This document shows, one piece after another, positions 1 to 59,894 of a stretch of 59,894 nucleotides of DNA. The position numbers and the translations under genes are program-made. The DNA is from a virus. The DNA is taken from the IMG/VR virus record IMGVR_UViG_3300030101_004594, positions 1 to 59,894 of that record. One strand, written 5' to 3'. The notes under the pieces are model-generated. The model saw nothing but the letters and a program-made list of their open reading frames with translations, made no database searches and was not told where the DNA came from. Numbering within the stretch: position 1 is the first letter of the stretch; every line of letters starts with the position of its first letter.

Positions 1-1
1 A

Positions 2-55
2 GATAGAGTTGCTAAAATACATTTTCAAATGATACAACAGATAGAAAATGGCTAG
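2..55 (+). CDS. C-terminal end of an upstream gene (partial)
   Basis: The frame is open from the window edge and ends at TAG (53-55), giving the tail DRVAKIHFQMIQQIENG. Only 17 residues are visible, so no function can be assigned. The next gene starts inside it (ATG at 48), an overlap typical of this tightly packed virion block. By position it should be another structural gene, but that is inference. Confidence 0.55.
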   Translation, partial: DRVAKIHFQMIQQIENG

Positions 56-179
56 ACTAATAGAAAACAAAAAGAAGCAATCTAGAATTAAAAGACCATT
101 AGTTCACGCTAAATCAAAGACTTCTAATTTAAAAACATCTAAGAACTATAAAAAGAAATATAAGGGTCAGGGAAGATAA
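48..179 (+). CDS. Tiny basic protein (43 aa)
   Basis: A short frame starting MARLIENKKKQSRIKRP and ending KYKGQGR. About a third of its residues are Lys or Arg and there are no acidic residues after Glu6, so it is strongly basic and could bind nucleic acid or act as a minor packaging or structural factor; that is inference. It overlaps the end of the upstream gene by 8 bases and is followed 30 bases later by the next virion gene. It resembles no family I can name. The main support is that it fills the gap neatly in the same strand and has the A-rich upstream region seen for other genes here. Confidence 0.6.
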   Translation: MARLIENKKKQSRIKRPLVHAKSKTSNLKTSKNYKKKYKGQGR

Positions 180-209
180 AAGTCGAAAATAAATCATATA
201 TTTGTTACT

Positions 210-944
210 ATGCTAACTTTAGAAGATCTTCAAGCACAAATAGATGAATCGTTATCAATTAACTCTATAGAGTCTTCGTATTCATTTGACTTTTACACAG
301 ATTTAATTAATCAACAAAGATCGTTGTGGTTAAGAAACGAATATAATAAAAATCGTAGAATAGACCCATACGTATTACAAAATCTTAATTGTTTAGAATT
401 AGAACTAGTTAATCCTATAGATTGCTGTATTACTGTACCAGATGCGTGTAAAATTCTTAGGACTAAAAAACAAATTCCTAATACAATAGAATTATACTTT
501 AAAAAAGGTATAGCAGCTGTAGGTCCTGCAGATATAACTAAACCTAGGTTTATAGTAATAGATTATTCTAGAGTTCCTTTTATAGGCCACGGACGAACTA
601 CACAAAAAGCTATTTATACATTTTTGTATGATGAGTATATGTATGTAATTAGCAAAAATTCTGCTGTTAAAAATATTAAATACATTACTCTTAGAGGAAT
701 ATTTGAAGATCCTACAAGTTTACTTAATTATGTAGATTGTGTAGATGGTACTACATGTTGGAGTTCTAAAAAACCATATCCAATTAACCAATGGATGTGG
801 ACATATATTAAACCAATTATTTTACAAGAATTAATGCAAAAAGGTGCAAATGTTTTTGACGACATGAACGACGCACAAGATGCTAGATCACAAGGAATGC
901 GAGCAGCACCAGCGCCTCAACAGCAACAACAAGCTCAACAATAA
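210..944 (+). CDS. Tail/connector ring-type structural protein (putative)
   Basis: A 244-aa protein starting MLTLEDLQAQIDESLS. It has no catalytic motif; it looks like a mixed alpha/beta structural protein with a flexible Ala/Pro/Gln-rich tail (PAPQQQQQAQQ). Its place just before an IHF-like gene, a tail tubular-type gene and the muzzle-type gene is where crAss-like phages keep the ring proteins linking portal and tail. That positional match is the main argument, so the exact subunit is not certain. The stop codon overlaps the next start (TAATG), suggesting translational coupling. A TATATTTG box lies only 5 bases before the ATG and resembles a Bacteroidota -7 element, but no -33 partner is visible. 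Confidence 0.6.
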   Translation: MLTLEDLQAQIDESLSINSIESSYSFDFYTDLINQQRSLWLRNEYNKNRRIDPYVLQNLNCLELELVNPIDCCITVPDACKILRTKKQIPNTIELYFKKGIAAVGPADITKPRFIVIDYSRVPFIGHGRTTQKAIYTFLYDEYMYVISKNSAVKNIKYITLRGIFEDPTSLLNYVDCVDGTTCWSSKKPYPINQWMWTYIKPIILQELMQKGANVFDDMNDAQDARSQGMRAAPAPQQQQQAQQ

Positions 945-1465
945 TGATACGAGGAGCAGGTAAAATAAATGGAAATGTAAAAAAAAATGACTTTTATAAG
1001 TATTATAAAGAAAACGCTAAAGAAGAAATAATTAGTAAACCTTTATATAATGCTTTTGTAAAAGAATTACTTACTGTTTTTAGTAAAGCTATTGTGCAAA
1101 CAGGTTTAGAATTAAAAATAAATAAAGTAGGTAAATTAAGAATAAGAAGTAAAAAATTAAACTTCTTTGATAAAAACGGTAAACGGTCTAAAAGTTTAAA
1201 AGTAGATTGGAAAACTACTTGGGATTTTTGGAAAGCTAAACATCCTAATTTATCTAAAGAAGAAATAATTAATTTAAAGGATAAAAAAGTTATATATCAT
1301 CAAAATGATCATACTAGCGGTGAGTTTTATGAACATTATTGGGATAAATTAACTAATGTTTTAAAGTATAAAAGTTTTTATGTCTTTAAACCGTCTAGGC
1401 AATATTCAAGATTAATTGCTCAAGTCGTTAAAGACCCAAACAGAAAAGTTTTTTATTATGGATAA
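944..1465 (+). CDS. IHF/HU-like DNA-binding domain protein in the tail gene cluster
   Basis: A 173-aa basic protein. The N-terminal half (about residues 15-75) fits the HU/IHF pattern: two helices (YNAFVKELLTVFSKAIVQ) followed by a strand entering the beta arm (LELKINKVGKLRIRSKK). Beyond it is a Lys- and aromatic-rich extension of about 100 residues not present in ordinary HU. crAss-like genomes are known to carry IHF-like genes among their tail genes, which agrees with this position. It may bind the packaged DNA or may have been reused as a tail structural part; the sequence does not decide. It overlaps its upstream neighbour by one base and the next gene by 8 bases. Confidence 0.62.
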   Translation: MIRGAGKINGNVKKNDFYKYYKENAKEEIISKPLYNAFVKELLTVFSKAIVQTGLELKINKVGKLRIRSKKLNFFDKNGKRSKSLKVDWKTTWDFWKAKHPNLSKEEIINLKDKKVIYHQNDHTSGEFYEHYWDKLTNVLKYKSFYVFKPSRQYSRLIAQVVKDPNRKVFYYG

Positions 1466-1742
1466 AATGGAAATGCCAATGGATGATTCAGCAGGATCAT
1501 CTACAGAAGTAGAAACAACAGTAAGAATCAACCGTAAAGAATTTGAAGACGGTGGATACGAAGAAGTCCGTGTTGAAGAAGTTGATGGAGGTTTTATTAA
1601 AACCGTATGTACTCGTAAAAAAGTTGACGGAGAATGGACTTATAAAGATGAAAAATCTGTATCAACAGAAGATCCTCTTAGAGATAATTCTTCAGAAGGA
1701 ATTGCAGGTAGATTAGAAAAAGTGCTTAAAAACTTAGGATAA
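1458..1742 (+). CDS. Small acidic protein of the virion block (94 aa)
   Basis: The ATG at 1458 (MDKMEMPMDDSAG) is preferred to the ATG at 1416 because the latter lies 50 bases inside the previous gene and would add an unrelated basic stretch. The protein is acidic and hydrophilic with a central beta-rich section (VETTVRINRKEFEDGGYEEV). It lacks any recognisable motif. Its stop codon overlaps the next ATG (TAATG). It could be a minor tail component or an assembly factor for the neighbours, which is inference from location only. Confidence 0.65.
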   Translation: MDKMEMPMDDSAGSSTEVETTVRINRKEFEDGGYEEVRVEEVDGGFIKTVCTRKKVDGEWTYKDEKSVSTEDPLRDNSSEGIAGRLEKVLKNLG

Positions 1743-2566
1743 TGTTTGCTGGTAAGACTGTTTCATATAAAGGAATTCTAGACAAAGTAATCAGAGATTT
1801 CGGATTTAATTACGATATTCATGAAGAAGAAGGTTTAGAATGGTTAGCTGAATTTATGGCTCATACTAATTCGCCAATGACTTTAGCTAATAATATTGCT
1901 TATATTAAAATATGCGACGGTCGAGGTGAATTACCATTTGATCTTCATAAGATTGGGCAAGTGTCTGCTTTAACAGGAGTAAAAAGTTGTGAAGAAGCAG
2001 AATGCGGTAATGGCCGTATGTTTCCTATGCGATGGGCAACAGATTATTTCCATAAAAGATATCACATAGATGAAAGAGATTATACATCTAGTTCAGCACA
2101 AACTTATACTGTTGAAGGCAATTTTATATTTACTTCTTTTAATAGCGGTTTTATAGCAATGAGTTATAATGCCATTCCTACAGATAAAGACGGATATCCT
2201 ACTGTGCCTGCAGAACAACAATGGTTAGAAGCAGCTTCTCATTATATAGCATTAAAAATAGCTAAAAAATTATGGATGCAAGGCCATCTTCGTCCTGATG
2301 TTTATCAGGTTATAGAACGAGATAGAGATTGGTATTTTGCACAAGCAGTAAATCATTCTAAGCAATGGAACGGAGTCGATGAAGCAGAGAGTATGCAAAA
2401 TGCTACTCTTAGAACTATTCCTGATGTACAGGCGCACGCAAGTTTCTTTGCTAACATGCAATTACCTGAACAACGTAACTTTAGAACAAAATCAGGAGCA
2501 CATAGTAACACGAGTATTTCTATAGTAAGTGCTTCAACACAAGGACCTAATCCTGCAACATCTTAA
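1742..2566 (+). CDS. Tail tubular/ring-type structural protein (putative)
   Basis: A 274-aa protein with a patch of cysteines (SCEEAECGNG, about residues 82-91) and a conserved-looking core (FIFTSFNSGFIAMSYNAIPTD, about 131-151, then a helical segment ASHYIALKIAKKLW). A block of this kind, a strand ending in a 'MSYNAIPTDKDGYP' turn followed by an amphipathic helix, occurs in crAss-like tail proteins placed directly before the muzzle gene. It is therefore called a tail tubular or ring protein. No enzyme motif is present. The C-terminus is Ser/Thr-rich and probably flexible. Confidence 0.6.
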   Translation: MFAGKTVSYKGILDKVIRDFGFNYDIHEEEGLEWLAEFMAHTNSPMTLANNIAYIKICDGRGELPFDLHKIGQVSALTGVKSCEEAECGNGRMFPMRWATDYFHKRYHIDERDYTSSSAQTYTVEGNFIFTSFNSGFIAMSYNAIPTDKDGYPTVPAEQQWLEAASHYIALKIAKKLWMQGHLRPDVYQVIERDRDWYFAQAVNHSKQWNGVDEAESMQNATLRTIPDVQAHASFFANMQLPEQRNFRTKSGAHSNTSISIVSASTQGPNPATS

Positions 2567-2575
2567 ATTTAATTT

Positions 2576-5500
2576 ATGAAAGGCCATATCAATACATATA
2601 CTGGATTAAATAAAGATGTAGCTTTTGATTCTATTAAACCTAATTTTTACATCGATGCTTTAGATATAAGAATTACTACTACTGTTGGAGAATCTCAAGG
2701 AGCTTTTTCTAATATGAAAGGAAATAAGCTTTCCTTTGTTATACCTAAACAAGGTTCTTTTAATAGTGTTACTTGGAATGCTACAGGAATTCCTGAAGTT
2801 ATTGGTTATGGAACAATTCGAGAAACTATTATTTTATATGTAGCAGATGATTCAGGGAATAACGGTTGGATATATCAAATTAATTATGATCCTGCAACTA
2901 AAATACCTTCTGCTCCAATATTATTATATTTTAATTCAAGTTTAAATTTTAAAAAAGAATTTCCTATCGAATCTATGGGTAGGTTTGAAAATGAACAAAT
3001 TCAAAGAATTTATTGGACAGATTATAATAATTTTTTTAGAAGTTTAAATATAAAAAATGTTGATTTAGCTATTATAACTCCAGGACAATTAGACATATTT
3101 ACAGATATAGATTTTAAGATGCCTTTATTAACTGGTGTTACAGGGGGAGGCGCTTTAACAGCAGGACAATACCAAATAGCTTATAGATTAATAACTGCTG
3201 ATGGAAAAGAAACATTAATTTCTCCGCCAAGTAATATGATTCCTGTATACAGTAGTTCAATATCAGGAACTTACACAGCAATATATGGAAATCCTGAAAG
3301 TAATAATACAGGAAAAAGTTTAGTCTTTATAATAGATACTTCTGATTATTCTGAATATCAAGAAATAGAATTTTTGTCTTTATACTACGAAACTGCTACT
3401 AGTTTGCCTATTGCTAGGTCAATAGAAAAAAGAACAATAAATAGTGGACCAGGTAGTGTAGAAGAATTTACTTATACAGGAGATGAAGGAAATATTTTTG
3501 ATATAGAGTTATTTGATTTTACTAGCAAAAATTTTGCTTTTAAAACTTTTAAAACATTTACTCAAAAAGATAATTATTTAGTAGGATCTAATATAAAATC
3601 TTCTACTATATCTGTAGAAGATCTTTTAGAAGGAGGAAGTTTTGATGCTAGAACTTATAGATATAATCCTGCAGGAAATACGCCTTTTCCTCTTGTAGGA
3701 GAAAATAATAAATTAAATAATGCTTTTAATGCTGAGTTTAATAAAGACAAACATTGGGATGTAAATTGGCACACTAACGAACAATTTAAATATAAATCAG
3801 ATCTTGTAACTTTAGGAGGAGATGGTCCTAACATTTCTTATACTTTTCATTTAGAGCCTAAAAGTATTGACGCAGATGTACAAGCAAGTTTTCACAATCA
3901 AGGAGGGCCTTTTTATCAAAGTTTTGATATTCATGATTTAGATGACGGATATGGAATAAGAGCTAACACTGGCTTTCCTGACAACACTTCTCCATTTATT
4001 ACAGGTTTATTAAAAGGTTACAAAAGAGGAGAAAGTTATAGATTTGGAATTATATTTTATACATTAAAAGGAGAAGCTACTTATGTAGAGTATATTGGAG
4101 ATATAAAATTTCCTGATATATCAGAAAAAGATTCTAGCAATAACGCTAGTAAAAGCCCTTATTTTCCTCTTGCTATAAATGGTCCTGAATACGATGCTGC
4201 TTTAGGTTCTAATTTAACTATTGGATTTGATTTAGGAATTAAGTTTACTATAGATTTTAATAGCTGTCCAAATTTATTAAAAAATATTTCAGGGTTTCAA
4301 ATAGTAAGAACCGCAAGAACTATTTCTGATAAAAGAAGACTTTGTAGTGGTTTTTTAAGACCTTGTTTTTTTAATCAAGTATTAGGAAGTGGAGGTGCTA
4401 ATAATCCTTTTGATTTTACAGTAAATGGTAGTGACAATGTAGTACATCTTTTTCAAGGGACAGGAGCTACAGGATTCAGTAATAATTTTACGTTTAGTTT
4501 ACGTTGTTACATGGATGAACAAGATTTAAATACAGAACCTACTAAACGATTTCATAACACTGATGGGCATAAAATTAGAGCTCAACATTTAGCGTTTTTT
4601 TCTCCAGAATTAACTTATAATTTTACAGGAATTAGAGACGTAATAACTGAAATAGGTAATAACCCTGCTTTCTTAATGACTGGAGTTTATTATACTGACG
4701 GAGATAAATTTGAAGTAGACCAAACTACCCATAATCTTAATAACTTATTTGATGGAACAGAAGCTGAAGGAAACGGATTTTTGATGGATAGAAATATGAA
4801 ATTTAGATCAACTCATCCTGTTACTTTTAATAGTATAGAAAATATTAAAAGAATAAAAGGCAATGAAGCTTTTGATATGAGAGATTCTAAACCAGTTACT
4901 ATAGGAAATTCAACTACATTTTTAGGACAATCTGATAATGCTCCTGTTGGTAATGTTAATATGTATGGCCCTAGTTTTGGTAGAAATTTTTATGCTTATA
5001 CTCCTGCTACAACCGCACTTAACAATTTAAACAATCCTAATAATGGTGGTGAAGGTGCTAATCCTAAAACTCTTGTTAATATGTCATTTATTGCAAGAGG
5101 AGGATCAAATACTTTAAACTTAACAGATAAATATACTACAGACCCTTTAACAGGATTTGCAATAAACCCTACTAATGCTTCTCCTGCAGATTATTTTTTA
5201 ATAAATGGTTTAACTACATATACTCCTGCTGCAGGAAATGAGTATCGACAAATTCAACCTTTTGAGTTAACAGGTGCTCCTGGTGTAAATAATATTATAG
5301 AAAGTAAAGCACATGCTATATCAGATTTGCTTATTCCTAAAATAGAAACATATGGTGGGTATAATTTAAATGCCTTAGAAAATAATAATTTTATAATGGC
5401 TGGGCCAAATATTGAAACAACTTTTGGAAATAATGTTTATACTCCTGAAATTTTTGGAGGAGATGTTTTTGTAAGTATGTCAGACGTTCAGGATTCTCAA

Positions 5501-6940
5501 GTAGAATTAAATCAATCATATTATAATGTTAATAATAATTCTTATTTAGGAACTGGTGCAAGAAATACATTTTTTCCTATAGAAAGTGCAATAAATACTG
5601 ATTTAGATTTTGGAGCAAGAATAAGTAGAGGTGTAAAAAAAGCAGTATTAGGACAAGAAGAAGGATATTATAGACAAGAAGATGATAATACTAGTAGTAA
5701 CTTTGGGCAGCTTTTTCCTGGAGAAACTCAGTATAGACAATTTGGTTATAATGAAGTATACTCTAAAGAAAACACATTTAATTTATTTTTTATTAAACCA
5801 GAAAATTTATTAGCAACTTCTTTAACAAATGATGTAAGAGGATATCTTTCTAATGTAAAAGTAAACGGAGAATTAATTGATTCTTGGACAAAATTTCCTT
5901 TAGAAGCTTATTATGATGTAGACGATCATGGTCCTATAAATAAAATTATAAATTTTAAAAATAATGTTTTATTTTTTCAAGATCAAGCTGTAGGAGTTTA
6001 TAGTATTAATAGAGAAGCTATTACTACAACAGATGATGGAGTACCTACTCAATTAGGTACGTCTCAAGGTTGGGGAAAGCATCAATATTATAGTAAAGAA
6101 GCAGGTAGCATACATCAATGGGCAATAGCTACTACTAATAGCGCTGTTTATTTTTTTGACGCTATTCATAGAAAAATACATCAAATAGGAGGTGCTCAAG
6201 GAGGAGGAATAACTTCGTTGTCAGAATTAAAAGGAATACATTCTTATTTACAATTTTTAGGAAATGATGTATTTACTAGAAAAGAAGACGGAGGCGATAA
6301 TCCAATTAAAAAATTAGGAGCTCATATTGGAGTTGACGAAATTAATGATGAAATTATTTTTACTTTTTTATCTAAAAATACAGGAGAAAAAGGAAAATAT
6401 GAAAGTTTAATTTTTGATGAATTAGCTGGTCAATTTTCTACAAGATTTAGTTGTACTCCACCTATTTGGATTAATAATGGAAATACTTTACTAAGCTCTC
6501 GCGTAGATGCAGAAGATATACAAAGTATGTATACTCATAATATAGGAGATTGGGGAAATTTTTATGAAATAGTTAAATCTTGTGAACTAACATTAGTTAT
6601 TAATCCTGAAGCAGATATAAATAAAGTTCTTAGATTTTTAGAATTTAATAGTATTGTTAGAGACGACGACAAAATAATAGATAGAACTAAAACTATTACA
6701 GGATTTAAAATTAGCACAGAAACACAAATTAGTGATAGTATATACAAAACTACTCCAGACTCATTAACCAGAATAAAAAGACGATTCGATAAATGGAGAA
6801 TTAAACTTCCTAGAGATAAAGATTCTAAAGGCCGCTTTAGGTCTACGCATTTTTTATTAACTTTATATTTCGACAATACTTATAATAAAGAATTAATCAT
6901 GAATAGATTAGTTTCTTTTTATGATTTACAAACATTTTAG
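2576..6940 (+). CDS. Muzzle-type tail protein (tail stabilisation protein of crAss-like phages)
   Basis: A 1454-aa protein starting MKGHINTYTGLNKDVAFDSI. The opening, with a 'GLN.D' turn then PNFYIDALDIRI, and the repeated beta-rich blocks with YRLITADGKE and WTDYNNFFRSL segments, fit the long propeller-containing protein that forms the distal tail (muzzle) of crAss-like virions. It has no signal peptide or coiled coil and is rich in Asn, Gly, Tyr and Phe, like many tail-tip proteins. It ends with TAG, 3 bases before the next ATG. In the virion such a protein closes the tail and is thought to help retain and eject cargo. The assignment rests on length, order and these sequence blocks. Confidence 0.75.
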   Translation: MKGHINTYTGLNKDVAFDSIKPNFYIDALDIRITTTVGESQGAFSNMKGNKLSFVIPKQGSFNSVTWNATGIPEVIGYGTIRETIILYVADDSGNNGWIYQINYDPATKIPSAPILLYFNSSLNFKKEFPIESMGRFENEQIQRIYWTDYNNFFRSLNIKNVDLAIITPGQLDIFTDIDFKMPLLTGVTGGGALTAGQYQIAYRLITADGKETLISPPSNMIPVYSSSISGTYTAIYGNPESNNTGKSLVFIIDTSDYSEYQEIEFLSLYYETATSLPIARSIEKRTINSGPGSVEEFTYTGDEGNIFDIELFDFTSKNFAFKTFKTFTQKDNYLVGSNIKSSTISVEDLLEGGSFDARTYRYNPAGNTPFPLVGENNKLNNAFNAEFNKDKHWDVNWHTNEQFKYKSDLVTLGGDGPNISYTFHLEPKSIDADVQASFHNQGGPFYQSFDIHDLDDGYGIRANTGFPDNTSPFITGLLKGYKRGESYRFGIIFYTLKGEATYVEYIGDIKFPDISEKDSSNNASKSPYFPLAINGPEYDAALGSNLTIGFDLGIKFTIDFNSCPNLLKNISGFQIVRTARTISDKRRLCSGFLRPCFFNQVLGSGGANNPFDFTVNGSDNVVHLFQGTGATGFSNNFTFSLRCYMDEQDLNTEPTKRFHNTDGHKIRAQHLAFFSPELTYNFTGIRDVITEIGNNPAFLMTGVYYTDGDKFEVDQTTHNLNNLFDGTEAEGNGFLMDRNMKFRSTHPVTFNSIENIKRIKGNEAFDMRDSKPVTIGNSTTFLGQSDNAPVGNVNMYGPSFGRNFYAYTPATTALNNLNNPNNGGEGANPKTLVNMSFIARGGSNTLNLTDKYTTDPLTGFAINPTNASPADYFLINGLTTYTPAAGNEYRQIQPFELTGAPGVNNIIESKAHAISDLLIPKIETYGGYNLNALENNNFIMAGPNIETTFGNNVYTPEIFGGDVFVSMSDVQDSQVELNQSYYNVNNNSYLGTGARNTFFPIESAINTDLDFGARISRGVKKAVLGQEEGYYRQEDDNTSSNFGQLFPGETQYRQFGYNEVYSKENTFNLFFIKPENLLATSLTNDVRGYLSNVKVNGELIDSWTKFPLEAYYDVDDHGPINKIINFKNNVLFFQDQAVGVYSINREAITTTDDGVPTQLGTSQGWGKHQYYSKEAGSIHQWAIATTNSAVYFFDAIHRKIHQIGGAQGGGITSLSELKGIHSYLQFLGNDVFTRKEDGGDNPIKKLGAHIGVDEINDEIIFTFLSKNTGEKGKYESLIFDELAGQFSTRFSCTPPIWINNGNTLLSSRVDAEDIQSMYTHNIGDWGNFYEIVKSCELTLVINPEADINKVLRFLEFNSIVRDDDKIIDRTKTITGFKISTETQISDSIYKTTPDSLTRIKRRFDKWRIKLPRDKDSKGRFRSTHFLLTLYFDNTYNKELIMNRLVSFYDLQTF

Positions 6941-6943
6941 ATT

Positions 6944-9847
6944 ATGGCGTCATCTCTTTTAAATAAACTAAAGCTTATAGCAGGAGAATCTATTGATACA
7001 ACAGATCCTACAGATCCTGATAATCCTTATAAATATATAGATAAATATATAAAAGAATATAATATTACAAATCCATATATTATAAATGCTATAAAAGGAG
7101 TAATTTCTTCTGAAGGAGGAATTAAAGGAAAACCAGAAGCTTCTTATGCAAATACTGATGCTGCATATATTAAAAAGATTTTTGGAGCAAGAGCTGCAAA
7201 ATATACGCTCGAAGAAATAGATGTTATAAAAAAAGACCCTGTTAAATTTTATGACATGATATATGGTCCAGAAGCTCAAGATTATTTTATAAATGTTCAA
7301 GGTTGGAATCCTGGAAATGATCAGCCTGGAGATGGATATAAATATAGAGGCAGAGGATTAAATCAACTTACTTTTAAATCTCAATATAAACAAATATCTG
7401 ATCAATTAAAAAAGAAAGGCTATAATATTGATTTAGTAAAAAATCCTGAATTATTAGACACAGATCCTGACATACAGGCTTTAGTAGCAATACAGTTTAT
7501 GACAAATAGACTAAATAAACTTTCTAATTCTAATTCTAATCTATACAAGAAAAAAAGAGAACAATATAATGTTGATAATTGGAGAGATATTAATGATCAA
7601 AAAACAGCTAGTTTAGTTTTAGCTAATGTTCAATCTGGTTTTGGAAAAACTCCTCGTAAAGAATATCAAGAAAATGTTTATAATGCTTCTTTAAAATTTA
7701 TTCCAGTACAACCTACAGAAGATTCTAGAGCAGATTTAGTTGCAGAAAGTCCTAAAAAACCTTCTTTTACTATTAGTCCTATTGAAGAAGAAGAACTTAT
7801 ACTTAATCCTTTTACAGGAGAAAAAAAAGCAGAAAGTGATCCTATTTTAGACGATATTAAGTATAATCCTAGAATACCTAAAATGATAGGAAATACTGAA
7901 GAAGATATTAATAATTATTTAGCAAATAAAAAAAATGTTGAAGATATTGCTTTAGCACAATTAGCTGAAGAAGAAGAAAAAAATTATCAATCTTCTACAG
8001 ATAATTATGAAAAACTTGCTGCTGCAAACGCTGCTAATGAACAAATATTTCCTGAAGTAAAAGTAGTTGCAAAAAAACCTAAAAATAAAGAAGATGAAAT
8101 TATTCCTTTACAAAAACCTGTAGAAGAAGAAAAAATAATAGATATGGAATATTTAAACAATATTCCTGATGTTAATTCTTTTATTTCTCCTGGATCATTT
8201 ACTAATGAGTCTAGATCTAAAGAAGAACTTAAACAAGCTGCAGAAGCTGAAAACTTTATAATGTCTCCTTTAAAAAAGAATGCTGGTTCAGGATACTTTG
8301 GATCAGGACAATCTTTATTTTATCCTTCTACTAGACAACAAAAAAATGGAGGAGCAATGGCTCCTATAATTCCTACTTATTATAAGTCCAAAGGAACTCC
8401 TATTTATAGAGATACTACTGCTTTACCTTTTAAAACAGGAGGATATACAGTAACTCGTTCTAATGAAAGAAAAGGAAAAACTCATAAAGTAGTAAGAAAT
8501 TCTGACGGTAAAACAGAATATTATGGTTATCCAGGAATGGGAGAAAAAGGAAATTCTAAATTAGGTAAAAAAGCATTTCGTAGTAGACATGCTAAAAATT
8601 TAAAAAATAATCCATTCTTTAGAGCGTATGCTAATGCTACTTGGAAATATGGAGGTAGTACAAATAAAAAATATTTTGATAATGGAGGTTCAGAAGACAA
8701 AATTTCTAAACCTACTAATCCTATAAATACAAGTAAAGGATTATTTAGCATGTTAGGAGATATTGCTAGATACGATGCAGCTAGAAAAATGTCAAAGACA
8801 GAGCTTCCTGAAAAAGAAGAAGGCATGACTAATTACGATTATTTTAATAGTCTTAATAAAAAACAACTAGCTTCTATACCTTATAAAGAGCAAATGAATA
8901 GAAGAGATGTAGAAGCTGAAAATTATCATGTCAATCAAGTTAAAGACAATATGTTAAAGATTGCTAGCAACTTAGACGAAATGAGCCCGCAAGAAGATTA
9001 TGAGTATTTAGGAGTTCCTTGGATGGGACAGCAAAATATTAAAGAAACTAAAACAGTAACAAATCCTGAAACTGGAGAAGAATTTCAAACTAATATAGTA
9101 GATGACAGTTCTTCTTGGTTTCATAAGCTAATAGATACTGAAGTTGAAAACTATTACAAAGACAAATTTTATGTTCCTACATATCAAACTGAAAGTGGAA
9201 GGCCTATTGCCGAGCCTTATACTTGTATAGGAGCTTATTGTGCTATAGGAAAAAAAGCTGGTGCAAGATTTGCAAAAGATAATAAATACGGTAAAGCAGG
9301 AGAATCTTGGGAAGTTTTAACAGGAAACCATTTAGTAGATGATATACAAACCGAAATGGGTTTATATGCAAAAGATCCAGAAGATGTAGAAGCAGGAGAT
9401 GCTGTTAGGCAAGGTCATAAAGATGGATCTAGAACATATCATACTATGCTTATAACAGGAAAACCTAATGAATATGGTACGTATCCTACAACTTACGGCA
9501 GCGGTTGGGCACGTGGAGTAGGACAATTATCGGAAGCTGGCCCGTGGGCTAATATAGATTGGGCAAAATACAATAATGATTTAATTGTAGGATATGAAGG
9601 AAGATTGCCTGCAATGAAAGAAAATTTAAGTAAAGCTCAAAGTTTAAATGCTAGGTATCAAGCATATTTGGATCAAAAAGCAATTGCTAAAATGCCTCTA
9701 AAAAAAGCAGAATTAATAAGAACAGGTCCTGTTAAAATGCCTTTTATTCCAAGAAAAGAATATCCTAACACGAGAAGAGGTAGAAAACAAGAACAACAAG
9801 ATAATGCATATATAGAAGCTTATATGGCTAGGATGCAAAAAAAATAA
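6944..9847 (+). CDS. Bifunctional tail lysin: GH19/lysozyme-like plus C-terminal Cys/His peptidase-like domain
   Basis: A 967-aa multidomain protein. Residues about 35-200 resemble GH19 chitinase/lysozyme-type muramidases: candidate catalytic Glu57 in ISSEGG, then GDGYKYRGRGLNQLT and ALVAIQFMTNRL. A low-complexity acidic linker follows (about 230-430). Residues about 500-567 form a small basic domain (YTVTRSNERKGKTHKV ... RHAKNLKNNPFFRAYA) of unknown role that I have seen as a conserved block in phage proteins. The C-terminal part (about 740-900) has YTCIGAYC with Cys761 and Cys766, VEAGDAV, and TYHTMLITG with His833, the layout of NlpC/P60- or CHAP-like peptidases. It probably opens peptidoglycan as the tail penetrates. 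The GH19-like call is firmer than the peptidase one. Confidence 0.72.
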   Translation: MASSLLNKLKLIAGESIDTTDPTDPDNPYKYIDKYIKEYNITNPYIINAIKGVISSEGGIKGKPEASYANTDAAYIKKIFGARAAKYTLEEIDVIKKDPVKFYDMIYGPEAQDYFINVQGWNPGNDQPGDGYKYRGRGLNQLTFKSQYKQISDQLKKKGYNIDLVKNPELLDTDPDIQALVAIQFMTNRLNKLSNSNSNLYKKKREQYNVDNWRDINDQKTASLVLANVQSGFGKTPRKEYQENVYNASLKFIPVQPTEDSRADLVAESPKKPSFTISPIEEEELILNPFTGEKKAESDPILDDIKYNPRIPKMIGNTEEDINNYLANKKNVEDIALAQLAEEEEKNYQSSTDNYEKLAAANAANEQIFPEVKVVAKKPKNKEDEIIPLQKPVEEEKIIDMEYLNNIPDVNSFISPGSFTNESRSKEELKQAAEAENFIMSPLKKNAGSGYFGSGQSLFYPSTRQQKNGGAMAPIIPTYYKSKGTPIYRDTTALPFKTGGYTVTRSNERKGKTHKVVRNSDGKTEYYGYPGMGEKGNSKLGKKAFRSRHAKNLKNNPFFRAYANATWKYGGSTNKKYFDNGGSEDKISKPTNPINTSKGLFSMLGDIARYDAARKMSKTELPEKEEGMTNYDYFNSLNKKQLASIPYKEQMNRRDVEAENYHVNQVKDNMLKIASNLDEMSPQEDYEYLGVPWMGQQNIKETKTVTNPETGEEFQTNIVDDSSSWFHKLIDTEVENYYKDKFYVPTYQTESGRPIAEPYTCIGAYCAIGKKAGARFAKDNKYGKAGESWEVLTGNHLVDDIQTEMGLYAKDPEDVEAGDAVRQGHKDGSRTYHTMLITGKPNEYGTYPTTYGSGWARGVGQLSEAGPWANIDWAKYNNDLIVGYEGRLPAMKENLSKAQSLNARYQAYLDQKAIAKMPLKKAELIRTGPVKMPFIPRKEYPNTRRGRKQEQQDNAYIEAYMARMQKK

Positions 9848-9871
9848 ATTAACTTTATAAAAAGTATTAAG

Positions 9872-12800
9872 ATGAAAAAGTATATGAGTTATGGCGGAAA
9901 AAAATTTGCAGCTGGCGGAGCTATGCCTATGGAACAATTGACCGAATTTAATGAAGGAGGCCGTCATGAAGAAAATAGTTTAGGAGGAATTCCGCAAGGA
10001 ATGAATCCTGAAGGGCAAATGAATTTAGTAGAAGAAGGAGAAACTAAATTTGATGCTGAGAATTATATTTTTTCTGATACTTTAAAAGTAGATAAAGAAT
10101 TAGCAGAAGCTTTTAATCTTAATCCTAAAACAATAGGTAAAACTTTTGCAGATGCAAGTAAGATAGTAGGTCGTAAAAAATCTAAACGTGAAGGAGATGC
10201 TATAGAAGAAGCGGCTAACAACGCAGATTTAGAAAATCTTATGGAAGCACAAGAAGCTTTTAAACAAGCAAGGATAGAAGAAAAGTTACAAGAGATTGCC
10301 GAGTTAGATCCTGATGCTCTTCCTGCTTTAATGGGACAAGGACAAGATCCTAATATGATGCAAGACCCAGCAATGGGAGGCCAAATGCAAGAAGCTCCTA
10401 TGGATGAACAAGCTATGATGGAACAGCAACAAAATATGATGATGGGTCAACAAGAAGGTATGATGAAAGCGGGAGGTGATTTAGATAAAATATTAGGAGA
10501 CGATGATTTAAATAGTGATTTAATCAATAAGTCTAATATGCAATTTGAAATGCCTAAAGAAGGATTGTCTAAACCAAAATCTGAGTGGTTTTACATGACT
10601 CCAGAAGAAGCTCGAAGATTTCAAAAACAACAAGAAGAATATTCAAGGCAAAAAATGATAAAGGCAGGGCGGAATAATATGTCTTCTCCGTATTATACAC
10701 CTGAAGGAGTTTACGGAGATGGTTATAAATCAGGTGGTAAGCTTCCTAAAGAAGTTTTAAGAGCCAGAGTAGAATCTCACATGTCTCCTGCTGAAGCAGA
10801 TGCTTATGTAAAAAATTATAGTAGCGGAGGTAAAATGCCTAAATCAGTATTGTTGTCTAGAGCAAAATCTCATATGTCAGATGAAGCTGCAAAAAAATAT
10901 GTAAAAAATTATGCAAAAGGAGGTAAGATGGATTTTAAACCTCATATGATGTATAAAGACGGTCAAGGAGTTTTTGCAGATACTTATAAACAACATTTAA
11001 ATTTAAAAAATTTAGGTTATGGCCATACTATGGGTACTGGCGGTTATACTACTCGTTCATATAATCCAGGAGGACCTTTAAATGAAGAAAGACCTGTATA
11101 TGGTCCTATAACTGAAGAAAGAAACGAACTACTAAATGATTATGAAAGGCTTAAAAAAAAGACTTATGAATCTGATTTAGCAGCTAACCCAGAAAAGTTG
11201 GTAACAATGGAACCAATAAAAGGAGAAAATTTTTCATTAGAAGATTATATAAGACTACAAAACATGGTTGGACCTTATTTATATGGTAATCCTGATATAG
11301 AACCTCCAGAAGCTGAAAAGTTAGGTGGATATTTAGGAGATGGAAAAGGTTCTTTTGAAGCAGGTGGCTATATGAAACGTTCATATAATCCAGGTGGTTT
11401 TATGGCAGCTAATCCAGGAATGGCTGATCCTTGTCCATGTGGTACTCCAAACTGTCCTCCATGTAATCCTGCTCCAAGTCCTACAAAAATGACTACAACT
11501 AAAGTAGATAGAGATACAGACATTAGTAGTACAGGAGGATTAGATGCTATAAAATTTGATTCTGATTTAACTTTTGGAGAAACAGATTCTGAAATGCAAG
11601 CTTTGGAACAAGATCTTAGACAAAATATGTTAAGCAATAAAGGAGCTTATATTAGTACTCCTCCTCCTGCAAATCTTGGAGGATCAGGGAGAGTAGATGA
11701 CGTTCCTGGAGAAAAAGTACCTAAAGGAAAAATTCCACAGTTTTTTCAAAACTTAAAAGATAATCATATAGAAAGACGAGAAAATATAAAAGCTTTTAGA
11801 CAAAAACCAAATACAGCAGGTCGTAGGTATACACATTTCAATAGAGCTCTTAATTTGTTTAGACCAAAAAACAATAGAATAAGAAATAGGGGTAATCAAT
11901 ATTTTGCTGTAAAACATCCTAGAGCAAAACAAGATGCACAAGGAAATAATCTTAGAGCTTTAAGTAATCTCTATTTAGGAGTAAAAGATAAGGGTGAATG
12001 GGTAGGTAGATTTGGTGAAGGAAAAATGCGTGGACTAGAATTTGGAGGCGATTTAATGCAGCCTGCAAATGAAATGCGTAGAGGAGGAAAAATGTGTTAT
12101 GGATGTGGAGGTGCTATGCACAACTACGGAGGTCGCTTAATGACTAATTATAGAGAAGACGAAGAATTTGATTTAGGAGGAAAAATTGCAAGAGGATTAG
12201 GTACAGCAATGAAAACAGCTGGAAATCTTATTCCTATTCCAGGATTAAATACTGCTGTTGCTATGGGGGGCGCTGCTTTAGAAAATGTAGGTACAGGAGC
12301 AGATGCAAAAGAAGTTCTTAAAGATACTGCTCTTGCAGCATTACCTGGTGTTGCAGGAGGTTTAGTTAGTGGTTTAGAATTACCTGCATCAGTAAAAGAA
12401 AAAGCAGTAAAAGGCGCTAAAAAAGTAGCAGGAACAGTAGCAGGAGTAGTGCAAGATAGTACTGCAGATTCTGATAAAAGCCAAATTCAAAGAAATCAAA
12501 TATTAGAAAGTGGTACTCCTGAACAACAAGCTGAAGTCAGAAAACAAATGAAAGAAGAAGAAGGAATTGCTAAAATAGGATCTACTTTTGGAAATTTATT
12601 CAAACCTCAAACAGAAGAAGAAGAAGAAAATCAAGATTTAATAGCTAGATACGGAAAAAAATTTTATAGAGCAGGAGGTCTTTGGGCTAACATACATGCT
12701 AAAAGAGAAAGAATAGCTGCAGGTTCAGGAGAAACAATGAGAGAGCCAGGTAGCAAAGGAGCTCCAACAGCTGAAGCTTTAAAGGACAGTCAAAATGCTT

Positions 12801-13534
12801 TGGGAGGTCGTATGTATTATCCAGGAGGACAAATGCAATTTATGCCTAATTACTTTAATACAACAGGTACAGGCGATGACGGAGAACAAGAAGAAAAAGA
12901 AACTAATGAATTTAATAATATGTATCCAGATATATCTGAAGCATTAGAAAAAAGTCCATTAGAAAAAATAGGAATGTATGCACCTATTGCTAAAAATTTG
13001 TATGATGCTACACTAGCTGAATCAAAAGATTACACTCCTGATTTTGTTCCTGCAGAATACATAGAAATGAATCCTGCACAAGCAATACAGCAAGAAAAAC
13101 AAAGAAATGCTGCAGTTATAAATGCTGCAAGAGCTAAAGGCTTTAATACTCCTTCTATGCTGTTAGCTCTTAATCAGCAACTACAAGGAACTGTTTCTAA
13201 TATTCAAGCAGCATATGATCAAAATAATGCTAAAATAAAACAAGCTAAATTAGATAAAGATAATGCTCAATTAAAAGAACTTAAAAAAATAGAAAAAGAG
13301 TTACAAATGAGATTAGATGAAGCTAAAAATACTGCATTTAATGAAGCACTTATTCAAGGTAAAGAAATTGCAGAAAATAATACTGCTAATAAACTAGCTG
13401 CTTTATACGCTATGATGGGGGCTCCTGATATGGGTCAAAGCTTTTTAGGCGGAAAAACATTAAGACAACTTAAAAAAGAAAAAAAAGAGCTAGAAAAAGA
13501 AATTCAAAGAAAAGAAAAAAATAAAAAAGTTTAA
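9872..13534 (+). CDS. Gly-rich cargo/structural protein with internal repeats
   Basis: A 1220-aa protein starting MKKYMSYGGKKFAAGGAMP, with the block GGRHEENSLGGIP and NLVEEGETKF that recurs in crAss-like phages in the gene after the muzzle/lysin, where cargo proteins are encoded. It is full of GG-centred units: two adjacent 31-residue repeats (288-318 and 319-349, GGK.PK.VL..R..SHMS then YVKNY) and two RSYNPGG units (about 400 and 505). There is also a Cys-rich patch (DPCPCGTPNCPPCNP, about 518-532), a short hydrophobic segment (about 790-810) and a helical C-terminus (about 1070-1220). No enzymatic motif is visible. The repeats suggest a flexible, extended protein able to pass through the tail, which is inference. 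Confidence 0.65.
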   Translation: MKKYMSYGGKKFAAGGAMPMEQLTEFNEGGRHEENSLGGIPQGMNPEGQMNLVEEGETKFDAENYIFSDTLKVDKELAEAFNLNPKTIGKTFADASKIVGRKKSKREGDAIEEAANNADLENLMEAQEAFKQARIEEKLQEIAELDPDALPALMGQGQDPNMMQDPAMGGQMQEAPMDEQAMMEQQQNMMMGQQEGMMKAGGDLDKILGDDDLNSDLINKSNMQFEMPKEGLSKPKSEWFYMTPEEARRFQKQQEEYSRQKMIKAGRNNMSSPYYTPEGVYGDGYKSGGKLPKEVLRARVESHMSPAEADAYVKNYSSGGKMPKSVLLSRAKSHMSDEAAKKYVKNYAKGGKMDFKPHMMYKDGQGVFADTYKQHLNLKNLGYGHTMGTGGYTTRSYNPGGPLNEERPVYGPITEERNELLNDYERLKKKTYESDLAANPEKLVTMEPIKGENFSLEDYIRLQNMVGPYLYGNPDIEPPEAEKLGGYLGDGKGSFEAGGYMKRSYNPGGFMAANPGMADPCPCGTPNCPPCNPAPSPTKMTTTKVDRDTDISSTGGLDAIKFDSDLTFGETDSEMQALEQDLRQNMLSNKGAYISTPPPANLGGSGRVDDVPGEKVPKGKIPQFFQNLKDNHIERRENIKAFRQKPNTAGRRYTHFNRALNLFRPKNNRIRNRGNQYFAVKHPRAKQDAQGNNLRALSNLYLGVKDKGEWVGRFGEGKMRGLEFGGDLMQPANEMRRGGKMCYGCGGAMHNYGGRLMTNYREDEEFDLGGKIARGLGTAMKTAGNLIPIPGLNTAVAMGGAALENVGTGADAKEVLKDTALAALPGVAGGLVSGLELPASVKEKAVKGAKKVAGTVAGVVQDSTADSDKSQIQRNQILESGTPEQQAEVRKQMKEEEGIAKIGSTFGNLFKPQTEEEEENQDLIARYGKKFYRAGGLWANIHAKRERIAAGSGETMREPGSKGAPTAEALKDSQNALGGRMYYPGGQMQFMPNYFNTTGTGDDGEQEEKETNEFNNMYPDISEALEKSPLEKIGMYAPIAKNLYDATLAESKDYTPDFVPAEYIEMNPAQAIQQEKQRNAAVINAARAKGFNTPSMLLALNQQLQGTVSNIQAAYDQNNAKIKQAKLDKDNAQLKELKKIEKELQMRLDEAKNTAFNEALIQGKEIAENNTANKLAALYAMMGAPDMGQSFLGGKTLRQLKKEKKELEKEIQRKEKNKKV
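10733..10918 (+). repeat. Two tandem 93-bp units coding a 31-residue repeat
   Basis: Unit 1 is 10733-10825 and unit 2 is 10826-10918, in frame inside the cargo-type gene. Shared residues are GGK, PK, VL, R, SHMS, A and YVKNY in the same positions. The DNA copies have diverged, so selection appears to act on the protein pattern and not on recent duplication. A further GGKM starts directly after the second unit but does not continue the pattern. Confidence 0.8.
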
Positions 13535-13536
13535 TT

Positions 13537-16500
13537 ATGCCAATTACTCCTTTATCTACGCCACTTAAAACAGAATATAAGCCTTTAGGCTTAGAAGCGT
13601 TTGCACAACCTTTGTCGCAAATGCAAGCTAAATTTGACGTAGCTAAAAGTCAAATAGAAGATGCAGATTATAAAATAGATGCGCTAAGTTGGGCTAGCGG
13701 AGATCAAGAAGCAACAAAAGCATTAGCAAATTCTTATAATCAAAAAGCTTCTGATTTAGCAGGAAAACTTATTAGATCTGGTAATTACAGAGAAGCATCT
13801 TCTGCTTTAAAAAAAATAAACAAAGATTATAATAATGATCCTGGGATACAGGCTTATCAGTCTAATGCGGCAGCATATAAAGCTATAGTAGAAGAAATGG
13901 ATAAAGCTGTTACAGCAGGAACTATGACTCCAGAGTATAGAGATACAAAACTTAGAAAAATTAAATCAGAGTTTTCAGGAACTAATTTTGATCCTAAAAC
14001 AAATGCTTATAATAAAATCAATGCTTCTTCTGCTATGAATAATATCAAGATAGAAGATAAGATTTTAGCTAAAGCAGAAAAGCTAGCAAGCGCTTCTGCA
14101 GAGCAACAAGATTTTATGTTAGGGCAAGAAGTTACTAGTAAATTAAGAAAAAACGGAAGATTAGCTTTTGAAGATATAGTAGCTCATTTAAGACAAAGTT
14201 CTGAATTTAAAGAGTACTCTAAAGAAAAGGCAGAGTTAGATTTTTTTGCAGAAAATGAAAAAGCATTACAAAGTGAAAATCCTTTTGCATTAGCTGATGA
14301 TTTAATTGGAAGCAAGTTAGCACAAATAGATCAAGCTCTTGAATTTTATTCTCAAGATCCTGAAAAATTTAAAAACGAAATACTTGAAGCACAAGCGTAT
14401 AAAGAAGAATTATTAGCTTTAGCAGAAAATAAAACTCAAGATCCTGATCCATACTTTGGTACTGCTGAAAATATTTATATAGCTAATCATGATTATTTAC
14501 GAGGAGTAGGCGGAACAGCTGCAGATATTTATGACTACCAAAAAATAGATATAGAAAAATCGGGAAGTGGTAAGACTGCAAAAAAGATAGAAGAAATAAA
14601 TAATTCTGGCCCTCTTTCTACTGAAGTTATAGGAGTTACTGATAAAAAAGCTTTAAAAATAGATTCAGGTTCTTCAGGAATAACTCAAGAAGAAATTTTA
14701 GTAAAGGCAGGTGTTGATCCAGAAATCGCAGACCTTGGGACATATATGACTACTTTAGATAATGATGTAGCAAAAAAAGCAGCTGTTGATGCAGGAAAAA
14801 TGGTTTATACAGGTACTGATTTTAACGTTGATGCGAAAAAAGTAACTGCATTAAAAGAATCACAAGACATTCTTCAAAAACAAATAGAATCAAATTCTAA
14901 TTTAATACAACAGAAAAAATTAGAATTACAAAAACCTAATCTTTCAGCTAATAAAGAAGCAATGTTACAAGATGAAATAAAAGCTTTAGAAAGAGAAAAT
15001 CTTAAATATTATGAAGCAAAAAATGATCAAACAAGTATCTTTAGTAATCTAATAACATTAGAAGGCGCTAATAAAAAACCTGCTGAAAAACAAAAACTTA
15101 GTGCCACTAAAAAAGCCGATGGTTCATTTGAAGTAGGAGGTTTTAATTTAACTTTAGCAAAAATGACTTCTCCTGAATATACTAATAAAATGATAGGCCA
15201 AATGGCTGCAAATAATACTTATGGTAAACCGTTTACTATGCCTAATAGTCAAATGATTGAATCTGATGATGCAAAAGTTCAAAAAAAATTATTTGATTTG
15301 TCTAAACAATATGGTAATGATGTAGTAGGATTTTTAGAAGCTTTAGGTGTAGAAGCTCAAAAATATGCAGCTAGTCCTGAAGTACAAAAAACTGTAGAAA
15401 AAAATAAACTTACCAGTAGTAATAGACAATACGAAATTGCTTATATGACTGCTTATGTAAATGCATCTTATGATGAAAATGGTGTTAGAATAACTAATCA
15501 AGATAAACTAGATGAAATAAAAGCATTTAATACTAAATCAAATTCATCACTTGAATGGAGAGATTGGAAACATTATGCTCAATATTTAAGAGGAGAACAT
15601 TTAGAAGACGGTGCTAAAGAAGAAAAAGAGTTTTATGTTCGTCATAGTGAAAAAGGTCATTTGCCTAATACACCAAAAGGAAATATTAAAACTCCTTCTA
15701 AATATGATGAAATCATGGATGGGTATAATAAAGTACAAACAGCATTAGATAAATATGAAAAAAATTATAATTACATTGAAAAATTAAAAGCACAGAATAC
15801 AGATAATCCTTATGCAAAAACTTTAAACAATGTATTAGAAGCTTATGAAGAAGCTACTACTTTAAAAAATGCAAGAGTTCAAACAGTTAATGCTGTAGTT
15901 ATAGATGAAAATTTTGCAAAAAAAGTTCCTTCTGCACAACAGTTTATGACTAATGCTGCATCTAATTTAAAAGAATATGTTGTAGATTATGATCCAAACA
16001 CAGGTACAACTGGTTCTACACCAGCAGCTTCAAATATTGTTCCTACTTTATATGATACTAAAACTTTAAGAGGTATTGCTGTTGTAGAAAATCCAGACGG
16101 AACAACTAGTAATATATATGCTGTAAATAGAAAATCAACTGTTCAAAATGATCTTTTATCAGCTGCTTTTCAAGGAAAAGATAAAAAAGTAGGAGAAATA
16201 GCAGAAGAAGAAAGTCTTATAAATCAAAATAGTGCTCAAATAAAAGCAATTAATGATAGCAATCCTGATGTATTATATATAACTGATAGAGGAACAAATT
16301 TTGATTTAATAAATCAAGCTAAATTAGCTGAAGTTAATTCTTTAGAAATATTACAGGGAGCTCCTGATTATGAAAAACAAACTTCTGCTTATACTCAAGC
16401 AAAAAATACCGCTTTAAATGATTTAGTTAATGTAGCATTACTAGACACAGATGTAAGAATGACCTATGTTTCACAAGCTGATAATTTAAGAGAAAATTTA

Positions 16501-16881
16501 ATTGAAGGTAAAGTATTTGAATTTCCTTCTGTAGCTCCTTCAGTTATTAAAACTGTAGATCAAGAAACTAAGTATGTACAAGCAGGAGATGAAGAAAACG
16601 CTGTTATTGCAAAACCTGGCGATAAAGTTTATAATACTATTGAGTATGCTACTACTGAAAACAGACAACTTGCTTACAGAGTAACTAGAAATATTATAGT
16701 TGGATATAATCAAGACAATACTCCTATAATTAAAAAACAAATAGTTGAAGCAGGTCCTATGAGTGCTAAAGGAATACCTCAACAAATGATGAAACATTCT
16801 ATAATGTTTGGAGTAGGAAATCCTAATACTGTTGTTTTAGACGGAAATGGAAATCCTTTTAATACTGATCGTGGATTTTAA
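13537..16881 (+). CDS. Large virion protein with central coiled coil (1114 aa)
   Basis: It starts MPITPLSTPLKTEYKPLGLEAF two bases after the previous stop. The composition is Ala-, Lys- and Glu-rich and mostly helical: an N-terminal helical region (about 25-130, MQAKFDVAKSQIEDADYKID) and a clear coiled coil at about 440-505 (QKQIESNSNLIQQKKLELQ, ALERENLKYYEAKND). No catalytic motif or membrane segment is seen. Its place between the Gly-rich cargo-type protein and the RNA polymerase polyprotein is where crAss-like phages encode proteins packaged in the head and tail and ejected with the DNA. A cargo or core role is therefore likely but inferred from order alone. Confidence 0.6.
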   Translation: MPITPLSTPLKTEYKPLGLEAFAQPLSQMQAKFDVAKSQIEDADYKIDALSWASGDQEATKALANSYNQKASDLAGKLIRSGNYREASSALKKINKDYNNDPGIQAYQSNAAAYKAIVEEMDKAVTAGTMTPEYRDTKLRKIKSEFSGTNFDPKTNAYNKINASSAMNNIKIEDKILAKAEKLASASAEQQDFMLGQEVTSKLRKNGRLAFEDIVAHLRQSSEFKEYSKEKAELDFFAENEKALQSENPFALADDLIGSKLAQIDQALEFYSQDPEKFKNEILEAQAYKEELLALAENKTQDPDPYFGTAENIYIANHDYLRGVGGTAADIYDYQKIDIEKSGSGKTAKKIEEINNSGPLSTEVIGVTDKKALKIDSGSSGITQEEILVKAGVDPEIADLGTYMTTLDNDVAKKAAVDAGKMVYTGTDFNVDAKKVTALKESQDILQKQIESNSNLIQQKKLELQKPNLSANKEAMLQDEIKALERENLKYYEAKNDQTSIFSNLITLEGANKKPAEKQKLSATKKADGSFEVGGFNLTLAKMTSPEYTNKMIGQMAANNTYGKPFTMPNSQMIESDDAKVQKKLFDLSKQYGNDVVGFLEALGVEAQKYAASPEVQKTVEKNKLTSSNRQYEIAYMTAYVNASYDENGVRITNQDKLDEIKAFNTKSNSSLEWRDWKHYAQYLRGEHLEDGAKEEKEFYVRHSEKGHLPNTPKGNIKTPSKYDEIMDGYNKVQTALDKYEKNYNYIEKLKAQNTDNPYAKTLNNVLEAYEEATTLKNARVQTVNAVVIDENFAKKVPSAQQFMTNAASNLKEYVVDYDPNTGTTGSTPAASNIVPTLYDTKTLRGIAVVENPDGTTSNIYAVNRKSTVQNDLLSAAFQGKDKKVGEIAEEESLINQNSAQIKAINDSNPDVLYITDRGTNFDLINQAKLAEVNSLEILQGAPDYEKQTSAYTQAKNTALNDLVNVALLDTDVRMTYVSQADNLRENLIEGKVFEFPSVAPSVIKTVDQETKYVQAGDEENAVIAKPGDKVYNTIEYATTENRQLAYRVTRNIIVGYNQDNTPIIKKQIVEAGPMSAKGIPQQMMKHSIMFGVGNPNTVVLDGNGNPFNTDRGF

Positions 16882-16891
16882 ATAATAAATT

Positions 16892-19800
16892 ATGGAGACA
16901 ATAAATTCTACAGATCCTGAAGAATTAAATAAAGTTGATCCTAAAGAAGTAAAAGGAGTCGATACTTCTACAGGAAAAGATTACTCAGAAAAATCTGACG
17001 ATTTAGGAAGTATTAAAAAAGAAGATTTTTATACTCCAGGTAAAAGTGCTATTTCTCGAATTTCAGGCACATCAGTTGATATCGGAGCCTCTACAAGTAA
17101 TTTAAGTGTAGATGCAGCTGCTGCTGCTCAATTTACTGCAGTAGATATAGCTAAAGGTATTAGAGATCCAAATGAGAGAGCTAGGTTTATAAAAGAACAA
17201 GGTTCTAAAATGACTACTCTTATGGATGGAGTAGTCGGAATTAAATTTGATGATGAAATTGCAGATTATTCAAAATTTCGTCAAAAACAATATGATACTA
17301 AAGTTGCTAAACTTTTAGACGATTTAGATGAAAATCAAGGATTTGTAAAAGAGTTTGGTAATTTTGCAGGAAAACTTTTAGGAAGAACTGTTACTGCTGT
17401 AACAGGAATAATTCCTGTTGTTTATGGAATAGGAGAAGCTATAGTAACTGGTAACGGAAAAAGACTGTTTGACAATACTATGTTTGATCAGTGGGAAAAA
17501 GCAGACAAAGCTTTAGATGAATATTTTGTAGTTTACGGAGGAGACAGTTATACGGCAGGAGAAGAAAAAAATGTATTCATGAGGTTTGCAGATAACCCCA
17601 TGAAATCTTTAACAGATGATTTTGCACCTACTATTGCTTTTGTAGCAGGAGCAGTAGGAACTAGTTATATTACAGGAGGAGTAAGTGCTCTTACTGCTAG
17701 TAAAGGAATTAGTTATGTACAAGGTTTATCTAAGTTAGGAGCAAAAACTAATTTAGTTTTTAAAAACGGAGTTAAGTGGGCAAGAGGAATAAAGAAATTT
17801 GAAGACGTAGCTCAATATGGAGCTTTTGTAGAAAGATATTCTAAAGGAATAGGTACAATAAATCAAATGGTTCTTTCTGCTGGCTATGAATCTGCATTAA
17901 TAGCAAGAGATACTCAAAATGCAACAGCTCTTAATTCTAAAATAAGTTACATAAAAGATAACCCACAATTATCGCAAGAATATGATAACTTAGTAAGAGA
18001 GCATATGGATGAGTTTGGTAATATGGACAAAACTCAAGAAGAATTAGTAGACGAAATTTCTAAAAAATTTCCTACATCTGTTTCTAGAAAAATACAATAT
18101 GCTGCAGCTCAAGCAGGTAATTTAGCATTTTTTACTAATGTTCCTTTAGTAGGGGCTTCTAACTTAATTCAGTTTTCTAAAGCTTTTAATAGTAGTTATA
18201 AAGCAGGACAAAGTTTAATTAACAGAAGTACTTTAAATCCTCTTAAAGGAGCAGTAAAAACTGCAGAAGGTAAATTAGCAACTGCTGCTTCTCAAGCAGG
18301 CAAAGGCGCTAAAATATTAGGATATAGTGGTGTAATATTAAAACCTGGATTAACAGAAGCTTTTGAAGAATTTTCTCAAGGAGTTATTGAAAAAGGTTAT
18401 TCTGATTATTATGGTTTAGAATACAAAGATGGCGCTATATTAAATACTAAAAGTTTTTTAGATTCAGTGGCAACTCAAGCTAGTCTTTATGCAAACTCAG
18501 TAGAAGGATTTGATTCAGTTGCTCTTGGGTTTTTAATGGGTATGGTAGGTCTTCCTGTAGGAATAACTCAAGATGCTGCTACAGGTAAAACTAAAATTGG
18601 TTTTGGATTTACAGGAGGTATTAAAGAATCTATACAAGAATTTAAGCAACAACTTAAAGCAACAGATGCTGCTGTAGAACATTATAATGAAGGAAATTTT
18701 AATGAAGTATTAAAAAACAATCTTACTGCAGCTGTTAAACAAATTCAAATACAAAAAGATCTAGACAAATATGCAGAACAAGAAAACATATTTGATTACA
18801 AAAATGCTGAGTTTCAATCTATATATAATTTTATAGAAAATAGAATTAAAAATCAAATAGGAGAAACAGTTTTTCAAGACATAGATGCTTTAGAAAAAAT
18901 GTCTTTAGAAGAATTTAATGAGCAATTTGCTTTTAAAGAAGACTCTTTCCAGTTTAGTGAAAAAACAAAAAAACAAGCTATTAAGTCAATGAGAAATACT
19001 GCTGAAAGTATAATGAAAGCTCATGAAGAAGTTAATACTGTTTTAAATTATAAAAGAGGTTTTATTGATAGACTTTTTAAAACAAAATTTAATGGTATAA
19101 GTAATGAAGATCAAATGCTTACAGAATCTCTTACAGATCAAATGAAGTTTTTATATGCTTCAGGATTAAATATTAAGAAGCGAGAAGAAGAGCTTACTAA
19201 AAGAGTAAGTGATTTAACTAAAGGAAAATTAAATGTTTCTGAATTAGGAGTTCAATTACGTAGTAAAGTAGAAGTTAAAGAAGACGGAAAGACAAAAAGA
19301 AAAGAAGATACAGCAGGTTTACTATCTCAAGAATTAGTTGACATAGATCGAAAAACAGGTAAAGCTATTTTTGCAGACCAAGTAGCTGAACTTAAAAAAA
19401 TGATTAAAGATCAGATTAAATTTGATCGAGAAACAGAAATAGAATACAATAAAAATTCTGTAGAAATAGATCAAATAGTTGAAGATGTAGTTAAGCTTAG
19501 AGACATGGAATCTAAGACTTGGGAAATGTATAAAACTTTGTTTACTCCTGAAGGAGCTAAAAAGTTTACAGAACTAAAAGCAGAATTAATTATTGCTAAA
19601 GCAATACAATTACATGAACTAAATGTTGAAAAACAAAAAGAAGAATTAGCTAAGAAAAAATCTACTGAAGGCGCTACTAAAGCTGCTACTAATGCTACAA
19701 GTACTAACAATGAATTTATTGTAGAAGAACAATTACAAAAAGATTTACAAAAAGTTGATAAAGTTTTACAAGAACAAAAACAAGAATTATTAAAAAACGA

Positions 19801-21259
19801 AAACATAACTAACGAAGATACTGCAAATCTTGCTATAAAAGTTCTTGAAAGTGTATCACCTCTTCTTTTTGCTAAAATAAAAGAAATAGCTGACAACTTA
19901 GGAGAAACTATATTTTCTGATGAAGTAATAGATGTTATACAAGGAAATGGAGATCCTGCAACTGTTGAGAGCGATCGTATTACTACTTTTAAGATTTTAA
20001 AAGAACTTATTAAAGTAAACAAAGAAGCTAATAACAAACCAATAGTAACTTTAGATTATGCTAACGAAGAAGACAATAAACCTTTTGTTAATAATGTAAC
20101 ACCGACTCCTGGAAGCACTAAAGAAAATCACAATACTAATACACATTTATCTTTAAAAGAAAGACTTGAACAAAAACTTAAAGAGCAGCAAGGAGAAAAT
20201 TATGTAGATAAAGGAACTACTTCTAGTGATAAAACAACTATATTAATGTACTCCGACAAGATAGGCAAAACAGGACTTATTCCTGATGGTAATGGAGGAT
20301 ATGTAGCTGTTAATGAAGACATGCCTATTACTGAAGCAAGTAATAAAAAAGTTAATGATGGTACTTTTTTAAGTAACAAAGAATTAAAAGATAATAATGT
20401 TCGAGCTACTTTTAAACTTGTAGAAGATAGTCTTTATGTAAGAAAATTAAAAGCAGAAAATAATTATAACGAAACTACTGCTCCTATAGATGTTTATTAT
20501 GGTGATACATTTATAGGAAGACTTCCTGGATCTAATAAAACAAATACTCCAGAACAATTAAAAAATTTAAGAAAAGCTTTGTTTAAACAATTAACAGCTG
20601 ACGAAGCTGTTAGCCAAGAGGCCCCAGGTGTTTACACAGGATATCAATCTACTGTTACTTCTAAAACAGAAACACTAGAAGAATGGGAAAATCGTGTACC
20701 GTTTAATATTGCTAAACAAAAAGCAAGACCAGATTCAGAAACAAAAAATGACTTCGACGCTTTTGATATTAGTACTACTATTTCTGAAGAAGAATTTAAT
20801 AGAGCTAAAGAATCAAATAACCCTATAAAATTAATAGATAATAATAGGAATGAGTTTGTTCCAGAAACATATGAAGAATATACTAAGTATATAGAATTTG
20901 AGAAAAAAATGTTATCTGCTAAAATAGAACAAGCTATAAAAGCAAAAGATGAACAAAAAGGAATAGAAAATTTAGTAGTAGATTTAGGTAAAAATTATGG
21001 CTATAATATGGTTGATGTAGCCCAAATAAAAAGATTTGTAAAAGCTCGTAGAGAAGGCAAAACTAATGCATCAGCTGCTGAATGGTTATTAGGTCCTCTT
21101 GCTAAAACAGAAACTAAAGAAACTACTTCGCCAGAAACAGAAGTAGAACAGACTGCTAGAGAAAAAGTAATAGAAGAAAACTTTGAAGACATAATAAAAG
21201 CGCTTACTGCTAATCCTATTATGCAGGGAGATGAATTTATAGGAGAAAAGAAATGTTAA
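16892..21259 (+). CDS. Large virion protein with hydrophobic segments, likely ejected (1455 aa)
   Basis: It starts METINSTDPEELNKVDPKEV, 10 bases after the previous stop. After an acidic N-terminus it has several hydrophobic Gly/Ala-rich stretches that could insert in a membrane: about residues 160-185 (TAVTGIIPVVYGIGEAIV), 243-270 (IAFVAGAVGTSYITGGVSA) and 543-560 (VALGFLMGMVGLPVGIT). The second half is helical and charged (about 620-1000). No enzyme motif was found. The mixture of potential membrane segments and long helices is like ejection proteins that line a channel through the host envelope. It precedes the RNA polymerase polyprotein, so it may travel with it. Confidence 0.6.
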   Translation: METINSTDPEELNKVDPKEVKGVDTSTGKDYSEKSDDLGSIKKEDFYTPGKSAISRISGTSVDIGASTSNLSVDAAAAAQFTAVDIAKGIRDPNERARFIKEQGSKMTTLMDGVVGIKFDDEIADYSKFRQKQYDTKVAKLLDDLDENQGFVKEFGNFAGKLLGRTVTAVTGIIPVVYGIGEAIVTGNGKRLFDNTMFDQWEKADKALDEYFVVYGGDSYTAGEEKNVFMRFADNPMKSLTDDFAPTIAFVAGAVGTSYITGGVSALTASKGISYVQGLSKLGAKTNLVFKNGVKWARGIKKFEDVAQYGAFVERYSKGIGTINQMVLSAGYESALIARDTQNATALNSKISYIKDNPQLSQEYDNLVREHMDEFGNMDKTQEELVDEISKKFPTSVSRKIQYAAAQAGNLAFFTNVPLVGASNLIQFSKAFNSSYKAGQSLINRSTLNPLKGAVKTAEGKLATAASQAGKGAKILGYSGVILKPGLTEAFEEFSQGVIEKGYSDYYGLEYKDGAILNTKSFLDSVATQASLYANSVEGFDSVALGFLMGMVGLPVGITQDAATGKTKIGFGFTGGIKESIQEFKQQLKATDAAVEHYNEGNFNEVLKNNLTAAVKQIQIQKDLDKYAEQENIFDYKNAEFQSIYNFIENRIKNQIGETVFQDIDALEKMSLEEFNEQFAFKEDSFQFSEKTKKQAIKSMRNTAESIMKAHEEVNTVLNYKRGFIDRLFKTKFNGISNEDQMLTESLTDQMKFLYASGLNIKKREEELTKRVSDLTKGKLNVSELGVQLRSKVEVKEDGKTKRKEDTAGLLSQELVDIDRKTGKAIFADQVAELKKMIKDQIKFDRETEIEYNKNSVEIDQIVEDVVKLRDMESKTWEMYKTLFTPEGAKKFTELKAELIIAKAIQLHELNVEKQKEELAKKKSTEGATKAATNATSTNNEFIVEEQLQKDLQKVDKVLQEQKQELLKNENITNEDTANLAIKVLESVSPLLFAKIKEIADNLGETIFSDEVIDVIQGNGDPATVESDRITTFKILKELIKVNKEANNKPIVTLDYANEEDNKPFVNNVTPTPGSTKENHNTNTHLSLKERLEQKLKEQQGENYVDKGTTSSDKTTILMYSDKIGKTGLIPDGNGGYVAVNEDMPITEASNKKVNDGTFLSNKELKDNNVRATFKLVEDSLYVRKLKAENNYNETTAPIDVYYGDTFIGRLPGSNKTNTPEQLKNLRKALFKQLTADEAVSQEAPGVYTGYQSTVTSKTETLEEWENRVPFNIAKQKARPDSETKNDFDAFDISTTISEEEFNRAKESNNPIKLIDNNRNEFVPETYEEYTKYIEFEKKMLSAKIEQAIKAKDEQKGIENLVVDLGKNYGYNMVDVAQIKRFVKARREGKTNASAAEWLLGPLAKTETKETTSPETEVEQTAREKVIEENFEDIIKALTANPIMQGDEFIGEKKC

Positions 21260-21291
21260 TTAAAATCCTTAAATTTGATAAAATTTAATCA

Positions 21292-24200
21292 ATGGCTTGT
21301 GAATATTGGTATGACGGTAAATTCAGAACAGAAGAAGATTTTAAATCTATTTTAGAAAATGGATTAATAGATCAATTAATATCTGAAGGTAAAATTGATT
21401 TAAAAAACTTTGAGCTAAATAAAAATTTAGTTAAAAATAAAAATGTAGAAAAGTCTCCAATTACATTAAGAATTACAAGACATGTTCAAAGAAATTTAAA
21501 TATAGATTCTAGAGAAGGAAACGAAAAAAATTATCAAAATCCTTTAAATGTTTTTGGAAAAGATATGAAGTTAGTCGTAAGAGTAGGCGATTCTTTATAT
21601 GCAGGAAAAAACAAATTAGTTCAAAAAGAAATTAATGAAAAATTAAATCTAGATGGAGCAGGAGAATTAAGTATTAATTCTTTTGAAATAGGTAAAGTAT
21701 ATGCCTTAGTAGAATCTAGTTATGGCTTTTATCCAGTACAACTTTTTAATAATAAAATAAAAGACACTAATATTAGTGGAGAAGTTTTTAATGCTTTAGA
21801 TGTTTTAGCTAAAGCAGTAAAAGAAAAAGATTCTAAGAATTATTTAAAAACAAGAAAATTCTTAGAAAAAAAATTATATAGAACAACTGTTAAATATGAT
21901 AACGGTCAATATATTATAACTAAGTTAGAAGGAACTGATGAAGAAACTGTTAATAAATTTGATACTAAAGAAGAAGCTAATGAATTTTTAGGAAATCAAT
22001 TATATAGAGTAGACTCTTTGGACATTAATAGAAAAGGTTACAATGAAACTTTAGCAAATGATGGAGCAATTGTAACAGATACTTTTTTAGATAACGGTAA
22101 TATTTTTCATTCTAGTTCTTTTCAATTAGAAGCTTATACTACTGGAAATGATACTAAAAAGAATCAAGAATTTTTTGCACAAGAAGATGGTAGTGGTAAA
22201 ATTAGTGTTGTAAATATAGCAGAGTTAGAAGCTAAATACGAAAAAAATAAAGAAGCTTCTACGAACAATAAATCAGGAGAAACTGAAGGAGAACTTTTTG
22301 GTAAAGATGCTGATCAATTACAACTACTTGAAAAGATTAACGAAATAGAAAATCCTGCTACTAGAGCAAAACTATTATCTGTTTTAAAAAATAATAGTTT
22401 TATAAGACCTTCTGATAGTAAAGGTAATGAAGTTGCTGAAGGGTCCGATAATCATACTCATTATGTAAATACTAAAACAAAAAAAGTTCTTACAAGAACT
22501 ACTAGTTATATTTCTGAAAAAGAAATGACAGAAGAGGATAAAAAAAATCCTGCTGTTGTTTCAGCGCTTACTGTTGGCAGCAAAGTAGATGTTTTAATTA
22601 GAGACTTTTTTGCAGGGACTTTAAAAGAAGAGTATGATGTTGCTAGTAAAGAAGTTGTAGCAGGTTTAGTAAAGCAGTTAGAAGCTATTAAAGCTGTTAT
22701 GGACAAAAGAGGAGAAACAGTTATTCCTCAAGATATAGTTCTTTATAATGACGAAATTGGTGTAGCAGGTACAGTAGATTTATTAACTTTTGACAAAGAG
22801 GGTACTATAAGAATTTATGATGTTAAGACTTCAAAATACGATGAATTTACAAAAAACAAATACGGAGAAATTCCTTATGATTCTAAAGTAGTATTTGAAA
22901 AAACAGGTGAAAGAAAAGCAGATGGGAGCCTTAAATTTAAAGTAGTTGAAGGTGCTACTCAAGACAGTAAAAGAGAAAAGCATCAAAAGCAATTATCTAT
23001 GTACAGAATGTTGCTTAATAACACCCACGGCCTTCTTGCAGATACTTTAGCAGTAATGCCTATTAAAGTAAGTTACACAGTTCCTAGTGCTTCTACATCT
23101 GAATTAACTTTACAAAAAGGGGTAGATGTAAAACCTTTAGATACAATAAAAGAAGCTACTCTTACTAAGCCAGTAAAAAGTATTGCAGAACAATCTACTG
23201 AAGACGCTGCTGAAATATTAGCAGGATTTGAACAAGGAGAACAAACAGAAACTGAAGACGAAGTTACTACTACAGGAGATCAAGGTAATAATAAAGAAAA
23301 TAGAAATACTCTTGAAAATCTTTTAGGTAAATCTACTGGAGAAACTACAAATACTGATGAAGACGAAGACATCGATGATATAGATCCTAGTTTAAGACTT
23401 AGAGAAAAGAAAGAGAAAGTTATTCCTAATAATGGAATGAGTAGAGAAAGAGAATTAGAAGTACTTCAACAAATACTAGGAGATGCCTATAAAAGACAAT
23501 CTGGTAAAAAAGGTACTGTAAGAGTATTTAAAGATTTTGAAACTCTTAAACATTATTTACCTGCTAAAACTTACGCAATGCTTTTAGAAGCCCGTAAGAA
23601 TGGCCAAGAACTTTATGGTTTGTTTACAGCAGCAGCTGTACTTATTCAACAAAATGCTCCTGTAGGAGTTGCTTTTCACGAAGCATTTCATGTTATATTT
23701 AATTTAGCTCTTCCTGTAGAAGAAAGAGTAAGAATACTTAATGAAGCTTATAATAAATATAAAGAAGATCTGCCCGCTACTATAGTAAGAGATAAAGATG
23801 GAGCTGTAGTTTCTGCTAAACTCCCTACTTACTTAGAAATAGAAGAGTATTTAGCAGATAAATATATGGAGTACGTAAATTCCGACGGAGAACTTACTAA
23901 ATCAGCAGATGTTAAAGCAGAAGAATTAGAACAAAAGAAAAAAGATATTTTAGCAGGTAAAGATTTAACATTAAAAAACTTTTTTAATGCTTTTTATAAA
24001 ATGTCTAAAGTATTTTATTCTACTCAAAAAGTAATTAATATAGATAATTTATTTGAAGGTATTACTGTAGGAGAATATAGTAAAAAAGTACAGTTTAGAA
24101 ATACAGCATTAGATGCAAGTGTTAGGCAAATGTCTAATAACTCAGGTAAAGTAACTAACCCAGACAGAAAATATGTAAATAAAGAAGCCGAGCGTCAAGG

Positions 24201-27200
24201 ATTTGTAGCATTAAATCATATAATAAATAAACAACTAAATCTTGCTAGACAAGAAACTAATAGTAAAGGAGAGTTAACTTATTCTAAAGATTTAGATGAT
24301 AAGAATCTTATTAGTAAAATGGGAGTGCATTCTTTTATTAGTAGAGTAGTACATGATTTAGCAGTCACTTTAGTAGCTTATCAAACAAAAGCAGATAATG
24401 CTACTGGTGCTAAAGCTAGAGAATACAATCAATATATAGCTAATAATTATCAAAAGCTTTTTAATATTTTAACTAATAACGGAACAGCTGTTGTTAATAA
24501 TCCTAAAACAGGTTTAATAGAGTTTATTAAATCTACTGACTTATTAGAAAGATTTATTACAAGTTTACAAAAAAGAGGATTGTATATAGATTATAGTAAT
24601 GGTACGCGAAGTAAAGAGTCTACTCCAGAAGTATTTGAAAATGATAATGTATTAGAAGATGATGCTATAAATAATTTAGAGAATGGAGAAGAAACTTCAG
24701 ATGCAGTTGCTATGAGAAATCATATTGAAGTTGATCCTAGAGAAAGTATAAGTCAAAGACTTAAAACATTTTTTTCTCAGATTCCTAAATTAGATTCTGC
24801 TTTTCAGCCTCAAAAAAATTCTTTTGGAGTACAAGAATTTGAAGATCCTGCACAAGTTTTTAAATTTTTAATTTCTAAAGTTTCCAATAGTTATACTATG
24901 GAATCTATGATGGAAAAATTACAAGCATTAAATAAACCTTATATAGCAGATATTTTAGATGCCCTAGAAGAGGATCCTATTTTACAAACTCATTTCTGGG
25001 TATCTATAGGTTCTAGAAATTATGCTACATATAAAACTGTTTATGAAAAAAATGGTTCGTACCAGGTAATTAGTTCTAACAGAAAAGATGTAAATAATAT
25101 AGTTAGTGAAAATTTAATATCTAATTTTTTAGATCCAGCTAACCCTTTATTTTCAAATAAAAATATTCAAGAATTAAATCAAGCAGAAGTAGCAAAATTT
25201 AAAGAAGGCATTGAAACAGCGATTAAAGAAGTTCAACTTATAAAACAATTAAAAGGCGATGAAGCACTTCCTTTTAATAAACCTGATGCAGATTTAGATC
25301 AAATAAGAGCTGTTGCTGAAGTAATTGAAACTCTTTCTAAACTGCTTGCTAAGTATAAAATTAATATAACAGAAGATGAATTATTATTAATATTAAATCC
25401 TCCTGCTGAGTTAAAAGATTATACAGCATCTTTAAATAATTTTTATACTACAGAACAAACAAGTAGTTCAACAAAACCAGGATTATTAAATGTTCTTAAA
25501 AATATTGCAAAAGAATTAGAAGAAGGTAAAAATTCATTTACTGCACTTACTCCAACAGGATCAGATGCTTTAGGTAATAGAACTAGAAAAGCTGTTTCAT
25601 TAGTAGAAGATTTAGGTAGAGCTATTATTCCTGCTATGCAAACAGAAGTAGTAGCATCTTTTAGAAACGTAAATAATAAAACTGCGTATAATTTAATTGC
25701 TTCTGGCCATTTAAATAAAATGATTACTGAGTTACAGGATCCAGATGCGCTTCAAGATTATTTAGAAAAAAGAAAAGAAGATCCTTTATTAGCTAACCTT
25801 CCTTATATAGAAGATTTACAAGACCCAGACGACAATCTAATGGATACATTAGAAACAGTTATTTTAGACGGTCTTAGTCGACAAGGAAAAAATAAATCTG
25901 TACAGTATTCTAAAATGTCTGATATAGAAATAGAAGCTACAAGTATGGGACTGTTTCTTAATAACGAAAATAAAAAAGAAGGTTATTATAAGTTAGGTAT
26001 ACCTTCAGATTCTCCTACATTAGGTTATGTAAAAGGAAAAAAATATAGCACAGAAGAAATACAAAATAAATTATTAAAGACTGCTGAAGCTGAACTAAAA
26101 AGGATTCAGGTAATTAAAAATTTGCCTAAAGAATCTTCTTTAAAACTAACTCCTAATTATATAGAAAGAGGCCAAAAGTTTCAATTGTTAAGTTTTTTAA
26201 ATGGTAAAGTAGATACTTCTAAACCTTTTGTAGAAATTCAAGATACTATTTTAGAAGAAATTCAAAAATTTACCGATAGCAACAATCTAAATGGATTAAT
26301 GGGTATTACTATTAAAAAATATTTACAAGCAGGTGTTATATCAGAAGTTAAAAAAGATGGGTCAATTACATTTGCTAAAGGAGTTATAGATAAATCTTTT
26401 AAAAATGATACAGAAAGAAAAGCATTTTTTGAAAATTATATATTAAATACTTTTTACCACAGTACTCAGCTAAATACAATTTTTGCAGGAGATCCTAGTT
26501 TTTATAAAAGCACAGAAGATCATCAAAAACGTTTTAAACAAATTATGAGTCCTGGTACTTATACAACAGGTACAGGAACTTTTAATGCTATCATACTTAA
26601 TGACAGTATTATACCTACTACTCAAATGCAATTTGAGCAGATAGAAAAAACTGTAAACAACTCTGATATTTCTCAATCTGAAAAAAATGAGATTTTAAAA
26701 ATATGGAAAGATACTTTAGAAAGTAAAAAAGAAACAGGTAATAATGAATCTGATGCAGGTACATATGTTTCTTTAGCTAGACGTAAAAGAATGCTGCAGC
26801 AATTAGGACGTTGGGATAGTAGTTATGATGCAGCTTTTAAAAGATTAGAAGCAGGTACAGAAACTATTGAAGATTTAAATCTTATTAACGATCCTTTTAA
26901 GCCTGAAAAACCTTTTATGTTTACTAAACAATTTGTAGACGGTGTAGAAATACCTATGCAAATTAAAAACTCAGAAACTGTTTTAACAAAATCATTTGCT
27001 CTTGCAGAACAGTTTAATGAAAAAACAGGTAAACAAGAATATAAATACCCCGAATTAGCCGCTGTTTATTTAGATATGAATGGAGGAAAAGATTTAAACG
27101 GTAAAACTTATGAGGCTAAATATGATACTGCTATATTTGAATCAGCTGTAAAAGTAGGTGCACTAGGAAATAAAATTGACAAAAATGGTAAAGTAAGATT

Positions 27201-30200
27201 TTCTCAATACGTACAACAAGCTGATGGGTCTTATCAATTAGAAGAAGGTTTTACTGTTATTCCTTTAAAAGAAGAAGATTACAGATTACAGCAAGAAACT
27301 CCTCCTCATTATTTAGATGATAGATCTAACTTTGGTACTCAGTTAAGAAACTTAATTATAGCAGATTTAGATTTAGAAGGAACTTATAACATAAAAGGTT
27401 ATGACAAACCTATTTCAGGAGCTAAAGTAGTTCGTCTTTTCCAAGAACTTGTAGAAGAAGACTTAAAAGAGTCGTATTTTTCTACAGAAAAAGAATTCTT
27501 AGATGCTGATGAAAATATTAATTGGGACAGACTTTTACCTATACTTAGAAAAGAAGCATTAAAAAGAGAAATGGGCCAAGAAATTTTAGATGCTATTACT
27601 TCTGCAGAAAAAACTTTAGGAGACACTGACAATTTAACTAGTCCAACAGTTCTTCCTTTATTCCATCCATCTATTAAATATAAAATGTTTGCCTTAATGA
27701 ATTCTATTTTTAAGAATAGAATCACTAAACAAAAAATTAAAGGTGGACAGTTAGTAAACACTCCTTCTTATGGTGTTTCTAAGGATTTAAAAATGAAAGT
27801 AAAAGATGGCAGAATTGTATATGAAGCTTTATTGCCTTGGACATCTAGAGAATTTTTTCCTACAAATGAAAAAGGAGAAGTAAGTATAGAATTTATTAGA
27901 AAGCATGCTCCAGAGCTTCTAGAATTAATAGCTAACAGGGTTCCTACTGAAGATAAATATTCTATGTTTTCTATAGAAGTAGTAGGATTTACTCCACAAT
28001 CTATGGGTGGTACTATTATACTTCCGCCTCAAGCAACTACAGTAGCGGGGCTTGACTTTGATATTGATAAATTATTCTTTATGCAAAGGGCATATAGAAT
28101 GCAGGGTAAAATTCCTAAAGTAATAAAATATATAAATGAAATTACTGAAGACAATGTAGATCAAATAGCTAACAATTTATTTAGTTCTCATAAATCTTTA
28201 AAATCATTTTTAGAGCAATCTGAATTAGACAATGAACTTGCTCAAGAAATTTTAACAAGAAGAGAAGAATTAATTTTAGCTGAAGCAAAAAACAAAGCAG
28301 GTAAGAAAGAAATTAAAAAGACTGCTAAGTTTATAGACTTAACAGAAAAAATAGAAGGCCTTCAATTACGACTTCTAACAACAAATTTAGAAAAAGCTAA
28401 AAGAAAAAGTATTGAAAGTGAGATTAGTGAAGAAATAGCAAAATTGCAAGAAGATTTTGTTCCTTTTAATGATGCTATGGAAGCAAATAATAAATTAAAA
28501 GAAAATGTTATAGATGTTTTAAAAGCAGAGCTTAAAAAAGGAAACGTTAATCCAGTTATGTTTAATGGTAAGGCTGCTAGAGACAATGCAAAAATTAATA
28601 TTATAGAAGGCATTCTTAGGGATCCTAAAACTGCTACTAGTATATTGCATCCTGGTAACTTTGATTCATTAAAAGAACAAGCAGCTTTTATAAGATTAGC
28701 TAAAGAAGGTAAAATAGAAGAAGCAGAAAAATTATTAGAAGAACAAAAAGGAAAAGAATTAATAGAAAAATCAAAAGAAACTGATCCACAAGATTTTAAT
28801 ATTAATTATCCTTCTACTCAATTAGAATTGTTCAGACGTAATATGGATGGTTCTGACCTTATCGGTATTATGGCTAATCATAATGTGCACCATGCTAAAG
28901 CTATGCACGCAAATGTAGTGTTACATAAAGAAATTTTTATAGATAAAGTAGCATATAGAAAACTAGATAATAAAACTAATATTAATGGTGAAAGAATATC
29001 CAGACTCCTAGCAACTAACTTAGCAGCAGTTGTAGATAATGCTAAAGATCCTGTAGCAAACTTCTTAAACATGAACACTTATACTGCTGATACTATAGCG
29101 TTCTTAACTCGTTTAGGAGTGCCTCAAAATTATATTTACTTATTTATAAACCAACCTGCAATACTAGAGCTTACTAGATTACATTTTAATGAACAAGGTT
29201 CTTTAAGTAAAGAAAAAATAATTGGCTCTATATTAGCAAAATGGGGATCAATACTTTCTGAAAAATATGAGGCAGCAGGTATTAAGCCACAAGATCGAAA
29301 AGATTATGCTAATAGAATAGGAACTACTTCAAGAACTCTTAGAAAAACTATAGATGGAGGAAAAGACTTAGATTATTATGTAGCCCAAATGAATGTTTTA
29401 GATAAGTTTTTAATCTATCAACAATATGGACAAGAGCTAGGTGACGGAGTACAAGCAGCTAGAGTAGATACTGTAGGTATGGGACCAACAGATGCTAACA
29501 ATTATATGCAAATTGCTAAGATTCAAAAACTAAAAGATAAAGAATTAGGTGTAGACGGTAATCCACCAACTGCTAAAATTTTTGGACTAAAAGACATAGT
29601 GTTGGGTAGTCCAGGAATTAACCAAACTATGATACCTGCGTTTACTAAATATTCTTTATTATTTCCTACAAGTATTTTAAATAAAATATTTCCATCTATT
29701 GGGGCTGTTAAAGTTCAAGAAGGAACTTCTAATTTTTCTTTACAATATTCTGTATTAGGAAAGTTAAAAAATAAAATGGCAGAGCTTACTCCTACAGGAA
29801 GTCTTACTGAAAAAGAAGCTAATCTTATAGATAATCGTTTTATAGATTTTATTTCTTCAGGTTTTGATTTCTTTGACTATAAAAAAAGTAAAGACATTAT
29901 AGATAAAATGCCTAATAAATTAGCTAGTTTAAAAGAAGAAATTAAAAATCTAGATAGTAAATCTCCTTTTAAAAAGTATAAATATTTCTTAGACCAAATA
30001 TACAAAGTAAACCCTACTAAAACTACTCCTATATCTAGAATAGAATATTATAAGACTGGTAAGAATGCTTTAGATACTGAAAGATTTACTAATACTTGGG
30101 AGTTAATGTTAAAAGACAGTGATCCTGAAATTAATAAATTTGCACAAGACTTAGTTCAATATGTATACTTTGCTAATGGCTATACTTTTGGGCCTTTTAG

Positions 30201-31665
30201 TTTTGCTAATTTAATTCCTGTTTATTTTTGGTCCGATGAGTATCAATCTAATAACAAAGAAGTTAATACTAAGAACAAAACTTTTAATCAGTTTTTATAT
30301 AAAATGTTTGAAGAAACTAAATTTGGAGCATCTGATTTAGAAAGTGTTTCTGAACTAGGACAAACAACAGAAGATTGGGAATCTAGATTTATAGATCAGT
30401 TTATTAGAAACTTTGGAGATCAAGGAAGATTTGCTACTACTGTACAAATACAAGAATTTTATGGAGAAGAAGCAGAAGCTAAAGGATTAGCAGAATTAAC
30501 TAAAAGAATAGAAGGTAAGCCTGGAGAAATATCTGAAGAAGAGCTTAAAAAAGCTACTATGGCAATGAGTTCTCAAGTTAAAGGAGTTATTAAGAATTCT
30601 AAAGGAAGTTTAATAGTTAATGTTAGTAAAAATCCAAATGTATTTAAAGGAAAAGATCGGATTCCTGTACAATTTATTAAAGTATTTACTCCTAGTAATA
30701 AAATATACAAAGCTCAATACTACAAATATTCTGGTGATATAGACGGCAGTACTATTGATCCTAATCTTTCTGAAAAAGGGTCGGCATTAGATGCTGCTAT
30801 TTATGTTCCTATGCCTAATTTAGGACTATCTAATTTCTTAACAGAGTTTAATTTCTTTGACGATATTCAAGAATCTCTTTTAAAAGACATTACTCACTTA
30901 GATGATTTAATAAGAGAAAATGATTTATCTTCTCCACAACAACCTACAGCAACTTCTGAAGAGCAAGCATATTTTGATAGGATGATGGCTCAAAGAAGAA
31001 GCGGCCAAATAATTCAATCAGGAGGAGGAACTAATGCTACCTATAAAGCTCAAGGTGAAACTATAGGAAATTATCCTGTAGAATTTGAAGGAAAGAATTA
31101 TAGAATTATAGTAGAAAATGGACAAACTAAGATTTATACTATTAATCCAAAGATGGCAGATAAATCATTGCCATTTAATGATGTTACTTCTAATTTTACT
31201 CCAGAACAACGAAGACAAATCTTTTTAAAACAAGCTATTGCTGCAGGAACAGGAACAACTGTTACTTATAAAGGAAATAAATACGGAGTTAATGAACAAG
31301 AAGAAATATTCTTATTAAATACTGGAAAATTAGTAACTTGGCCTAAAACAAGCCCTGCCTATATGGAAGTACTAGAATTAGCTAATAAAAAATTAGGAAA
31401 AACTAGTACTGATTCTAAAAATACTCAAGAAGAAAAAGAAGATACAGATTCTAAAAAAATGTCTGCAGAAACTTTTAAAGAAGAAATAAAAAAGATTGTT
31501 AATAAAAAGCAACAAGAAAACTTTGAAAGCGAAGAAGCAGCAGAAACTTTTATGAACTCTGAACCTTTCCAAAGTGCTTTAAGAATAATAAAAGATCCAG
31601 ATATTTTTAATACTGTTTCTCAAGAAGAATTAAATAGAATTATATCAGACTTAGAAAATTGTTAA
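21292..31665 (+). CDS. Virion RNA polymerase polyprotein with PD-(D/E)XK nuclease and zincin signatures (3457 aa)
   Basis: One unbroken reading frame of 3457 codons. Three enzyme signatures occur in order. (1) PD-(D/E)XK nuclease: GTVDLL with Asp496, YDVKTS with Asp510 and Lys512, then KHQKQLSMYR (Gln567, Tyr571). (2) Zincin-type metallopeptidase: AFHEAFHVIF with His796, Glu797 and His800, and a possible third ligand in LEIEEYLADKY (about 849-857). (3) RNA polymerase double-psi beta-barrel catalytic loop: GLDFDIDKLFF with Asp2255, Asp2257 and Asp2259, matching the DxDxD rule of cellular beta-prime-like and crAss-like single-chain polymerases. In crAss-like phages such a polymerase is packaged and transcribes early genes after entry. 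The nuclease and peptidase functions are predicted from motifs only; the peptidase might mature this and neighbouring giant proteins. It starts MACEYWYDGKF. Confidence 0.85.
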   Translation: MACEYWYDGKFRTEEDFKSILENGLIDQLISEGKIDLKNFELNKNLVKNKNVEKSPITLRITRHVQRNLNIDSREGNEKNYQNPLNVFGKDMKLVVRVGDSLYAGKNKLVQKEINEKLNLDGAGELSINSFEIGKVYALVESSYGFYPVQLFNNKIKDTNISGEVFNALDVLAKAVKEKDSKNYLKTRKFLEKKLYRTTVKYDNGQYIITKLEGTDEETVNKFDTKEEANEFLGNQLYRVDSLDINRKGYNETLANDGAIVTDTFLDNGNIFHSSSFQLEAYTTGNDTKKNQEFFAQEDGSGKISVVNIAELEAKYEKNKEASTNNKSGETEGELFGKDADQLQLLEKINEIENPATRAKLLSVLKNNSFIRPSDSKGNEVAEGSDNHTHYVNTKTKKVLTRTTSYISEKEMTEEDKKNPAVVSALTVGSKVDVLIRDFFAGTLKEEYDVASKEVVAGLVKQLEAIKAVMDKRGETVIPQDIVLYNDEIGVAGTVDLLTFDKEGTIRIYDVKTSKYDEFTKNKYGEIPYDSKVVFEKTGERKADGSLKFKVVEGATQDSKREKHQKQLSMYRMLLNNTHGLLADTLAVMPIKVSYTVPSASTSELTLQKGVDVKPLDTIKEATLTKPVKSIAEQSTEDAAEILAGFEQGEQTETEDEVTTTGDQGNNKENRNTLENLLGKSTGETTNTDEDEDIDDIDPSLRLREKKEKVIPNNGMSRERELEVLQQILGDAYKRQSGKKGTVRVFKDFETLKHYLPAKTYAMLLEARKNGQELYGLFTAAAVLIQQNAPVGVAFHEAFHVIFNLALPVEERVRILNEAYNKYKEDLPATIVRDKDGAVVSAKLPTYLEIEEYLADKYMEYVNSDGELTKSADVKAEELEQKKKDILAGKDLTLKNFFNAFYKMSKVFYSTQKVINIDNLFEGITVGEYSKKVQFRNTALDASVRQMSNNSGKVTNPDRKYVNKEAERQGFVALNHIINKQLNLARQETNSKGELTYSKDLDDKNLISKMGVHSFISRVVHDLAVTLVAYQTKADNATGAKAREYNQYIANNYQKLFNILTNNGTAVVNNPKTGLIEFIKSTDLLERFITSLQKRGLYIDYSNGTRSKESTPEVFENDNVLEDDAINNLENGEETSDAVAMRNHIEVDPRESISQRLKTFFSQIPKLDSAFQPQKNSFGVQEFEDPAQVFKFLISKVSNSYTMESMMEKLQALNKPYIADILDALEEDPILQTHFWVSIGSRNYATYKTVYEKNGSYQVISSNRKDVNNIVSENLISNFLDPANPLFSNKNIQELNQAEVAKFKEGIETAIKEVQLIKQLKGDEALPFNKPDADLDQIRAVAEVIETLSKLLAKYKINITEDELLLILNPPAELKDYTASLNNFYTTEQTSSSTKPGLLNVLKNIAKELEEGKNSFTALTPTGSDALGNRTRKAVSLVEDLGRAIIPAMQTEVVASFRNVNNKTAYNLIASGHLNKMITELQDPDALQDYLEKRKEDPLLANLPYIEDLQDPDDNLMDTLETVILDGLSRQGKNKSVQYSKMSDIEIEATSMGLFLNNENKKEGYYKLGIPSDSPTLGYVKGKKYSTEEIQNKLLKTAEAELKRIQVIKNLPKESSLKLTPNYIERGQKFQLLSFLNGKVDTSKPFVEIQDTILEEIQKFTDSNNLNGLMGITIKKYLQAGVISEVKKDGSITFAKGVIDKSFKNDTERKAFFENYILNTFYHSTQLNTIFAGDPSFYKSTEDHQKRFKQIMSPGTYTTGTGTFNAIILNDSIIPTTQMQFEQIEKTVNNSDISQSEKNEILKIWKDTLESKKETGNNESDAGTYVSLARRKRMLQQLGRWDSSYDAAFKRLEAGTETIEDLNLINDPFKPEKPFMFTKQFVDGVEIPMQIKNSETVLTKSFALAEQFNEKTGKQEYKYPELAAVYLDMNGGKDLNGKTYEAKYDTAIFESAVKVGALGNKIDKNGKVRFSQYVQQADGSYQLEEGFTVIPLKEEDYRLQQETPPHYLDDRSNFGTQLRNLIIADLDLEGTYNIKGYDKPISGAKVVRLFQELVEEDLKESYFSTEKEFLDADENINWDRLLPILRKEALKREMGQEILDAITSAEKTLGDTDNLTSPTVLPLFHPSIKYKMFALMNSIFKNRITKQKIKGGQLVNTPSYGVSKDLKMKVKDGRIVYEALLPWTSREFFPTNEKGEVSIEFIRKHAPELLELIANRVPTEDKYSMFSIEVVGFTPQSMGGTIILPPQATTVAGLDFDIDKLFFMQRAYRMQGKIPKVIKYINEITEDNVDQIANNLFSSHKSLKSFLEQSELDNELAQEILTRREELILAEAKNKAGKKEIKKTAKFIDLTEKIEGLQLRLLTTNLEKAKRKSIESEISEEIAKLQEDFVPFNDAMEANNKLKENVIDVLKAELKKGNVNPVMFNGKAARDNAKINIIEGILRDPKTATSILHPGNFDSLKEQAAFIRLAKEGKIEEAEKLLEEQKGKELIEKSKETDPQDFNINYPSTQLELFRRNMDGSDLIGIMANHNVHHAKAMHANVVLHKEIFIDKVAYRKLDNKTNINGERISRLLATNLAAVVDNAKDPVANFLNMNTYTADTIAFLTRLGVPQNYIYLFINQPAILELTRLHFNEQGSLSKEKIIGSILAKWGSILSEKYEAAGIKPQDRKDYANRIGTTSRTLRKTIDGGKDLDYYVAQMNVLDKFLIYQQYGQELGDGVQAARVDTVGMGPTDANNYMQIAKIQKLKDKELGVDGNPPTAKIFGLKDIVLGSPGINQTMIPAFTKYSLLFPTSILNKIFPSIGAVKVQEGTSNFSLQYSVLGKLKNKMAELTPTGSLTEKEANLIDNRFIDFISSGFDFFDYKKSKDIIDKMPNKLASLKEEIKNLDSKSPFKKYKYFLDQIYKVNPTKTTPISRIEYYKTGKNALDTERFTNTWELMLKDSDPEINKFAQDLVQYVYFANGYTFGPFSFANLIPVYFWSDEYQSNNKEVNTKNKTFNQFLYKMFEETKFGASDLESVSELGQTTEDWESRFIDQFIRNFGDQGRFATTVQIQEFYGEEAEAKGLAELTKRIEGKPGEISEEELKKATMAMSSQVKGVIKNSKGSLIVNVSKNPNVFKGKDRIPVQFIKVFTPSNKIYKAQYYKYSGDIDGSTIDPNLSEKGSALDAAIYVPMPNLGLSNFLTEFNFFDDIQESLLKDITHLDDLIRENDLSSPQQPTATSEEQAYFDRMMAQRRSGQIIQSGGGTNATYKAQGETIGNYPVEFEGKNYRIIVENGQTKIYTINPKMADKSLPFNDVTSNFTPEQRRQIFLKQAIAAGTGTTVTYKGNKYGVNEQEEIFLLNTGKLVTWPKTSPAYMEVLELANKKLGKTSTDSKNTQEEKEDTDSKKMSAETFKEEIKKIVNKKQQENFESEEAAETFMNSEPFQSALRIIKDPDIFNTVSQEELNRIISDLENC

Positions 31666-31668
31666 ACA

Positions 31669-34600
31669 ATGAGATGTGTAAATATTAGTCATCCTGATTT
31701 TAGAAATTTATTAGATGGTTCTGGTTTAGAACTTGCAGTACTACGTGCTAAAGTAGGGCTGTGGATGGAGCAAAATGATAGCTTTGAAGAATTTCCTACT
31801 CTTGCAGAGTTAGGATTAAAAAAGAATTTTAGTATTCCTGGAGCCGCTCTAAAACAAGTAGACGAACTTCGTAAACTTATTCCTGAAAACATACAAAAAA
31901 AATCTCAAATACTTACAGGTTTATTAAGTGAAGCTGATGAGTTAGAAGGTATAGTTCCTAACAGAACTGATTTAGAAGTAGTTTCAATTTTTCTTAATCA
32001 AAAAAGATATAATAGATTAACAGAACAAGAACAATTTAAAGTACAAGAATATGCACAAAATTATTTAAACGACAATTTTGTTAATGAGAAAGAATACGAT
32101 CGATTAATACAAGAATATCCTGAAGAAAATAGAACTGATTTTAGAGTCATAGAAGAAGTAATGGCTAAGACTAAATTACCTAGAGATGAATTTATTATAG
32201 ATTTTTTTAAAGGAGATTTATTTGAAGTTGCGGAAGAAGCTAGAGAAAGAAAAATGATAACTATTCCTGGCGAAACAAAAAACAGAGCAGATGTAATGTA
32301 TCAAATTAATTTAGCTAAGATGTATAAAGATCAAGCTAAAAAAATATTTTTTGATAGGATACGTGGTAAAGATTTAAGTGACTCAGATATACAAAGAATA
32401 AATGGGGATTTAAAAAGAATATCAGATAATGCAGGAGATGTTCAGTGGACCCTTAGACAAGCAAGATCAGGAAATTATTACATAGCAGGCTATAAAAATG
32501 GAGCTGTTACTATGGATAATTACTATTCTCCTTATGCAGGAGGAATGTTTAGGCAGCTTAAATCTAAATCACAGGAAATACAAGTAGAAAAGTTAGATGT
32601 TAAACTTACTAATTGGGCAAAGAAAAATGGTATTTCTATAGAATCTTTAAAATCAGTTGTAGAAAAATTTCCAGATAGATATGAAAACTCTGCACTAGGT
32701 ATAGCAGATTTTGCAAAAGGATTAATTGCTGTAGCAGACAATAGAAACATAGATACTTTAGCAGAAGAAATTGCTCACTTTGCTATAGAAATGATGTTAA
32801 CTAAAGACGAAAATATGCAAGCAGCATTAGATCAGGTAGTTGATACTCAAACTTATCAAGATGTTTTAGAAGAGTATGGGGAAATATATGAAAACGAAAT
32901 ACAGTTTAAAAAAGAAGCTTTAGGTAAAATATTAGCAGCTGAAATAGTTAACCAATTCCAAACTACAGAAGCATTATCTAACAAACCAGGATTCTGGCAA
33001 ACTTTTAAAAATGCTGTAGTTAATTTCTTTAATAGGATTCAAGAAATACTTGGAATAAATAGACCAGGAAGAACAGCATTAGAAAAAACTATTATTCCTT
33101 TAGCAGAATCTATTCTTAACGAAGAAAAATTAGATACATTTAATGCTTTAAATGGTTATACTAAAGCAGAAATTTTATATCAAATAAATGAACAAAAAGA
33201 ATCAGTTTCTGATATTCCCATTTTAAGTACTACAGAAGAACTTATTAAAAGGAAAGAAAAAATATATAACACTATTCTTTCTAGATTAGAAGCAAGAGTA
33301 AAAACTTTTGAAAGAACTTCTGCTAAAAGTAAAAGACAAATAGCTACTCTTAAAAATAATATTAAAGAACTTACTCGTCTTAAAGATATAGGAGAAATAG
33401 ATTTAGGAATAAGCAAATTTGCTTTACAAGCTCAAGAAGAATTACAAAAAGTTAATAATCTTATGGATGATGTTGCTAATGGCAATAGTTTTATGACTGC
33501 TATTAGTTTAGTAACAGCTCATGATTTTATGTTAATGTACGATGATTTATTTAGAGATATTAATAATAACTTAATTCAAAAAGGAGTAGAACCTGAAGTA
33601 AGAGAAAAACTTTTAGAACACACAGGAAAAGTACATTCTTTGCTTAAAAATGGTTTAGCTAGTAGCCAAGTATTAATAAATAGTTTAGCTATAAAAACTT
33701 TAGAAAATGCAAATAAAGATTATAATGGAGAAATTATAGATAAAGATTTTGATGCTAGAGAAATTATAGAAGCTACTTATGGAGACATGAGTACGTGGAG
33801 ATTGCAAGTAGGTAACTATAAATATGCAGACTCAGGTATTATTAGAACAGTTGCTAAAATATTATTTAATGCTAAAAGTAATGTAGATAGATTTGTTAAA
33901 AGACTTTTTAATTCTTTAGTAGGAAGTCAACAAATCTTTTTAACTAAATACAAACAAACTGATCTTGTTGAAAAAGATTCTAATGGAAAACCAACTCATT
34001 ATTTTGCAAGAGAATTAAACTATTCTAAGTATTATGAATCTCAACAAAATCTTAGAAATGAATTAGCTAGAAAATTAAATATTAAAAATCCTGAAACAGA
34101 AGAATTTGATTATAAATATATAGATGTAACACGTTTAAGTCCAGAAGATAGAAAAATTTATAATGAAGCTTGGGCAGATTGGAGAAAAAATAATTCTATA
34201 ACAGAAACTATTTATGATGATGAAGGAAACATAGAAGGAACTAAAACTATTCCTAATAGTAAATATAAAAACGAAGATTTCATTAAAAAAATGAAAGACC
34301 CTGTTTATAAAAATTACTACGACGCAATTATAAAAACAAAAACTGAAGCAGTAAATAAACTTCCTGTTAATTATAGAACAGAAAGATTGATTTATATGGT
34401 CCCATCTGTTTACAAAAGTACTTTAGAACGTATTACTAAAAAATCACAAAACGATAGTTTTCTAACTAAAATAGGTAAAGTAGGGAGAGATGCTTTTTTT
34501 GTAGAAGCTGATGATACTCAATTTGGACAATTAAATGCTCTTAACAATAGAGTCATTCCTATATTTTTTACAGGAGAAGTAGCCAATTTAGAAGATTTAT

Positions 34601-36420
34601 CTTACGATATTTTAAGATCTGTTTCTTTATTTGCAGAAATGGCAGAAAATTTTTCAGAAATGAATTCAATCGCTGGAGAATTAGGAGCTATTCAAAAATC
34701 TTTAGCAGTACGAGAATATAAAACTAAAGGTAGAGGACAAGATAAAGAAGGAATAGAGTCTAAAGAATACGAAGCTTTAGAAAATTTAATAAATACACAA
34801 CTTTACAATATAGAAAGAGAACAATTAGAATATACTTTTGAAGAAAGTAATTTATTAAGAAAAGGTGTTTTAAAAGCTACAGGAGGAAAAGTAGATTTAA
34901 AAGATAAGTCTATGTCTTGGACAAAAGTATCTCAAAAAATTGCAACATTTATTAGAGACAATAACTTAGCTTTTAATTTAATAACTTCTACAGTAGGTTG
35001 GCTAAAAGGATCTGCAGATAGTATTATAGAAGATCAAATAGGTATTTATAGTACTAATGAAAGTAAAAATTTTGGTAGAAAAGAATTTTTTAAAGAATTA
35101 GGAATGGTAATAGCTGATATAGGATCTCCTAAACAAAGAAGTAAAATGCATTTAATATTGCAAGAAGCTCAAATAGTAAAGCTAGATACTATGTTATATG
35201 AAACTGATAGAAACAGGGCTACTAGAAAAGTTCTTAATAGAGATATATTGTATACTACTTTTGCTTCAGGAGATTATGGTATGAAAGGCCGTATTGCATT
35301 ATCTATTTATGATAATTATAGACTATACAACGGTAAGTTTATGACAAAAGCTAGGTTTATGAGAGCTACTAGTATAGAACAAGGAGTTAAAAACGATGGT
35401 GTTCATGCTAAAAAAATGAGTAAAGAATGGGAAGCTCTTAGAGAAAAAAGTTTATATAATGCATATGAAGCAGTTGATGGGCAGTTAAAGATTAAAAAAG
35501 AGTTTAAAAAGTTTGTAACTGAAGGAGTTCTTAATAGTGTTAAAGGAAAAATAGAACATGTTTCTACTCAAGTCGATGGCGTTATGAGTCCTACTGATAA
35601 AGGAAAATTATCTAGAACTATTTTAGGAGACTTTATTTTTATGCATAGAGGCTGGTTTATTAATATGGTAGATTCTAAATTTAAAAGAGGTACTGTTAAT
35701 TATTTAAGTGAAGAAGAAGAAATAGGTCACTATAGAGCTATGGGTGGGTATTTAAGAAATGTTTTAAAAAACATAATATCTCAAGGAAATACTGAAACTA
35801 CTGGAGCCTTTGCTGTGTGGAAAGAATTAAGTCCTGCTAAAAAACGAGGAGTAAGAAAAACTATAGCAGATACTGTATTTTTAATGATTGCTACTGTGTT
35901 AGCAGGAATAGCTAATAAATTAGCAGATGATGATCCTAAAAATATGACTAATCAATATTTAGCATATGTTTTAAATAGATTATTATTAGAACAATCAGCA
36001 GGATTTAATATGGCTTCTACTGTAGAAATTATTGACGAACCTGTAGTAGGTGCAAGAATTCTTAAAGAAGCTGTTTCTATACTAGATGCATTTAGTGGAG
36101 AAACTTATGAAAAAGGTATGTATGAAGATTGGACACATAGAGGTAAATATTGGTTTAGAAAAACTCCTTTAAAAAATCTATATGAGTTACAATATCCTGA
36201 TGAAAAAAATAAATTTATTAAGACTGTAGTAAATAATGGTTATTATAATTATTTATCAGATGAAGAAGGTATTGGAATTACAGGATGGTTATTAGGAAAA
36301 TTAATACCTTATTACGGTACTAGCTGGGATCAATATACTAATAATCAAAAAAGAGAAAATGTGTTAGAAGCCATTGATAATTTAGAACAAGATCAAGAAG
36401 TAGATAACGGTTTTAATTAA
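31669..36420 (+). CDS. Large RNA-polymerase-associated virion protein with degenerate HExxH (1583 aa)
   Basis: It starts MRCVNISHPDFRNLLDGSG 3 bases after the polymerase stop and is the last gene of the + strand virion block. Around residues 362-375 it has TLAEEIAHFAIEMML. This aligns with the zincin helix of the preceding protein, but the first His is Glu (EEIAH instead of HExxH; His370 remains), so it may be an inactivated or variant zincin. Long helical regions follow (about 520-640), then a hydrophobic helix at about 1401-1420 (TVFLMIATVLAGIANKLAD). This is the position of the second large polymerase-linked, ejected protein in crAss-like phages. No polymerase motif was found in it. The role is inferred from order and size. 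Confidence 0.62.
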   Translation: MRCVNISHPDFRNLLDGSGLELAVLRAKVGLWMEQNDSFEEFPTLAELGLKKNFSIPGAALKQVDELRKLIPENIQKKSQILTGLLSEADELEGIVPNRTDLEVVSIFLNQKRYNRLTEQEQFKVQEYAQNYLNDNFVNEKEYDRLIQEYPEENRTDFRVIEEVMAKTKLPRDEFIIDFFKGDLFEVAEEARERKMITIPGETKNRADVMYQINLAKMYKDQAKKIFFDRIRGKDLSDSDIQRINGDLKRISDNAGDVQWTLRQARSGNYYIAGYKNGAVTMDNYYSPYAGGMFRQLKSKSQEIQVEKLDVKLTNWAKKNGISIESLKSVVEKFPDRYENSALGIADFAKGLIAVADNRNIDTLAEEIAHFAIEMMLTKDENMQAALDQVVDTQTYQDVLEEYGEIYENEIQFKKEALGKILAAEIVNQFQTTEALSNKPGFWQTFKNAVVNFFNRIQEILGINRPGRTALEKTIIPLAESILNEEKLDTFNALNGYTKAEILYQINEQKESVSDIPILSTTEELIKRKEKIYNTILSRLEARVKTFERTSAKSKRQIATLKNNIKELTRLKDIGEIDLGISKFALQAQEELQKVNNLMDDVANGNSFMTAISLVTAHDFMLMYDDLFRDINNNLIQKGVEPEVREKLLEHTGKVHSLLKNGLASSQVLINSLAIKTLENANKDYNGEIIDKDFDAREIIEATYGDMSTWRLQVGNYKYADSGIIRTVAKILFNAKSNVDRFVKRLFNSLVGSQQIFLTKYKQTDLVEKDSNGKPTHYFARELNYSKYYESQQNLRNELARKLNIKNPETEEFDYKYIDVTRLSPEDRKIYNEAWADWRKNNSITETIYDDEGNIEGTKTIPNSKYKNEDFIKKMKDPVYKNYYDAIIKTKTEAVNKLPVNYRTERLIYMVPSVYKSTLERITKKSQNDSFLTKIGKVGRDAFFVEADDTQFGQLNALNNRVIPIFFTGEVANLEDLSYDILRSVSLFAEMAENFSEMNSIAGELGAIQKSLAVREYKTKGRGQDKEGIESKEYEALENLINTQLYNIEREQLEYTFEESNLLRKGVLKATGGKVDLKDKSMSWTKVSQKIATFIRDNNLAFNLITSTVGWLKGSADSIIEDQIGIYSTNESKNFGRKEFFKELGMVIADIGSPKQRSKMHLILQEAQIVKLDTMLYETDRNRATRKVLNRDILYTTFASGDYGMKGRIALSIYDNYRLYNGKFMTKARFMRATSIEQGVKNDGVHAKKMSKEWEALREKSLYNAYEAVDGQLKIKKEFKKFVTEGVLNSVKGKIEHVSTQVDGVMSPTDKGKLSRTILGDFIFMHRGWFINMVDSKFKRGTVNYLSEEEEIGHYRAMGGYLRNVLKNIISQGNTETTGAFAVWKELSPAKKRGVRKTIADTVFLMIATVLAGIANKLADDDPKNMTNQYLAYVLNRLLLEQSAGFNMASTVEIIDEPVVGARILKEAVSILDAFSGETYEKGMYEDWTHRGKYWFRKTPLKNLYELQYPDEKNKFIKTVVNNGYYNYLSDEEGIGITGWLLGKLIPYYGTSWDQYTNNQKRENVLEAIDNLEQDQEVDNGFN

Positions 36421-36425
36421 AAGAA

Positions 36426-36448
36426 AACGTCAAATTTTTTTAGAAAGT
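36426..36448. promoter_or_regulatory. 23-nt conserved element, copy 1
   Basis: AACGT, one variable base, AAA, seven T, AGAAAGT. It lies 24 bases before the metallophosphoesterase ATG and differs at one base from 57341-57363. It carries no hairpin. A promoter or protein-binding site is possible, but the two copies have the same strand orientation while the genes next to them run in opposite directions, so the function is open. Confidence 0.5.
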
Positions 36449-36471
36449 CCTATTTTACTTGTATCTTGTAA

Positions 36472-37374
36472 ATGAGAGAGTTAAAAAAAATCAATATGAA
36501 ACTTATAGAACATGCTAATAATATCCACGAATTAAAATTAGAGGGTAATAAAGCACGTATTGCAATGTTTTCAGATATTCATTGGGATAACCCAAAATGT
36601 GATTGGAAGTTATTAAAAAAAGATTTAGACTATTGTATAAAAGAATCTATTCCTATTCATATTAACGGAGATATGTTTTGTTTAATGCAGGGCCGTGGGG
36701 ACAATAGAAAAAATAAATCTGATATACGTCCAGAACATAACAATTCTAAATATTTAGATAGTATTGTAGAAACAGCAGTAGAATGGTGGTCACCATATGC
36801 TCATTTAATAACAGTTATAGGATACGGTAATCATGAAACAGCTATAATTAAATTTCAAGAAACTGATATACTAGCTAGATTTGTAAAGTTACTTAATTTA
36901 AAAAATCATACTAATGTAATGACTGGTGGTTATGGTGGTTGGTTTGTAATAAATCAAATAGTAAGAGCTAAAAAGAATTCAAGAGATTGTACAAGGTCTA
37001 TTAAAATAAAATACTTTCATGGATCAGGTGGAGGCGGTATTGTAACAAAAGGAGCGTTAAATCTTACTAGAGCTTTAGAAAAGTATGAAGACTTTGATGT
37101 ATTTACTATGGGTCACATACATGAAAATGCTGCAAGAAATGATGTTAGAGATGTTTGCACACAAGGAGGAAGTACTTATAGACATGTGCAAAAACAACTT
37201 CACATGATGATTACAGGAACATACAAAGAAGAATATGGATCAGGCAGTAAAGGGTGGCACGTAGAACGTGGCGCACCCATAAAGCCTACAGGAGGTCGTA
37301 TCTTAACTATACAATATAGACGTAAAGGTGACTTCCATTTATGTCAAGTAGATTCTTGTAAATTTCCTTTATAA
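36472..37374 (+). CDS. Calcineurin-like metallophosphoesterase
   Basis: A 300-aa protein with the full metallophosphoesterase motif set: FSDIHWD (Asp35, His37), HINGDMF (Asp67), GYGNHET (Asn120, His121), YFHGSG (His183) and MGHIHEN (His215, His217). These residues hold two metal ions and hydrolyse phosphodiesters or phosphomonoesters; the substrate is unknown, with DNA ends, nucleotides or cyclic oligonucleotide signals all possible. The annotated start is MRELKKIN; MKLIEHANN at residue 9 is an alternative. It stands alone on the + strand after the virion block and its end overlaps the converging - strand gene by 6 bases. It has a separate leader (36421-36471) containing the conserved 23-nt element, so it may be transcribed separately from the virion genes. 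Confidence 0.88.
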   Translation: MRELKKINMKLIEHANNIHELKLEGNKARIAMFSDIHWDNPKCDWKLLKKDLDYCIKESIPIHINGDMFCLMQGRGDNRKNKSDIRPEHNNSKYLDSIVETAVEWWSPYAHLITVIGYGNHETAIIKFQETDILARFVKLLNLKNHTNVMTGGYGGWFVINQIVRAKKNSRDCTRSIKIKYFHGSGGGGIVTKGALNLTRALEKYEDFDVFTMGHIHENAARNDVRDVCTQGGSTYRHVQKQLHMMITGTYKEEYGSGSKGWHVERGAPIKPTGGRILTIQYRRKGDFHLCQVDSCKFPL

Positions 37375-37614
37375 ATTTGTAGAAGATTTATTTTGTTTTA
37401 ATATAAGCAATGCTTGTATTTGCACCATAAGTTCTTTATTATTTTTTTGTTTTTCGTATAAAGATTCTAAACGACGTATTTCTGCATTAAGATCTTTTAT
37501 GCCTTCTTTACTTTTTCTATTAACTAATTTTTCTAATGCAAAATTACTAGCATGATGTTCTCCTTTTATTACTAAATCAATGTTTGTGTCGGGTACATTT
37601 CTGTCTTCTGCCAT
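37369..37614 (-). CDS. Small coiled-coil protein (81 aa)
   Basis: It starts MAEDRNVPDTNIDLV. The second half (about residues 34-74) is a predicted coiled coil (LNAEIRRLESLYEKQKNNKEL, heptad-like Leu/Ile spacing). No enzyme motif is present. It is the last gene of the - strand block, 9 bases after the radical SAM gene, and its stop overlaps the stop of the convergent phosphoesterase. No terminator hairpin lies between the two converging genes. It may be an accessory or oligomerising factor; no function can be assigned. Confidence 0.6.
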   Translation of the reverse strand: MAEDRNVPDTNIDLVIKGEHHASNFALEKLVNRKSKEGIKDLNAEIRRLESLYEKQKNNKELMVQIQALLILKQNKSSTNL

Positions 37615-37623
37615 AATTTGTTT

Positions 37624-38487
37624 TTAAAAGATGTATCTAATTTTGTTCCACGGTATTATTTCGTCGTGGAGCGCAATAAATTGTTGAATGAATTTCTTCT
37701 TTAAAGATAACTTATATCTTACATTTTCACCACCATATTGCGATATTTTATTTTCTTGAATTTCAGGCATCCACAATACTTTTTCTGCTTCTGAATGGTT
37801 TTTAAGATTAGCCATATGTTTTTTATAATTATGGGTCAAAAAGATAACTTCTGCAAGCACTTCATCTTTGTAGTCAACATAATCATTAACCATTTCAAAC
37901 AATTCTTTATAGTCTTTTCGCCATCCTTTGTACACTATAACAGGACTAAAGTTTATATGTACATCATAACCTGCGTCAATAAATGCATCTATAGCTTTAA
38001 TTCTATCAATAATTTTAGAAGTACGAGGCTCATGTATATCAGATAATTTTTGAGGCATTAGGCTATATCTAATCCTAATTTTCTTATTAGGATCATAATC
38101 TATAAGATTAGGATTTACATATTTTGTAGCAAATGAACCCATTGCTAGCGGATGATTTTTAAAGAAATCAAATATTTTACGCCAGTCATAAAATCTAGCA
38201 TGTAATGCAAAATCTTCGTTGCAACTAATGTCATAAGTAGTCAACACAGGATGTGTTTGATTAGGTTTGTCAACAGGAGTAAAATAAGCATGATTGTTTA
38301 TAGCTGTAAGAATGTCTCCTATATTTTCTGCTACATCTAAGCCTTCAGGCTTGTGTCGTTTCATATAACAATAACTACAGTTATATAAGCAGCCGTAGCC
38401 AAAGCTAGGACTAATAAAATCTGTAGACCTACCTGATGGGCGGATCAACATAGATTTTCTGTTAATTTTTTTAAGAACTTTTGCCAT
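37624..38487 (-). CDS. SPL-family radical SAM protein
   Basis: A 287-aa protein whose N-terminus carries the iron-sulfur motif CLYNCSYCYM (Cys33, Cys37, Cys40), preceded by FISPSFGYG, as in spore photoproduct lyase-like radical SAM enzymes. The family uses an S-adenosylmethionine radical; true SplB repairs the thymine dimer spore photoproduct in DNA. The length is somewhat shorter than SplB and residues after 200 do not obviously match, so repair is only one option and another radical reaction is possible. A terminator (38500-38527) lies just upstream, so this gene and the following small one need their own promoter or read-through. Confidence 0.78.
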   Translation of the reverse strand: MAKVLKKINRKSMLIRPSGRSTDFISPSFGYGCLYNCSYCYMKRHKPEGLDVAENIGDILTAINNHAYFTPVDKPNQTHPVLTTYDISCNEDFALHARFYDWRKIFDFFKNHPLAMGSFATKYVNPNLIDYDPNKKIRIRYSLMPQKLSDIHEPRTSKIIDRIKAIDAFIDAGYDVHINFSPVIVYKGWRKDYKELFEMVNDYVDYKDEVLAEVIFLTHNYKKHMANLKNHSEAEKVLWMPEIQENKISQYGGENVRYKLSLKKKFIQQFIALHDEIIPWNKIRYIF

Positions 38488-38499
38488 TTTTTTTTATAA

Positions 38500-38527
38500 A
38501 TAAAAAGGGCCCGTGTTAACGAGCCCT
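38500..38527 (-). terminator. Intrinsic terminator after the 203-aa gene
   Basis: On the - strand GGGCTCG, loop TTAACA, CGGGCCC (one G-T pair), then TTTTTATTT. The arms are 38520-38526 and 38507-38513. It separates the nuclease/203-aa gene unit from the radical SAM gene. Confidence 0.82.
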
Positions 38528-38565
38528 CAGATTAATATAATCTAAACTGCAACCAACTAAAGGGA

Positions 38566-39177
38566 CTATCCGAAGAAGTCCCTTGTTGGTGTTAATTTTG
38601 AATTTGTTGTATAATTAGAGATTACTTCATTTGTTAATATTTCTGTTTTGTTGTTTATAATAGGCCATACTTCTTGATCATATAAATGAGCAATTGACCC
38701 AGGATTACTAAGACGTTCTTCCCAACTTTCTTTAAGAACAATTGCCTTATTTAATATAAGAGGCAGTGTGTAAGATTTTCCTGAAAAGTAATGGTTAGCA
38801 AGAATAAGCTTTTTACCATTAGCAGTAACTTCAGAGTATTTACCGTTTATAATTAAATTAAAGTCGTTAATGTAATCTGTAGGAATACTAAATATAAATA
38901 CAGTGCATTCTTTAATATCATAATCATCTACAAAATTAGGAAATGCTTGTACAGTAGTATAAAATTTATCAAAATCTGTATCTCTATATCCGCGAGCTAG
39001 TACATAAATATAATTTTCTTCTTTGTATTTACTGATTGTATCATTTTTTAAATAAGCATTAAGGAATCTAGACTTATATTTAAGTCGACCCCAGCTATCT
39101 GTGATATGACAATCAAACAAAGACTTTGGTACGTTTAGTAGCGGAAACAAAAATGTTGCAGTTTTTGTAAATTTCAT
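38566..39177 (-). CDS. Unknown protein (203 aa)
   Basis: It starts MKFTKTATFLFPLLNVPK; the hydrophobic N-terminus is too short and lacks a cleavage pattern for a sure signal peptide. The rest is mixed alpha/beta with aromatic-rich strands (ECTVFIFSIPTDY, KLILANHYFSGKS). It is one base from the nuclease gene upstream and is followed by a strong terminator, so it belongs to the RusA-nuclease unit. It ends with TAG. I recognise no family. A role in DNA processing is possible only by company. Confidence 0.65.
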   Translation of the reverse strand: MKFTKTATFLFPLLNVPKSLFDCHITDSWGRLKYKSRFLNAYLKNDTISKYKEENYIYVLARGYRDTDFDKFYTTVQAFPNFVDDYDIKECTVFIFSIPTDYINDFNLIINGKYSEVTANGKKLILANHYFSGKSYTLPLILNKAIVLKESWEERLSNPGSIAHLYDQEVWPIINNKTEILTNEVISNYTTNSKLTPTRDFFG

Positions 39178-40212
39178 TTATAATTGTATTGTAGTTTTAC
39201 CTTTAGTATCGTATTCCATTGGATAATCCCAAGCATCATATTCAGTAGCATATTTAAAACGCTTAATTGCTTGGTAAAAACCTTCTAAGTTTTCTTTAAT
39301 TTTAGGAACTTTATCTACATTACCGTATAAACCTGTATTAATAACTTCTTTACTTATCTCAAATACCATAGGAGGGTTTTTTAAGAAAGTCTCCACTACA
39401 ATATATAACATAGGTTTGAAACTATATCCATCTTCATAATAACTTTTAAGCCTGTCTGATTTATCTCTAGTCAAACCTAAAGTATATACAGCTGCTTGGA
39501 AGTCATATCTAAAATGCCAAAAACTATTTTCAAAGTTAAGAACAGATTTACTAGTAGTTTTAAAGTCAATAGGAGTTATAGTTTTTTCTTGATGATTAAC
39601 TATAATTCTGTCTAATTCACCTTTAAATTCTAAACCATCATGTTCAAACATAATTACATGTTTATTTATGATTTCTATATTAGGGTCGTCAGATTTCTTT
39701 TGACAATATTCACTAGTATGAACATCAGATCTAAGAGCCATAACACAGTTAACTGCTTTAGCATATTCAGACTCTGTGATTATAGTTTTAGTCCCACATT
39801 TTTTAAGAATATCAAAATATTTAGAACCTTGTTCTACAATTTTTTTAAATCTAGTTTCATCTTTCCATCTAGATTGATAAAGCTCATAATTACAATGTTG
39901 TAATATTTCTTTAGGATAATCTTCTAAATTTGTAGGAGTTTTTTCATACATTTCATCATAAACTCCTTTAACTATTTTAGCAATAGTCTCAGATACTCCC
40001 GTGTCATCAGGTATAACCGCATACTTCTTATCAAAAGCCTCTTTAGACTCAGTCAACATCATATCTACTAGTGAGCCAAACACAAAATGCTGCTCACTAG
40101 ATTCTATTTTTGCTTCTTGTCTTTCTTTTGCCTCAACATATGCTTTAGGACTAATTAATATTTGTTTTAAAGTGCTTTGATTAAGAGCACTAATTGTTTG
40201 ATAATCTATCAT
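39178..40212 (-). CDS. PD-(D/E)XK nuclease (RecB/Cas4-like, phage exonuclease type)
   Basis: A 344-aa protein with an N-terminal FGSLVDMML segment (about 45-53) that usually begins this fold in phage nucleases. The core is FKGELDRI (Glu199, Asp201), PIDFKTT (Asp216, Lys218) and FQAAVYTLG (Gln239, Tyr243). These residues bind metal and cut phosphodiesters. Such enzymes act as processive 5'-3' exonucleases in phage recombination or as structure-specific nucleases. Its start overlaps the RusA-like gene stop (ATGA), indicating coupled translation, so the two probably process recombination intermediates together. No Cys cluster of the Cas4 iron-sulfur type is visible. Confidence 0.85.
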   Translation of the reverse strand: MIDYQTISALNQSTLKQILISPKAYVEAKERQEAKIESSEQHFVFGSLVDMMLTESKEAFDKKYAVIPDDTGVSETIAKIVKGVYDEMYEKTPTNLEDYPKEILQHCNYELYQSRWKDETRFKKIVEQGSKYFDILKKCGTKTIITESEYAKAVNCVMALRSDVHTSEYCQKKSDDPNIEIINKHVIMFEHDGLEFKGELDRIIVNHQEKTITPIDFKTTSKSVLNFENSFWHFRYDFQAAVYTLGLTRDKSDRLKSYYEDGYSFKPMLYIVVETFLKNPPMVFEISKEVINTGLYGNVDKVPKIKENLEGFYQAIKRFKYATEYDAWDYPMEYDTKGKTTIQL

Positions 40213-40706
40213 CTTCTTTTGATTGTTTTTATTTTATAAACTAATTTTCTGTTTCTTAAATTACTTACAGGAACAAACTCATATTGAGTTCGTCGTAAGA
40301 ATTCAACAGTGTCGTCAGGAAGTATACCTTTCTTTATTAATACATCGTCTAAGCACTTTATCCATATTAAAGCTAGATTACCTATATCCCAATTTGGTTT
40401 ATAATCATCAGCTGCTGGATTCCAACTCGTCTTTCTTTTTCCTGTTTTTTTATCTTTTATCATTTTCATAACTCCATAATTTATAGGTGCATATACTGTT
40501 AATTTTGTTTCAACGGGGGTATCTATAGTTAGATTATTAGGAATATGTTTTTCAATATATCCGTGCATGGCAGCTACAAGAGCTGCCCTAGTTGTATAGT
40601 GCACAGATGCGTGAATTTTATTATATCCGATTTTTACCCAATTGTTTTTACTAACAGGTATATGCGTTATGAATTCAGGAAATTCTAATTTAATTTCACT
40701 TACCAT
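40209..40706 (-). CDS. RusA-like Holliday junction resolvase
   Basis: A 165-aa protein. The family pattern is DYKPNWDIGNLALIWIKCLDDVL (about 101-123), where the acidic residues Asp107, Asp120 and Asp121 would hold the metal, followed by KKGILPDDTVEF (Asp131, Asp132). RusA enzymes are dimers that cut four-way DNA junctions, useful for clearing branched replication products before packaging. The length is slightly above E. coli RusA. It lies just after the 391-aa unknown gene and overlaps the nuclease gene by 4 bases. Confidence 0.8.
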   Translation of the reverse strand: MVSEIKLEFPEFITHIPVSKNNWVKIGYNKIHASVHYTTRAALVAAMHGYIEKHIPNNLTIDTPVETKLTVYAPINYGVMKMIKDKKTGKRKTSWNPAADDYKPNWDIGNLALIWIKCLDDVLIKKGILPDDTVEFLRRTQYEFVPVSNLRNRKLVYKIKTIKRR

Positions 40707-40721
40707 AGCGCTTATTTTTAA

Positions 40722-41897
40722 TTATTCGACCCAATTAAATTCTTCGGGTTTTTCTTCTTTTTCTTCTATTTGTTCTTCTATTACTTCTGGAACATAATCT
40801 TCTTTAACAGTTTTAATATAATTAACATTTAACATTTTTGCCAACTCGTCACTAAGAGTAACTTGTTTAACTTCAAAATGCTCAGTAGAGTGATAGAAAT
40901 CGTCTGTATATCTATTAAGAATATACTTTAGAGCATCTAACGTAACAACATTTTTTTCTATTAAAGAATCAATTATACCTTGAGCACTGTTACTATTTAA
41001 ATAATTAAGATTTTTACCTAAGAAATCTACTAACGACTTAAAATTAACATGTCTTTTAGTACCACATTCATTTATTTTACGTCCATGATCAGTAAATAGT
41101 ATTTCTATATACATAAGAGATTCAATGTAATTAGAATTAGCCATAATTTCCATAGCCAATATATGATTGTCTTGATCTTCACTTTCAAACATATTACATA
41201 ATTGTTGAAATACTTCTTCAGTAATAGTTATAGAATCATCAGCGTTTATGTGACTAATTAAACATTTATAATCGTATACTTTATCAAGATTACTCATTAT
41301 ATGTCGCCAGTTATCTTCGTGTTCTGGATCTACATAATTCATATAGCTATTGCGACCTTTAGAATTTACTATTACTTTATTAACACCATTATAAAGACTA
41401 CAGCTTCTATTTTCAATATGATATTTAGTACTATTATCAACATTTATTTGTTCGTCGTCAGATAAATTTTTTAGAACATCTTTTATATCTTCAACTTCAT
41501 CTGGATCTAAATGATCTTCTGCTAATAATTCAACAAACTGAATTAATTGTTTTTTACTAACAGTATGGAGCCAAGTATTTTTTACCATTTTTTGAAAAGT
41601 AGTATCTACGAATATATGAGTTGCTTTTGTAACATCATTAGTAGTTTTTGCATAATTATTTAATAGCAAATCTCTTAACTTTATTCTAGGAATATTGCAC
41701 CCAGGTCCTATATATAAAACATCTCCTGGACTAGGAGAATATTCTTTTTTAATAGGTAACTTAGAAAGACTAGCAGCTTCATATTCTAGTTTTGTAACTG
41801 CTTTATTTTTGTAGAAGTATGCAGTAGTTACTTCTTGAGTTCTGCTATTTGAAGAGTATGCCTTACGTACTTCAAGTGCATTGGATAAATCTAACAT
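40722..41897 (-). CDS. Unknown protein next to the MoxR-like ATPase (391 aa)
   Basis: It starts MLDLSNALEVRKAYSS. A region near 60-105 (PGDVLYIGPGCNIPRIKLRDLL, then THIFVDTTF) looks like a small alpha/beta domain, possibly BRCT-like in outline but not convincingly. The C-terminus is very acidic (VIEEQIEEKEEKPEEFNWVE), which could be a protein-binding tail. Its stretch between is helical. It is 7 bases downstream of the AAA+ gene, so it may be a client or adaptor of the MoxR/VWA pair. I recognise no family. Confidence 0.7.
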   Translation of the reverse strand: MLDLSNALEVRKAYSSNSRTQEVTTAYFYKNKAVTKLEYEAASLSKLPIKKEYSPSPGDVLYIGPGCNIPRIKLRDLLLNNYAKTTNDVTKATHIFVDTTFQKMVKNTWLHTVSKKQLIQFVELLAEDHLDPDEVEDIKDVLKNLSDDEQINVDNSTKYHIENRSCSLYNGVNKVIVNSKGRNSYMNYVDPEHEDNWRHIMSNLDKVYDYKCLISHINADDSITITEEVFQQLCNMFESEDQDNHILAMEIMANSNYIESLMYIEILFTDHGRKINECGTKRHVNFKSLVDFLGKNLNYLNSNSAQGIIDSLIEKNVVTLDALKYILNRYTDDFYHSTEHFEVKQVTLSDELAKMLNVNYIKTVKEDYVPEVIEEQIEEKEEKPEEFNWVE

Positions 41898-41904
41898 ATT
41901 TTTA

Positions 41905-43074
41905 TTATTTAGTACTCATTTGTAAAACATTTTGATTCAACATCATCTTAGCAAACTTAGGTTTGTTACCACCTAATAATTCCTTGACGATATAATATTT
42001 AAGATCGTCAGTGAATGCGTCATACTTAGTTGTTAAATCAATTAACCTTTTGTTCATTGCGTCGTTTATAGAATTTGTTTGAGCAAATACTAAGCAATGA
42101 TTTATTAATCTAGTGGCTAATACACTAGCGATATCTGCACGATATGTATCGTTAACTCCTATACACTCTCTTGTTTCTTTAATCAAATCTGAATCATCTA
42201 AAGTCAACAATTGTTTAGGCGTTAGAATTTTATCTAGTTTATTATTAATAAACATGACAAACATAGCGCCTGCATCAGGTCCAATAGAACCGTCGCCAAT
42301 CATTTGAATAAGAGGAAGCTCTTTCTCAAAATCTTTTATAGAGCTTATAGAATTAAAGAATGTAGTAACAGACCTAGGATTTACATCTCTAGTAATTACT
42401 TCAGGATGCATTAATAAGAAATTAATACAACGACCATCTATACCAACATTCTCTGCCCAACGAGCCCATACAGGACCATCAAACTTAGTGTCAATTGATA
42501 TAAATCTAGTCTTTTGTGCATTATCTAGACTAGTAACATTATAGTCACCATTGTCAGGATTAGTAGTTAAAATTACATGCCAGTTTCTAGGAAGTCGCCA
42601 GCTAACATATTCTTGTTTATCTATTAATTCCATACATGCTTGCATAAATCTATGATCAGCACGAGTATAATCATCTAGAACTAAGAAACCGCCTTCACCA
42701 CGACCCTGAATCCATTCAGGAGCAGCATGAGACATTCTTTTGTCTACAACTTTAAAACCTTTCTTATTAGCAGTATCAATTTCTTGCTCAGTAACCCATA
42801 AAGTTTTGCCTTCGTTATTTTTAACCTGGAATTCTTTGACAGGAAAACCTACAAGGTCACCTAATTCTTCTAGCTGTGCTAGATTTAGTTTTACTACTTG
42901 CATTTCTAGCTCACTACCTAATTGCATAATAGCAGATGTTTTACCAAGGCCCGCTTCGCCTTCAATATTTACAGCTACAGGAACTTTACCTGTTTCTTGT
43001 ATATACTTATTATTATTAACCATATGTTTGATGAAAGTTTTCATCTCATCAACATTTAATTTTACTTGACTCAT
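41905..43074 (-). CDS. MoxR-like AAA+ ATPase
   Basis: A 389-aa protein with Walker A GEAGLGKT (39-46), Walker B FLVLDDY (130-136, Asp134/Asp135) and a sensor-1-like ILTTNPDNGDYN. The DDYTRAD sequence after Walker B and the HVILTTNP block are typical of MoxR and related AAA+ chaperones, which remodel partner proteins and often pair with VWA-domain proteins. The next gene upstream codes exactly such a VWA protein, 12 bases away. In this phage it sits in the replication block, so it may act on a replication complex or on a host complex. The client is unknown. Confidence 0.85.
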   Translation of the reverse strand: MSQVKLNVDEMKTFIKHMVNNNKYIQETGKVPVAVNIEGEAGLGKTSAIMQLGSELEMQVVKLNLAQLEELGDLVGFPVKEFQVKNNEGKTLWVTEQEIDTANKKGFKVVDKRMSHAAPEWIQGRGEGGFLVLDDYTRADHRFMQACMELIDKQEYVSWRLPRNWHVILTTNPDNGDYNVTSLDNAQKTRFISIDTKFDGPVWARWAENVGIDGRCINFLLMHPEVITRDVNPRSVTTFFNSISSIKDFEKELPLIQMIGDGSIGPDAGAMFVMFINNKLDKILTPKQLLTLDDSDLIKETRECIGVNDTYRADIASVLATRLINHCLVFAQTNSINDAMNKRLIDLTTKYDAFTDDLKYYIVKELLGGNKPKFAKMMLNQNVLQMSTK

Positions 43075-43086
43075 TGATTGTAATTT

Positions 43087-44307
43087 TTATAATTCTAATT
43101 TGATTTTTAGACCAGGAAGGTCTTCATTAATTTCTGATTGTTCAGAATGAACCCATAATACTTTAGCTCTAGGACTAACACTAGTACTTGCTTCACCGTC
43201 AGTAAAATATATAAGGCTAGTATAACTAGGATTCTCGTTAAAATATTCTATAACAGGTGTAAAGTTAGTGCCGCCACGGCCATGAAGTTTAAGATCATAC
43301 GTACCTTTATACTCACTAATATCTCGTATATAAGTATCACACTGCACAAGAGTTATATCTACACCAGTTTTATATATATGGTGCATTTCATTCATAAACT
43401 CTCTAACCTCATCATCATGAACAGATTGAGATGTGTCTATAGCCAACATAAGCTTTTGTTTCATCTTAACTTTTATACCAGGCATATCAGGAAACTTAGT
43501 ATTTTCTTTTCTACGAATTTTTTTCGTAAAAATCTTAGTACTAATACCCGTAAATCGTCGGAGATAATTCTTCCAATTAAATTTAGGAGGAACTATTTCT
43601 TCAATTTTAATTATACCTTTCATCTCACCAGGAATATTACCTTGTTTTTTTTCGGCTTGATTTTTTACTTCATTTAATACTCTTTGCAGTTGTTTTTCTA
43701 TAAGTTGCTTTTCTGCATCAGGTAAATTTTCAAAATCTTTCCAAGGATGATTAGGCATATTAACATCTTTATCTCCTTCTCCAGGCACTCCTATTTTAAC
43801 TTGGCAATTGCCTTTTTCTACAGCATCAAGAAGCTTATCCATATTCTCACAGCCACAAGTGCCGTTTTGTTTTTTCTTCTTTTGAAGTGATCGAAGTTTA
43901 TCATAGTAATATCTACTACCTGCTCTTCTATTTAAACGAATATCAGAATAATCATCTATATCTATGCCTCCTTCAGGTAACCAATCTTTATCTATGTATT
44001 GATTGATTTCCATATCCATAGCAATATTGGCTAGCTTCTTATCTTTGAATAAATCAAATGTAGTAAGATGGTTAAATGCAATATGAAGTAATTCGTGTTT
44101 AAGAAGACCCATACGATGTAACTCAGATAAAGGTTTCCAGAATTTCTCACTAATAGTGAGCTGATAGTTAATGCCATTTTTGCTGACAGCTGCTGTACCA
44201 ATAGCATCATGCCATACTTTATTTAGCATTATTAGAAAGAAACCGTAAAACGGTTCTTTTAGCATTAAGTCTTTGCTGATCTTACTCAGCGATTCTTGCT
44301 TATCCAT
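43087..44307 (-). CDS. VWA-domain protein with N-terminal HExxH metallopeptidase-like domain
   Basis: A 406-aa protein of two parts. The N-terminal part has LLKHELLHIAFNH with His71, Glu72 and His75, a zincin-type motif, plus a small CGC patch (151-153). The C-terminal part is a VWA domain with a complete MIDAS: LAIDTSQS (Asp291, Ser293, Ser295) and GRGGTNFTP supplying the Thr. This layout matches the DUF2201 family, the usual partner of MoxR ATPases. Its stop overlaps the start of the gene by the primase end (44300-44307), so it is read together with primase and AAA+ genes. The VWA domain probably recruits a client that the ATPase remodels; peptidase activity is predicted only. Confidence 0.82.
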   Translation of the reverse strand: MDKQESLSKISKDLMLKEPFYGFFLIMLNKVWHDAIGTAAVSKNGINYQLTISEKFWKPLSELHRMGLLKHELLHIAFNHLTTFDLFKDKKLANIAMDMEINQYIDKDWLPEGGIDIDDYSDIRLNRRAGSRYYYDKLRSLQKKKKQNGTCGCENMDKLLDAVEKGNCQVKIGVPGEGDKDVNMPNHPWKDFENLPDAEKQLIEKQLQRVLNEVKNQAEKKQGNIPGEMKGIIKIEEIVPPKFNWKNYLRRFTGISTKIFTKKIRRKENTKFPDMPGIKVKMKQKLMLAIDTSQSVHDDEVREFMNEMHHIYKTGVDITLVQCDTYIRDISEYKGTYDLKLHGRGGTNFTPVIEYFNENPSYTSLIYFTDGEASTSVSPRAKVLWVHSEQSEINEDLPGLKIKLEL

Positions 44308-45307
44308 ATAACTTTTTTATTTTTTTATTGAAAAATTCTATACTAAAATTTATTGTAGTATTTTTTACAAAGTCACTAAAGTCTTTAGATTCTGCAATAG
44401 GCAATACAAAGAAATGAGGTACATTATATCTTTTAGAAAACTCTTTAGAGAGTTTGATACCTGCTTTGTCGTTGTCAAATAAACACACGACTTTCTTAAA
44501 TCTAGATTTATATTCATCCATAACGGAATCTTTCATCATAACAGATTCTGATTGTAAACCAATAGCTGGAGCTCCAATAACATCATGGATACTCATAACA
44601 TCTTTTAAAGATTTAGTAATAACTAGTAGTTCACCTGATTTGGGCAACTGTGTGTAGCCTTGATGAACAGAATAGTTTGCATTGTTAATCCATTTTTTGA
44701 GTTTATCTTCAAATGGTTGATAGATTTTGTAAGTTAGTTTACCGTCTTTTTTCTCTACATATGCATAAGCACATCTGTGAGTTTTAACAGCGTTACCATT
44801 ATAAAATACATGACTAATAGGAAACACATTAAACTTTTTTAACGTAGACTTTTTTATACCGAAAGGTTGCCAGAATTCTTTGTCTAGCTGTTGCCACGGT
44901 CTTATTTTTATTCCTAATTCTACTCTTTGTTTTTGTGTTATTTTAGTATAGTTTATAGTTTGTTTAGTACCAGATACATTGTAATCAGATAATCCTAGAT
45001 CATATGCTACTTTTTGCAATGCTTCGCCATAGCTTAAATTAAACAGTTTTCTTACCATAGCAATAAAGTCACCGCAGTCACCTGTAGCAAAATCTTTAAA
45101 CATTAGTATATCTCTATCTACTCTGTGAAAGAACAGAGCAAACGAAGGTATATTGTCTTCACGTAGTGGACTATGATATACTCCCAAAGAAGTTATCTTT
45201 TCTCCCATATAAAAACTATATATCTCTTCTTGAGTTACATGCTTTAGAATATCTTCTCTACTAATAAGATCATTAAAGACTATTGAATTTAAATCTATTT
45301 TTTTCAT
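44300..45307 (-). CDS. DnaG-type primase with TOPRIM domain
   Basis: A 335-aa protein. The N-terminal domain follows the primase CHC2 outline (HSPLREDNIPSFALFF, then FKDFATGDCGDFIAMVRKLF) but has only one Cys (Cys78), so the zinc site is missing. The TOPRIM core is at about 205-275: LLVITKSLKDVMS, IGLQSE and VVCLFDNDKAG with the DxD pair. The Glu normally at the first TOPRIM motif is replaced by Lys in ITKS. It makes RNA primers for lagging-strand synthesis with the DnaB-type helicase. It starts just after a strong terminator (45311-45340), so it needs a promoter in the short gap or read-through. Confidence 0.82.
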   Translation of the reverse strand: MKKIDLNSIVFNDLISREDILKHVTQEEIYSFYMGEKITSLGVYHSPLREDNIPSFALFFHRVDRDILMFKDFATGDCGDFIAMVRKLFNLSYGEALQKVAYDLGLSDYNVSGTKQTINYTKITQKQRVELGIKIRPWQQLDKEFWQPFGIKKSTLKKFNVFPISHVFYNGNAVKTHRCAYAYVEKKDGKLTYKIYQPFEDKLKKWINNANYSVHQGYTQLPKSGELLVITKSLKDVMSIHDVIGAPAIGLQSESVMMKDSVMDEYKSRFKKVVCLFDNDKAGIKLSKEFSKRYNVPHFFVLPIAESKDFSDFVKNTTINFSIEFFNKKIKKLYG

Positions 45308-45310
45308 AAC

Positions 45311-45340
45311 AAAAAAAAGAGGGCTTATTACAGCCCTCTT
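45311..45340 (-). terminator. Intrinsic terminator after the candidate ssDNA-binding gene
   Basis: On the - strand AGAGGGCT, loop GTAATA, AGCCCTCT, then eight T. The arms are 45332-45339 and 45318-45325. It ends the gene set that includes the candidate ssDNA-binding protein and separates it from the primase unit. Confidence 0.88.
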
Positions 45341-45357
45341 ATTTTAACTAGATTATT

Positions 45358-45960
45358 TTACCAATCGTCTGTTGATGCATCCATTAAGTCGTCTGCTTTT
45401 GCTTCTTGCAATTCAGGCTGACTTTCTTCTATTCTTTCAATAGCATCTACAGTAGGTGCTAATCGAAGACGAGTAGAAGCTTCATCAATACTCATAGATT
45501 CTACAAAAGGAACCCAGCTACGAGGCTGGATATACTTTTTAGTAGCATTTAAAGTACCATAAGTAGCAAAGATTCTAAACTTACCTGCAGCAGTAAGTCC
45601 ATCTTTAATATACTTCATAGCGTGATCAAGTAATTCTTTAGCACTAGAAGCTTTAAATGCAATTTGGTGATCAGCACCATATATTGCATGAATAATATGC
45701 TTCATAGATTTACCTTGTTTTCTTACTTGTTCATCTATAGTACTATACTGAGTATCTTTTGTGACATACCAGTAAGAAGTAGAACATTCTCCGCCATTAT
45801 TATCTGTAAAGATAATTTTATAATCAGGAGCATTTTCTTTATCTTCTTTTGTTTTTTTGTAAACAGACATTTTTACATCGTTTACTAATCCTGCTACACC
45901 GCCATTAAAGATAGTAGCACCTTCTTTGGCATCAAAGCCATTGTCATTTAAATCGTACAT
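45358..45960 (-). CDS. Candidate single-stranded DNA-binding protein
   Basis: A 200-aa protein with a beta-rich central section (about 45-70 and 125-155, with several aromatic and basic residues) and an acidic C-terminal tip DDLMDASTDDW ending in an aromatic residue. Such a tip is the hallmark of phage and bacterial ssDNA-binding proteins. No Walker motif or metal site is visible. It is flanked by Sak4-like ATPase and primase genes and is closed by its own strong terminator, consistent with high expression. The assignment rests on tail shape and context. Confidence 0.5.
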   Translation of the reverse strand: MYDLNDNGFDAKEGATIFNGGVAGLVNDVKMSVYKKTKEDKENAPDYKIIFTDNNGGECSTSYWYVTKDTQYSTIDEQVRKQGKSMKHIIHAIYGADHQIAFKASSAKELLDHAMKYIKDGLTAAGKFRIFATYGTLNATKKYIQPRSWVPFVESMSIDEASTRLRLAPTVDAIERIEESQPELQEAKADDLMDASTDDW

Positions 45961-45979
45961 AAATTGATTTTATAAATTA

Positions 45980-46549
45980 TTACCATTGATTATTTACATC
46001 TTCAGAAGAAGTAACTTCTATTTTTTCTTCTACTTCAGGATAATTTACATTACCTATAGTATCAGCTACTTCTTCTGTTACTTCTACTGTATTAGTAGTT
46101 TCATTTTTATTTAAAGTAACTTCAGCTACTTCGGATTCTTCATTATGATTATTTAAATCCATATTTAAATCTTCAGTAATTTGTTTTAATAAAAATATTC
46201 CTTCTTTATTAGAAATCTTAAATTCATTTTCTACATCATTAGACAATTCTAATGTTTTAGAAATAAATTCAAAAGTTTTCTTATCACTAAGAGTGCAAGT
46301 TTTAGTTAATTTAAAACCATAACCTTCGTCAGCTTTACGAATAGCTACAACAGTTCTATCAGCACTAAAACCAAAAGATATTCTATCTTCTCCTTCAATA
46401 CTCATAAGCTCTTGTGCAGCTTTATTAAAGCTAAACTTTCTACCTGCACCTGGTTTTGTCAATGCTGCCATTGTCATTACAGGATAATTATACTTTTCTG
46501 TCTTACGCTGTCTTTGTGAGGGCACAGCATCCCATGTGAAATTCTCCAT
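45980..46549 (-). CDS. Unknown protein with acidic tail (189 aa)
   Basis: It starts MENFTWDAVPSQRQRK. The N-terminal 110 residues look globular and mixed alpha/beta (KYNYPVMTMAAL, RISFGFSADRTVVAI). The last 65 are acidic and low in complexity (VEVTEEVADTIGNVNYPEVE). Lying between the Sak4-like ATPase and the candidate ssDNA-binding protein, it may be a recombination or replication accessory. The acidic tail could also be a DNA mimic or protein-binding tail. No family is recognised. Confidence 0.65.
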   Translation of the reverse strand: MENFTWDAVPSQRQRKTEKYNYPVMTMAALTKPGAGRKFSFNKAAQELMSIEGEDRISFGFSADRTVVAIRKADEGYGFKLTKTCTLSDKKTFEFISKTLELSNDVENEFKISNKEGIFLLKQITEDLNMDLNNHNEESEVAEVTLNKNETTNTVEVTEEVADTIGNVNYPEVEEKIEVTSSEDVNNQW

Positions 46550-46570
46550 TTCGTGTTTTTTAAAAATTAA

Positions 46571-47245
46571 TTAAATTGAATAATACTCTCTGATACTAGT
46601 GTTTACATCAACAAGATCGTTATCGATATTGTCTTCTTTAAACATTTCGAGAGGTGTTTTACATGTGTCGGAACCTGATGAGATAGTTCTGAATACATGA
46701 CGATTAGGTTTGCCAGGAGCTTTTATAATCTCTGTATATAAAACTATTGTGCTAAAAGACTCAGGAACAAATCTTTCTAACATTTTACCTTGGACTCCAA
46801 TACGTTCAGATGCAAATCCAGAATCATCGTAATGTGTTTCAGGATGTGCCATAAGATATACTATAATATCATCACGCATAGAATCGTTAATAAAATTAAT
46901 TAGGTCATATTGACTAGCTGCCATTTTTGACCATTTATCAAATCCTTTTTCAGATCTGAATTTTTGACTCATAACTGTATCAGTCATAATTCTTGACCAA
47001 GTATCGATTACAACAGTCTTGACGTTTTCTAATTTATTTACTTTTTGTAAAGTATTTAGCACTATTGCTACATCAGATGTTTTACGATAATTGCGTTTAT
47101 CCTCGTTATACTTTTTACTAAACTGCTTAAATGGTAACGCCTTTTGATCGGTGTTTATTATTACAGTTTCGTCGGGGTTAAGGTTTCTTAACGAGGTAGA
47201 TTTCCCCATACCTGATTTACCAACCAGGAACACTAATTGTGCCAT
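46571..47245 (-). CDS. Sak4-like RecA-fold ATPase (recombination)
   Basis: A 224-aa protein. Walker A is GKSGMGKS (9-16), followed by NPDETVIINTDQKALPFK. Walker B is VKTVVIDTWSR (Asp82 region), and VYLMAHPETHYDD follows. This matches the single-domain phage ATPases of the Sak4/AAA_24 group, which help single-strand annealing or DNA-end processing together with an ssDNA-binding protein. The latter may be encoded two genes downstream. A 150-base gap with no gene precedes it (47246-47395), probably holding its promoter. Confidence 0.78.
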   Translation of the reverse strand: MAQLVFLVGKSGMGKSTSLRNLNPDETVIINTDQKALPFKQFSKKYNEDKRNYRKTSDVAIVLNTLQKVNKLENVKTVVIDTWSRIMTDTVMSQKFRSEKGFDKWSKMAASQYDLINFINDSMRDDIIVYLMAHPETHYDDSGFASERIGVQGKMLERFVPESFSTIVLYTEIIKAPGKPNRHVFRTISSGSDTCKTPLEMFKEDNIDNDLVDVNTSIREYYSI

Positions 47246-47395
47246 AAAATTACTATTTTTGATTAATTACTACTATATAAATATAATCATTTTCCCCTGT
47301 ATTTACAAGGGTTTCAGCTGTTAAATTTGTTTTATTTTCTCATTATTTTGTTTTTATATTTGTTCTACAATTCGCTTCTTAACAAGCGCTTTTTA
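47246..47395. other. Gene-free gap before the Sak4-like gene
   Basis: An AT-rich gap of 150 bases. It holds a stem CCCTTGT/ACAGGGG (47293-47310, one G-T pair) and a small CGCTT/AAGCG stem (47373-47388). Neither is followed by a T run on the - strand, so they are not convincing terminators. The Sak4-like gene most likely has a promoter here, but no consensus can be shown. Confidence 0.45.
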
Positions 47396-47851
47396 CTAAT
47401 TTTTATCGTACACAGTAATTAATAACTGTTCTTGAAAATGCAGTATTTGTTCTACTGTTTTCCACATACCATCTCCTATATTTTGTTTACAAAAAGCTAC
47501 TTCTACATAATAACCATTATTTAAACCTTCCATAGATAACTTTTTAAGACAAGATTTTAAAGCAGAATATTCAAATTTATTATATGAAAGAGATGTATAA
47601 AAGTTTAGTACGCTAGCAGATTGTGCTATACTAGCAACAGAATAATCTCCTAGTTTATATAAAGCTGGTAAAGGAAATGCTTTATGAACTTGTTCTATAG
47701 TTTCAAACTTTTCATATAATTTTTTAGATAATTTAGGTTTTTCTGCATCTTCAGGCTCTTTTGTACAATTAATATTATTAATTAATAAAGGTATTTTGCC
47801 TTCTTCAAAAGCTTCACTAATACTTCCTTTTTCTTTTTTTACAATTGGCAT
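47396..47851 (-). CDS. Unknown protein (151 aa)
   Basis: It starts MPIVKKEKGSISEAFEE and ends with TAG. A globular C-terminal part (FTSLSYNKFEYSALKSCLKK, then a helical segment) contains two Cys that do not form a zinc pattern. It lies one base from the DnaB-type helicase stop and is the last gene before the 150-base gap. A helicase accessory role is possible by position; the sequence shows no family. Confidence 0.65.
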   Translation of the reverse strand: MPIVKKEKGSISEAFEEGKIPLLINNINCTKEPEDAEKPKLSKKLYEKFETIEQVHKAFPLPALYKLGDYSVASIAQSASVLNFYTSLSYNKFEYSALKSCLKKLSMEGLNNGYYVEVAFCKQNIGDGMWKTVEQILHFQEQLLITVYDKN

Positions 47852-47852
47852 T

Positions 47853-48932
47853 TTATTTTGATTTTAAACTTGAATAATAATCATGGATCCTTTGTAATTC
47901 TTTAGGTTTTCCTATGATTTCATTTGCTTTGGGTAATTGATAATAACCGCCTATTTCACCCACAAATAGAAAGCTTGCTAATAAATTTACTTCGCCATCA
48001 CGATTTTTACAGATTTTAGTTAATCTATATCTATTCTTATATTTTGTAATATCAAAACCTAGGCATTTGTCTACACCATAATAAAATGGACTAGCTAAAC
48101 CTATTACAGTATTAGCGTCTTCTGACATATTACCACTATTTTTGATATCACTTAACATAGGCATCCAATTATCTTTTTCTCTACGGTCCATAGCTTCTGA
48201 ACTACGATTAATTTGAGATATAACAACAGGACTAAAATTGAACATATTTCTAAAGAATACTAAAGTTCTAGATACTTTATCCATAGCTTCTTTTAGATTA
48301 GCGTAGTTGTTGTAGTTTATAAGACCTATATGATCTATTACAACAAGAGTAATTAGTTTAGGATTATTAGGAATATAATTTATAATAATTCCATCTTTAT
48401 TTCTAATAACTTGACCACGTTTTTCTGCGTAACCCATCAAATCTTTATATAAGAATTCTGGACTAAGAGAAGTACGATAATGTAGAAACTTATTTTGTAT
48501 CTCTTCCATCTTTTCTTCATATTGAGGAATAAGTCTTGCTACTTCAGGACGTATTTCTGAAGAACCTAATGATCTTATCTCATTAAGACTAGTTAATACA
48601 CCGTGTTCTCGCCACATAAGACCAGCAATATGCTTTGCTATCTGATATGCAGGCGGTATTTCTAGAGAATAATATATAATCTCTAAATCATGAATATATC
48701 CAGGATTAGACTGTAAAAAATCTATAGCGCCATAAACATAAGTTGAATTGACAAATGCGGTTTTACCGACACTTGTACCTGCGAAAATTAAATCATAACG
48801 ACCTGGTTGTATATTTTTTATATGATCACTTAACGTTGTAAAACCTTGAAAAGGTATACCTGTATTTAATCCTTGTTTGCCACGTTCTATGTCTTGTTTT
48901 AATTTATCCCAATGCTTGATTTTTGCTGTCAT
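47853..48932 (-). CDS. DnaB-type replicative helicase (SF4)
   Basis: The start MTAKIKHWDKLKQDIERG at 48932 is preferred to an ATG 135 bases upstream: the longer form would run through the end of the preceding gene and add unrelated hydrophobic residues. The protein is 359 aa with Walker A AGTSVGKT (51-58), a Walker B TLVVIDHIGLI and the RecA-fold signature QINRSSEAMDRREKDN followed by LSDIKNSGNMSEDAN. The N-terminal primase-binding domain of bacterial DnaB is absent, as in many phage SF4 helicases. It unwinds the fork ahead of the family A polymerase and works with the primase. Confidence 0.85.
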   Translation of the reverse strand: MTAKIKHWDKLKQDIERGKQGLNTGIPFQGFTTLSDHIKNIQPGRYDLIFAGTSVGKTAFVNSTYVYGAIDFLQSNPGYIHDLEIIYYSLEIPPAYQIAKHIAGLMWREHGVLTSLNEIRSLGSSEIRPEVARLIPQYEEKMEEIQNKFLHYRTSLSPEFLYKDLMGYAEKRGQVIRNKDGIIINYIPNNPKLITLVVIDHIGLINYNNYANLKEAMDKVSRTLVFFRNMFNFSPVVISQINRSSEAMDRREKDNWMPMLSDIKNSGNMSEDANTVIGLASPFYYGVDKCLGFDITKYKNRYRLTKICKNRDGEVNLLASFLFVGEIGGYYQLPKANEIIGKPKELQRIHDYYSSLKSK

Positions 48933-48939
48933 ATAGTTT

Positions 48940-49500
48940 TTAAATTTGATCGGAGTTCCAATCTTGTTCCTCCACTCCTTCTTTTTGTATAAATACTGTC
49001 CATTGTTCCCACATACAATTATTAAGGACAGTTTCCATGTTAGGTAAATATTGAAGCTTGTTAGCACGTTTTTGTGTACTTACAAAGGCTTCAGTTGCTT
49101 TAATAGCTAATTCATGTTGAGCTATTTTTTTAACTCTAGCAAGATATTTCTTTTCATGTTTTTTAGCTACTTGTGCTATATCACCAGATGCACGTAATAC
49201 TCTAGTACCAACTCTTACAGGATAACATTGATAGAATTCCCAAAAATTAATTCTATCTCCACGTATACCAAATAATTTTTCTATTTTATCGTTACTAATA
49301 AGTGTATCCATAAACATTCCTCCTTTAGATAATATATAAGGAGTACTTTCTAATGAATTTCTTAATTCTATAGCAAGATCTTTTTTGAAAATTTTTTCAA
49401 TGTTATCGTAATCTTTATTATACAGAAGCTGTAGGAGAACTAGTTGATTTGGAGTCAAGGATGACTGCTGGAGTATCTCCAGAGATAGCTGTATTTTCAT
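48940..49500 (-). CDS. Unknown protein, possible winged-helix replication factor (186 aa)
   Basis: It starts MKIQLSLEILQQSSLTPNQL. The opening SLTPNQLVLLQLLYNKDYDNI resembles the first helices of winged-helix DNA-binding proteins, and the rest is basic and helical. It overlaps the SF2 helicase gene upstream by 83 bases in another frame and is followed by the DnaB-type helicase 8 bases later. A helicase loader or origin-binding role is an attractive guess, but no motif proves it. Confidence 0.6.
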   Translation of the reverse strand: MKIQLSLEILQQSSLTPNQLVLLQLLYNKDYDNIEKIFKKDLAIELRNSLESTPYILSKGGMFMDTLISNDKIEKLFGIRGDRINFWEFYQCYPVRVGTRVLRASGDIAQVAKKHEKKYLARVKKIAQHELAIKATEAFVSTQKRANKLQYLPNMETVLNNCMWEQWTVFIQKEGVEEQDWNSDQI

Positions 49501-50668
49501 AATTAAGTTGATTTAAAAAGTCTTCTAAGGTACAAAAAATTACTCGATTTTTATCGATTCCATCCAACCTTTTCTTAGTCCAAACAGCATCTTGAGTGTC
49601 GGGAGTATAAAGGTTTACAATCACTGCTTGCTTGCCTTTTTGCATACGCACAACTCTACCTAATTGCTGTATAAACGTCCTTTTAGTAGAGTTTGAGCCA
49701 GCAATGATAGCTATAGAGCAATCAGGTACATTAAAGCCCTCATTTAGTGCTTGTACACTGCTAAGATATCGCACTTTTGTGCGTTTGTCTTTGAACCTGG
49801 CTACTATGTCTTTCTGTTGTTTCTTTGTTATTTTGCTGTGGAAGCTCATACAAATATCACCAAGCTTATCTTGTAACAATTCTGCAAATTCTACAGTGCC
49901 GCTAAATATAAGGCCGTTTACTTTACCAAGTGCCTCTATAATGTCATAAGTTGCTTCAACTTTGTTAGAATTATTTAAACATATAGTTTTACGTTTTCTC
50001 ATAGCAGCATAATACATTGCTGCTTTTCCTTTTTGCTCATTAGAACCACTCTTTAAATATTTTTGAGCGTTTCTAAATGCATCTCCACCAAATCCTAACG
50101 TAGCTGCAAAATGTTTAAAACTATTATTTGCTTTTGTATAAGCCATTTGTTCGTCATCTGTCAAAGGCACGGCAACATTATACACAGTATAAGGACTAAT
50201 CCATCCATTATCTAGACAATCATCTACAGTTACTTGATCAATAACTTCTAAATAATCTAATATAATATCATGGAGGCCATCTTCACGTTCTAACGTTGCT
50301 GTTAGGCCCATCACATAGTCACAATCTGCTACTTCAAATATTCTTTTGAAACTATCTGCAGCATATCTGTGGCATTCGTCGAGCACTAACATATCATAGT
50401 CACGAGGTTGCTTTATTGCCGTATTAATTACTAACACATCAGCAAACTTTATTTTATGTTTAGCCAATTCAGCTTCCCACTGTGCTTTTAATGTAATAGT
50501 AGGCACAACTACTAAACAAGATTCTATACCTGCTTTTGTAACCATACCTTGTATTGCCATTATAGCAGTATAAGTTTTACCGAAGCCTGTAGCAGCTTGG
50601 AATATACCTCTAAAGTTATTCGCTCGCCATTTTTTTAGTACTTCAATCTGTCTCTCTGTTCTTGTCAT
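49418..50668 (-). CDS. SF2 DEAD/DEAH-type helicase
   Basis: A 416-aa protein starting MTRTERQIEVLKKWRANN. Motif I ATGFGKT (26-32), motif II DECH (97-100), motif III GLTATLERED (121-130) and motif VI QLGRVVRMQKGK are all present in order. It belongs to the RecG/UvsW/DEXH-like branch of phage SF2 helicases that remodel forks or recombination structures. Its first 26 bases overlap the end of the Mom-like gene. Its last 83 bases overlap the start of the next gene, so the C-terminal tail (ending SKSTSSPTASV) is also coding DNA for another protein. Confidence 0.88.
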   Translation of the reverse strand: MTRTERQIEVLKKWRANNFRGIFQAATGFGKTYTAIMAIQGMVTKAGIESCLVVVPTITLKAQWEAELAKHKIKFADVLVINTAIKQPRDYDMLVLDECHRYAADSFKRIFEVADCDYVMGLTATLEREDGLHDIILDYLEVIDQVTVDDCLDNGWISPYTVYNVAVPLTDDEQMAYTKANNSFKHFAATLGFGGDAFRNAQKYLKSGSNEQKGKAAMYYAAMRKRKTICLNNSNKVEATYDIIEALGKVNGLIFSGTVEFAELLQDKLGDICMSFHSKITKKQQKDIVARFKDKRTKVRYLSSVQALNEGFNVPDCSIAIIAGSNSTKRTFIQQLGRVVRMQKGKQAVIVNLYTPDTQDAVWTKKRLDGIDKNRVIFCTLEDFLNQLNYENTAISGDTPAVILDSKSTSSPTASV

Positions 50669-51314
50669 TTTTTACTATTTTGCCATCTTTTGAAAAGATG
50701 AGGTTATCTGTAGGTCTAGAATTAATTACTATACCTTTTCTATTTGTTCTACGATAAATAAATCTATGTTTAGAAAAACTACCCATATATTGATAGCCCA
50801 TATCTATCATATCTTTTCTAGAATAATTATTCTTACCACTTTTTCTAGACACACCACGACCTGTTACAGGATCTATGTATGAAGGATTTTTACCTGTCAT
50901 ACCGTTATAATTCCAATTACTAGCTCTATATAAACCACCATCATGATTTTGCGCAGTATCAGCATATGTAAGTAACATATTGTATCTTTTATCTAGTCCT
51001 TTAATACTTTGACTAATAAGAAAAGAACCTGAATTTTCAGGTCTATCATCTACTAAACAAAATCTACTTAATGATAACACAGCTCTATGGTCATTGCCTA
51101 CTGATTTAGCAGCTCCTGCTGTAGGAACATTCCATACAGATACTCCATGTAAAGTATTAGGATCTCCTTTATAATATAATCCAAAGATATTTGTACAAAC
51201 ATTACCCATACCTGCATGGTAATGGTATTTTTCTACAAAATCTCTAGTAATTATTTTATCTGTGCCTTTAGTATCTAAAGGTCTTACTTCCCATTGATTT
51301 TTAATTATCTTCAT
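50643..51314 (-). CDS. Mom-like DNA modification protein (GNAT-like fold)
   Basis: A 223-aa protein whose central block YADTAQNHDGGLYRASNWN (117-135) and upstream LSRFCLVDD fit the Mu Mom family. Mom changes adenines to a carbamoylmethyl form that resists host restriction enzymes. The fold is acetyltransferase-like. The C-terminal extension (FIYRRTNRKGIVINSRP) is basic. It ends with TGA inside the helicase start, which shows that TGA is a stop here. Its closeness to the polymerase suggests that DNA is modified soon after synthesis. The chemistry is inferred from family resemblance. Confidence 0.72.
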   Translation of the reverse strand: MKIIKNQWEVRPLDTKGTDKIITRDFVEKYHYHAGMGNVCTNIFGLYYKGDPNTLHGVSVWNVPTAGAAKSVGNDHRAVLSLSRFCLVDDRPENSGSFLISQSIKGLDKRYNMLLTYADTAQNHDGGLYRASNWNYNGMTGKNPSYIDPVTGRGVSRKSGKNNYSRKDMIDMGYQYMGSFSKHRFIYRRTNRKGIVINSRPTDNLIFSKDGKIVKNDKNRETD

Positions 51315-51324
51315 TTAATTGTTT

Positions 51325-53334
51325 TTAATGTTGCCAATACTTTGTTATTTCAGGTTCGGCTTTTAATTTTACTGTTTTACAGAACACATCACCTGCACGT
51401 TCCATACATTCTCTGAGCACACTAGCTATTTCATTACTTATTTCTTCTTTACATTCTACAATCCATTCGTCATGAACGACATTAGCCATTTTAACGTTAA
51501 ACAATAGATTATTTTCTTGTAAATATCTAAAGAAATATATACCTGCAAGCTTAGTAATATCTGCAGAAGAACCTTGTATAGGATAATTAAGCGACATTCT
51601 TTCAATATCACCTTTCTTTATAAAATATTGACGTACTTTAGGTTTATAATACTCTTTAAATTTATTAGTATTCTTATTTTTATGTTCTCTGTAATCTGGC
51701 CAGAAATCAGGATCCTCATTAATCTCAGCTGTTAATCTTTGAAAGTCTTCAAAGAATGGTATAAAACATTTACGGCCACTTACATTATTAAATTGTATGT
51801 AACCTAGTTTTATAGCCTTATCTTTTTCTGTCTTAAAATAATCAGCTAGACCAGGAAATGCTTTAAAATATGCTTTATACACTTCTTCGCCTTTAGTCAT
51901 AGATATATTAAGATTTTGAGATATAGTTATACCTGTACCGCCATAGTTAATTGCAAAACCTGCACCTTTAGCTATTTGTCTTTTCTGTTTATGATCGCTT
52001 TTAATATCACTAAGACTGAGCTCTGCTAGTTCAGGAAATATCTTAGATGCTACAAATGAATGCATGTCGCCAAGACCTTTCTTATAAAATTCTAACAAGT
52101 CAGCATCTTTAGATCTATTAGCTAATACTATTTGTTCTTGACCACTGTAGTCACTAACAATTAACATATTACCTTCTTCTGCTTGAAAACAATGTCTTGT
52201 TCTTGTATCAGAAGGTATATTTTGCATGTTAGGCATTTGTGGTATATTATATTTTTTCTTAGCTTTTTGACCAGAAGACAGTCGACCTGTATTCATAATC
52301 TGTGTAAAATTAGAATGTATTCTACCTGTTTTAGGGTTTATATAATCAAACCAGTTTTCACCGTAAGTACTTACTACTTTTTGTCTCTCAGTATATTCTA
52401 TATAAGTCTTAATAATAGGATGCTTATCTTTTTGACTAGCAAGTATTTTCTTATCTACAGAATCTTTCATCAAACCTGACTTTTTATCTTTAGTCTTAGT
52501 ATCTACACCAAGAGATTGCATAAAAGGTATAACTTGTTGAGACGAAGACCAGTTAATTTTACATTTAACTCCTTCAGAAAACATATCTAATTGAGTATCT
52601 ATAAAATCTCTATAAGTTTCAGCATTTTCTAAAATAAACATATTAAGTTTTCTAGTCACAGCTGCAAGATCTTCTAAATCTTTATCACATTTCTTTTGCC
52701 AATCTGCAGGATTCATATAAAAACCACAGTATTCTACATATGCCAATACTTTTACAAACTCGTTGTCTAGACTTGCTGTTCTCTTCAGACCTTTTTCTTC
52801 TAGTGCTACTATTTGCTTGCGTCTTATCTCGTGAAGGTATTTCACGTCGTCAGCTGCATATTTTATTACTCTAGCACTCAAGCCTTCTTTGTGTATATGG
52901 CCTCTTACAGTTTTATCGAGCTCTATCTTACAATATTTATAAGTCACAGCATCAAGAGATTTTCTAACACTGTCTATACCCGTGTGTAAAACTCTCTCCA
53001 TAAGAAAACTATCATATACTTTGATAGGCATTATTCCTTGATAGTATAAAAATCTCAAGTCAAACTTAGCATTATGCATTATAAGTTCTTTCTTCTCAAG
53101 TATCTCTTTATACTCACTAGGATCTACTGTGGTGCAATCAATAACATATTGTTTATTGTTGTCGCCAAGTTGCATAGATAATAATTGACAGTTATATGGA
53201 TCCATGCCCATAGTTTCTGTGTCAAAGCCAATTATATCTAGTGTGTTTAAATATTCTAGCGATTCTTCAATAGATGCTAGAGAATAACCAACAGAGTTAA
53301 ACATGCTCTGTTGGTTAGTTACTAAATAAATCAT
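51325..53334 (-). CDS. Family A DNA polymerase with 3'-5' exonuclease
   Basis: A 669-aa protein. Exonuclease motifs: FDTE (Asp38, Glu40), HNAKFD (Asn88, Asp92) and YAADD (Tyr159, Asp163). Polymerase motifs: motif A VSDYSGQE (Asp395), O-helix RQIAKGAGFAINYGG (Arg452, Lys456, Phe460, Tyr464) and motif C VVHDEW (His621, Asp622, Glu623). All catalytic residues are kept, so both proofreading and synthesis should work. The O-helix has Phe/Tyr positions as in T7-like and PolI enzymes. There is no 5'-3' exonuclease domain. This is the main replicative polymerase. Confidence 0.95.
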   Translation of the reverse strand: MIYLVTNQQSMFNSVGYSLASIEESLEYLNTLDIIGFDTETMGMDPYNCQLLSMQLGDNNKQYVIDCTTVDPSEYKEILEKKELIMHNAKFDLRFLYYQGIMPIKVYDSFLMERVLHTGIDSVRKSLDAVTYKYCKIELDKTVRGHIHKEGLSARVIKYAADDVKYLHEIRRKQIVALEEKGLKRTASLDNEFVKVLAYVEYCGFYMNPADWQKKCDKDLEDLAAVTRKLNMFILENAETYRDFIDTQLDMFSEGVKCKINWSSSQQVIPFMQSLGVDTKTKDKKSGLMKDSVDKKILASQKDKHPIIKTYIEYTERQKVVSTYGENWFDYINPKTGRIHSNFTQIMNTGRLSSGQKAKKKYNIPQMPNMQNIPSDTRTRHCFQAEEGNMLIVSDYSGQEQIVLANRSKDADLLEFYKKGLGDMHSFVASKIFPELAELSLSDIKSDHKQKRQIAKGAGFAINYGGTGITISQNLNISMTKGEEVYKAYFKAFPGLADYFKTEKDKAIKLGYIQFNNVSGRKCFIPFFEDFQRLTAEINEDPDFWPDYREHKNKNTNKFKEYYKPKVRQYFIKKGDIERMSLNYPIQGSSADITKLAGIYFFRYLQENNLLFNVKMANVVHDEWIVECKEEISNEIASVLRECMERAGDVFCKTVKLKAEPEITKYWQH

Positions 53335-53370
53335 AAATTTTAAGGTTAACTTAATTCAGACAATAATTGT

Positions 53371-53553
53371 CTATTTATTTTTAATTATTACTCCTATAAT
53401 AAAAGAGAATGGCCCTAGTAATCCCATCATAGGTATACTTTTTACTTCATGTGTACGCCATTTTCTAGAATATTTTCTATTACGCTTATTCATCCAGTAC
53501 ATATACCCATACATACCTATATATAACCACGCTATTATTAATATTTTTTCCAT
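53371..53553 (-). CDS. Small membrane protein (60 aa)
   Basis: The start MEKILIIAWLYIG at 53553 is preferred because the ATG at 53574 lies inside the previous gene. Two hydrophobic segments are seen: IAWLYIGMYGYMYW near the start and MMGLLGPFSFIIGVII near the end, with a basic loop between them (NKRNRKYSRKWR). It is likely an inner-membrane protein, perhaps for host takeover or superinfection exclusion, but no family is recognised. Confidence 0.6.
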   Translation of the reverse strand: MEKILIIAWLYIGMYGYMYWMNKRNRKYSRKWRTHEVKSIPMMGLLGPFSFIIGVIIKNK

Positions 53554-53563
53554 AATTTTAGTT

Positions 53564-53797
53564 TTATTGTTCAATTGGTAAATCCATTACGACTTTTTGT
53601 ATATGAGATTCGGGCAACTTATATTTTTTCATAAGTTCTATCATCCTACTATTACTCATTTTAGTCAATAAACTAGATTCATCAATTATAAATTCTTCTA
53701 CTTCATCTTCAGGATTTATTTTAAATAGTTGAAAATAATATCCTTCTACATGATCAAACCCATATGCTACTGCTAAATCTTCTACATGTCTACTCAT
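53564..53797 (-). CDS. Small unknown protein (77 aa)
   Basis: It starts MSRHVEDLAVAYGFDHVEGY behind the A-rich leader AAAACAAAG shared by nearby genes. The protein is acidic and mixed alpha/beta with no motif or membrane segment. It is one of a string of small early genes on the - strand upstream of the DNA polymerase. Genes with this location and size in phages often encode host-takeover or anti-defence factors, which is only a possibility here. Confidence 0.6.
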   Translation of the reverse strand: MSRHVEDLAVAYGFDHVEGYYFQLFKINPEDEVEEFIIDESSLLTKMSNSRMIELMKKYKLPESHIQKVVMDLPIEQ

Positions 53798-53804
53798 CTT
53801 TGTT

Positions 53805-53969
53805 TTACTTTTTAAAAAATTGACTTACTTCATCTAAAACATTTAAAATGTCTTCTTTTTCATACTCGTCTTCAACCATACCAAAAGTCTCTGTTAAGTT
53901 TTGAGTGCCTCTTTGAATAATATCAATGAGATGTTCAACTAAAATTTTTTTATGTTTTTCTTTATTCAT
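53805..53969 (-). CDS. Small acidic helical protein (54 aa)
   Basis: A short frame coding MNKEKHKKILVEHLIDIIQR and ending DEVSQFFKK, behind the leader AAAACAAAG. It is predicted to be helical: a basic N-terminus, then an acidic second half. It fits the gap between two other small genes on the same strand with 7 and 13 bases to spare, which is the main reason to accept it. Confidence 0.6.
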   Translation of the reverse strand: MNKEKHKKILVEHLIDIIQRGTQNLTETFGMVEDEYEKEDILNVLDEVSQFFKK

Positions 53970-53982
53970 CTTTGTTTTGTTT

Positions 53983-54153
53983 TTAATTATTTTCTACTTT
54001 TTCAAATACTTCTTCTATTTCATCACCGTCCATCATAGAAACACTAAATCTTGGAAAATATTTCTGGGTTAATTGTTGCTTCTGATCATATGGTAAATTA
54101 TCCCACCATGGCATAATAATATTCTCAAATTGCTCGTCTGTGTATTTACTCAT
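53983..54153 (-). CDS. Small acidic protein (56 aa)
   Basis: A short frame coding MSKYTDEQFENIIMPWWDNL and ending EIEEVFEKVENN. It uses the same A-rich leader (AAAATAAAG) as its neighbours and fills the space between two accepted small genes. Its length and acidity are like other small early phage proteins. A Trp-Trp pair near residue 16 may face a partner protein. No family is recognised. Confidence 0.6.
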   Translation of the reverse strand: MSKYTDEQFENIIMPWWDNLPYDQKQQLTQKYFPRFSVSMMDGDEIEEVFEKVENN

Positions 54154-54160
54154 CTTTATT

Positions 54161-54367
54161 TTAAATTAAATTATAAAACACTACACCCCATAATAGGATG
54201 CTGAAAACCATCATTAAATTAGCTTTTAATATATCTGCTTTTGTAAATTCTTTTTTACAATTTTGGGGTGCAATCTTATACACCATCCATGTCATCAATC
54301 TTCTAAAAAAGTAAACACTTGTAGCAAGTGCCCACATAAAAATTGTTGTTAATAATCCTTCATTCAT
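54161..54367 (-). CDS. Small membrane protein with two membrane segments (68 aa)
   Basis: It starts MNEGLLTTIFMWALATSVYF. The hydrophobic stretches TTIFMWALATSVYFF and LMMVFSILLWGVVFYNLI flank a basic loop (RRLMTWMVYK ... NCKKEFTK). It probably sits in the inner membrane with a hairpin topology. The start overlaps the previous gene's stop by 8 bases. Possible roles are superinfection exclusion or a holin-like function, though its early-gene position argues against the latter. Confidence 0.65.
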   Translation of the reverse strand: MNEGLLTTIFMWALATSVYFFRRLMTWMVYKIAPQNCKKEFTKADILKANLMMVFSILLWGVVFYNLI

Positions 54368-54569
54368 CTTTTTTTCTTTTTAAATGTTTAACCGTATGTT
54401 CTTTACAAGAAGTAAATGTTGTCACTGTAACATTATAAAATAATGTAAGTCTTTCTATACTTTTTAGACCTTGTTTTTTATAATGTTCATCAGTAGTATA
54501 AACTTTACGTTTTTCTAACAAATTAGTATCAACACATCTTGCTTCTACAATTCTAAATATCCTACTCAT
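54360..54569 (-). CDS. Small basic protein (69 aa)
   Basis: It starts MSRIFRIVEARCVDTNLLEK and ends HLKRKKDE. It looks like a small alpha/beta domain with three strands and a basic tail; the two Cys are far apart, so no zinc site is seen. It ends in TGA within an overlap with the next small gene (8 bases), indicating coupled translation. No family is recognised. Confidence 0.65.
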   Translation of the reverse strand: MSRIFRIVEARCVDTNLLEKRKVYTTDEHYKKQGLKSIERLTLFYNVTVTTFTSCKEHTVKHLKRKKDE

Positions 54570-54771
54570 TTTCTTTGTTTTTTATTTTTTTGAGTATTTC
54601 TTTTGAATCAAATATACTTTTCTTTGTGATTTTGTTTTTGTTTTCTATTATATGTATTATCTCACTCATAATTTCATCCAAATCAATATCTTCTTTAGTA
54701 TATCTTATTTCATTTAACAGACGATAGATTAAAATTTCTTCTGTACCTCTTGCTTTTTTAATCTCACTCAT
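54562..54771 (-). CDS. Small charged helical protein (69 aa)
   Basis: It starts MSEIKKARGTEEILIYRLLN and ends KKIKNKENE. It is helical with alternating basic and acidic residues and no motif. Both ends overlap neighbouring small genes (4 and 8 bases), so it is part of a coupled array. Function unknown. Confidence 0.65.
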   Translation of the reverse strand: MSEIKKARGTEEILIYRLLNEIRYTKEDIDLDEIMSEIIHIIENKNKITKKSIFDSKEILKKIKNKENE

Positions 54772-54956
54772 ATTTCTTCCATATTATCAAAGTCTCTGAC
54801 AACTTCTACAGATACTTTGTATTTTTTCATTGTTTTCCAATCGATCCAAATTTCATGTTCACTATCTTTACCTGGTTCGTGAAACTCTAATCTATCTTTA
54901 AGAGCTTGTTCTTGTTGTTTTCTATATTCTTCAAACGTTGGTCCGTCTATTGTCAT
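54768..54956 (-). CDS. Small acidic protein (62 aa)
   Basis: It starts MTIDGPTFEEYRKQQEQALK. The N-terminal half is a charged helix, the rest a short beta section (EIWIDWKTMKKYKVSVEVV). The stop overlaps the next start by 4 bases. No family is recognised. Confidence 0.6.
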   Translation of the reverse strand: MTIDGPTFEEYRKQQEQALKDRLEFHEPGKDSEHEIWIDWKTMKKYKVSVEVVRDFDNMEEI

Positions 54957-55003
54957 TTTTTCTAGTTTTAAATTGTTATTAATTGCCTATTTCGTTATTT
55001 ACT

Positions 55004-55219
55004 CTAAAAGGCTTCTTCTTCTTTCTTATTTTCTCTCGCATCAATGCTGATGTCAAACTTTTTTTCTTTAATTTCTTTATCAAGTTTCTGTACATATTCT
55101 GTCCAATTAAATATTTGCCATTTATGCATTCTATTTGCATCTTCTATTGTGAGTTCTGTTGGTATTTTACCATCATTTGCATTACATATGTCTATGTATA
55201 AATTTTTCATGTGTCCCAT
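55004..55219 (-). CDS. Small acidic protein (71 aa)
   Basis: It starts MGHMKNLYIDICNANDGKIP; MKNLYID three codons later is an equal choice. It is mixed at first and helical after residue 35, ending in an acidic tail (ENKKEEEAF). The gene follows the HTH-like gene by 2 bases. No function can be assigned. Confidence 0.58.
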   Translation of the reverse strand: MGHMKNLYIDICNANDGKIPTELTIEDANRMHKWQIFNWTEYVQKLDKEIKEKKFDISIDARENKKEEEAF

Positions 55220-55221
55220 AA

Positions 55222-55710
55222 CTATTCTCTTACTAATTTTACTGTATAATTTGTTTCATCTATTCTAAGAGCACTATCTAATAATTTTCTTATAGCTTGA
55301 TTTTGTCTTAAAGTATGTTTTTGACAATAATTAACTATTCTTCTATGTTGTTTAATGCTCATAGGTATATATAGATTTTTTTCTATACCTTCAGTATATT
55401 GTTCAGGTATATTAAATGGAAATTTTTCAACTAATTCTTGTGTATTTATAAGAAAATTAGTGTCTTCGCTTTTAGAAAAGTTTCCTGGTTGTTTTTTAGC
55501 ATGATTTATAGAAGATCTACTAATAGGATCACAAGTTAAACTAAACATATTAGCAATTTTTTCTTCTGTATAATCAAACTTATAATGAAGTATAGATATT
55601 AAATAATTACGTTTATCTAACCAAGTTCTTTTTCTAGTCCTTTTTTTAGGCATTATAACTTTTAATTCTTCTATAACATCCATATCTGAGTAATCTTCTA
55701 ATTTATTCAT
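55222..55710 (-). CDS. Putative DNA-binding protein with helix-turn-helix (162 aa)
   Basis: Residues 46-75 (FDYTEEKIANMFSLT then PISRSSINHAKK) look like a helix-turn-helix: a helix, a turn, and a second helix similar to the DnaA or sigma-4 recognition helix. The N-terminus has a basic stretch KKRTRKRTWLDKR. A second region (about 118-150, MSIKQHRRIVNYCQKHTL) resembles a ribbon-helix-type segment. It ends in TAG and overlaps the previous gene by 8 bases. It could be an early or middle transcription regulator or an origin-recognition factor. Confidence 0.6.
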   Translation of the reverse strand: MNKLEDYSDMDVIEELKVIMPKKRTRKRTWLDKRNYLISILHYKFDYTEEKIANMFSLTCDPISRSSINHAKKQPGNFSKSEDTNFLINTQELVEKFPFNIPEQYTEGIEKNLYIPMSIKQHRRIVNYCQKHTLRQNQAIRKLLDSALRIDETNYTVKLVRE

Positions 55711-55963
55711 ATTTAAATATTTTTTTTAAGTTTTCTTGTATTTCTTTTACATCCTTAAATAAGCCTTTAGCAACAGATCTATATATACCTGCTTCATAAT
55801 TTATAGAATTGCTCCATCCATCAGAATCTTGTATAGCTTTAATTTCTTTTTCAATTTCAGGCATTCTATTACTATGGTATTTTACTAAAAAATCTACCTT
55901 AAATTTTATCATTTCTAAGGCTACTTCTTTCTTTATTTTTTCTTCTATTTTTTCTTTATTCAT
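55703..55963 (-). CDS. Small helical protein (86 aa)
   Basis: It starts MNKEKIEEKIKKEVALEMIK. Mostly helical with heptad-like spacing (about 1-40 and 60-86), Lys/Glu-rich. Its ATG overlaps the TGA stop of the preceding gene as ATGA, which also shows TGA is used as a stop. No family is recognised. Confidence 0.62.
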   Translation of the reverse strand: MNKEKIEEKIKKEVALEMIKFKVDFLVKYHSNRMPEIEKEIKAIQDSDGWSNSINYEAGIYRSVAKGLFKDVKEIQENLKKIFKYE

Positions 55964-56199
55964 CTCATCATTGCGTTAAAACAGCTTTGGCTGCATACAT
56001 CATTCATATTATTTACTGGTGCTCCACATTCAGAGCATTCCCACCCACCTTCAGGCATTTCAGGTTCTTCATCTTCAATTTCATCACAAACTTTTTGAAG
56101 AATATCAATATGTTCTTGCCAATCATCTCCATACTGTTCATTTTCACCTAAAAAGGCTATTACTTGCTGAATTTTTAATTTTTCATTTTCAAGACTCAT
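55960..56199 (-). CDS. Small zinc-ribbon-like protein (79 aa)
   Basis: A helical, acidic N-terminus (about 1-50) is followed by a C-terminal WECSECGAPVNNMNDVCSQSC with Cys55, Cys58, Cys69 and Cys73, the C-x2-C/C-x3-C spacing of a zinc knuckle or ribbon. It might bind nucleic acid or a host protein. Both ends are ATGA overlaps with neighbours. The domain is too short for a certain family. Confidence 0.65.
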   Translation of the reverse strand: MSLENEKLKIQQVIAFLGENEQYGDDWQEHIDILQKVCDEIEDEEPEMPEGGWECSECGAPVNNMNDVCSQSCFNAMMR

Positions 56200-56483
56200 T
56201 TTTTTTTAGTTTTTATCTCATTAATAAATTGTTTAAATGTTTCTCCTATATGAATAACTTGTTGTGAAAAACTATCAGTTATTATTTCAGGATTTTCTTC
56301 TATAAGCTTATATACATGATTACTAAGTTTTTCTACCTCTTCTATAAACTCATTTCCTGATTTTTTTATTTTACGTCTATATAGATCAGGATAGTCATAT
56401 TTTATGTCTTCCATAAAATCCATTAATATAGGTAGCACACCTAATATGCATGCTACCTTTTTAGTGCTTTCTATTTCAGTCAT
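56196..56483 (-). CDS. Small helical protein (95 aa)
   Basis: It starts MTEIESTKKVACILGVLPILMDFM. The first hydrophobic stretch (VACILGVLPILMDFM, residues 10-24) could be a membrane-associated helix but is too short for a certain signal. The rest is helical and charged. It overlaps both neighbours by 4 bases (ATGA). No family is recognised. Confidence 0.6.
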   Translation of the reverse strand: MTEIESTKKVACILGVLPILMDFMEDIKYDYPDLYRRKIKKSGNEFIEEVEKLSNHVYKLIEENPEIITDSFSQQVIHIGETFKQFINEIKTKKK

Positions 56484-57064
56484 TGTCCAATTTTTATTTC
56501 AAACCTATCAGTCATTTTTTCAATAACTTCTTTAGGAACATTATGAACATCTTTATTTCCGTGTCTATTTTCTACAATAAGACTATGAACTTGAAAGTTA
56601 TATTTTTTAGCTATTTTATAATATGGTTCTATTTCCCATTCAGTAGTAAATGTATTAGATACTACTAGGTTATGAATTTTTTCTCCATTATTTCCTTTAA
56701 ATCTACATGCTTTTGCCCATATAGATTCCATATATAATCTAGTTTGTTCTTGACACCATTTATGTGCGTTTCCTAATAAATCAGCATTAAATCTATATAC
56801 CCATTTATCGCCTTCTTTTTCCATAAAATAATGATCAGACTCTACCCAATAATCAGGTTTCATATTTTCAGCAATAGTAGATTTACCGCTTCCAGGTATA
56901 CCTCTTAATAAAAATAAATTAAGAGTTACATCTTTAGGCAATTCAAATTTAAAATCTCCTTTAAACCTTTCCCATACTCTATTACCCATAGTAATAATAA
57001 AAGGTTTTAGTTCTGTTTTTGGAGCAGGATTCTTAGCTGCTGGTTTTCTTTTTAATTTTGTCAT
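56480..57064 (-). CDS. P-loop kinase (polynucleotide kinase-like)
   Basis: The start MTKLKRKPAAKNPAPK at 57064 is preferred: it lies 2 bases after the preceding stop and behind GAGGGAGGT, one of the few Shine-Dalgarno-like sequences in the window. An ATG at 57097 would overlap the preceding gene. The 194-aa protein has Walker A GIPGSGKS (55-62), a likely substrate Asp in WVESDHYF and a late VVSNTFTTEWEIEPYY segment as in AAA_33/T4 Pnk-type kinases. It may phosphorylate 5' ends of nucleic acid or another small substrate. No phosphatase domain is attached. Confidence 0.75.
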   Translation of the reverse strand: MTKLKRKPAAKNPAPKTELKPFIITMGNRVWERFKGDFKFELPKDVTLNLFLLRGIPGSGKSTIAENMKPDYWVESDHYFMEKEGDKWVYRFNADLLGNAHKWCQEQTRLYMESIWAKACRFKGNNGEKIHNLVVSNTFTTEWEIEPYYKIAKKYNFQVHSLIVENRHGNKDVHNVPKEVIEKMTDRFEIKIGQ

Positions 57065-57066
57065 AT

Positions 57067-57294
57067 TTACCTCCCTCTTCTTATATCGTTTAACCATTCG
57101 TAATCAGGTTCATATTCTTCCATTACCTGATAGTACTTATTTATGTCTTCTACATTACATTCTACGTCGAATGTATCACTAATTAACTGCGCTTTTTGCG
57201 AGATATTAGTATTAGGATTATCTAGGTCTATGACTTTTAAGTATATGCCTATTTCCTCTTGTGTGATTTTTATGCGTGTGTTTATGTTTATCAT
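57067..57294 (-). CDS. Small acidic protein, first gene of the early array (75 aa)
   Basis: The start MININTRIKITQEEIGIYLK at 57294 is preferred to an ATG 42 bases upstream, which would add a low-complexity His/Thr/Lys stretch coded by a CA-repeat leader (ACACACATACACAC). The protein is mixed, with an acidic C-terminal half (QVMEEYEPDYEWLN). It leads the operon of small genes read after the palindrome and the conserved element. Function unknown. Confidence 0.6.
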   Translation of the reverse strand: MININTRIKITQEEIGIYLKVIDLDNPNTNISQKAQLISDTFDVECNVEDINKYYQVMEEYEPDYEWLNDIRRGR

Positions 57295-57319
57295 GTGTGT
57301 GTATGTTTTTGTGTGATTT

Positions 57320-57336
57320 TTGCGAATGTTTCGCAA
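57320..57336. promoter_or_regulatory. Perfect 7-bp inverted repeat, candidate operator
   Basis: TTGCGAA, spacer TGT, TTCGCAA, an exact palindrome placed 26 bases before the start of the early array and next to the 23-nt element. It is richer in G and C than its surroundings. There is no T run, so it is more like a protein-binding operator than a terminator. Confidence 0.6.
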
Positions 57337-57340
57337 GCAG

Positions 57341-57363
57341 AACGTAAAATTTTTTTAGAAAGT
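57341..57363. promoter_or_regulatory. 23-nt conserved element, copy 2
   Basis: Matches 36426-36448 at 22 of 23 positions, on the same strand. Here it lies between a terminator and the first gene of the - strand early array, where a promoter is expected. The orientation relative to the genes is opposite to copy 1. Confidence 0.5.
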
Positions 57364-57373
57364 AATAAAGAAT

Positions 57374-57405
57374 AAAAAAAGGGGAGCCAAATTAATGACT
57401 CCCCT
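57374..57405 (-). terminator. Strong intrinsic terminator after the 171-aa gene
   Basis: On the - strand AGGGGAG, 12-base loop (partly paired TCA/TGG), CTCCCCT, then a run of seven T. The arms are 57399-57405 and 57380-57386. It isolates the upstream 171-aa gene from the small-gene array. Confidence 0.9.
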
Positions 57406-57420
57406 AAATTTTTATGGATA

Positions 57421-57936
57421 TTATCCATTAAGTGCATCAGCAATTGCTGAAGAAGCACTAGGAGCTTTACGAGTAGTTTCAGTAAAGACTTTATGTGCAG
57501 GTTCACCTGCAACAACTGTAGCACGTACATAAATATACATACCGTCTTTCATGATAAAATCACCATCTTTACCAGCACGCTTTGCAGCTCTGTCAAAGTT
57601 AGCAACTTCCCAATCGTTACCTTCAGTAGATTCTACGATTTGGATATTAAGAGGTGTATTAGGTGCAGAAGTTAACCTTGGGTCAACTGCTCCAATTTCT
57701 AATATATCACCTTCACCTAGTCCATCAAGACTAATATCGAATTGTTTCTCGATATCTTCTTTTTGACCAGTAACCCAAGCATATCTTGGTTTTTGTGATC
57801 CAAATCTGTCATCAGAAGCATTTAATATACCAAGTACATTTGTACCTGCGCTTCCTGTTTTTACTAATTGAGAAAAAGTCAATTGAATTTTTCCGTTTTT
57901 TACACCTTTTGCGGATTCTAGAACTAATTTGTTCAT
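57421..57936 (-). CDS. Unknown, probably abundant early protein (171 aa)
   Basis: It starts MNKLVLESAKGVKNGKIQLT. A beta-rich, soluble-looking protein (LTFSQLVKTGSAGTNVLGIL, IQIVESTEGNDWEVANF, MYIYVRATVVAGEPA) with no enzyme motif. It stands alone between a 290-base leader with inverted repeats and a strong terminator, as befits a highly expressed gene. The DNA has clearly more G and C than the neighbours, again compatible with high expression. It might bind nucleic acid or counter host defence; it might also be a ssDNA-binding protein. No family is recognised. Confidence 0.72.
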   Translation of the reverse strand: MNKLVLESAKGVKNGKIQLTFSQLVKTGSAGTNVLGILNASDDRFGSQKPRYAWVTGQKEDIEKQFDISLDGLGEGDILEIGAVDPRLTSAPNTPLNIQIVESTEGNDWEVANFDRAAKRAGKDGDFIMKDGMYIYVRATVVAGEPAHKVFTETTRKAPSASSAIADALNG

Positions 57937-58132
57937 TTTTGATAGTTTTTAAATTGTTAATTAATATATTTTTAAGGTGCTTTTATCAGACTTAAAAAGT
58001 CTATAAGAGTATAGATCAAAGCATATCTATACAATTGCCTACTGTTGTTTTTTTGACGATGCGCAACAGAAATAGCTCGATAAATAGTATACTAAAGACT
58101 CAATTCTATGTATGTTCTTTCAAGTATATTAG
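57937..58132. promoter_or_regulatory. Leader/promoter region of the 171-aa gene
   Basis: About 200 bases with no gene. It contains two exact inverted repeats: AGACTT-AAA-AAGTCT (57988-58002) and GTATAGAT-8 bases-ATCTATAC (58009-58032). The second encloses, on the - strand, ATGCTTTG, which with its flanking TA resembles a Bacteroidota -7 box. The combination suggests a controlled promoter, but the exact start site cannot be told. Confidence 0.5.
58009..58032. promoter_or_regulatory. 8-bp inverted repeat, candidate operator
   Basis: GTATAGAT, 8-base spacer, ATCTATAC, an exact palindrome about 75 bases upstream of the 171-aa gene start. The spacing is fit for a dimeric regulator. Confidence 0.5.
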
Positions 58133-58214
58133 TGCTAAGACAGGATTCGAACCTGCAACTTACTACAGGAAATCATACTAACCTTAGTATATTTTCCCAA
58201 TTAAACTACTTAGC
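58133..58214 (-). tRNA. tRNA-like gene with long variable arm and abnormal anticodon loop
   Basis: Read on the - strand, the 82-base segment has a six-pair acceptor stem GCTAAG/CTTAGC, T then A, a D arm with TTGGG, and a perfect T arm GCAGG-TTCGAAT-CCTGT. A 17-base variable region can pair ATTT/AAGT, as in Leu/Ser/Tyr tRNAs. The anticodon arm is odd: either TATAC/GTATG closes an 8-base loop (TAAGGTTA) or ATACT/AGTAT closes a 6-base loop (AAGGTT). Neither gives a normal seven-base loop with U33, so the decoded amino acid cannot be named. CCA is not encoded. It may be a decayed tRNA or a tRNA mimic. Confidence 0.6.
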
Positions 58215-58225
58215 TTGGTTAAATT

Positions 58226-58471
58226 TTAATTTGAATTTTCTAATGCATACATTATACCTTCGCATGCAGTAGTAAAGAATGGACTACCAGAATTATATTC
58301 GTTTATTCTTTCAAAAGTTATGTCATCAGGCATAACTCCTCTTTCTAATAATTCATACATATATTCTTCTCTTTCAAGAATATTATCCATGTTTTTTGCG
58401 GTAAACAGATTAATAATCATAGTAGCACTATCATTTACTAACGCTGTAATTTTATACTGATATACTGTCAT
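58226..58471 (-). CDS. Small unknown protein (81 aa)
   Basis: It starts MTVYQYKITALVNDSATMII. A beta-rich start is followed by a helical acidic middle (NMDNILEREEYMYELLERG) and a Ser/Gly turn. There is no motif. It is the last protein gene before the tRNA-like gene and lies after a hairpin terminator, so it may be transcribed with the tRNA-like gene. Function unknown. Confidence 0.6.
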   Translation of the reverse strand: MTVYQYKITALVNDSATMIINLFTAKNMDNILEREEYMYELLERGVMPDDITFERINEYNSGSPFFTTACEGIMYALENSN

Positions 58472-58481
58472 AATTATTAAG

Positions 58482-58516
58482 TTTTAAATAAGACCTAGGA
58501 TTTTACACCTAGGTCT
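58482..58516 (-). terminator. Hairpin terminator (weak T run) after the lipoprotein gene
   Basis: On the - strand AGACCTAGG, loop TGTAAAAT, CCTAGGTCT, then TATTTAAAA. The nine-pair stem is perfect (58491-58499 with 58508-58516). The T run is short, so termination may be partial. Confidence 0.65.
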
Positions 58517-58545
58517 TTCGGTACTATAAGTACTAAGATAACAAA

Positions 58546-58710
58546 TTAAACGTTATCATCTTCCAACACTGTAACACTCTCTCCAGAGTCCCCATAAGCA
58601 TCACACATAACGTGAGAGCCACATGATGTTAGTATAAAAGCAATTATAGATATAATTGCAAACCAAGAAGCTACAAGTAGCGCTGGTTTTTTCATAACTA
58701 AATTTTTCAT
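58546..58710 (-). CDS. Small lipoprotein (54 aa)
   Basis: A frame coding MKNLVMKKPALLVASWFAII with a membrane helix (about 10-27) followed by the lipobox LTSC, lipid-modified at Cys30. The mature part is only 25 residues (GSHVMCDAYGDSGES, then VTVLEDDNV) and acidic. MKKPALLV at residue 6 is an alternative start. The short acidic lipoprotein could be an outer-membrane spanin-type or superinfection-exclusion protein; it sits by the DUF1287-like hydrolase, which fits either. Confidence 0.75.
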   Translation of the reverse strand: MKNLVMKKPALLVASWFAIISIIAFILTSCGSHVMCDAYGDSGESVTVLEDDNV

Positions 58711-58720
58711 TGTTAAAAAT

Positions 58721-58852
58721 TTAAGGTGAATAAATAGGACGAGCAGTAATCATGTCAGGCTCATCAGTTCTGACATATGCTAATTCTCTTGAAGAAGTAA
58801 CATATTCTACATTATTTCTGTAATAAGTATACAAATATTGTATTTCATTCAT
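58721..58852 (-). CDS. Tiny protein (43 aa)
   Basis: A short frame coding MNEIQYLYTYYRNNVEYVTS and ending RPIYSP. It is Tyr-rich and has no membrane segment. It fits between the hydrolase gene and the lipoprotein gene on the same strand with 10 bases on each side. The case rests on position and spacing. Confidence 0.5.
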   Translation of the reverse strand: MNEIQYLYTYYRNNVEYVTSSRELAYVRTDEPDMITARPIYSP

Positions 58853-58862
58853 AATTTAAAGT

Positions 58863-59438
58863 TTAAAATCTAAAATGTTCTAATTTGTTTTCGTAATAAT
58901 GTACATCTCCTTTAACAGGACCCATTCCAATATTATGAACACAATAATATCTATTAGTTCCTGGAACTTTCTCATTAATAAGTATACCAACGTGCCAATT
59001 ATCCCAAAATATTATATCTCCTGGTAAATAGCTGTCATTATAACTTAATTCTGTGTCAGGATAATGTAATCTAAGAAATTTTTTTAATATTCTTACACGT
59101 CTATGATCTATATTAGAATCAGGATGTAATCCATATCCTTTAAAAGGATTAGGATAATAATATTTATGATGTTTTTTTACAGATTCATGCACAAGTACTT
59201 GTAAATCTATACCTCCTTGTCTATAAGCACGAATTATTACATCAGTACACACACCTATATGAGGAGGAACATCTCCCATAGGATATTGTATCTCACGATA
59301 ACTACCATCATAAGTTACATCTTGTGTAGTCTGCCATATGGCACTTGATATAACATTATTAATGTATTTTCTTTCTTTAGATTGAGAGTGAGTCACTAGA
59401 CTCACTCCCATCATTACTATAAGCAATAAATTTTTCAT
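58863..59438 (-). CDS. DUF1287-like secreted cell-wall hydrolase
   Basis: A 191-aa protein with an N-terminal signal peptide (KNLLLIVMMGVSLVTHSQS). The mature part matches the DUF1287/NlpC-P60-like outline: GVCTDVIIRAYRQGGIDLQ with Cys64, the DNWHVGILI block with His149, and YCVHNIGMGP with His168. These would form a Cys-His catalytic site cleaving peptide bonds in peptidoglycan. Length fits the family. It is the likely endolysin or a host-wall remodelling enzyme; it differs from the tail lysin by having its own export signal. A small protein gene precedes it (1 base gap). Confidence 0.78.
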   Translation of the reverse strand: MKNLLLIVMMGVSLVTHSQSKERKYINNVISSAIWQTTQDVTYDGSYREIQYPMGDVPPHIGVCTDVIIRAYRQGGIDLQVLVHESVKKHHKYYYPNPFKGYGLHPDSNIDHRRVRILKKFLRLHYPDTELSYNDSYLPGDIIFWDNWHVGILINEKVPGTNRYYCVHNIGMGPVKGDVHYYENKLEHFRF

Positions 59439-59439
59439 A

Positions 59440-59694
59440 CTATTTGTTTCTAGTTAAATCTTCAGGATATACAAATTTACCATCGATATATCGAATAGCC
59501 TCATTATATTCAAATGTATGAGTATCAATGTATTCAAGAATCTCTTCTTCATAACAATGTTCATATGCAAATACTTCAGCAGTTTCTTCTTTAATAACGT
59601 ATAAAACATATAGTTCTCTATCGTCATTAGTTTCGTTCATAGGTTCAACAATGCCCATACCTATGAGATGGGCGAAAATAATTTTAAGTAACAT
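59440..59694 (-). CDS. Small acidic protein (84 aa)
   Basis: It starts MLLKIIFAHLIGMGIVEPMN; the hydrophobic first 15 residues could be a short membrane anchor. The rest is acidic (ELYVLYVIKEETAEVFAYEH and an acidic helix). Its stop lies one base before the hydrolase ATG, so the two are probably co-translated. It may regulate or deliver the hydrolase. No family is recognised. Confidence 0.6.
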   Translation of the reverse strand: MLLKIIFAHLIGMGIVEPMNETNDDRELYVLYVIKEETAEVFAYEHCYEEEILEYIDTHTFEYNEAIRYIDGKFVYPEDLTRNK

Positions 59695-59721
59695 GGTTTT
59701 TGATTTTAATTAATAAAAATT

Positions 59722-59790
59722 TTAATGTCTTTTTGTATCTACTACTCCTAAAAGATAAAGCAGTGATATTATTATGATTGTTTGTATCAT
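59722..59790 (-). CDS. Possible 22-aa membrane peptide
   Basis: A frame coding MIQTIIIISLLYLLGVVDTK, then RH. It would be a single membrane-spanning peptide. Its upstream sequence (TTAATTAAAA.CAAAAA before ATG) is nearly the same as that of the next gene, which argues that it is translated. It is short enough to be chance. Confidence 0.35.
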   Translation of the reverse strand: MIQTIIIISLLYLLGVVDTKRH

Positions 59791-59801
59791 AATTTTTGGT
59801 T

Positions 59802-59894
59802 TTAATTAATAAATAAGATGCAAGCAGTGTCCAAGGTTACGGTACTAAGCTTCCTACCTTTTGCTCTGCTGTTCCCGCTAACCACAATTAGAAG
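59802..59894 (-). other. GC-richer segment at the window end, possible partial gene or RNA
   Basis: About 48% G+C in 59820-59894, much more than its surroundings. One - strand frame stays open from the window edge and ends at TAA (59804-59802), giving about 30 codons ending ACILFIN, so it may be the end of a gene. It may instead be part of a structured RNA. The window edge prevents a decision. Confidence 0.3.

Follow-up and report, generated by a model that had tools for sequence, protein, structure and literature searches.

Among gut phages crassviruses are the commonest, and the locus described here raises the question of what a nuclease and a peptidase do in the same chain as one of their virion RNA polymerases. 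A sequence-only reading of the DNA had noticed the signatures of all three activities in one open frame and had proposed that the polypeptide may be cut by its own zincin, that the nuclease may act on host DNA and that such a precursor would be a distinct take-over machine. The window, i.e. the whole stretch of 59,894 nt that was analysed, is the first part of a linear IMG/VR virus record of 88,174 nt. Its gene content and order are crassviral: plus-strand virion genes, the three giant open reading frames (ORFs) w5, w6 and w7, and minus-strand replication genes, among them those for a DNA polymerase and helicases. A search of the phage collection at the DNA level gave no close relative of the window, and in a translated search w6 matches the crass RNA polymerases of crAss001, cr85_1, Dulem virus 41, phi14:2 and others.

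Some further features of the window were recorded. In the virion region, the ORF at 6944-9847 (+) contains an endolysin/chitinase-like domain (phrog_181, E = 7.5e-17); its product probably degrades the wall as a tail or ejection protein. On the minus strand, three ORFs at 47853-50668 overlap by about 80-130 nt (a DnaB-like helicase at 47853-49067, an ORF at 48940-49500 and a helicase at 49418-50668), which is unusual and possibly due to over-long starts or a frameshift. ORFs of at least 100 aa are sparser at 53335-59894 (−) than in the remaining window, and a tRNA called by ARAGORN at 58132-58215 (−) has an odd two-base anticodon and is probably decayed or false.

The ORF w6 (21292..31665, plus strand) encodes 3457 aa and is composed of an N-terminal domain, a nuclease, an acidic linker, a zincin and a two-barrel virion RNA polymerase. 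Its frame runs uninterrupted from ATG to TAA with no internal stop. Upstream lies w5 (16892..21259, plus strand; 1455 aa), by homology equivalent to the N-terminal portion of crAss001 gp47 (w5 residues 158-649 match gp47 103-608, E = 4.9e-16); it is matched by separate upstream ORFs in the related loci L016, L017 and L019. The stop codon of w5 (TAA, 21257-21259) is separated from w6 by a gap of 32 nt. A read-through of this stop into w6 was considered and rejected, because the frames of the two ORFs differ and the relatives have the same boundary. Downstream follows w7 (31669..36420, plus strand; 1583 aa), the third large protein associated with the virion RNA polymerase (vRNAP), in the position of gp49. 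The N-terminal domain of w6 (residues ~1-330; 21292..22281, plus strand), delimited by alignment with L016-L020, is kept in the closest relatives regardless of what comes after it. Both the start (MACxYWYDGKFRTEEEF) and the stop ahead of w6 are conserved in L016-L019, which also have the A / zincin-RNAP / D organisation of the window in common; this organisation is therefore no artefact.

Pfam and NCBIfam scans of the whole w6 protein gave almost no matches. The three sets of motifs are indeed present in one open frame, with GTVDLL at residue 493, DVKT at 510, QLSMYR at 567 and HEAFH at 796, and GLDFDIDKLFF begins at residue 2253 (2254 in the earlier reading). The HExxH and RecB-like patterns of w6 exceed chance: among 2000 composition shuffles of the chain any HExxH was found in 1.9 % and a RecB-like pattern of comparable kind in 2.15 %. 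The bare DxDxD pattern alone is not significant in w6 (0.8 expected by chance). That the motifs arose by chance was rejected by the homology tests.

For the polymerase, residues 1117-2979 (24640..30228, plus strand) are homologous to the virion RNA polymerases crAss001 gp50 and phi14:2 gp66, and the match to gp50 extends over this whole region (E = 1.9e-96). Compared by phmmer with the solved structure of phi14:2 gp66 (PDB 6vr4), w6 is aligned in three stretches within residues 1666-2736 (E = 5.1e-23), and D2255, D2257 and D2259 are in register with the known catalytic DFDID, which in w6 occupies residues 2255-2259 (28054..28068, plus strand). By homology to a solved structure, the assignment of this part as a Crassvirales two-barrel virion RNA polymerase is secure, and the RNA polymerase identity read from the motif is confirmed. 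In crAss001, the polymerase gp50 and gp47 were found packaged in the virion by mass spectrometry (PMC10172136, PMC6235969), and for the virion polymerase of phi14:2 both packaging and DNA-dependent RNA polymerase activity have been shown (PMC10172136). By analogy, we infer virion packaging and RNA polymerase activity for w6.

Elsewhere in the sample, L007 (bajarodcaudo virus 1, 26441-28126) and L037 (10783-11616) have an interruption of the RNAP gene in or beside the catalytic DFDID; the one in L007 holds an annotated endonuclease gene. In both, a self-splicing intron or an intein, placed where conservation is highest, is the probable cause. In L070 (ORF 725-13249), about 180 extra in-frame residues, an intein or a domain insertion, divide the match to the RNAP core profile.

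The RecB/EXO5-like PD-(D/E)XK nuclease lies at residues 402-604 (22495..23103, plus strand), with D496, D510, K512, Q567 and Y571. It is matched by PHROG 298 (exonuclease; E = 5.6e-13) and weakly by Pfam PDDEXK_1, and a sequence comparison with its profile also hits the AdnAB nuclease domain (E = 3.5e-4). The motifs GxxD, (D/E)xK and QxxxY are conserved in the family: D496, D510, K512 and Q567 are present in 37 of 37 homologous ORFs and Y571 in 34 of 37. An AlphaFold2 model of the domain (pLDDT 85, pTM 0.80) retrieved human EXO5 with Foldseek (E = 1.9e-5), as well as MGME1, Cas4-like proteins, AdnA/AddA, RecE and lambda exonuclease. At the position of the motif I histidine (GxxxH), w6 has D433, and other members have H or D. 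Homologues and modelled fold together bear out the PD-(D/E)XK identity proposed from the motifs; the domain is of the RecB/EXO5 type, with an active site complete except for D433 of motif I.

The zincin (metallopeptidase) domain, here termed ZN1, is assigned to residues 746-909 (23527..24018, plus strand). HEAFH (residues 796-800; 23677..23691, plus strand) is predicted to provide two zinc ligands and the general base. E852 (23845..23847, plus strand) in the EEYLADKY helix is the predicted third ligand; it was marked as such by the alignment with PPEP-1 and because it is lost together with H796 and H800 in one clade. A local HMM seeded from the w6 zincin found 51 homologous ORFs among 94 loci, with E values from 1e-29 to 1e-47; HExxH is kept in 42 of the 51, and L087, L092 and L093 have HExxE. 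In most lineages H, E, H and E are conserved at only about 20-30 % sequence identity.

In L054, L055, L056, L062, L066 and L067, H796 is replaced by W, H800 by R and E852 by T or I, all together. These loci form a clade with a support of 99 on the RNAP tree, and their chains of 5.5k aa contain the RNAP and a C-terminal nuclease in the same frame; five of the six lack any HExxH, and L066 has only an HExxxH far downstream. The loss of the ligands is one evolutionary event in one clade. Homologues that keep the domain without its catalytic residues, which the sequence-only reading had named as evidence against its proposal, were thus found in one of many clades (six rows, W-E-x-x-R). The pseudo-zincins of the L054-L067 clade are a natural experiment on whether catalysis matters.

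In profile comparisons the zincin aligns with PPEP-1/Zmp1 of the lethal-factor-like group in both the HExxH and the EE helix (E = 0.007), and there are weak matches to Tox-MPTase4 (best E = 0.003). The AlphaFold model is mediocre (pLDDT 76, pTM 0.60), and Foldseek gave no match in the PDB at E ≤ 0.001. In a viral library two matches reached E ≤ 0.001, one of them to a giant protein from the gut crassvirus cr4_1; the weaker ones include proteins of further gut crassviruses annotated as 'DNA helicase', 'NTF2' or uncharacterised; these matches are no independent fold assignment. Because of the mediocre model without a PDB fold match, the assignment rests on sequence evidence: profile match, conservation and correlated ligand loss support a lethal-factor/PPEP-like zincin at residues 746-909, and to this extent the peptidase proposed earlier stands, its fold having found no counterpart in the PDB. 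A viral search that used the nuclease-zincin stretch as a single sequence gave no relatives because poorly conserved stretches had been chosen; the alignment-based RNAP search succeeded.

A second zincin class, ZN2, is present in phi14:2 gp65, C-terminally in those proteins of Intestiviridae and bajarodcaudo virus 1 that correspond to gp47, and elsewhere. When compared by hhalign with profiles that share no members, ZN1 and ZN2 match with a probability of 95.5 (E = 1.6e-8). Furthermore, the ZN2 profile, made from crass sequences only, matches residues 2223-2345 of the N4 vRNAP with 27.2 bits (i-E 1.7e-10), the best of 300 shuffled controls reaching 4.4 bits. This segment is inside the region that Iyer et al. 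assigned as a zincin (PMC5512222). The crass RNAP profile gave no match to the N4 vRNAP, and w6 is not of the N4 type, its polymerase being two-barrel and not T7-type. Therefore, two unrelated packaged polymerases carry zincins of the same superfamily. In N4-like RNAPs a zincin is fused almost always and an ADP-ribosyltransferase sometimes, and processing or host-directed roles have been proposed (PMC5512222). Within the stretch examined, a ZN1 or ZN2 zincin is found in at least 64 of the 94 loci, a lower bound because many other loci end at the contig edge or the 10-kb flank.

Zincin and RNAP are in the same ORF in 42 of 51 ZN1 loci, so that their union is ordinary and the notion of a distinct take-over machine finds no support in the form proposed; chains with three enzymes also occur in L024, L029 and the L054-L067 group, and a unique presence of all three activities in w6 was likewise rejected. 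In crAss001, gp47 (2341 aa) contains the nuclease at 1694-1877 and the zincin at 2099-2222, at its C-terminal end, and the polymerase gp50 is encoded on the opposite strand. Dulem virus 41 has the order gp47-like, RNAP, gp49-like on one strand, and in cr85_1 the zincin is intact and the RNAP a separate gene on the other strand. On the RNAP tree a single change explains fused versus split zincins. Fused forms are found on both sides of the midpoint of this tree, whose true root may lie elsewhere, and therefore the zincin-RNAP fusion may well be older and the split into two genes, as in crAss001 and its relatives, derived.

Between w6 and its nearest relatives the N-terminal domain and the zincin-RNAP part are conserved, and the stretch between them is wholly different. 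In the window this slot holds the nuclease, which ends about 190 residues ahead of HExxH. In L036 and L047 the slot contains ART-PolyVal (E = 2.4e-9 and 2.1e-8), an ADP-ribosyltransferase family whose name refers to polyvalent proteins, and in L016 a PP2C-like domain (E = 7.8e-4, below the Pfam cut-off); no domain was recognised in the slot of L019, L020 and many other relatives. On the RNAP tree the position of the nuclease shifts at least 16 times. The third protein also has a variable N-terminal stretch, its own one in w7, which contains the nuclease in L021, ART-PolyVal in L023 (E = 5.6e-18) and, in cr1_1, the nuclease together with a second zincin. The slot ahead of the zincin is an exchangeable cassette position, occupied by a nuclease, an ADP-ribosyltransferase, a PP2C-like domain or none. 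As to the polyvalent class described by Iyer et al. (2017), the w6 chain combines unrelated enzymatic domains including an MPTase, and domains are exchanged among its relatives.

Two stretches in other loci were noted. Residues ~671-872 of L016 (ORF 3254-14287), in the slot that holds the nuclease in the window, bear a PP2C-like phosphatase signature (TNEDAVYVD...ILADGMGGEYA). The C-terminus of cr85_1 gp56 (L010:12727-14037), a virion-type protein annotated as RNA-polymerase subunit, appears by eye to have an ADP-ribosyltransferase-like stretch after the zincin (FKEWFGDW...VVYHGT...GKGLYLS).

These data suggest that w6 encodes the catalytic subunit of the virion RNA polymerase of crass phages. 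Its architecture would be that of a 'polyvalent' phage protein, in which an N-terminal module with two putative side enzymes, the nuclease and the zincin, precedes the two-barrel polymerase. Judging from phi14:2 and crAss001, the protein would be packed in the head, pass the tail before the DNA and refold in the host cytoplasm, where the polymerase would transcribe early genes, as is established for phi14:2. Host molecules or partner ejection proteins are the probable targets of nuclease and zincin, which are likely unneeded for cutting the polymerase from its own chain; an action of the putative nuclease on host DNA at entry is possible. By analogy, we consider it moderately probable that w6 is ejected cargo of the polyvalent type whose putative side enzymes act in the host. 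A self-cutting precursor, in which the zincin cleaves the chain during or after ejection and so separates the polymerase from the part with the nuclease, or activates it by cutting the polymerase segment that blocks the cleft, appears unlikely. The zincin is located about 1050-1290 residues ahead of the RNAP core, where other phages divide the chain into two genes, and phi14:2 gp66 was reportedly crystallised in a self-inhibited state, both of which would suit such a cut. For zincins in polyvalent proteins, self-processing has also been proposed, and processing is known for P1 DdrB (PMC5512222). However, the zincins of crAss001, Dulem 41 and cr85_1 are intact though a different gene encodes the RNAP, one that in crAss001 and cr85_1 even lies on the opposite strand, and in the L054-L067 clade the zincin is ligand-less, yet zincin, RNAP and nuclease remain in one frame. 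Since the zincin is intact where the RNAP is split off and dead in one-frame chains, release of the RNAP cannot be what it does in general, and the self-cleavage envisaged from the sequence is disfavoured, though for this phage it keeps some probability. In addition, the N4 vRNAP is packaged uncut (PMC5512222), and the crAss001 virion gel bands of ~150, 270 and >300 kDa would by their size fit uncut gp49, gp47 and gp50 (PMC6235969).

The ligand-less clade, in which the zincin domain is nevertheless retained, could also speak for a part of the zincin mainly in packaging or ejection, the fold being kept for docking in the head or unfolding in the tail and catalysis being secondary. The fixed place of the zincin beside the RNAP agrees with this, and the C-terminal region of the N4 vRNAP, which includes its zincin, is needed for encapsidation (PMC5512222). 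A pure scaffold, however, needs none of the H/E/H/E residues kept in most lineages at such low identity, and the Steigviridae relatives cr106_1, DAC15 and cr126_1 have no recognised zincin in the stretches examined; we regard a mainly structural role as improbable. Finally, the window is a metagenome contig, and all six nearest relatives (L016-L021) lack a nuclease at the position it has in w6, so that an assembly chimera or a decayed passenger has to be considered. This is very improbable: the nuclease is in frame and has all catalytic residues, the sequence most like it in the sample is the nuclease in the neighbouring ORF of the clade-mate L021 (43 % identity), and the nuclease-zincin order of w6 recurs in crAss001, cr85_1, Dulem 41 and L037. 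Ejected cargo with side enzymes that may act in the host remains the preferred reading of w6.

Crass polymerases of the two-barrel type and N4 polymerases of the T7 type have both recruited zincins, and the zincin would therefore serve a need common to giant polymerases ejected through a tail, be it entry, refolding or host take-over. Tentatively, and with somewhat less than even confidence, the virion RNAPs of crassviruses may be seen as a general carrier for exchangeable injected enzymes, with the zincin serving a step common to giant ejected polymerases. If so, the slot would be filled by different host-acting enzymes in different phages, such as the nuclease, the ADP-ribosyltransferase or the PP2C phosphatase. 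Many crassvirus proteins with no annotation beyond 'RNA polymerase subunit' or 'hypothetical' probably contain enzymes that act on the host. A zincin common to crass and N4 virion polymerases would indicate one common entry step of giant packaged polymerases. For the entry and start-up of the very large injected crassvirus polymerases, the conserved peptidase and the changing cassette offer concrete mutants.

PDDEXK domains in crass transcription proteins (PMC7886860) and the zincin-RNAP fusion in N4-like phages (PMC5512222) are already known, and the main texts of the crAss papers that were searched contain no mention of a zincin in the crassvirus polymerase chain or of an exchangeable slot. 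For these reasons, what we rate as new is the design of a polyvalent virion polymerase on an unrelated polymerase type. Like the large transcription-associated protein of some crass-like phages described by Yutin et al. 2021 (PMC7886860), w6 has a PDDEXK domain; the zincin, the ADP-ribosyltransferase and the exchangeable slot do not appear in the main text of that paper.

Among the systems that have been studied, phi14:2 gp66 (PDB 6VR4) and crAss001 gp50 resemble w6 in the polymerase over residues 1117-2979 with its DFDID motif and in being encoded among giant vRNAP-associated genes that follow those for tail and ejection. Unlike w6, in which nuclease and zincin are both fused N-terminally, they are stand-alone polymerases with neither. 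Virion-packaged crAss001 gp47, an 'RNA-polymerase subunit', contains this nuclease and this zincin, arranged as in w6, but it includes the part equivalent to w5, and its gene is distinct from that of the polymerase and lies on the opposite strand. Compared with crAss001, the gp47 equivalent is split in the window: its N-terminal part is w5, and w6 contains its end, fused to the polymerase. In Thermus phage P23-45 a two-barrel virion RNAP is also fused to a large ejected protein, but its partner is the tape-measure protein, and no nuclease or zincin is described there (PMC10770324). The N4-type vRNAPs, in a paper whose text does not mention crAss phages or crassviruses (Iyer et al. 2017; PMC5512222), are likewise packaged single-chain polymerases with a lethal-factor-like zincin and in some cases an ADP-ribosyltransferase; in contrast to w6, their polymerase is of the unrelated T7 type and the zincin is located C-terminal to it.
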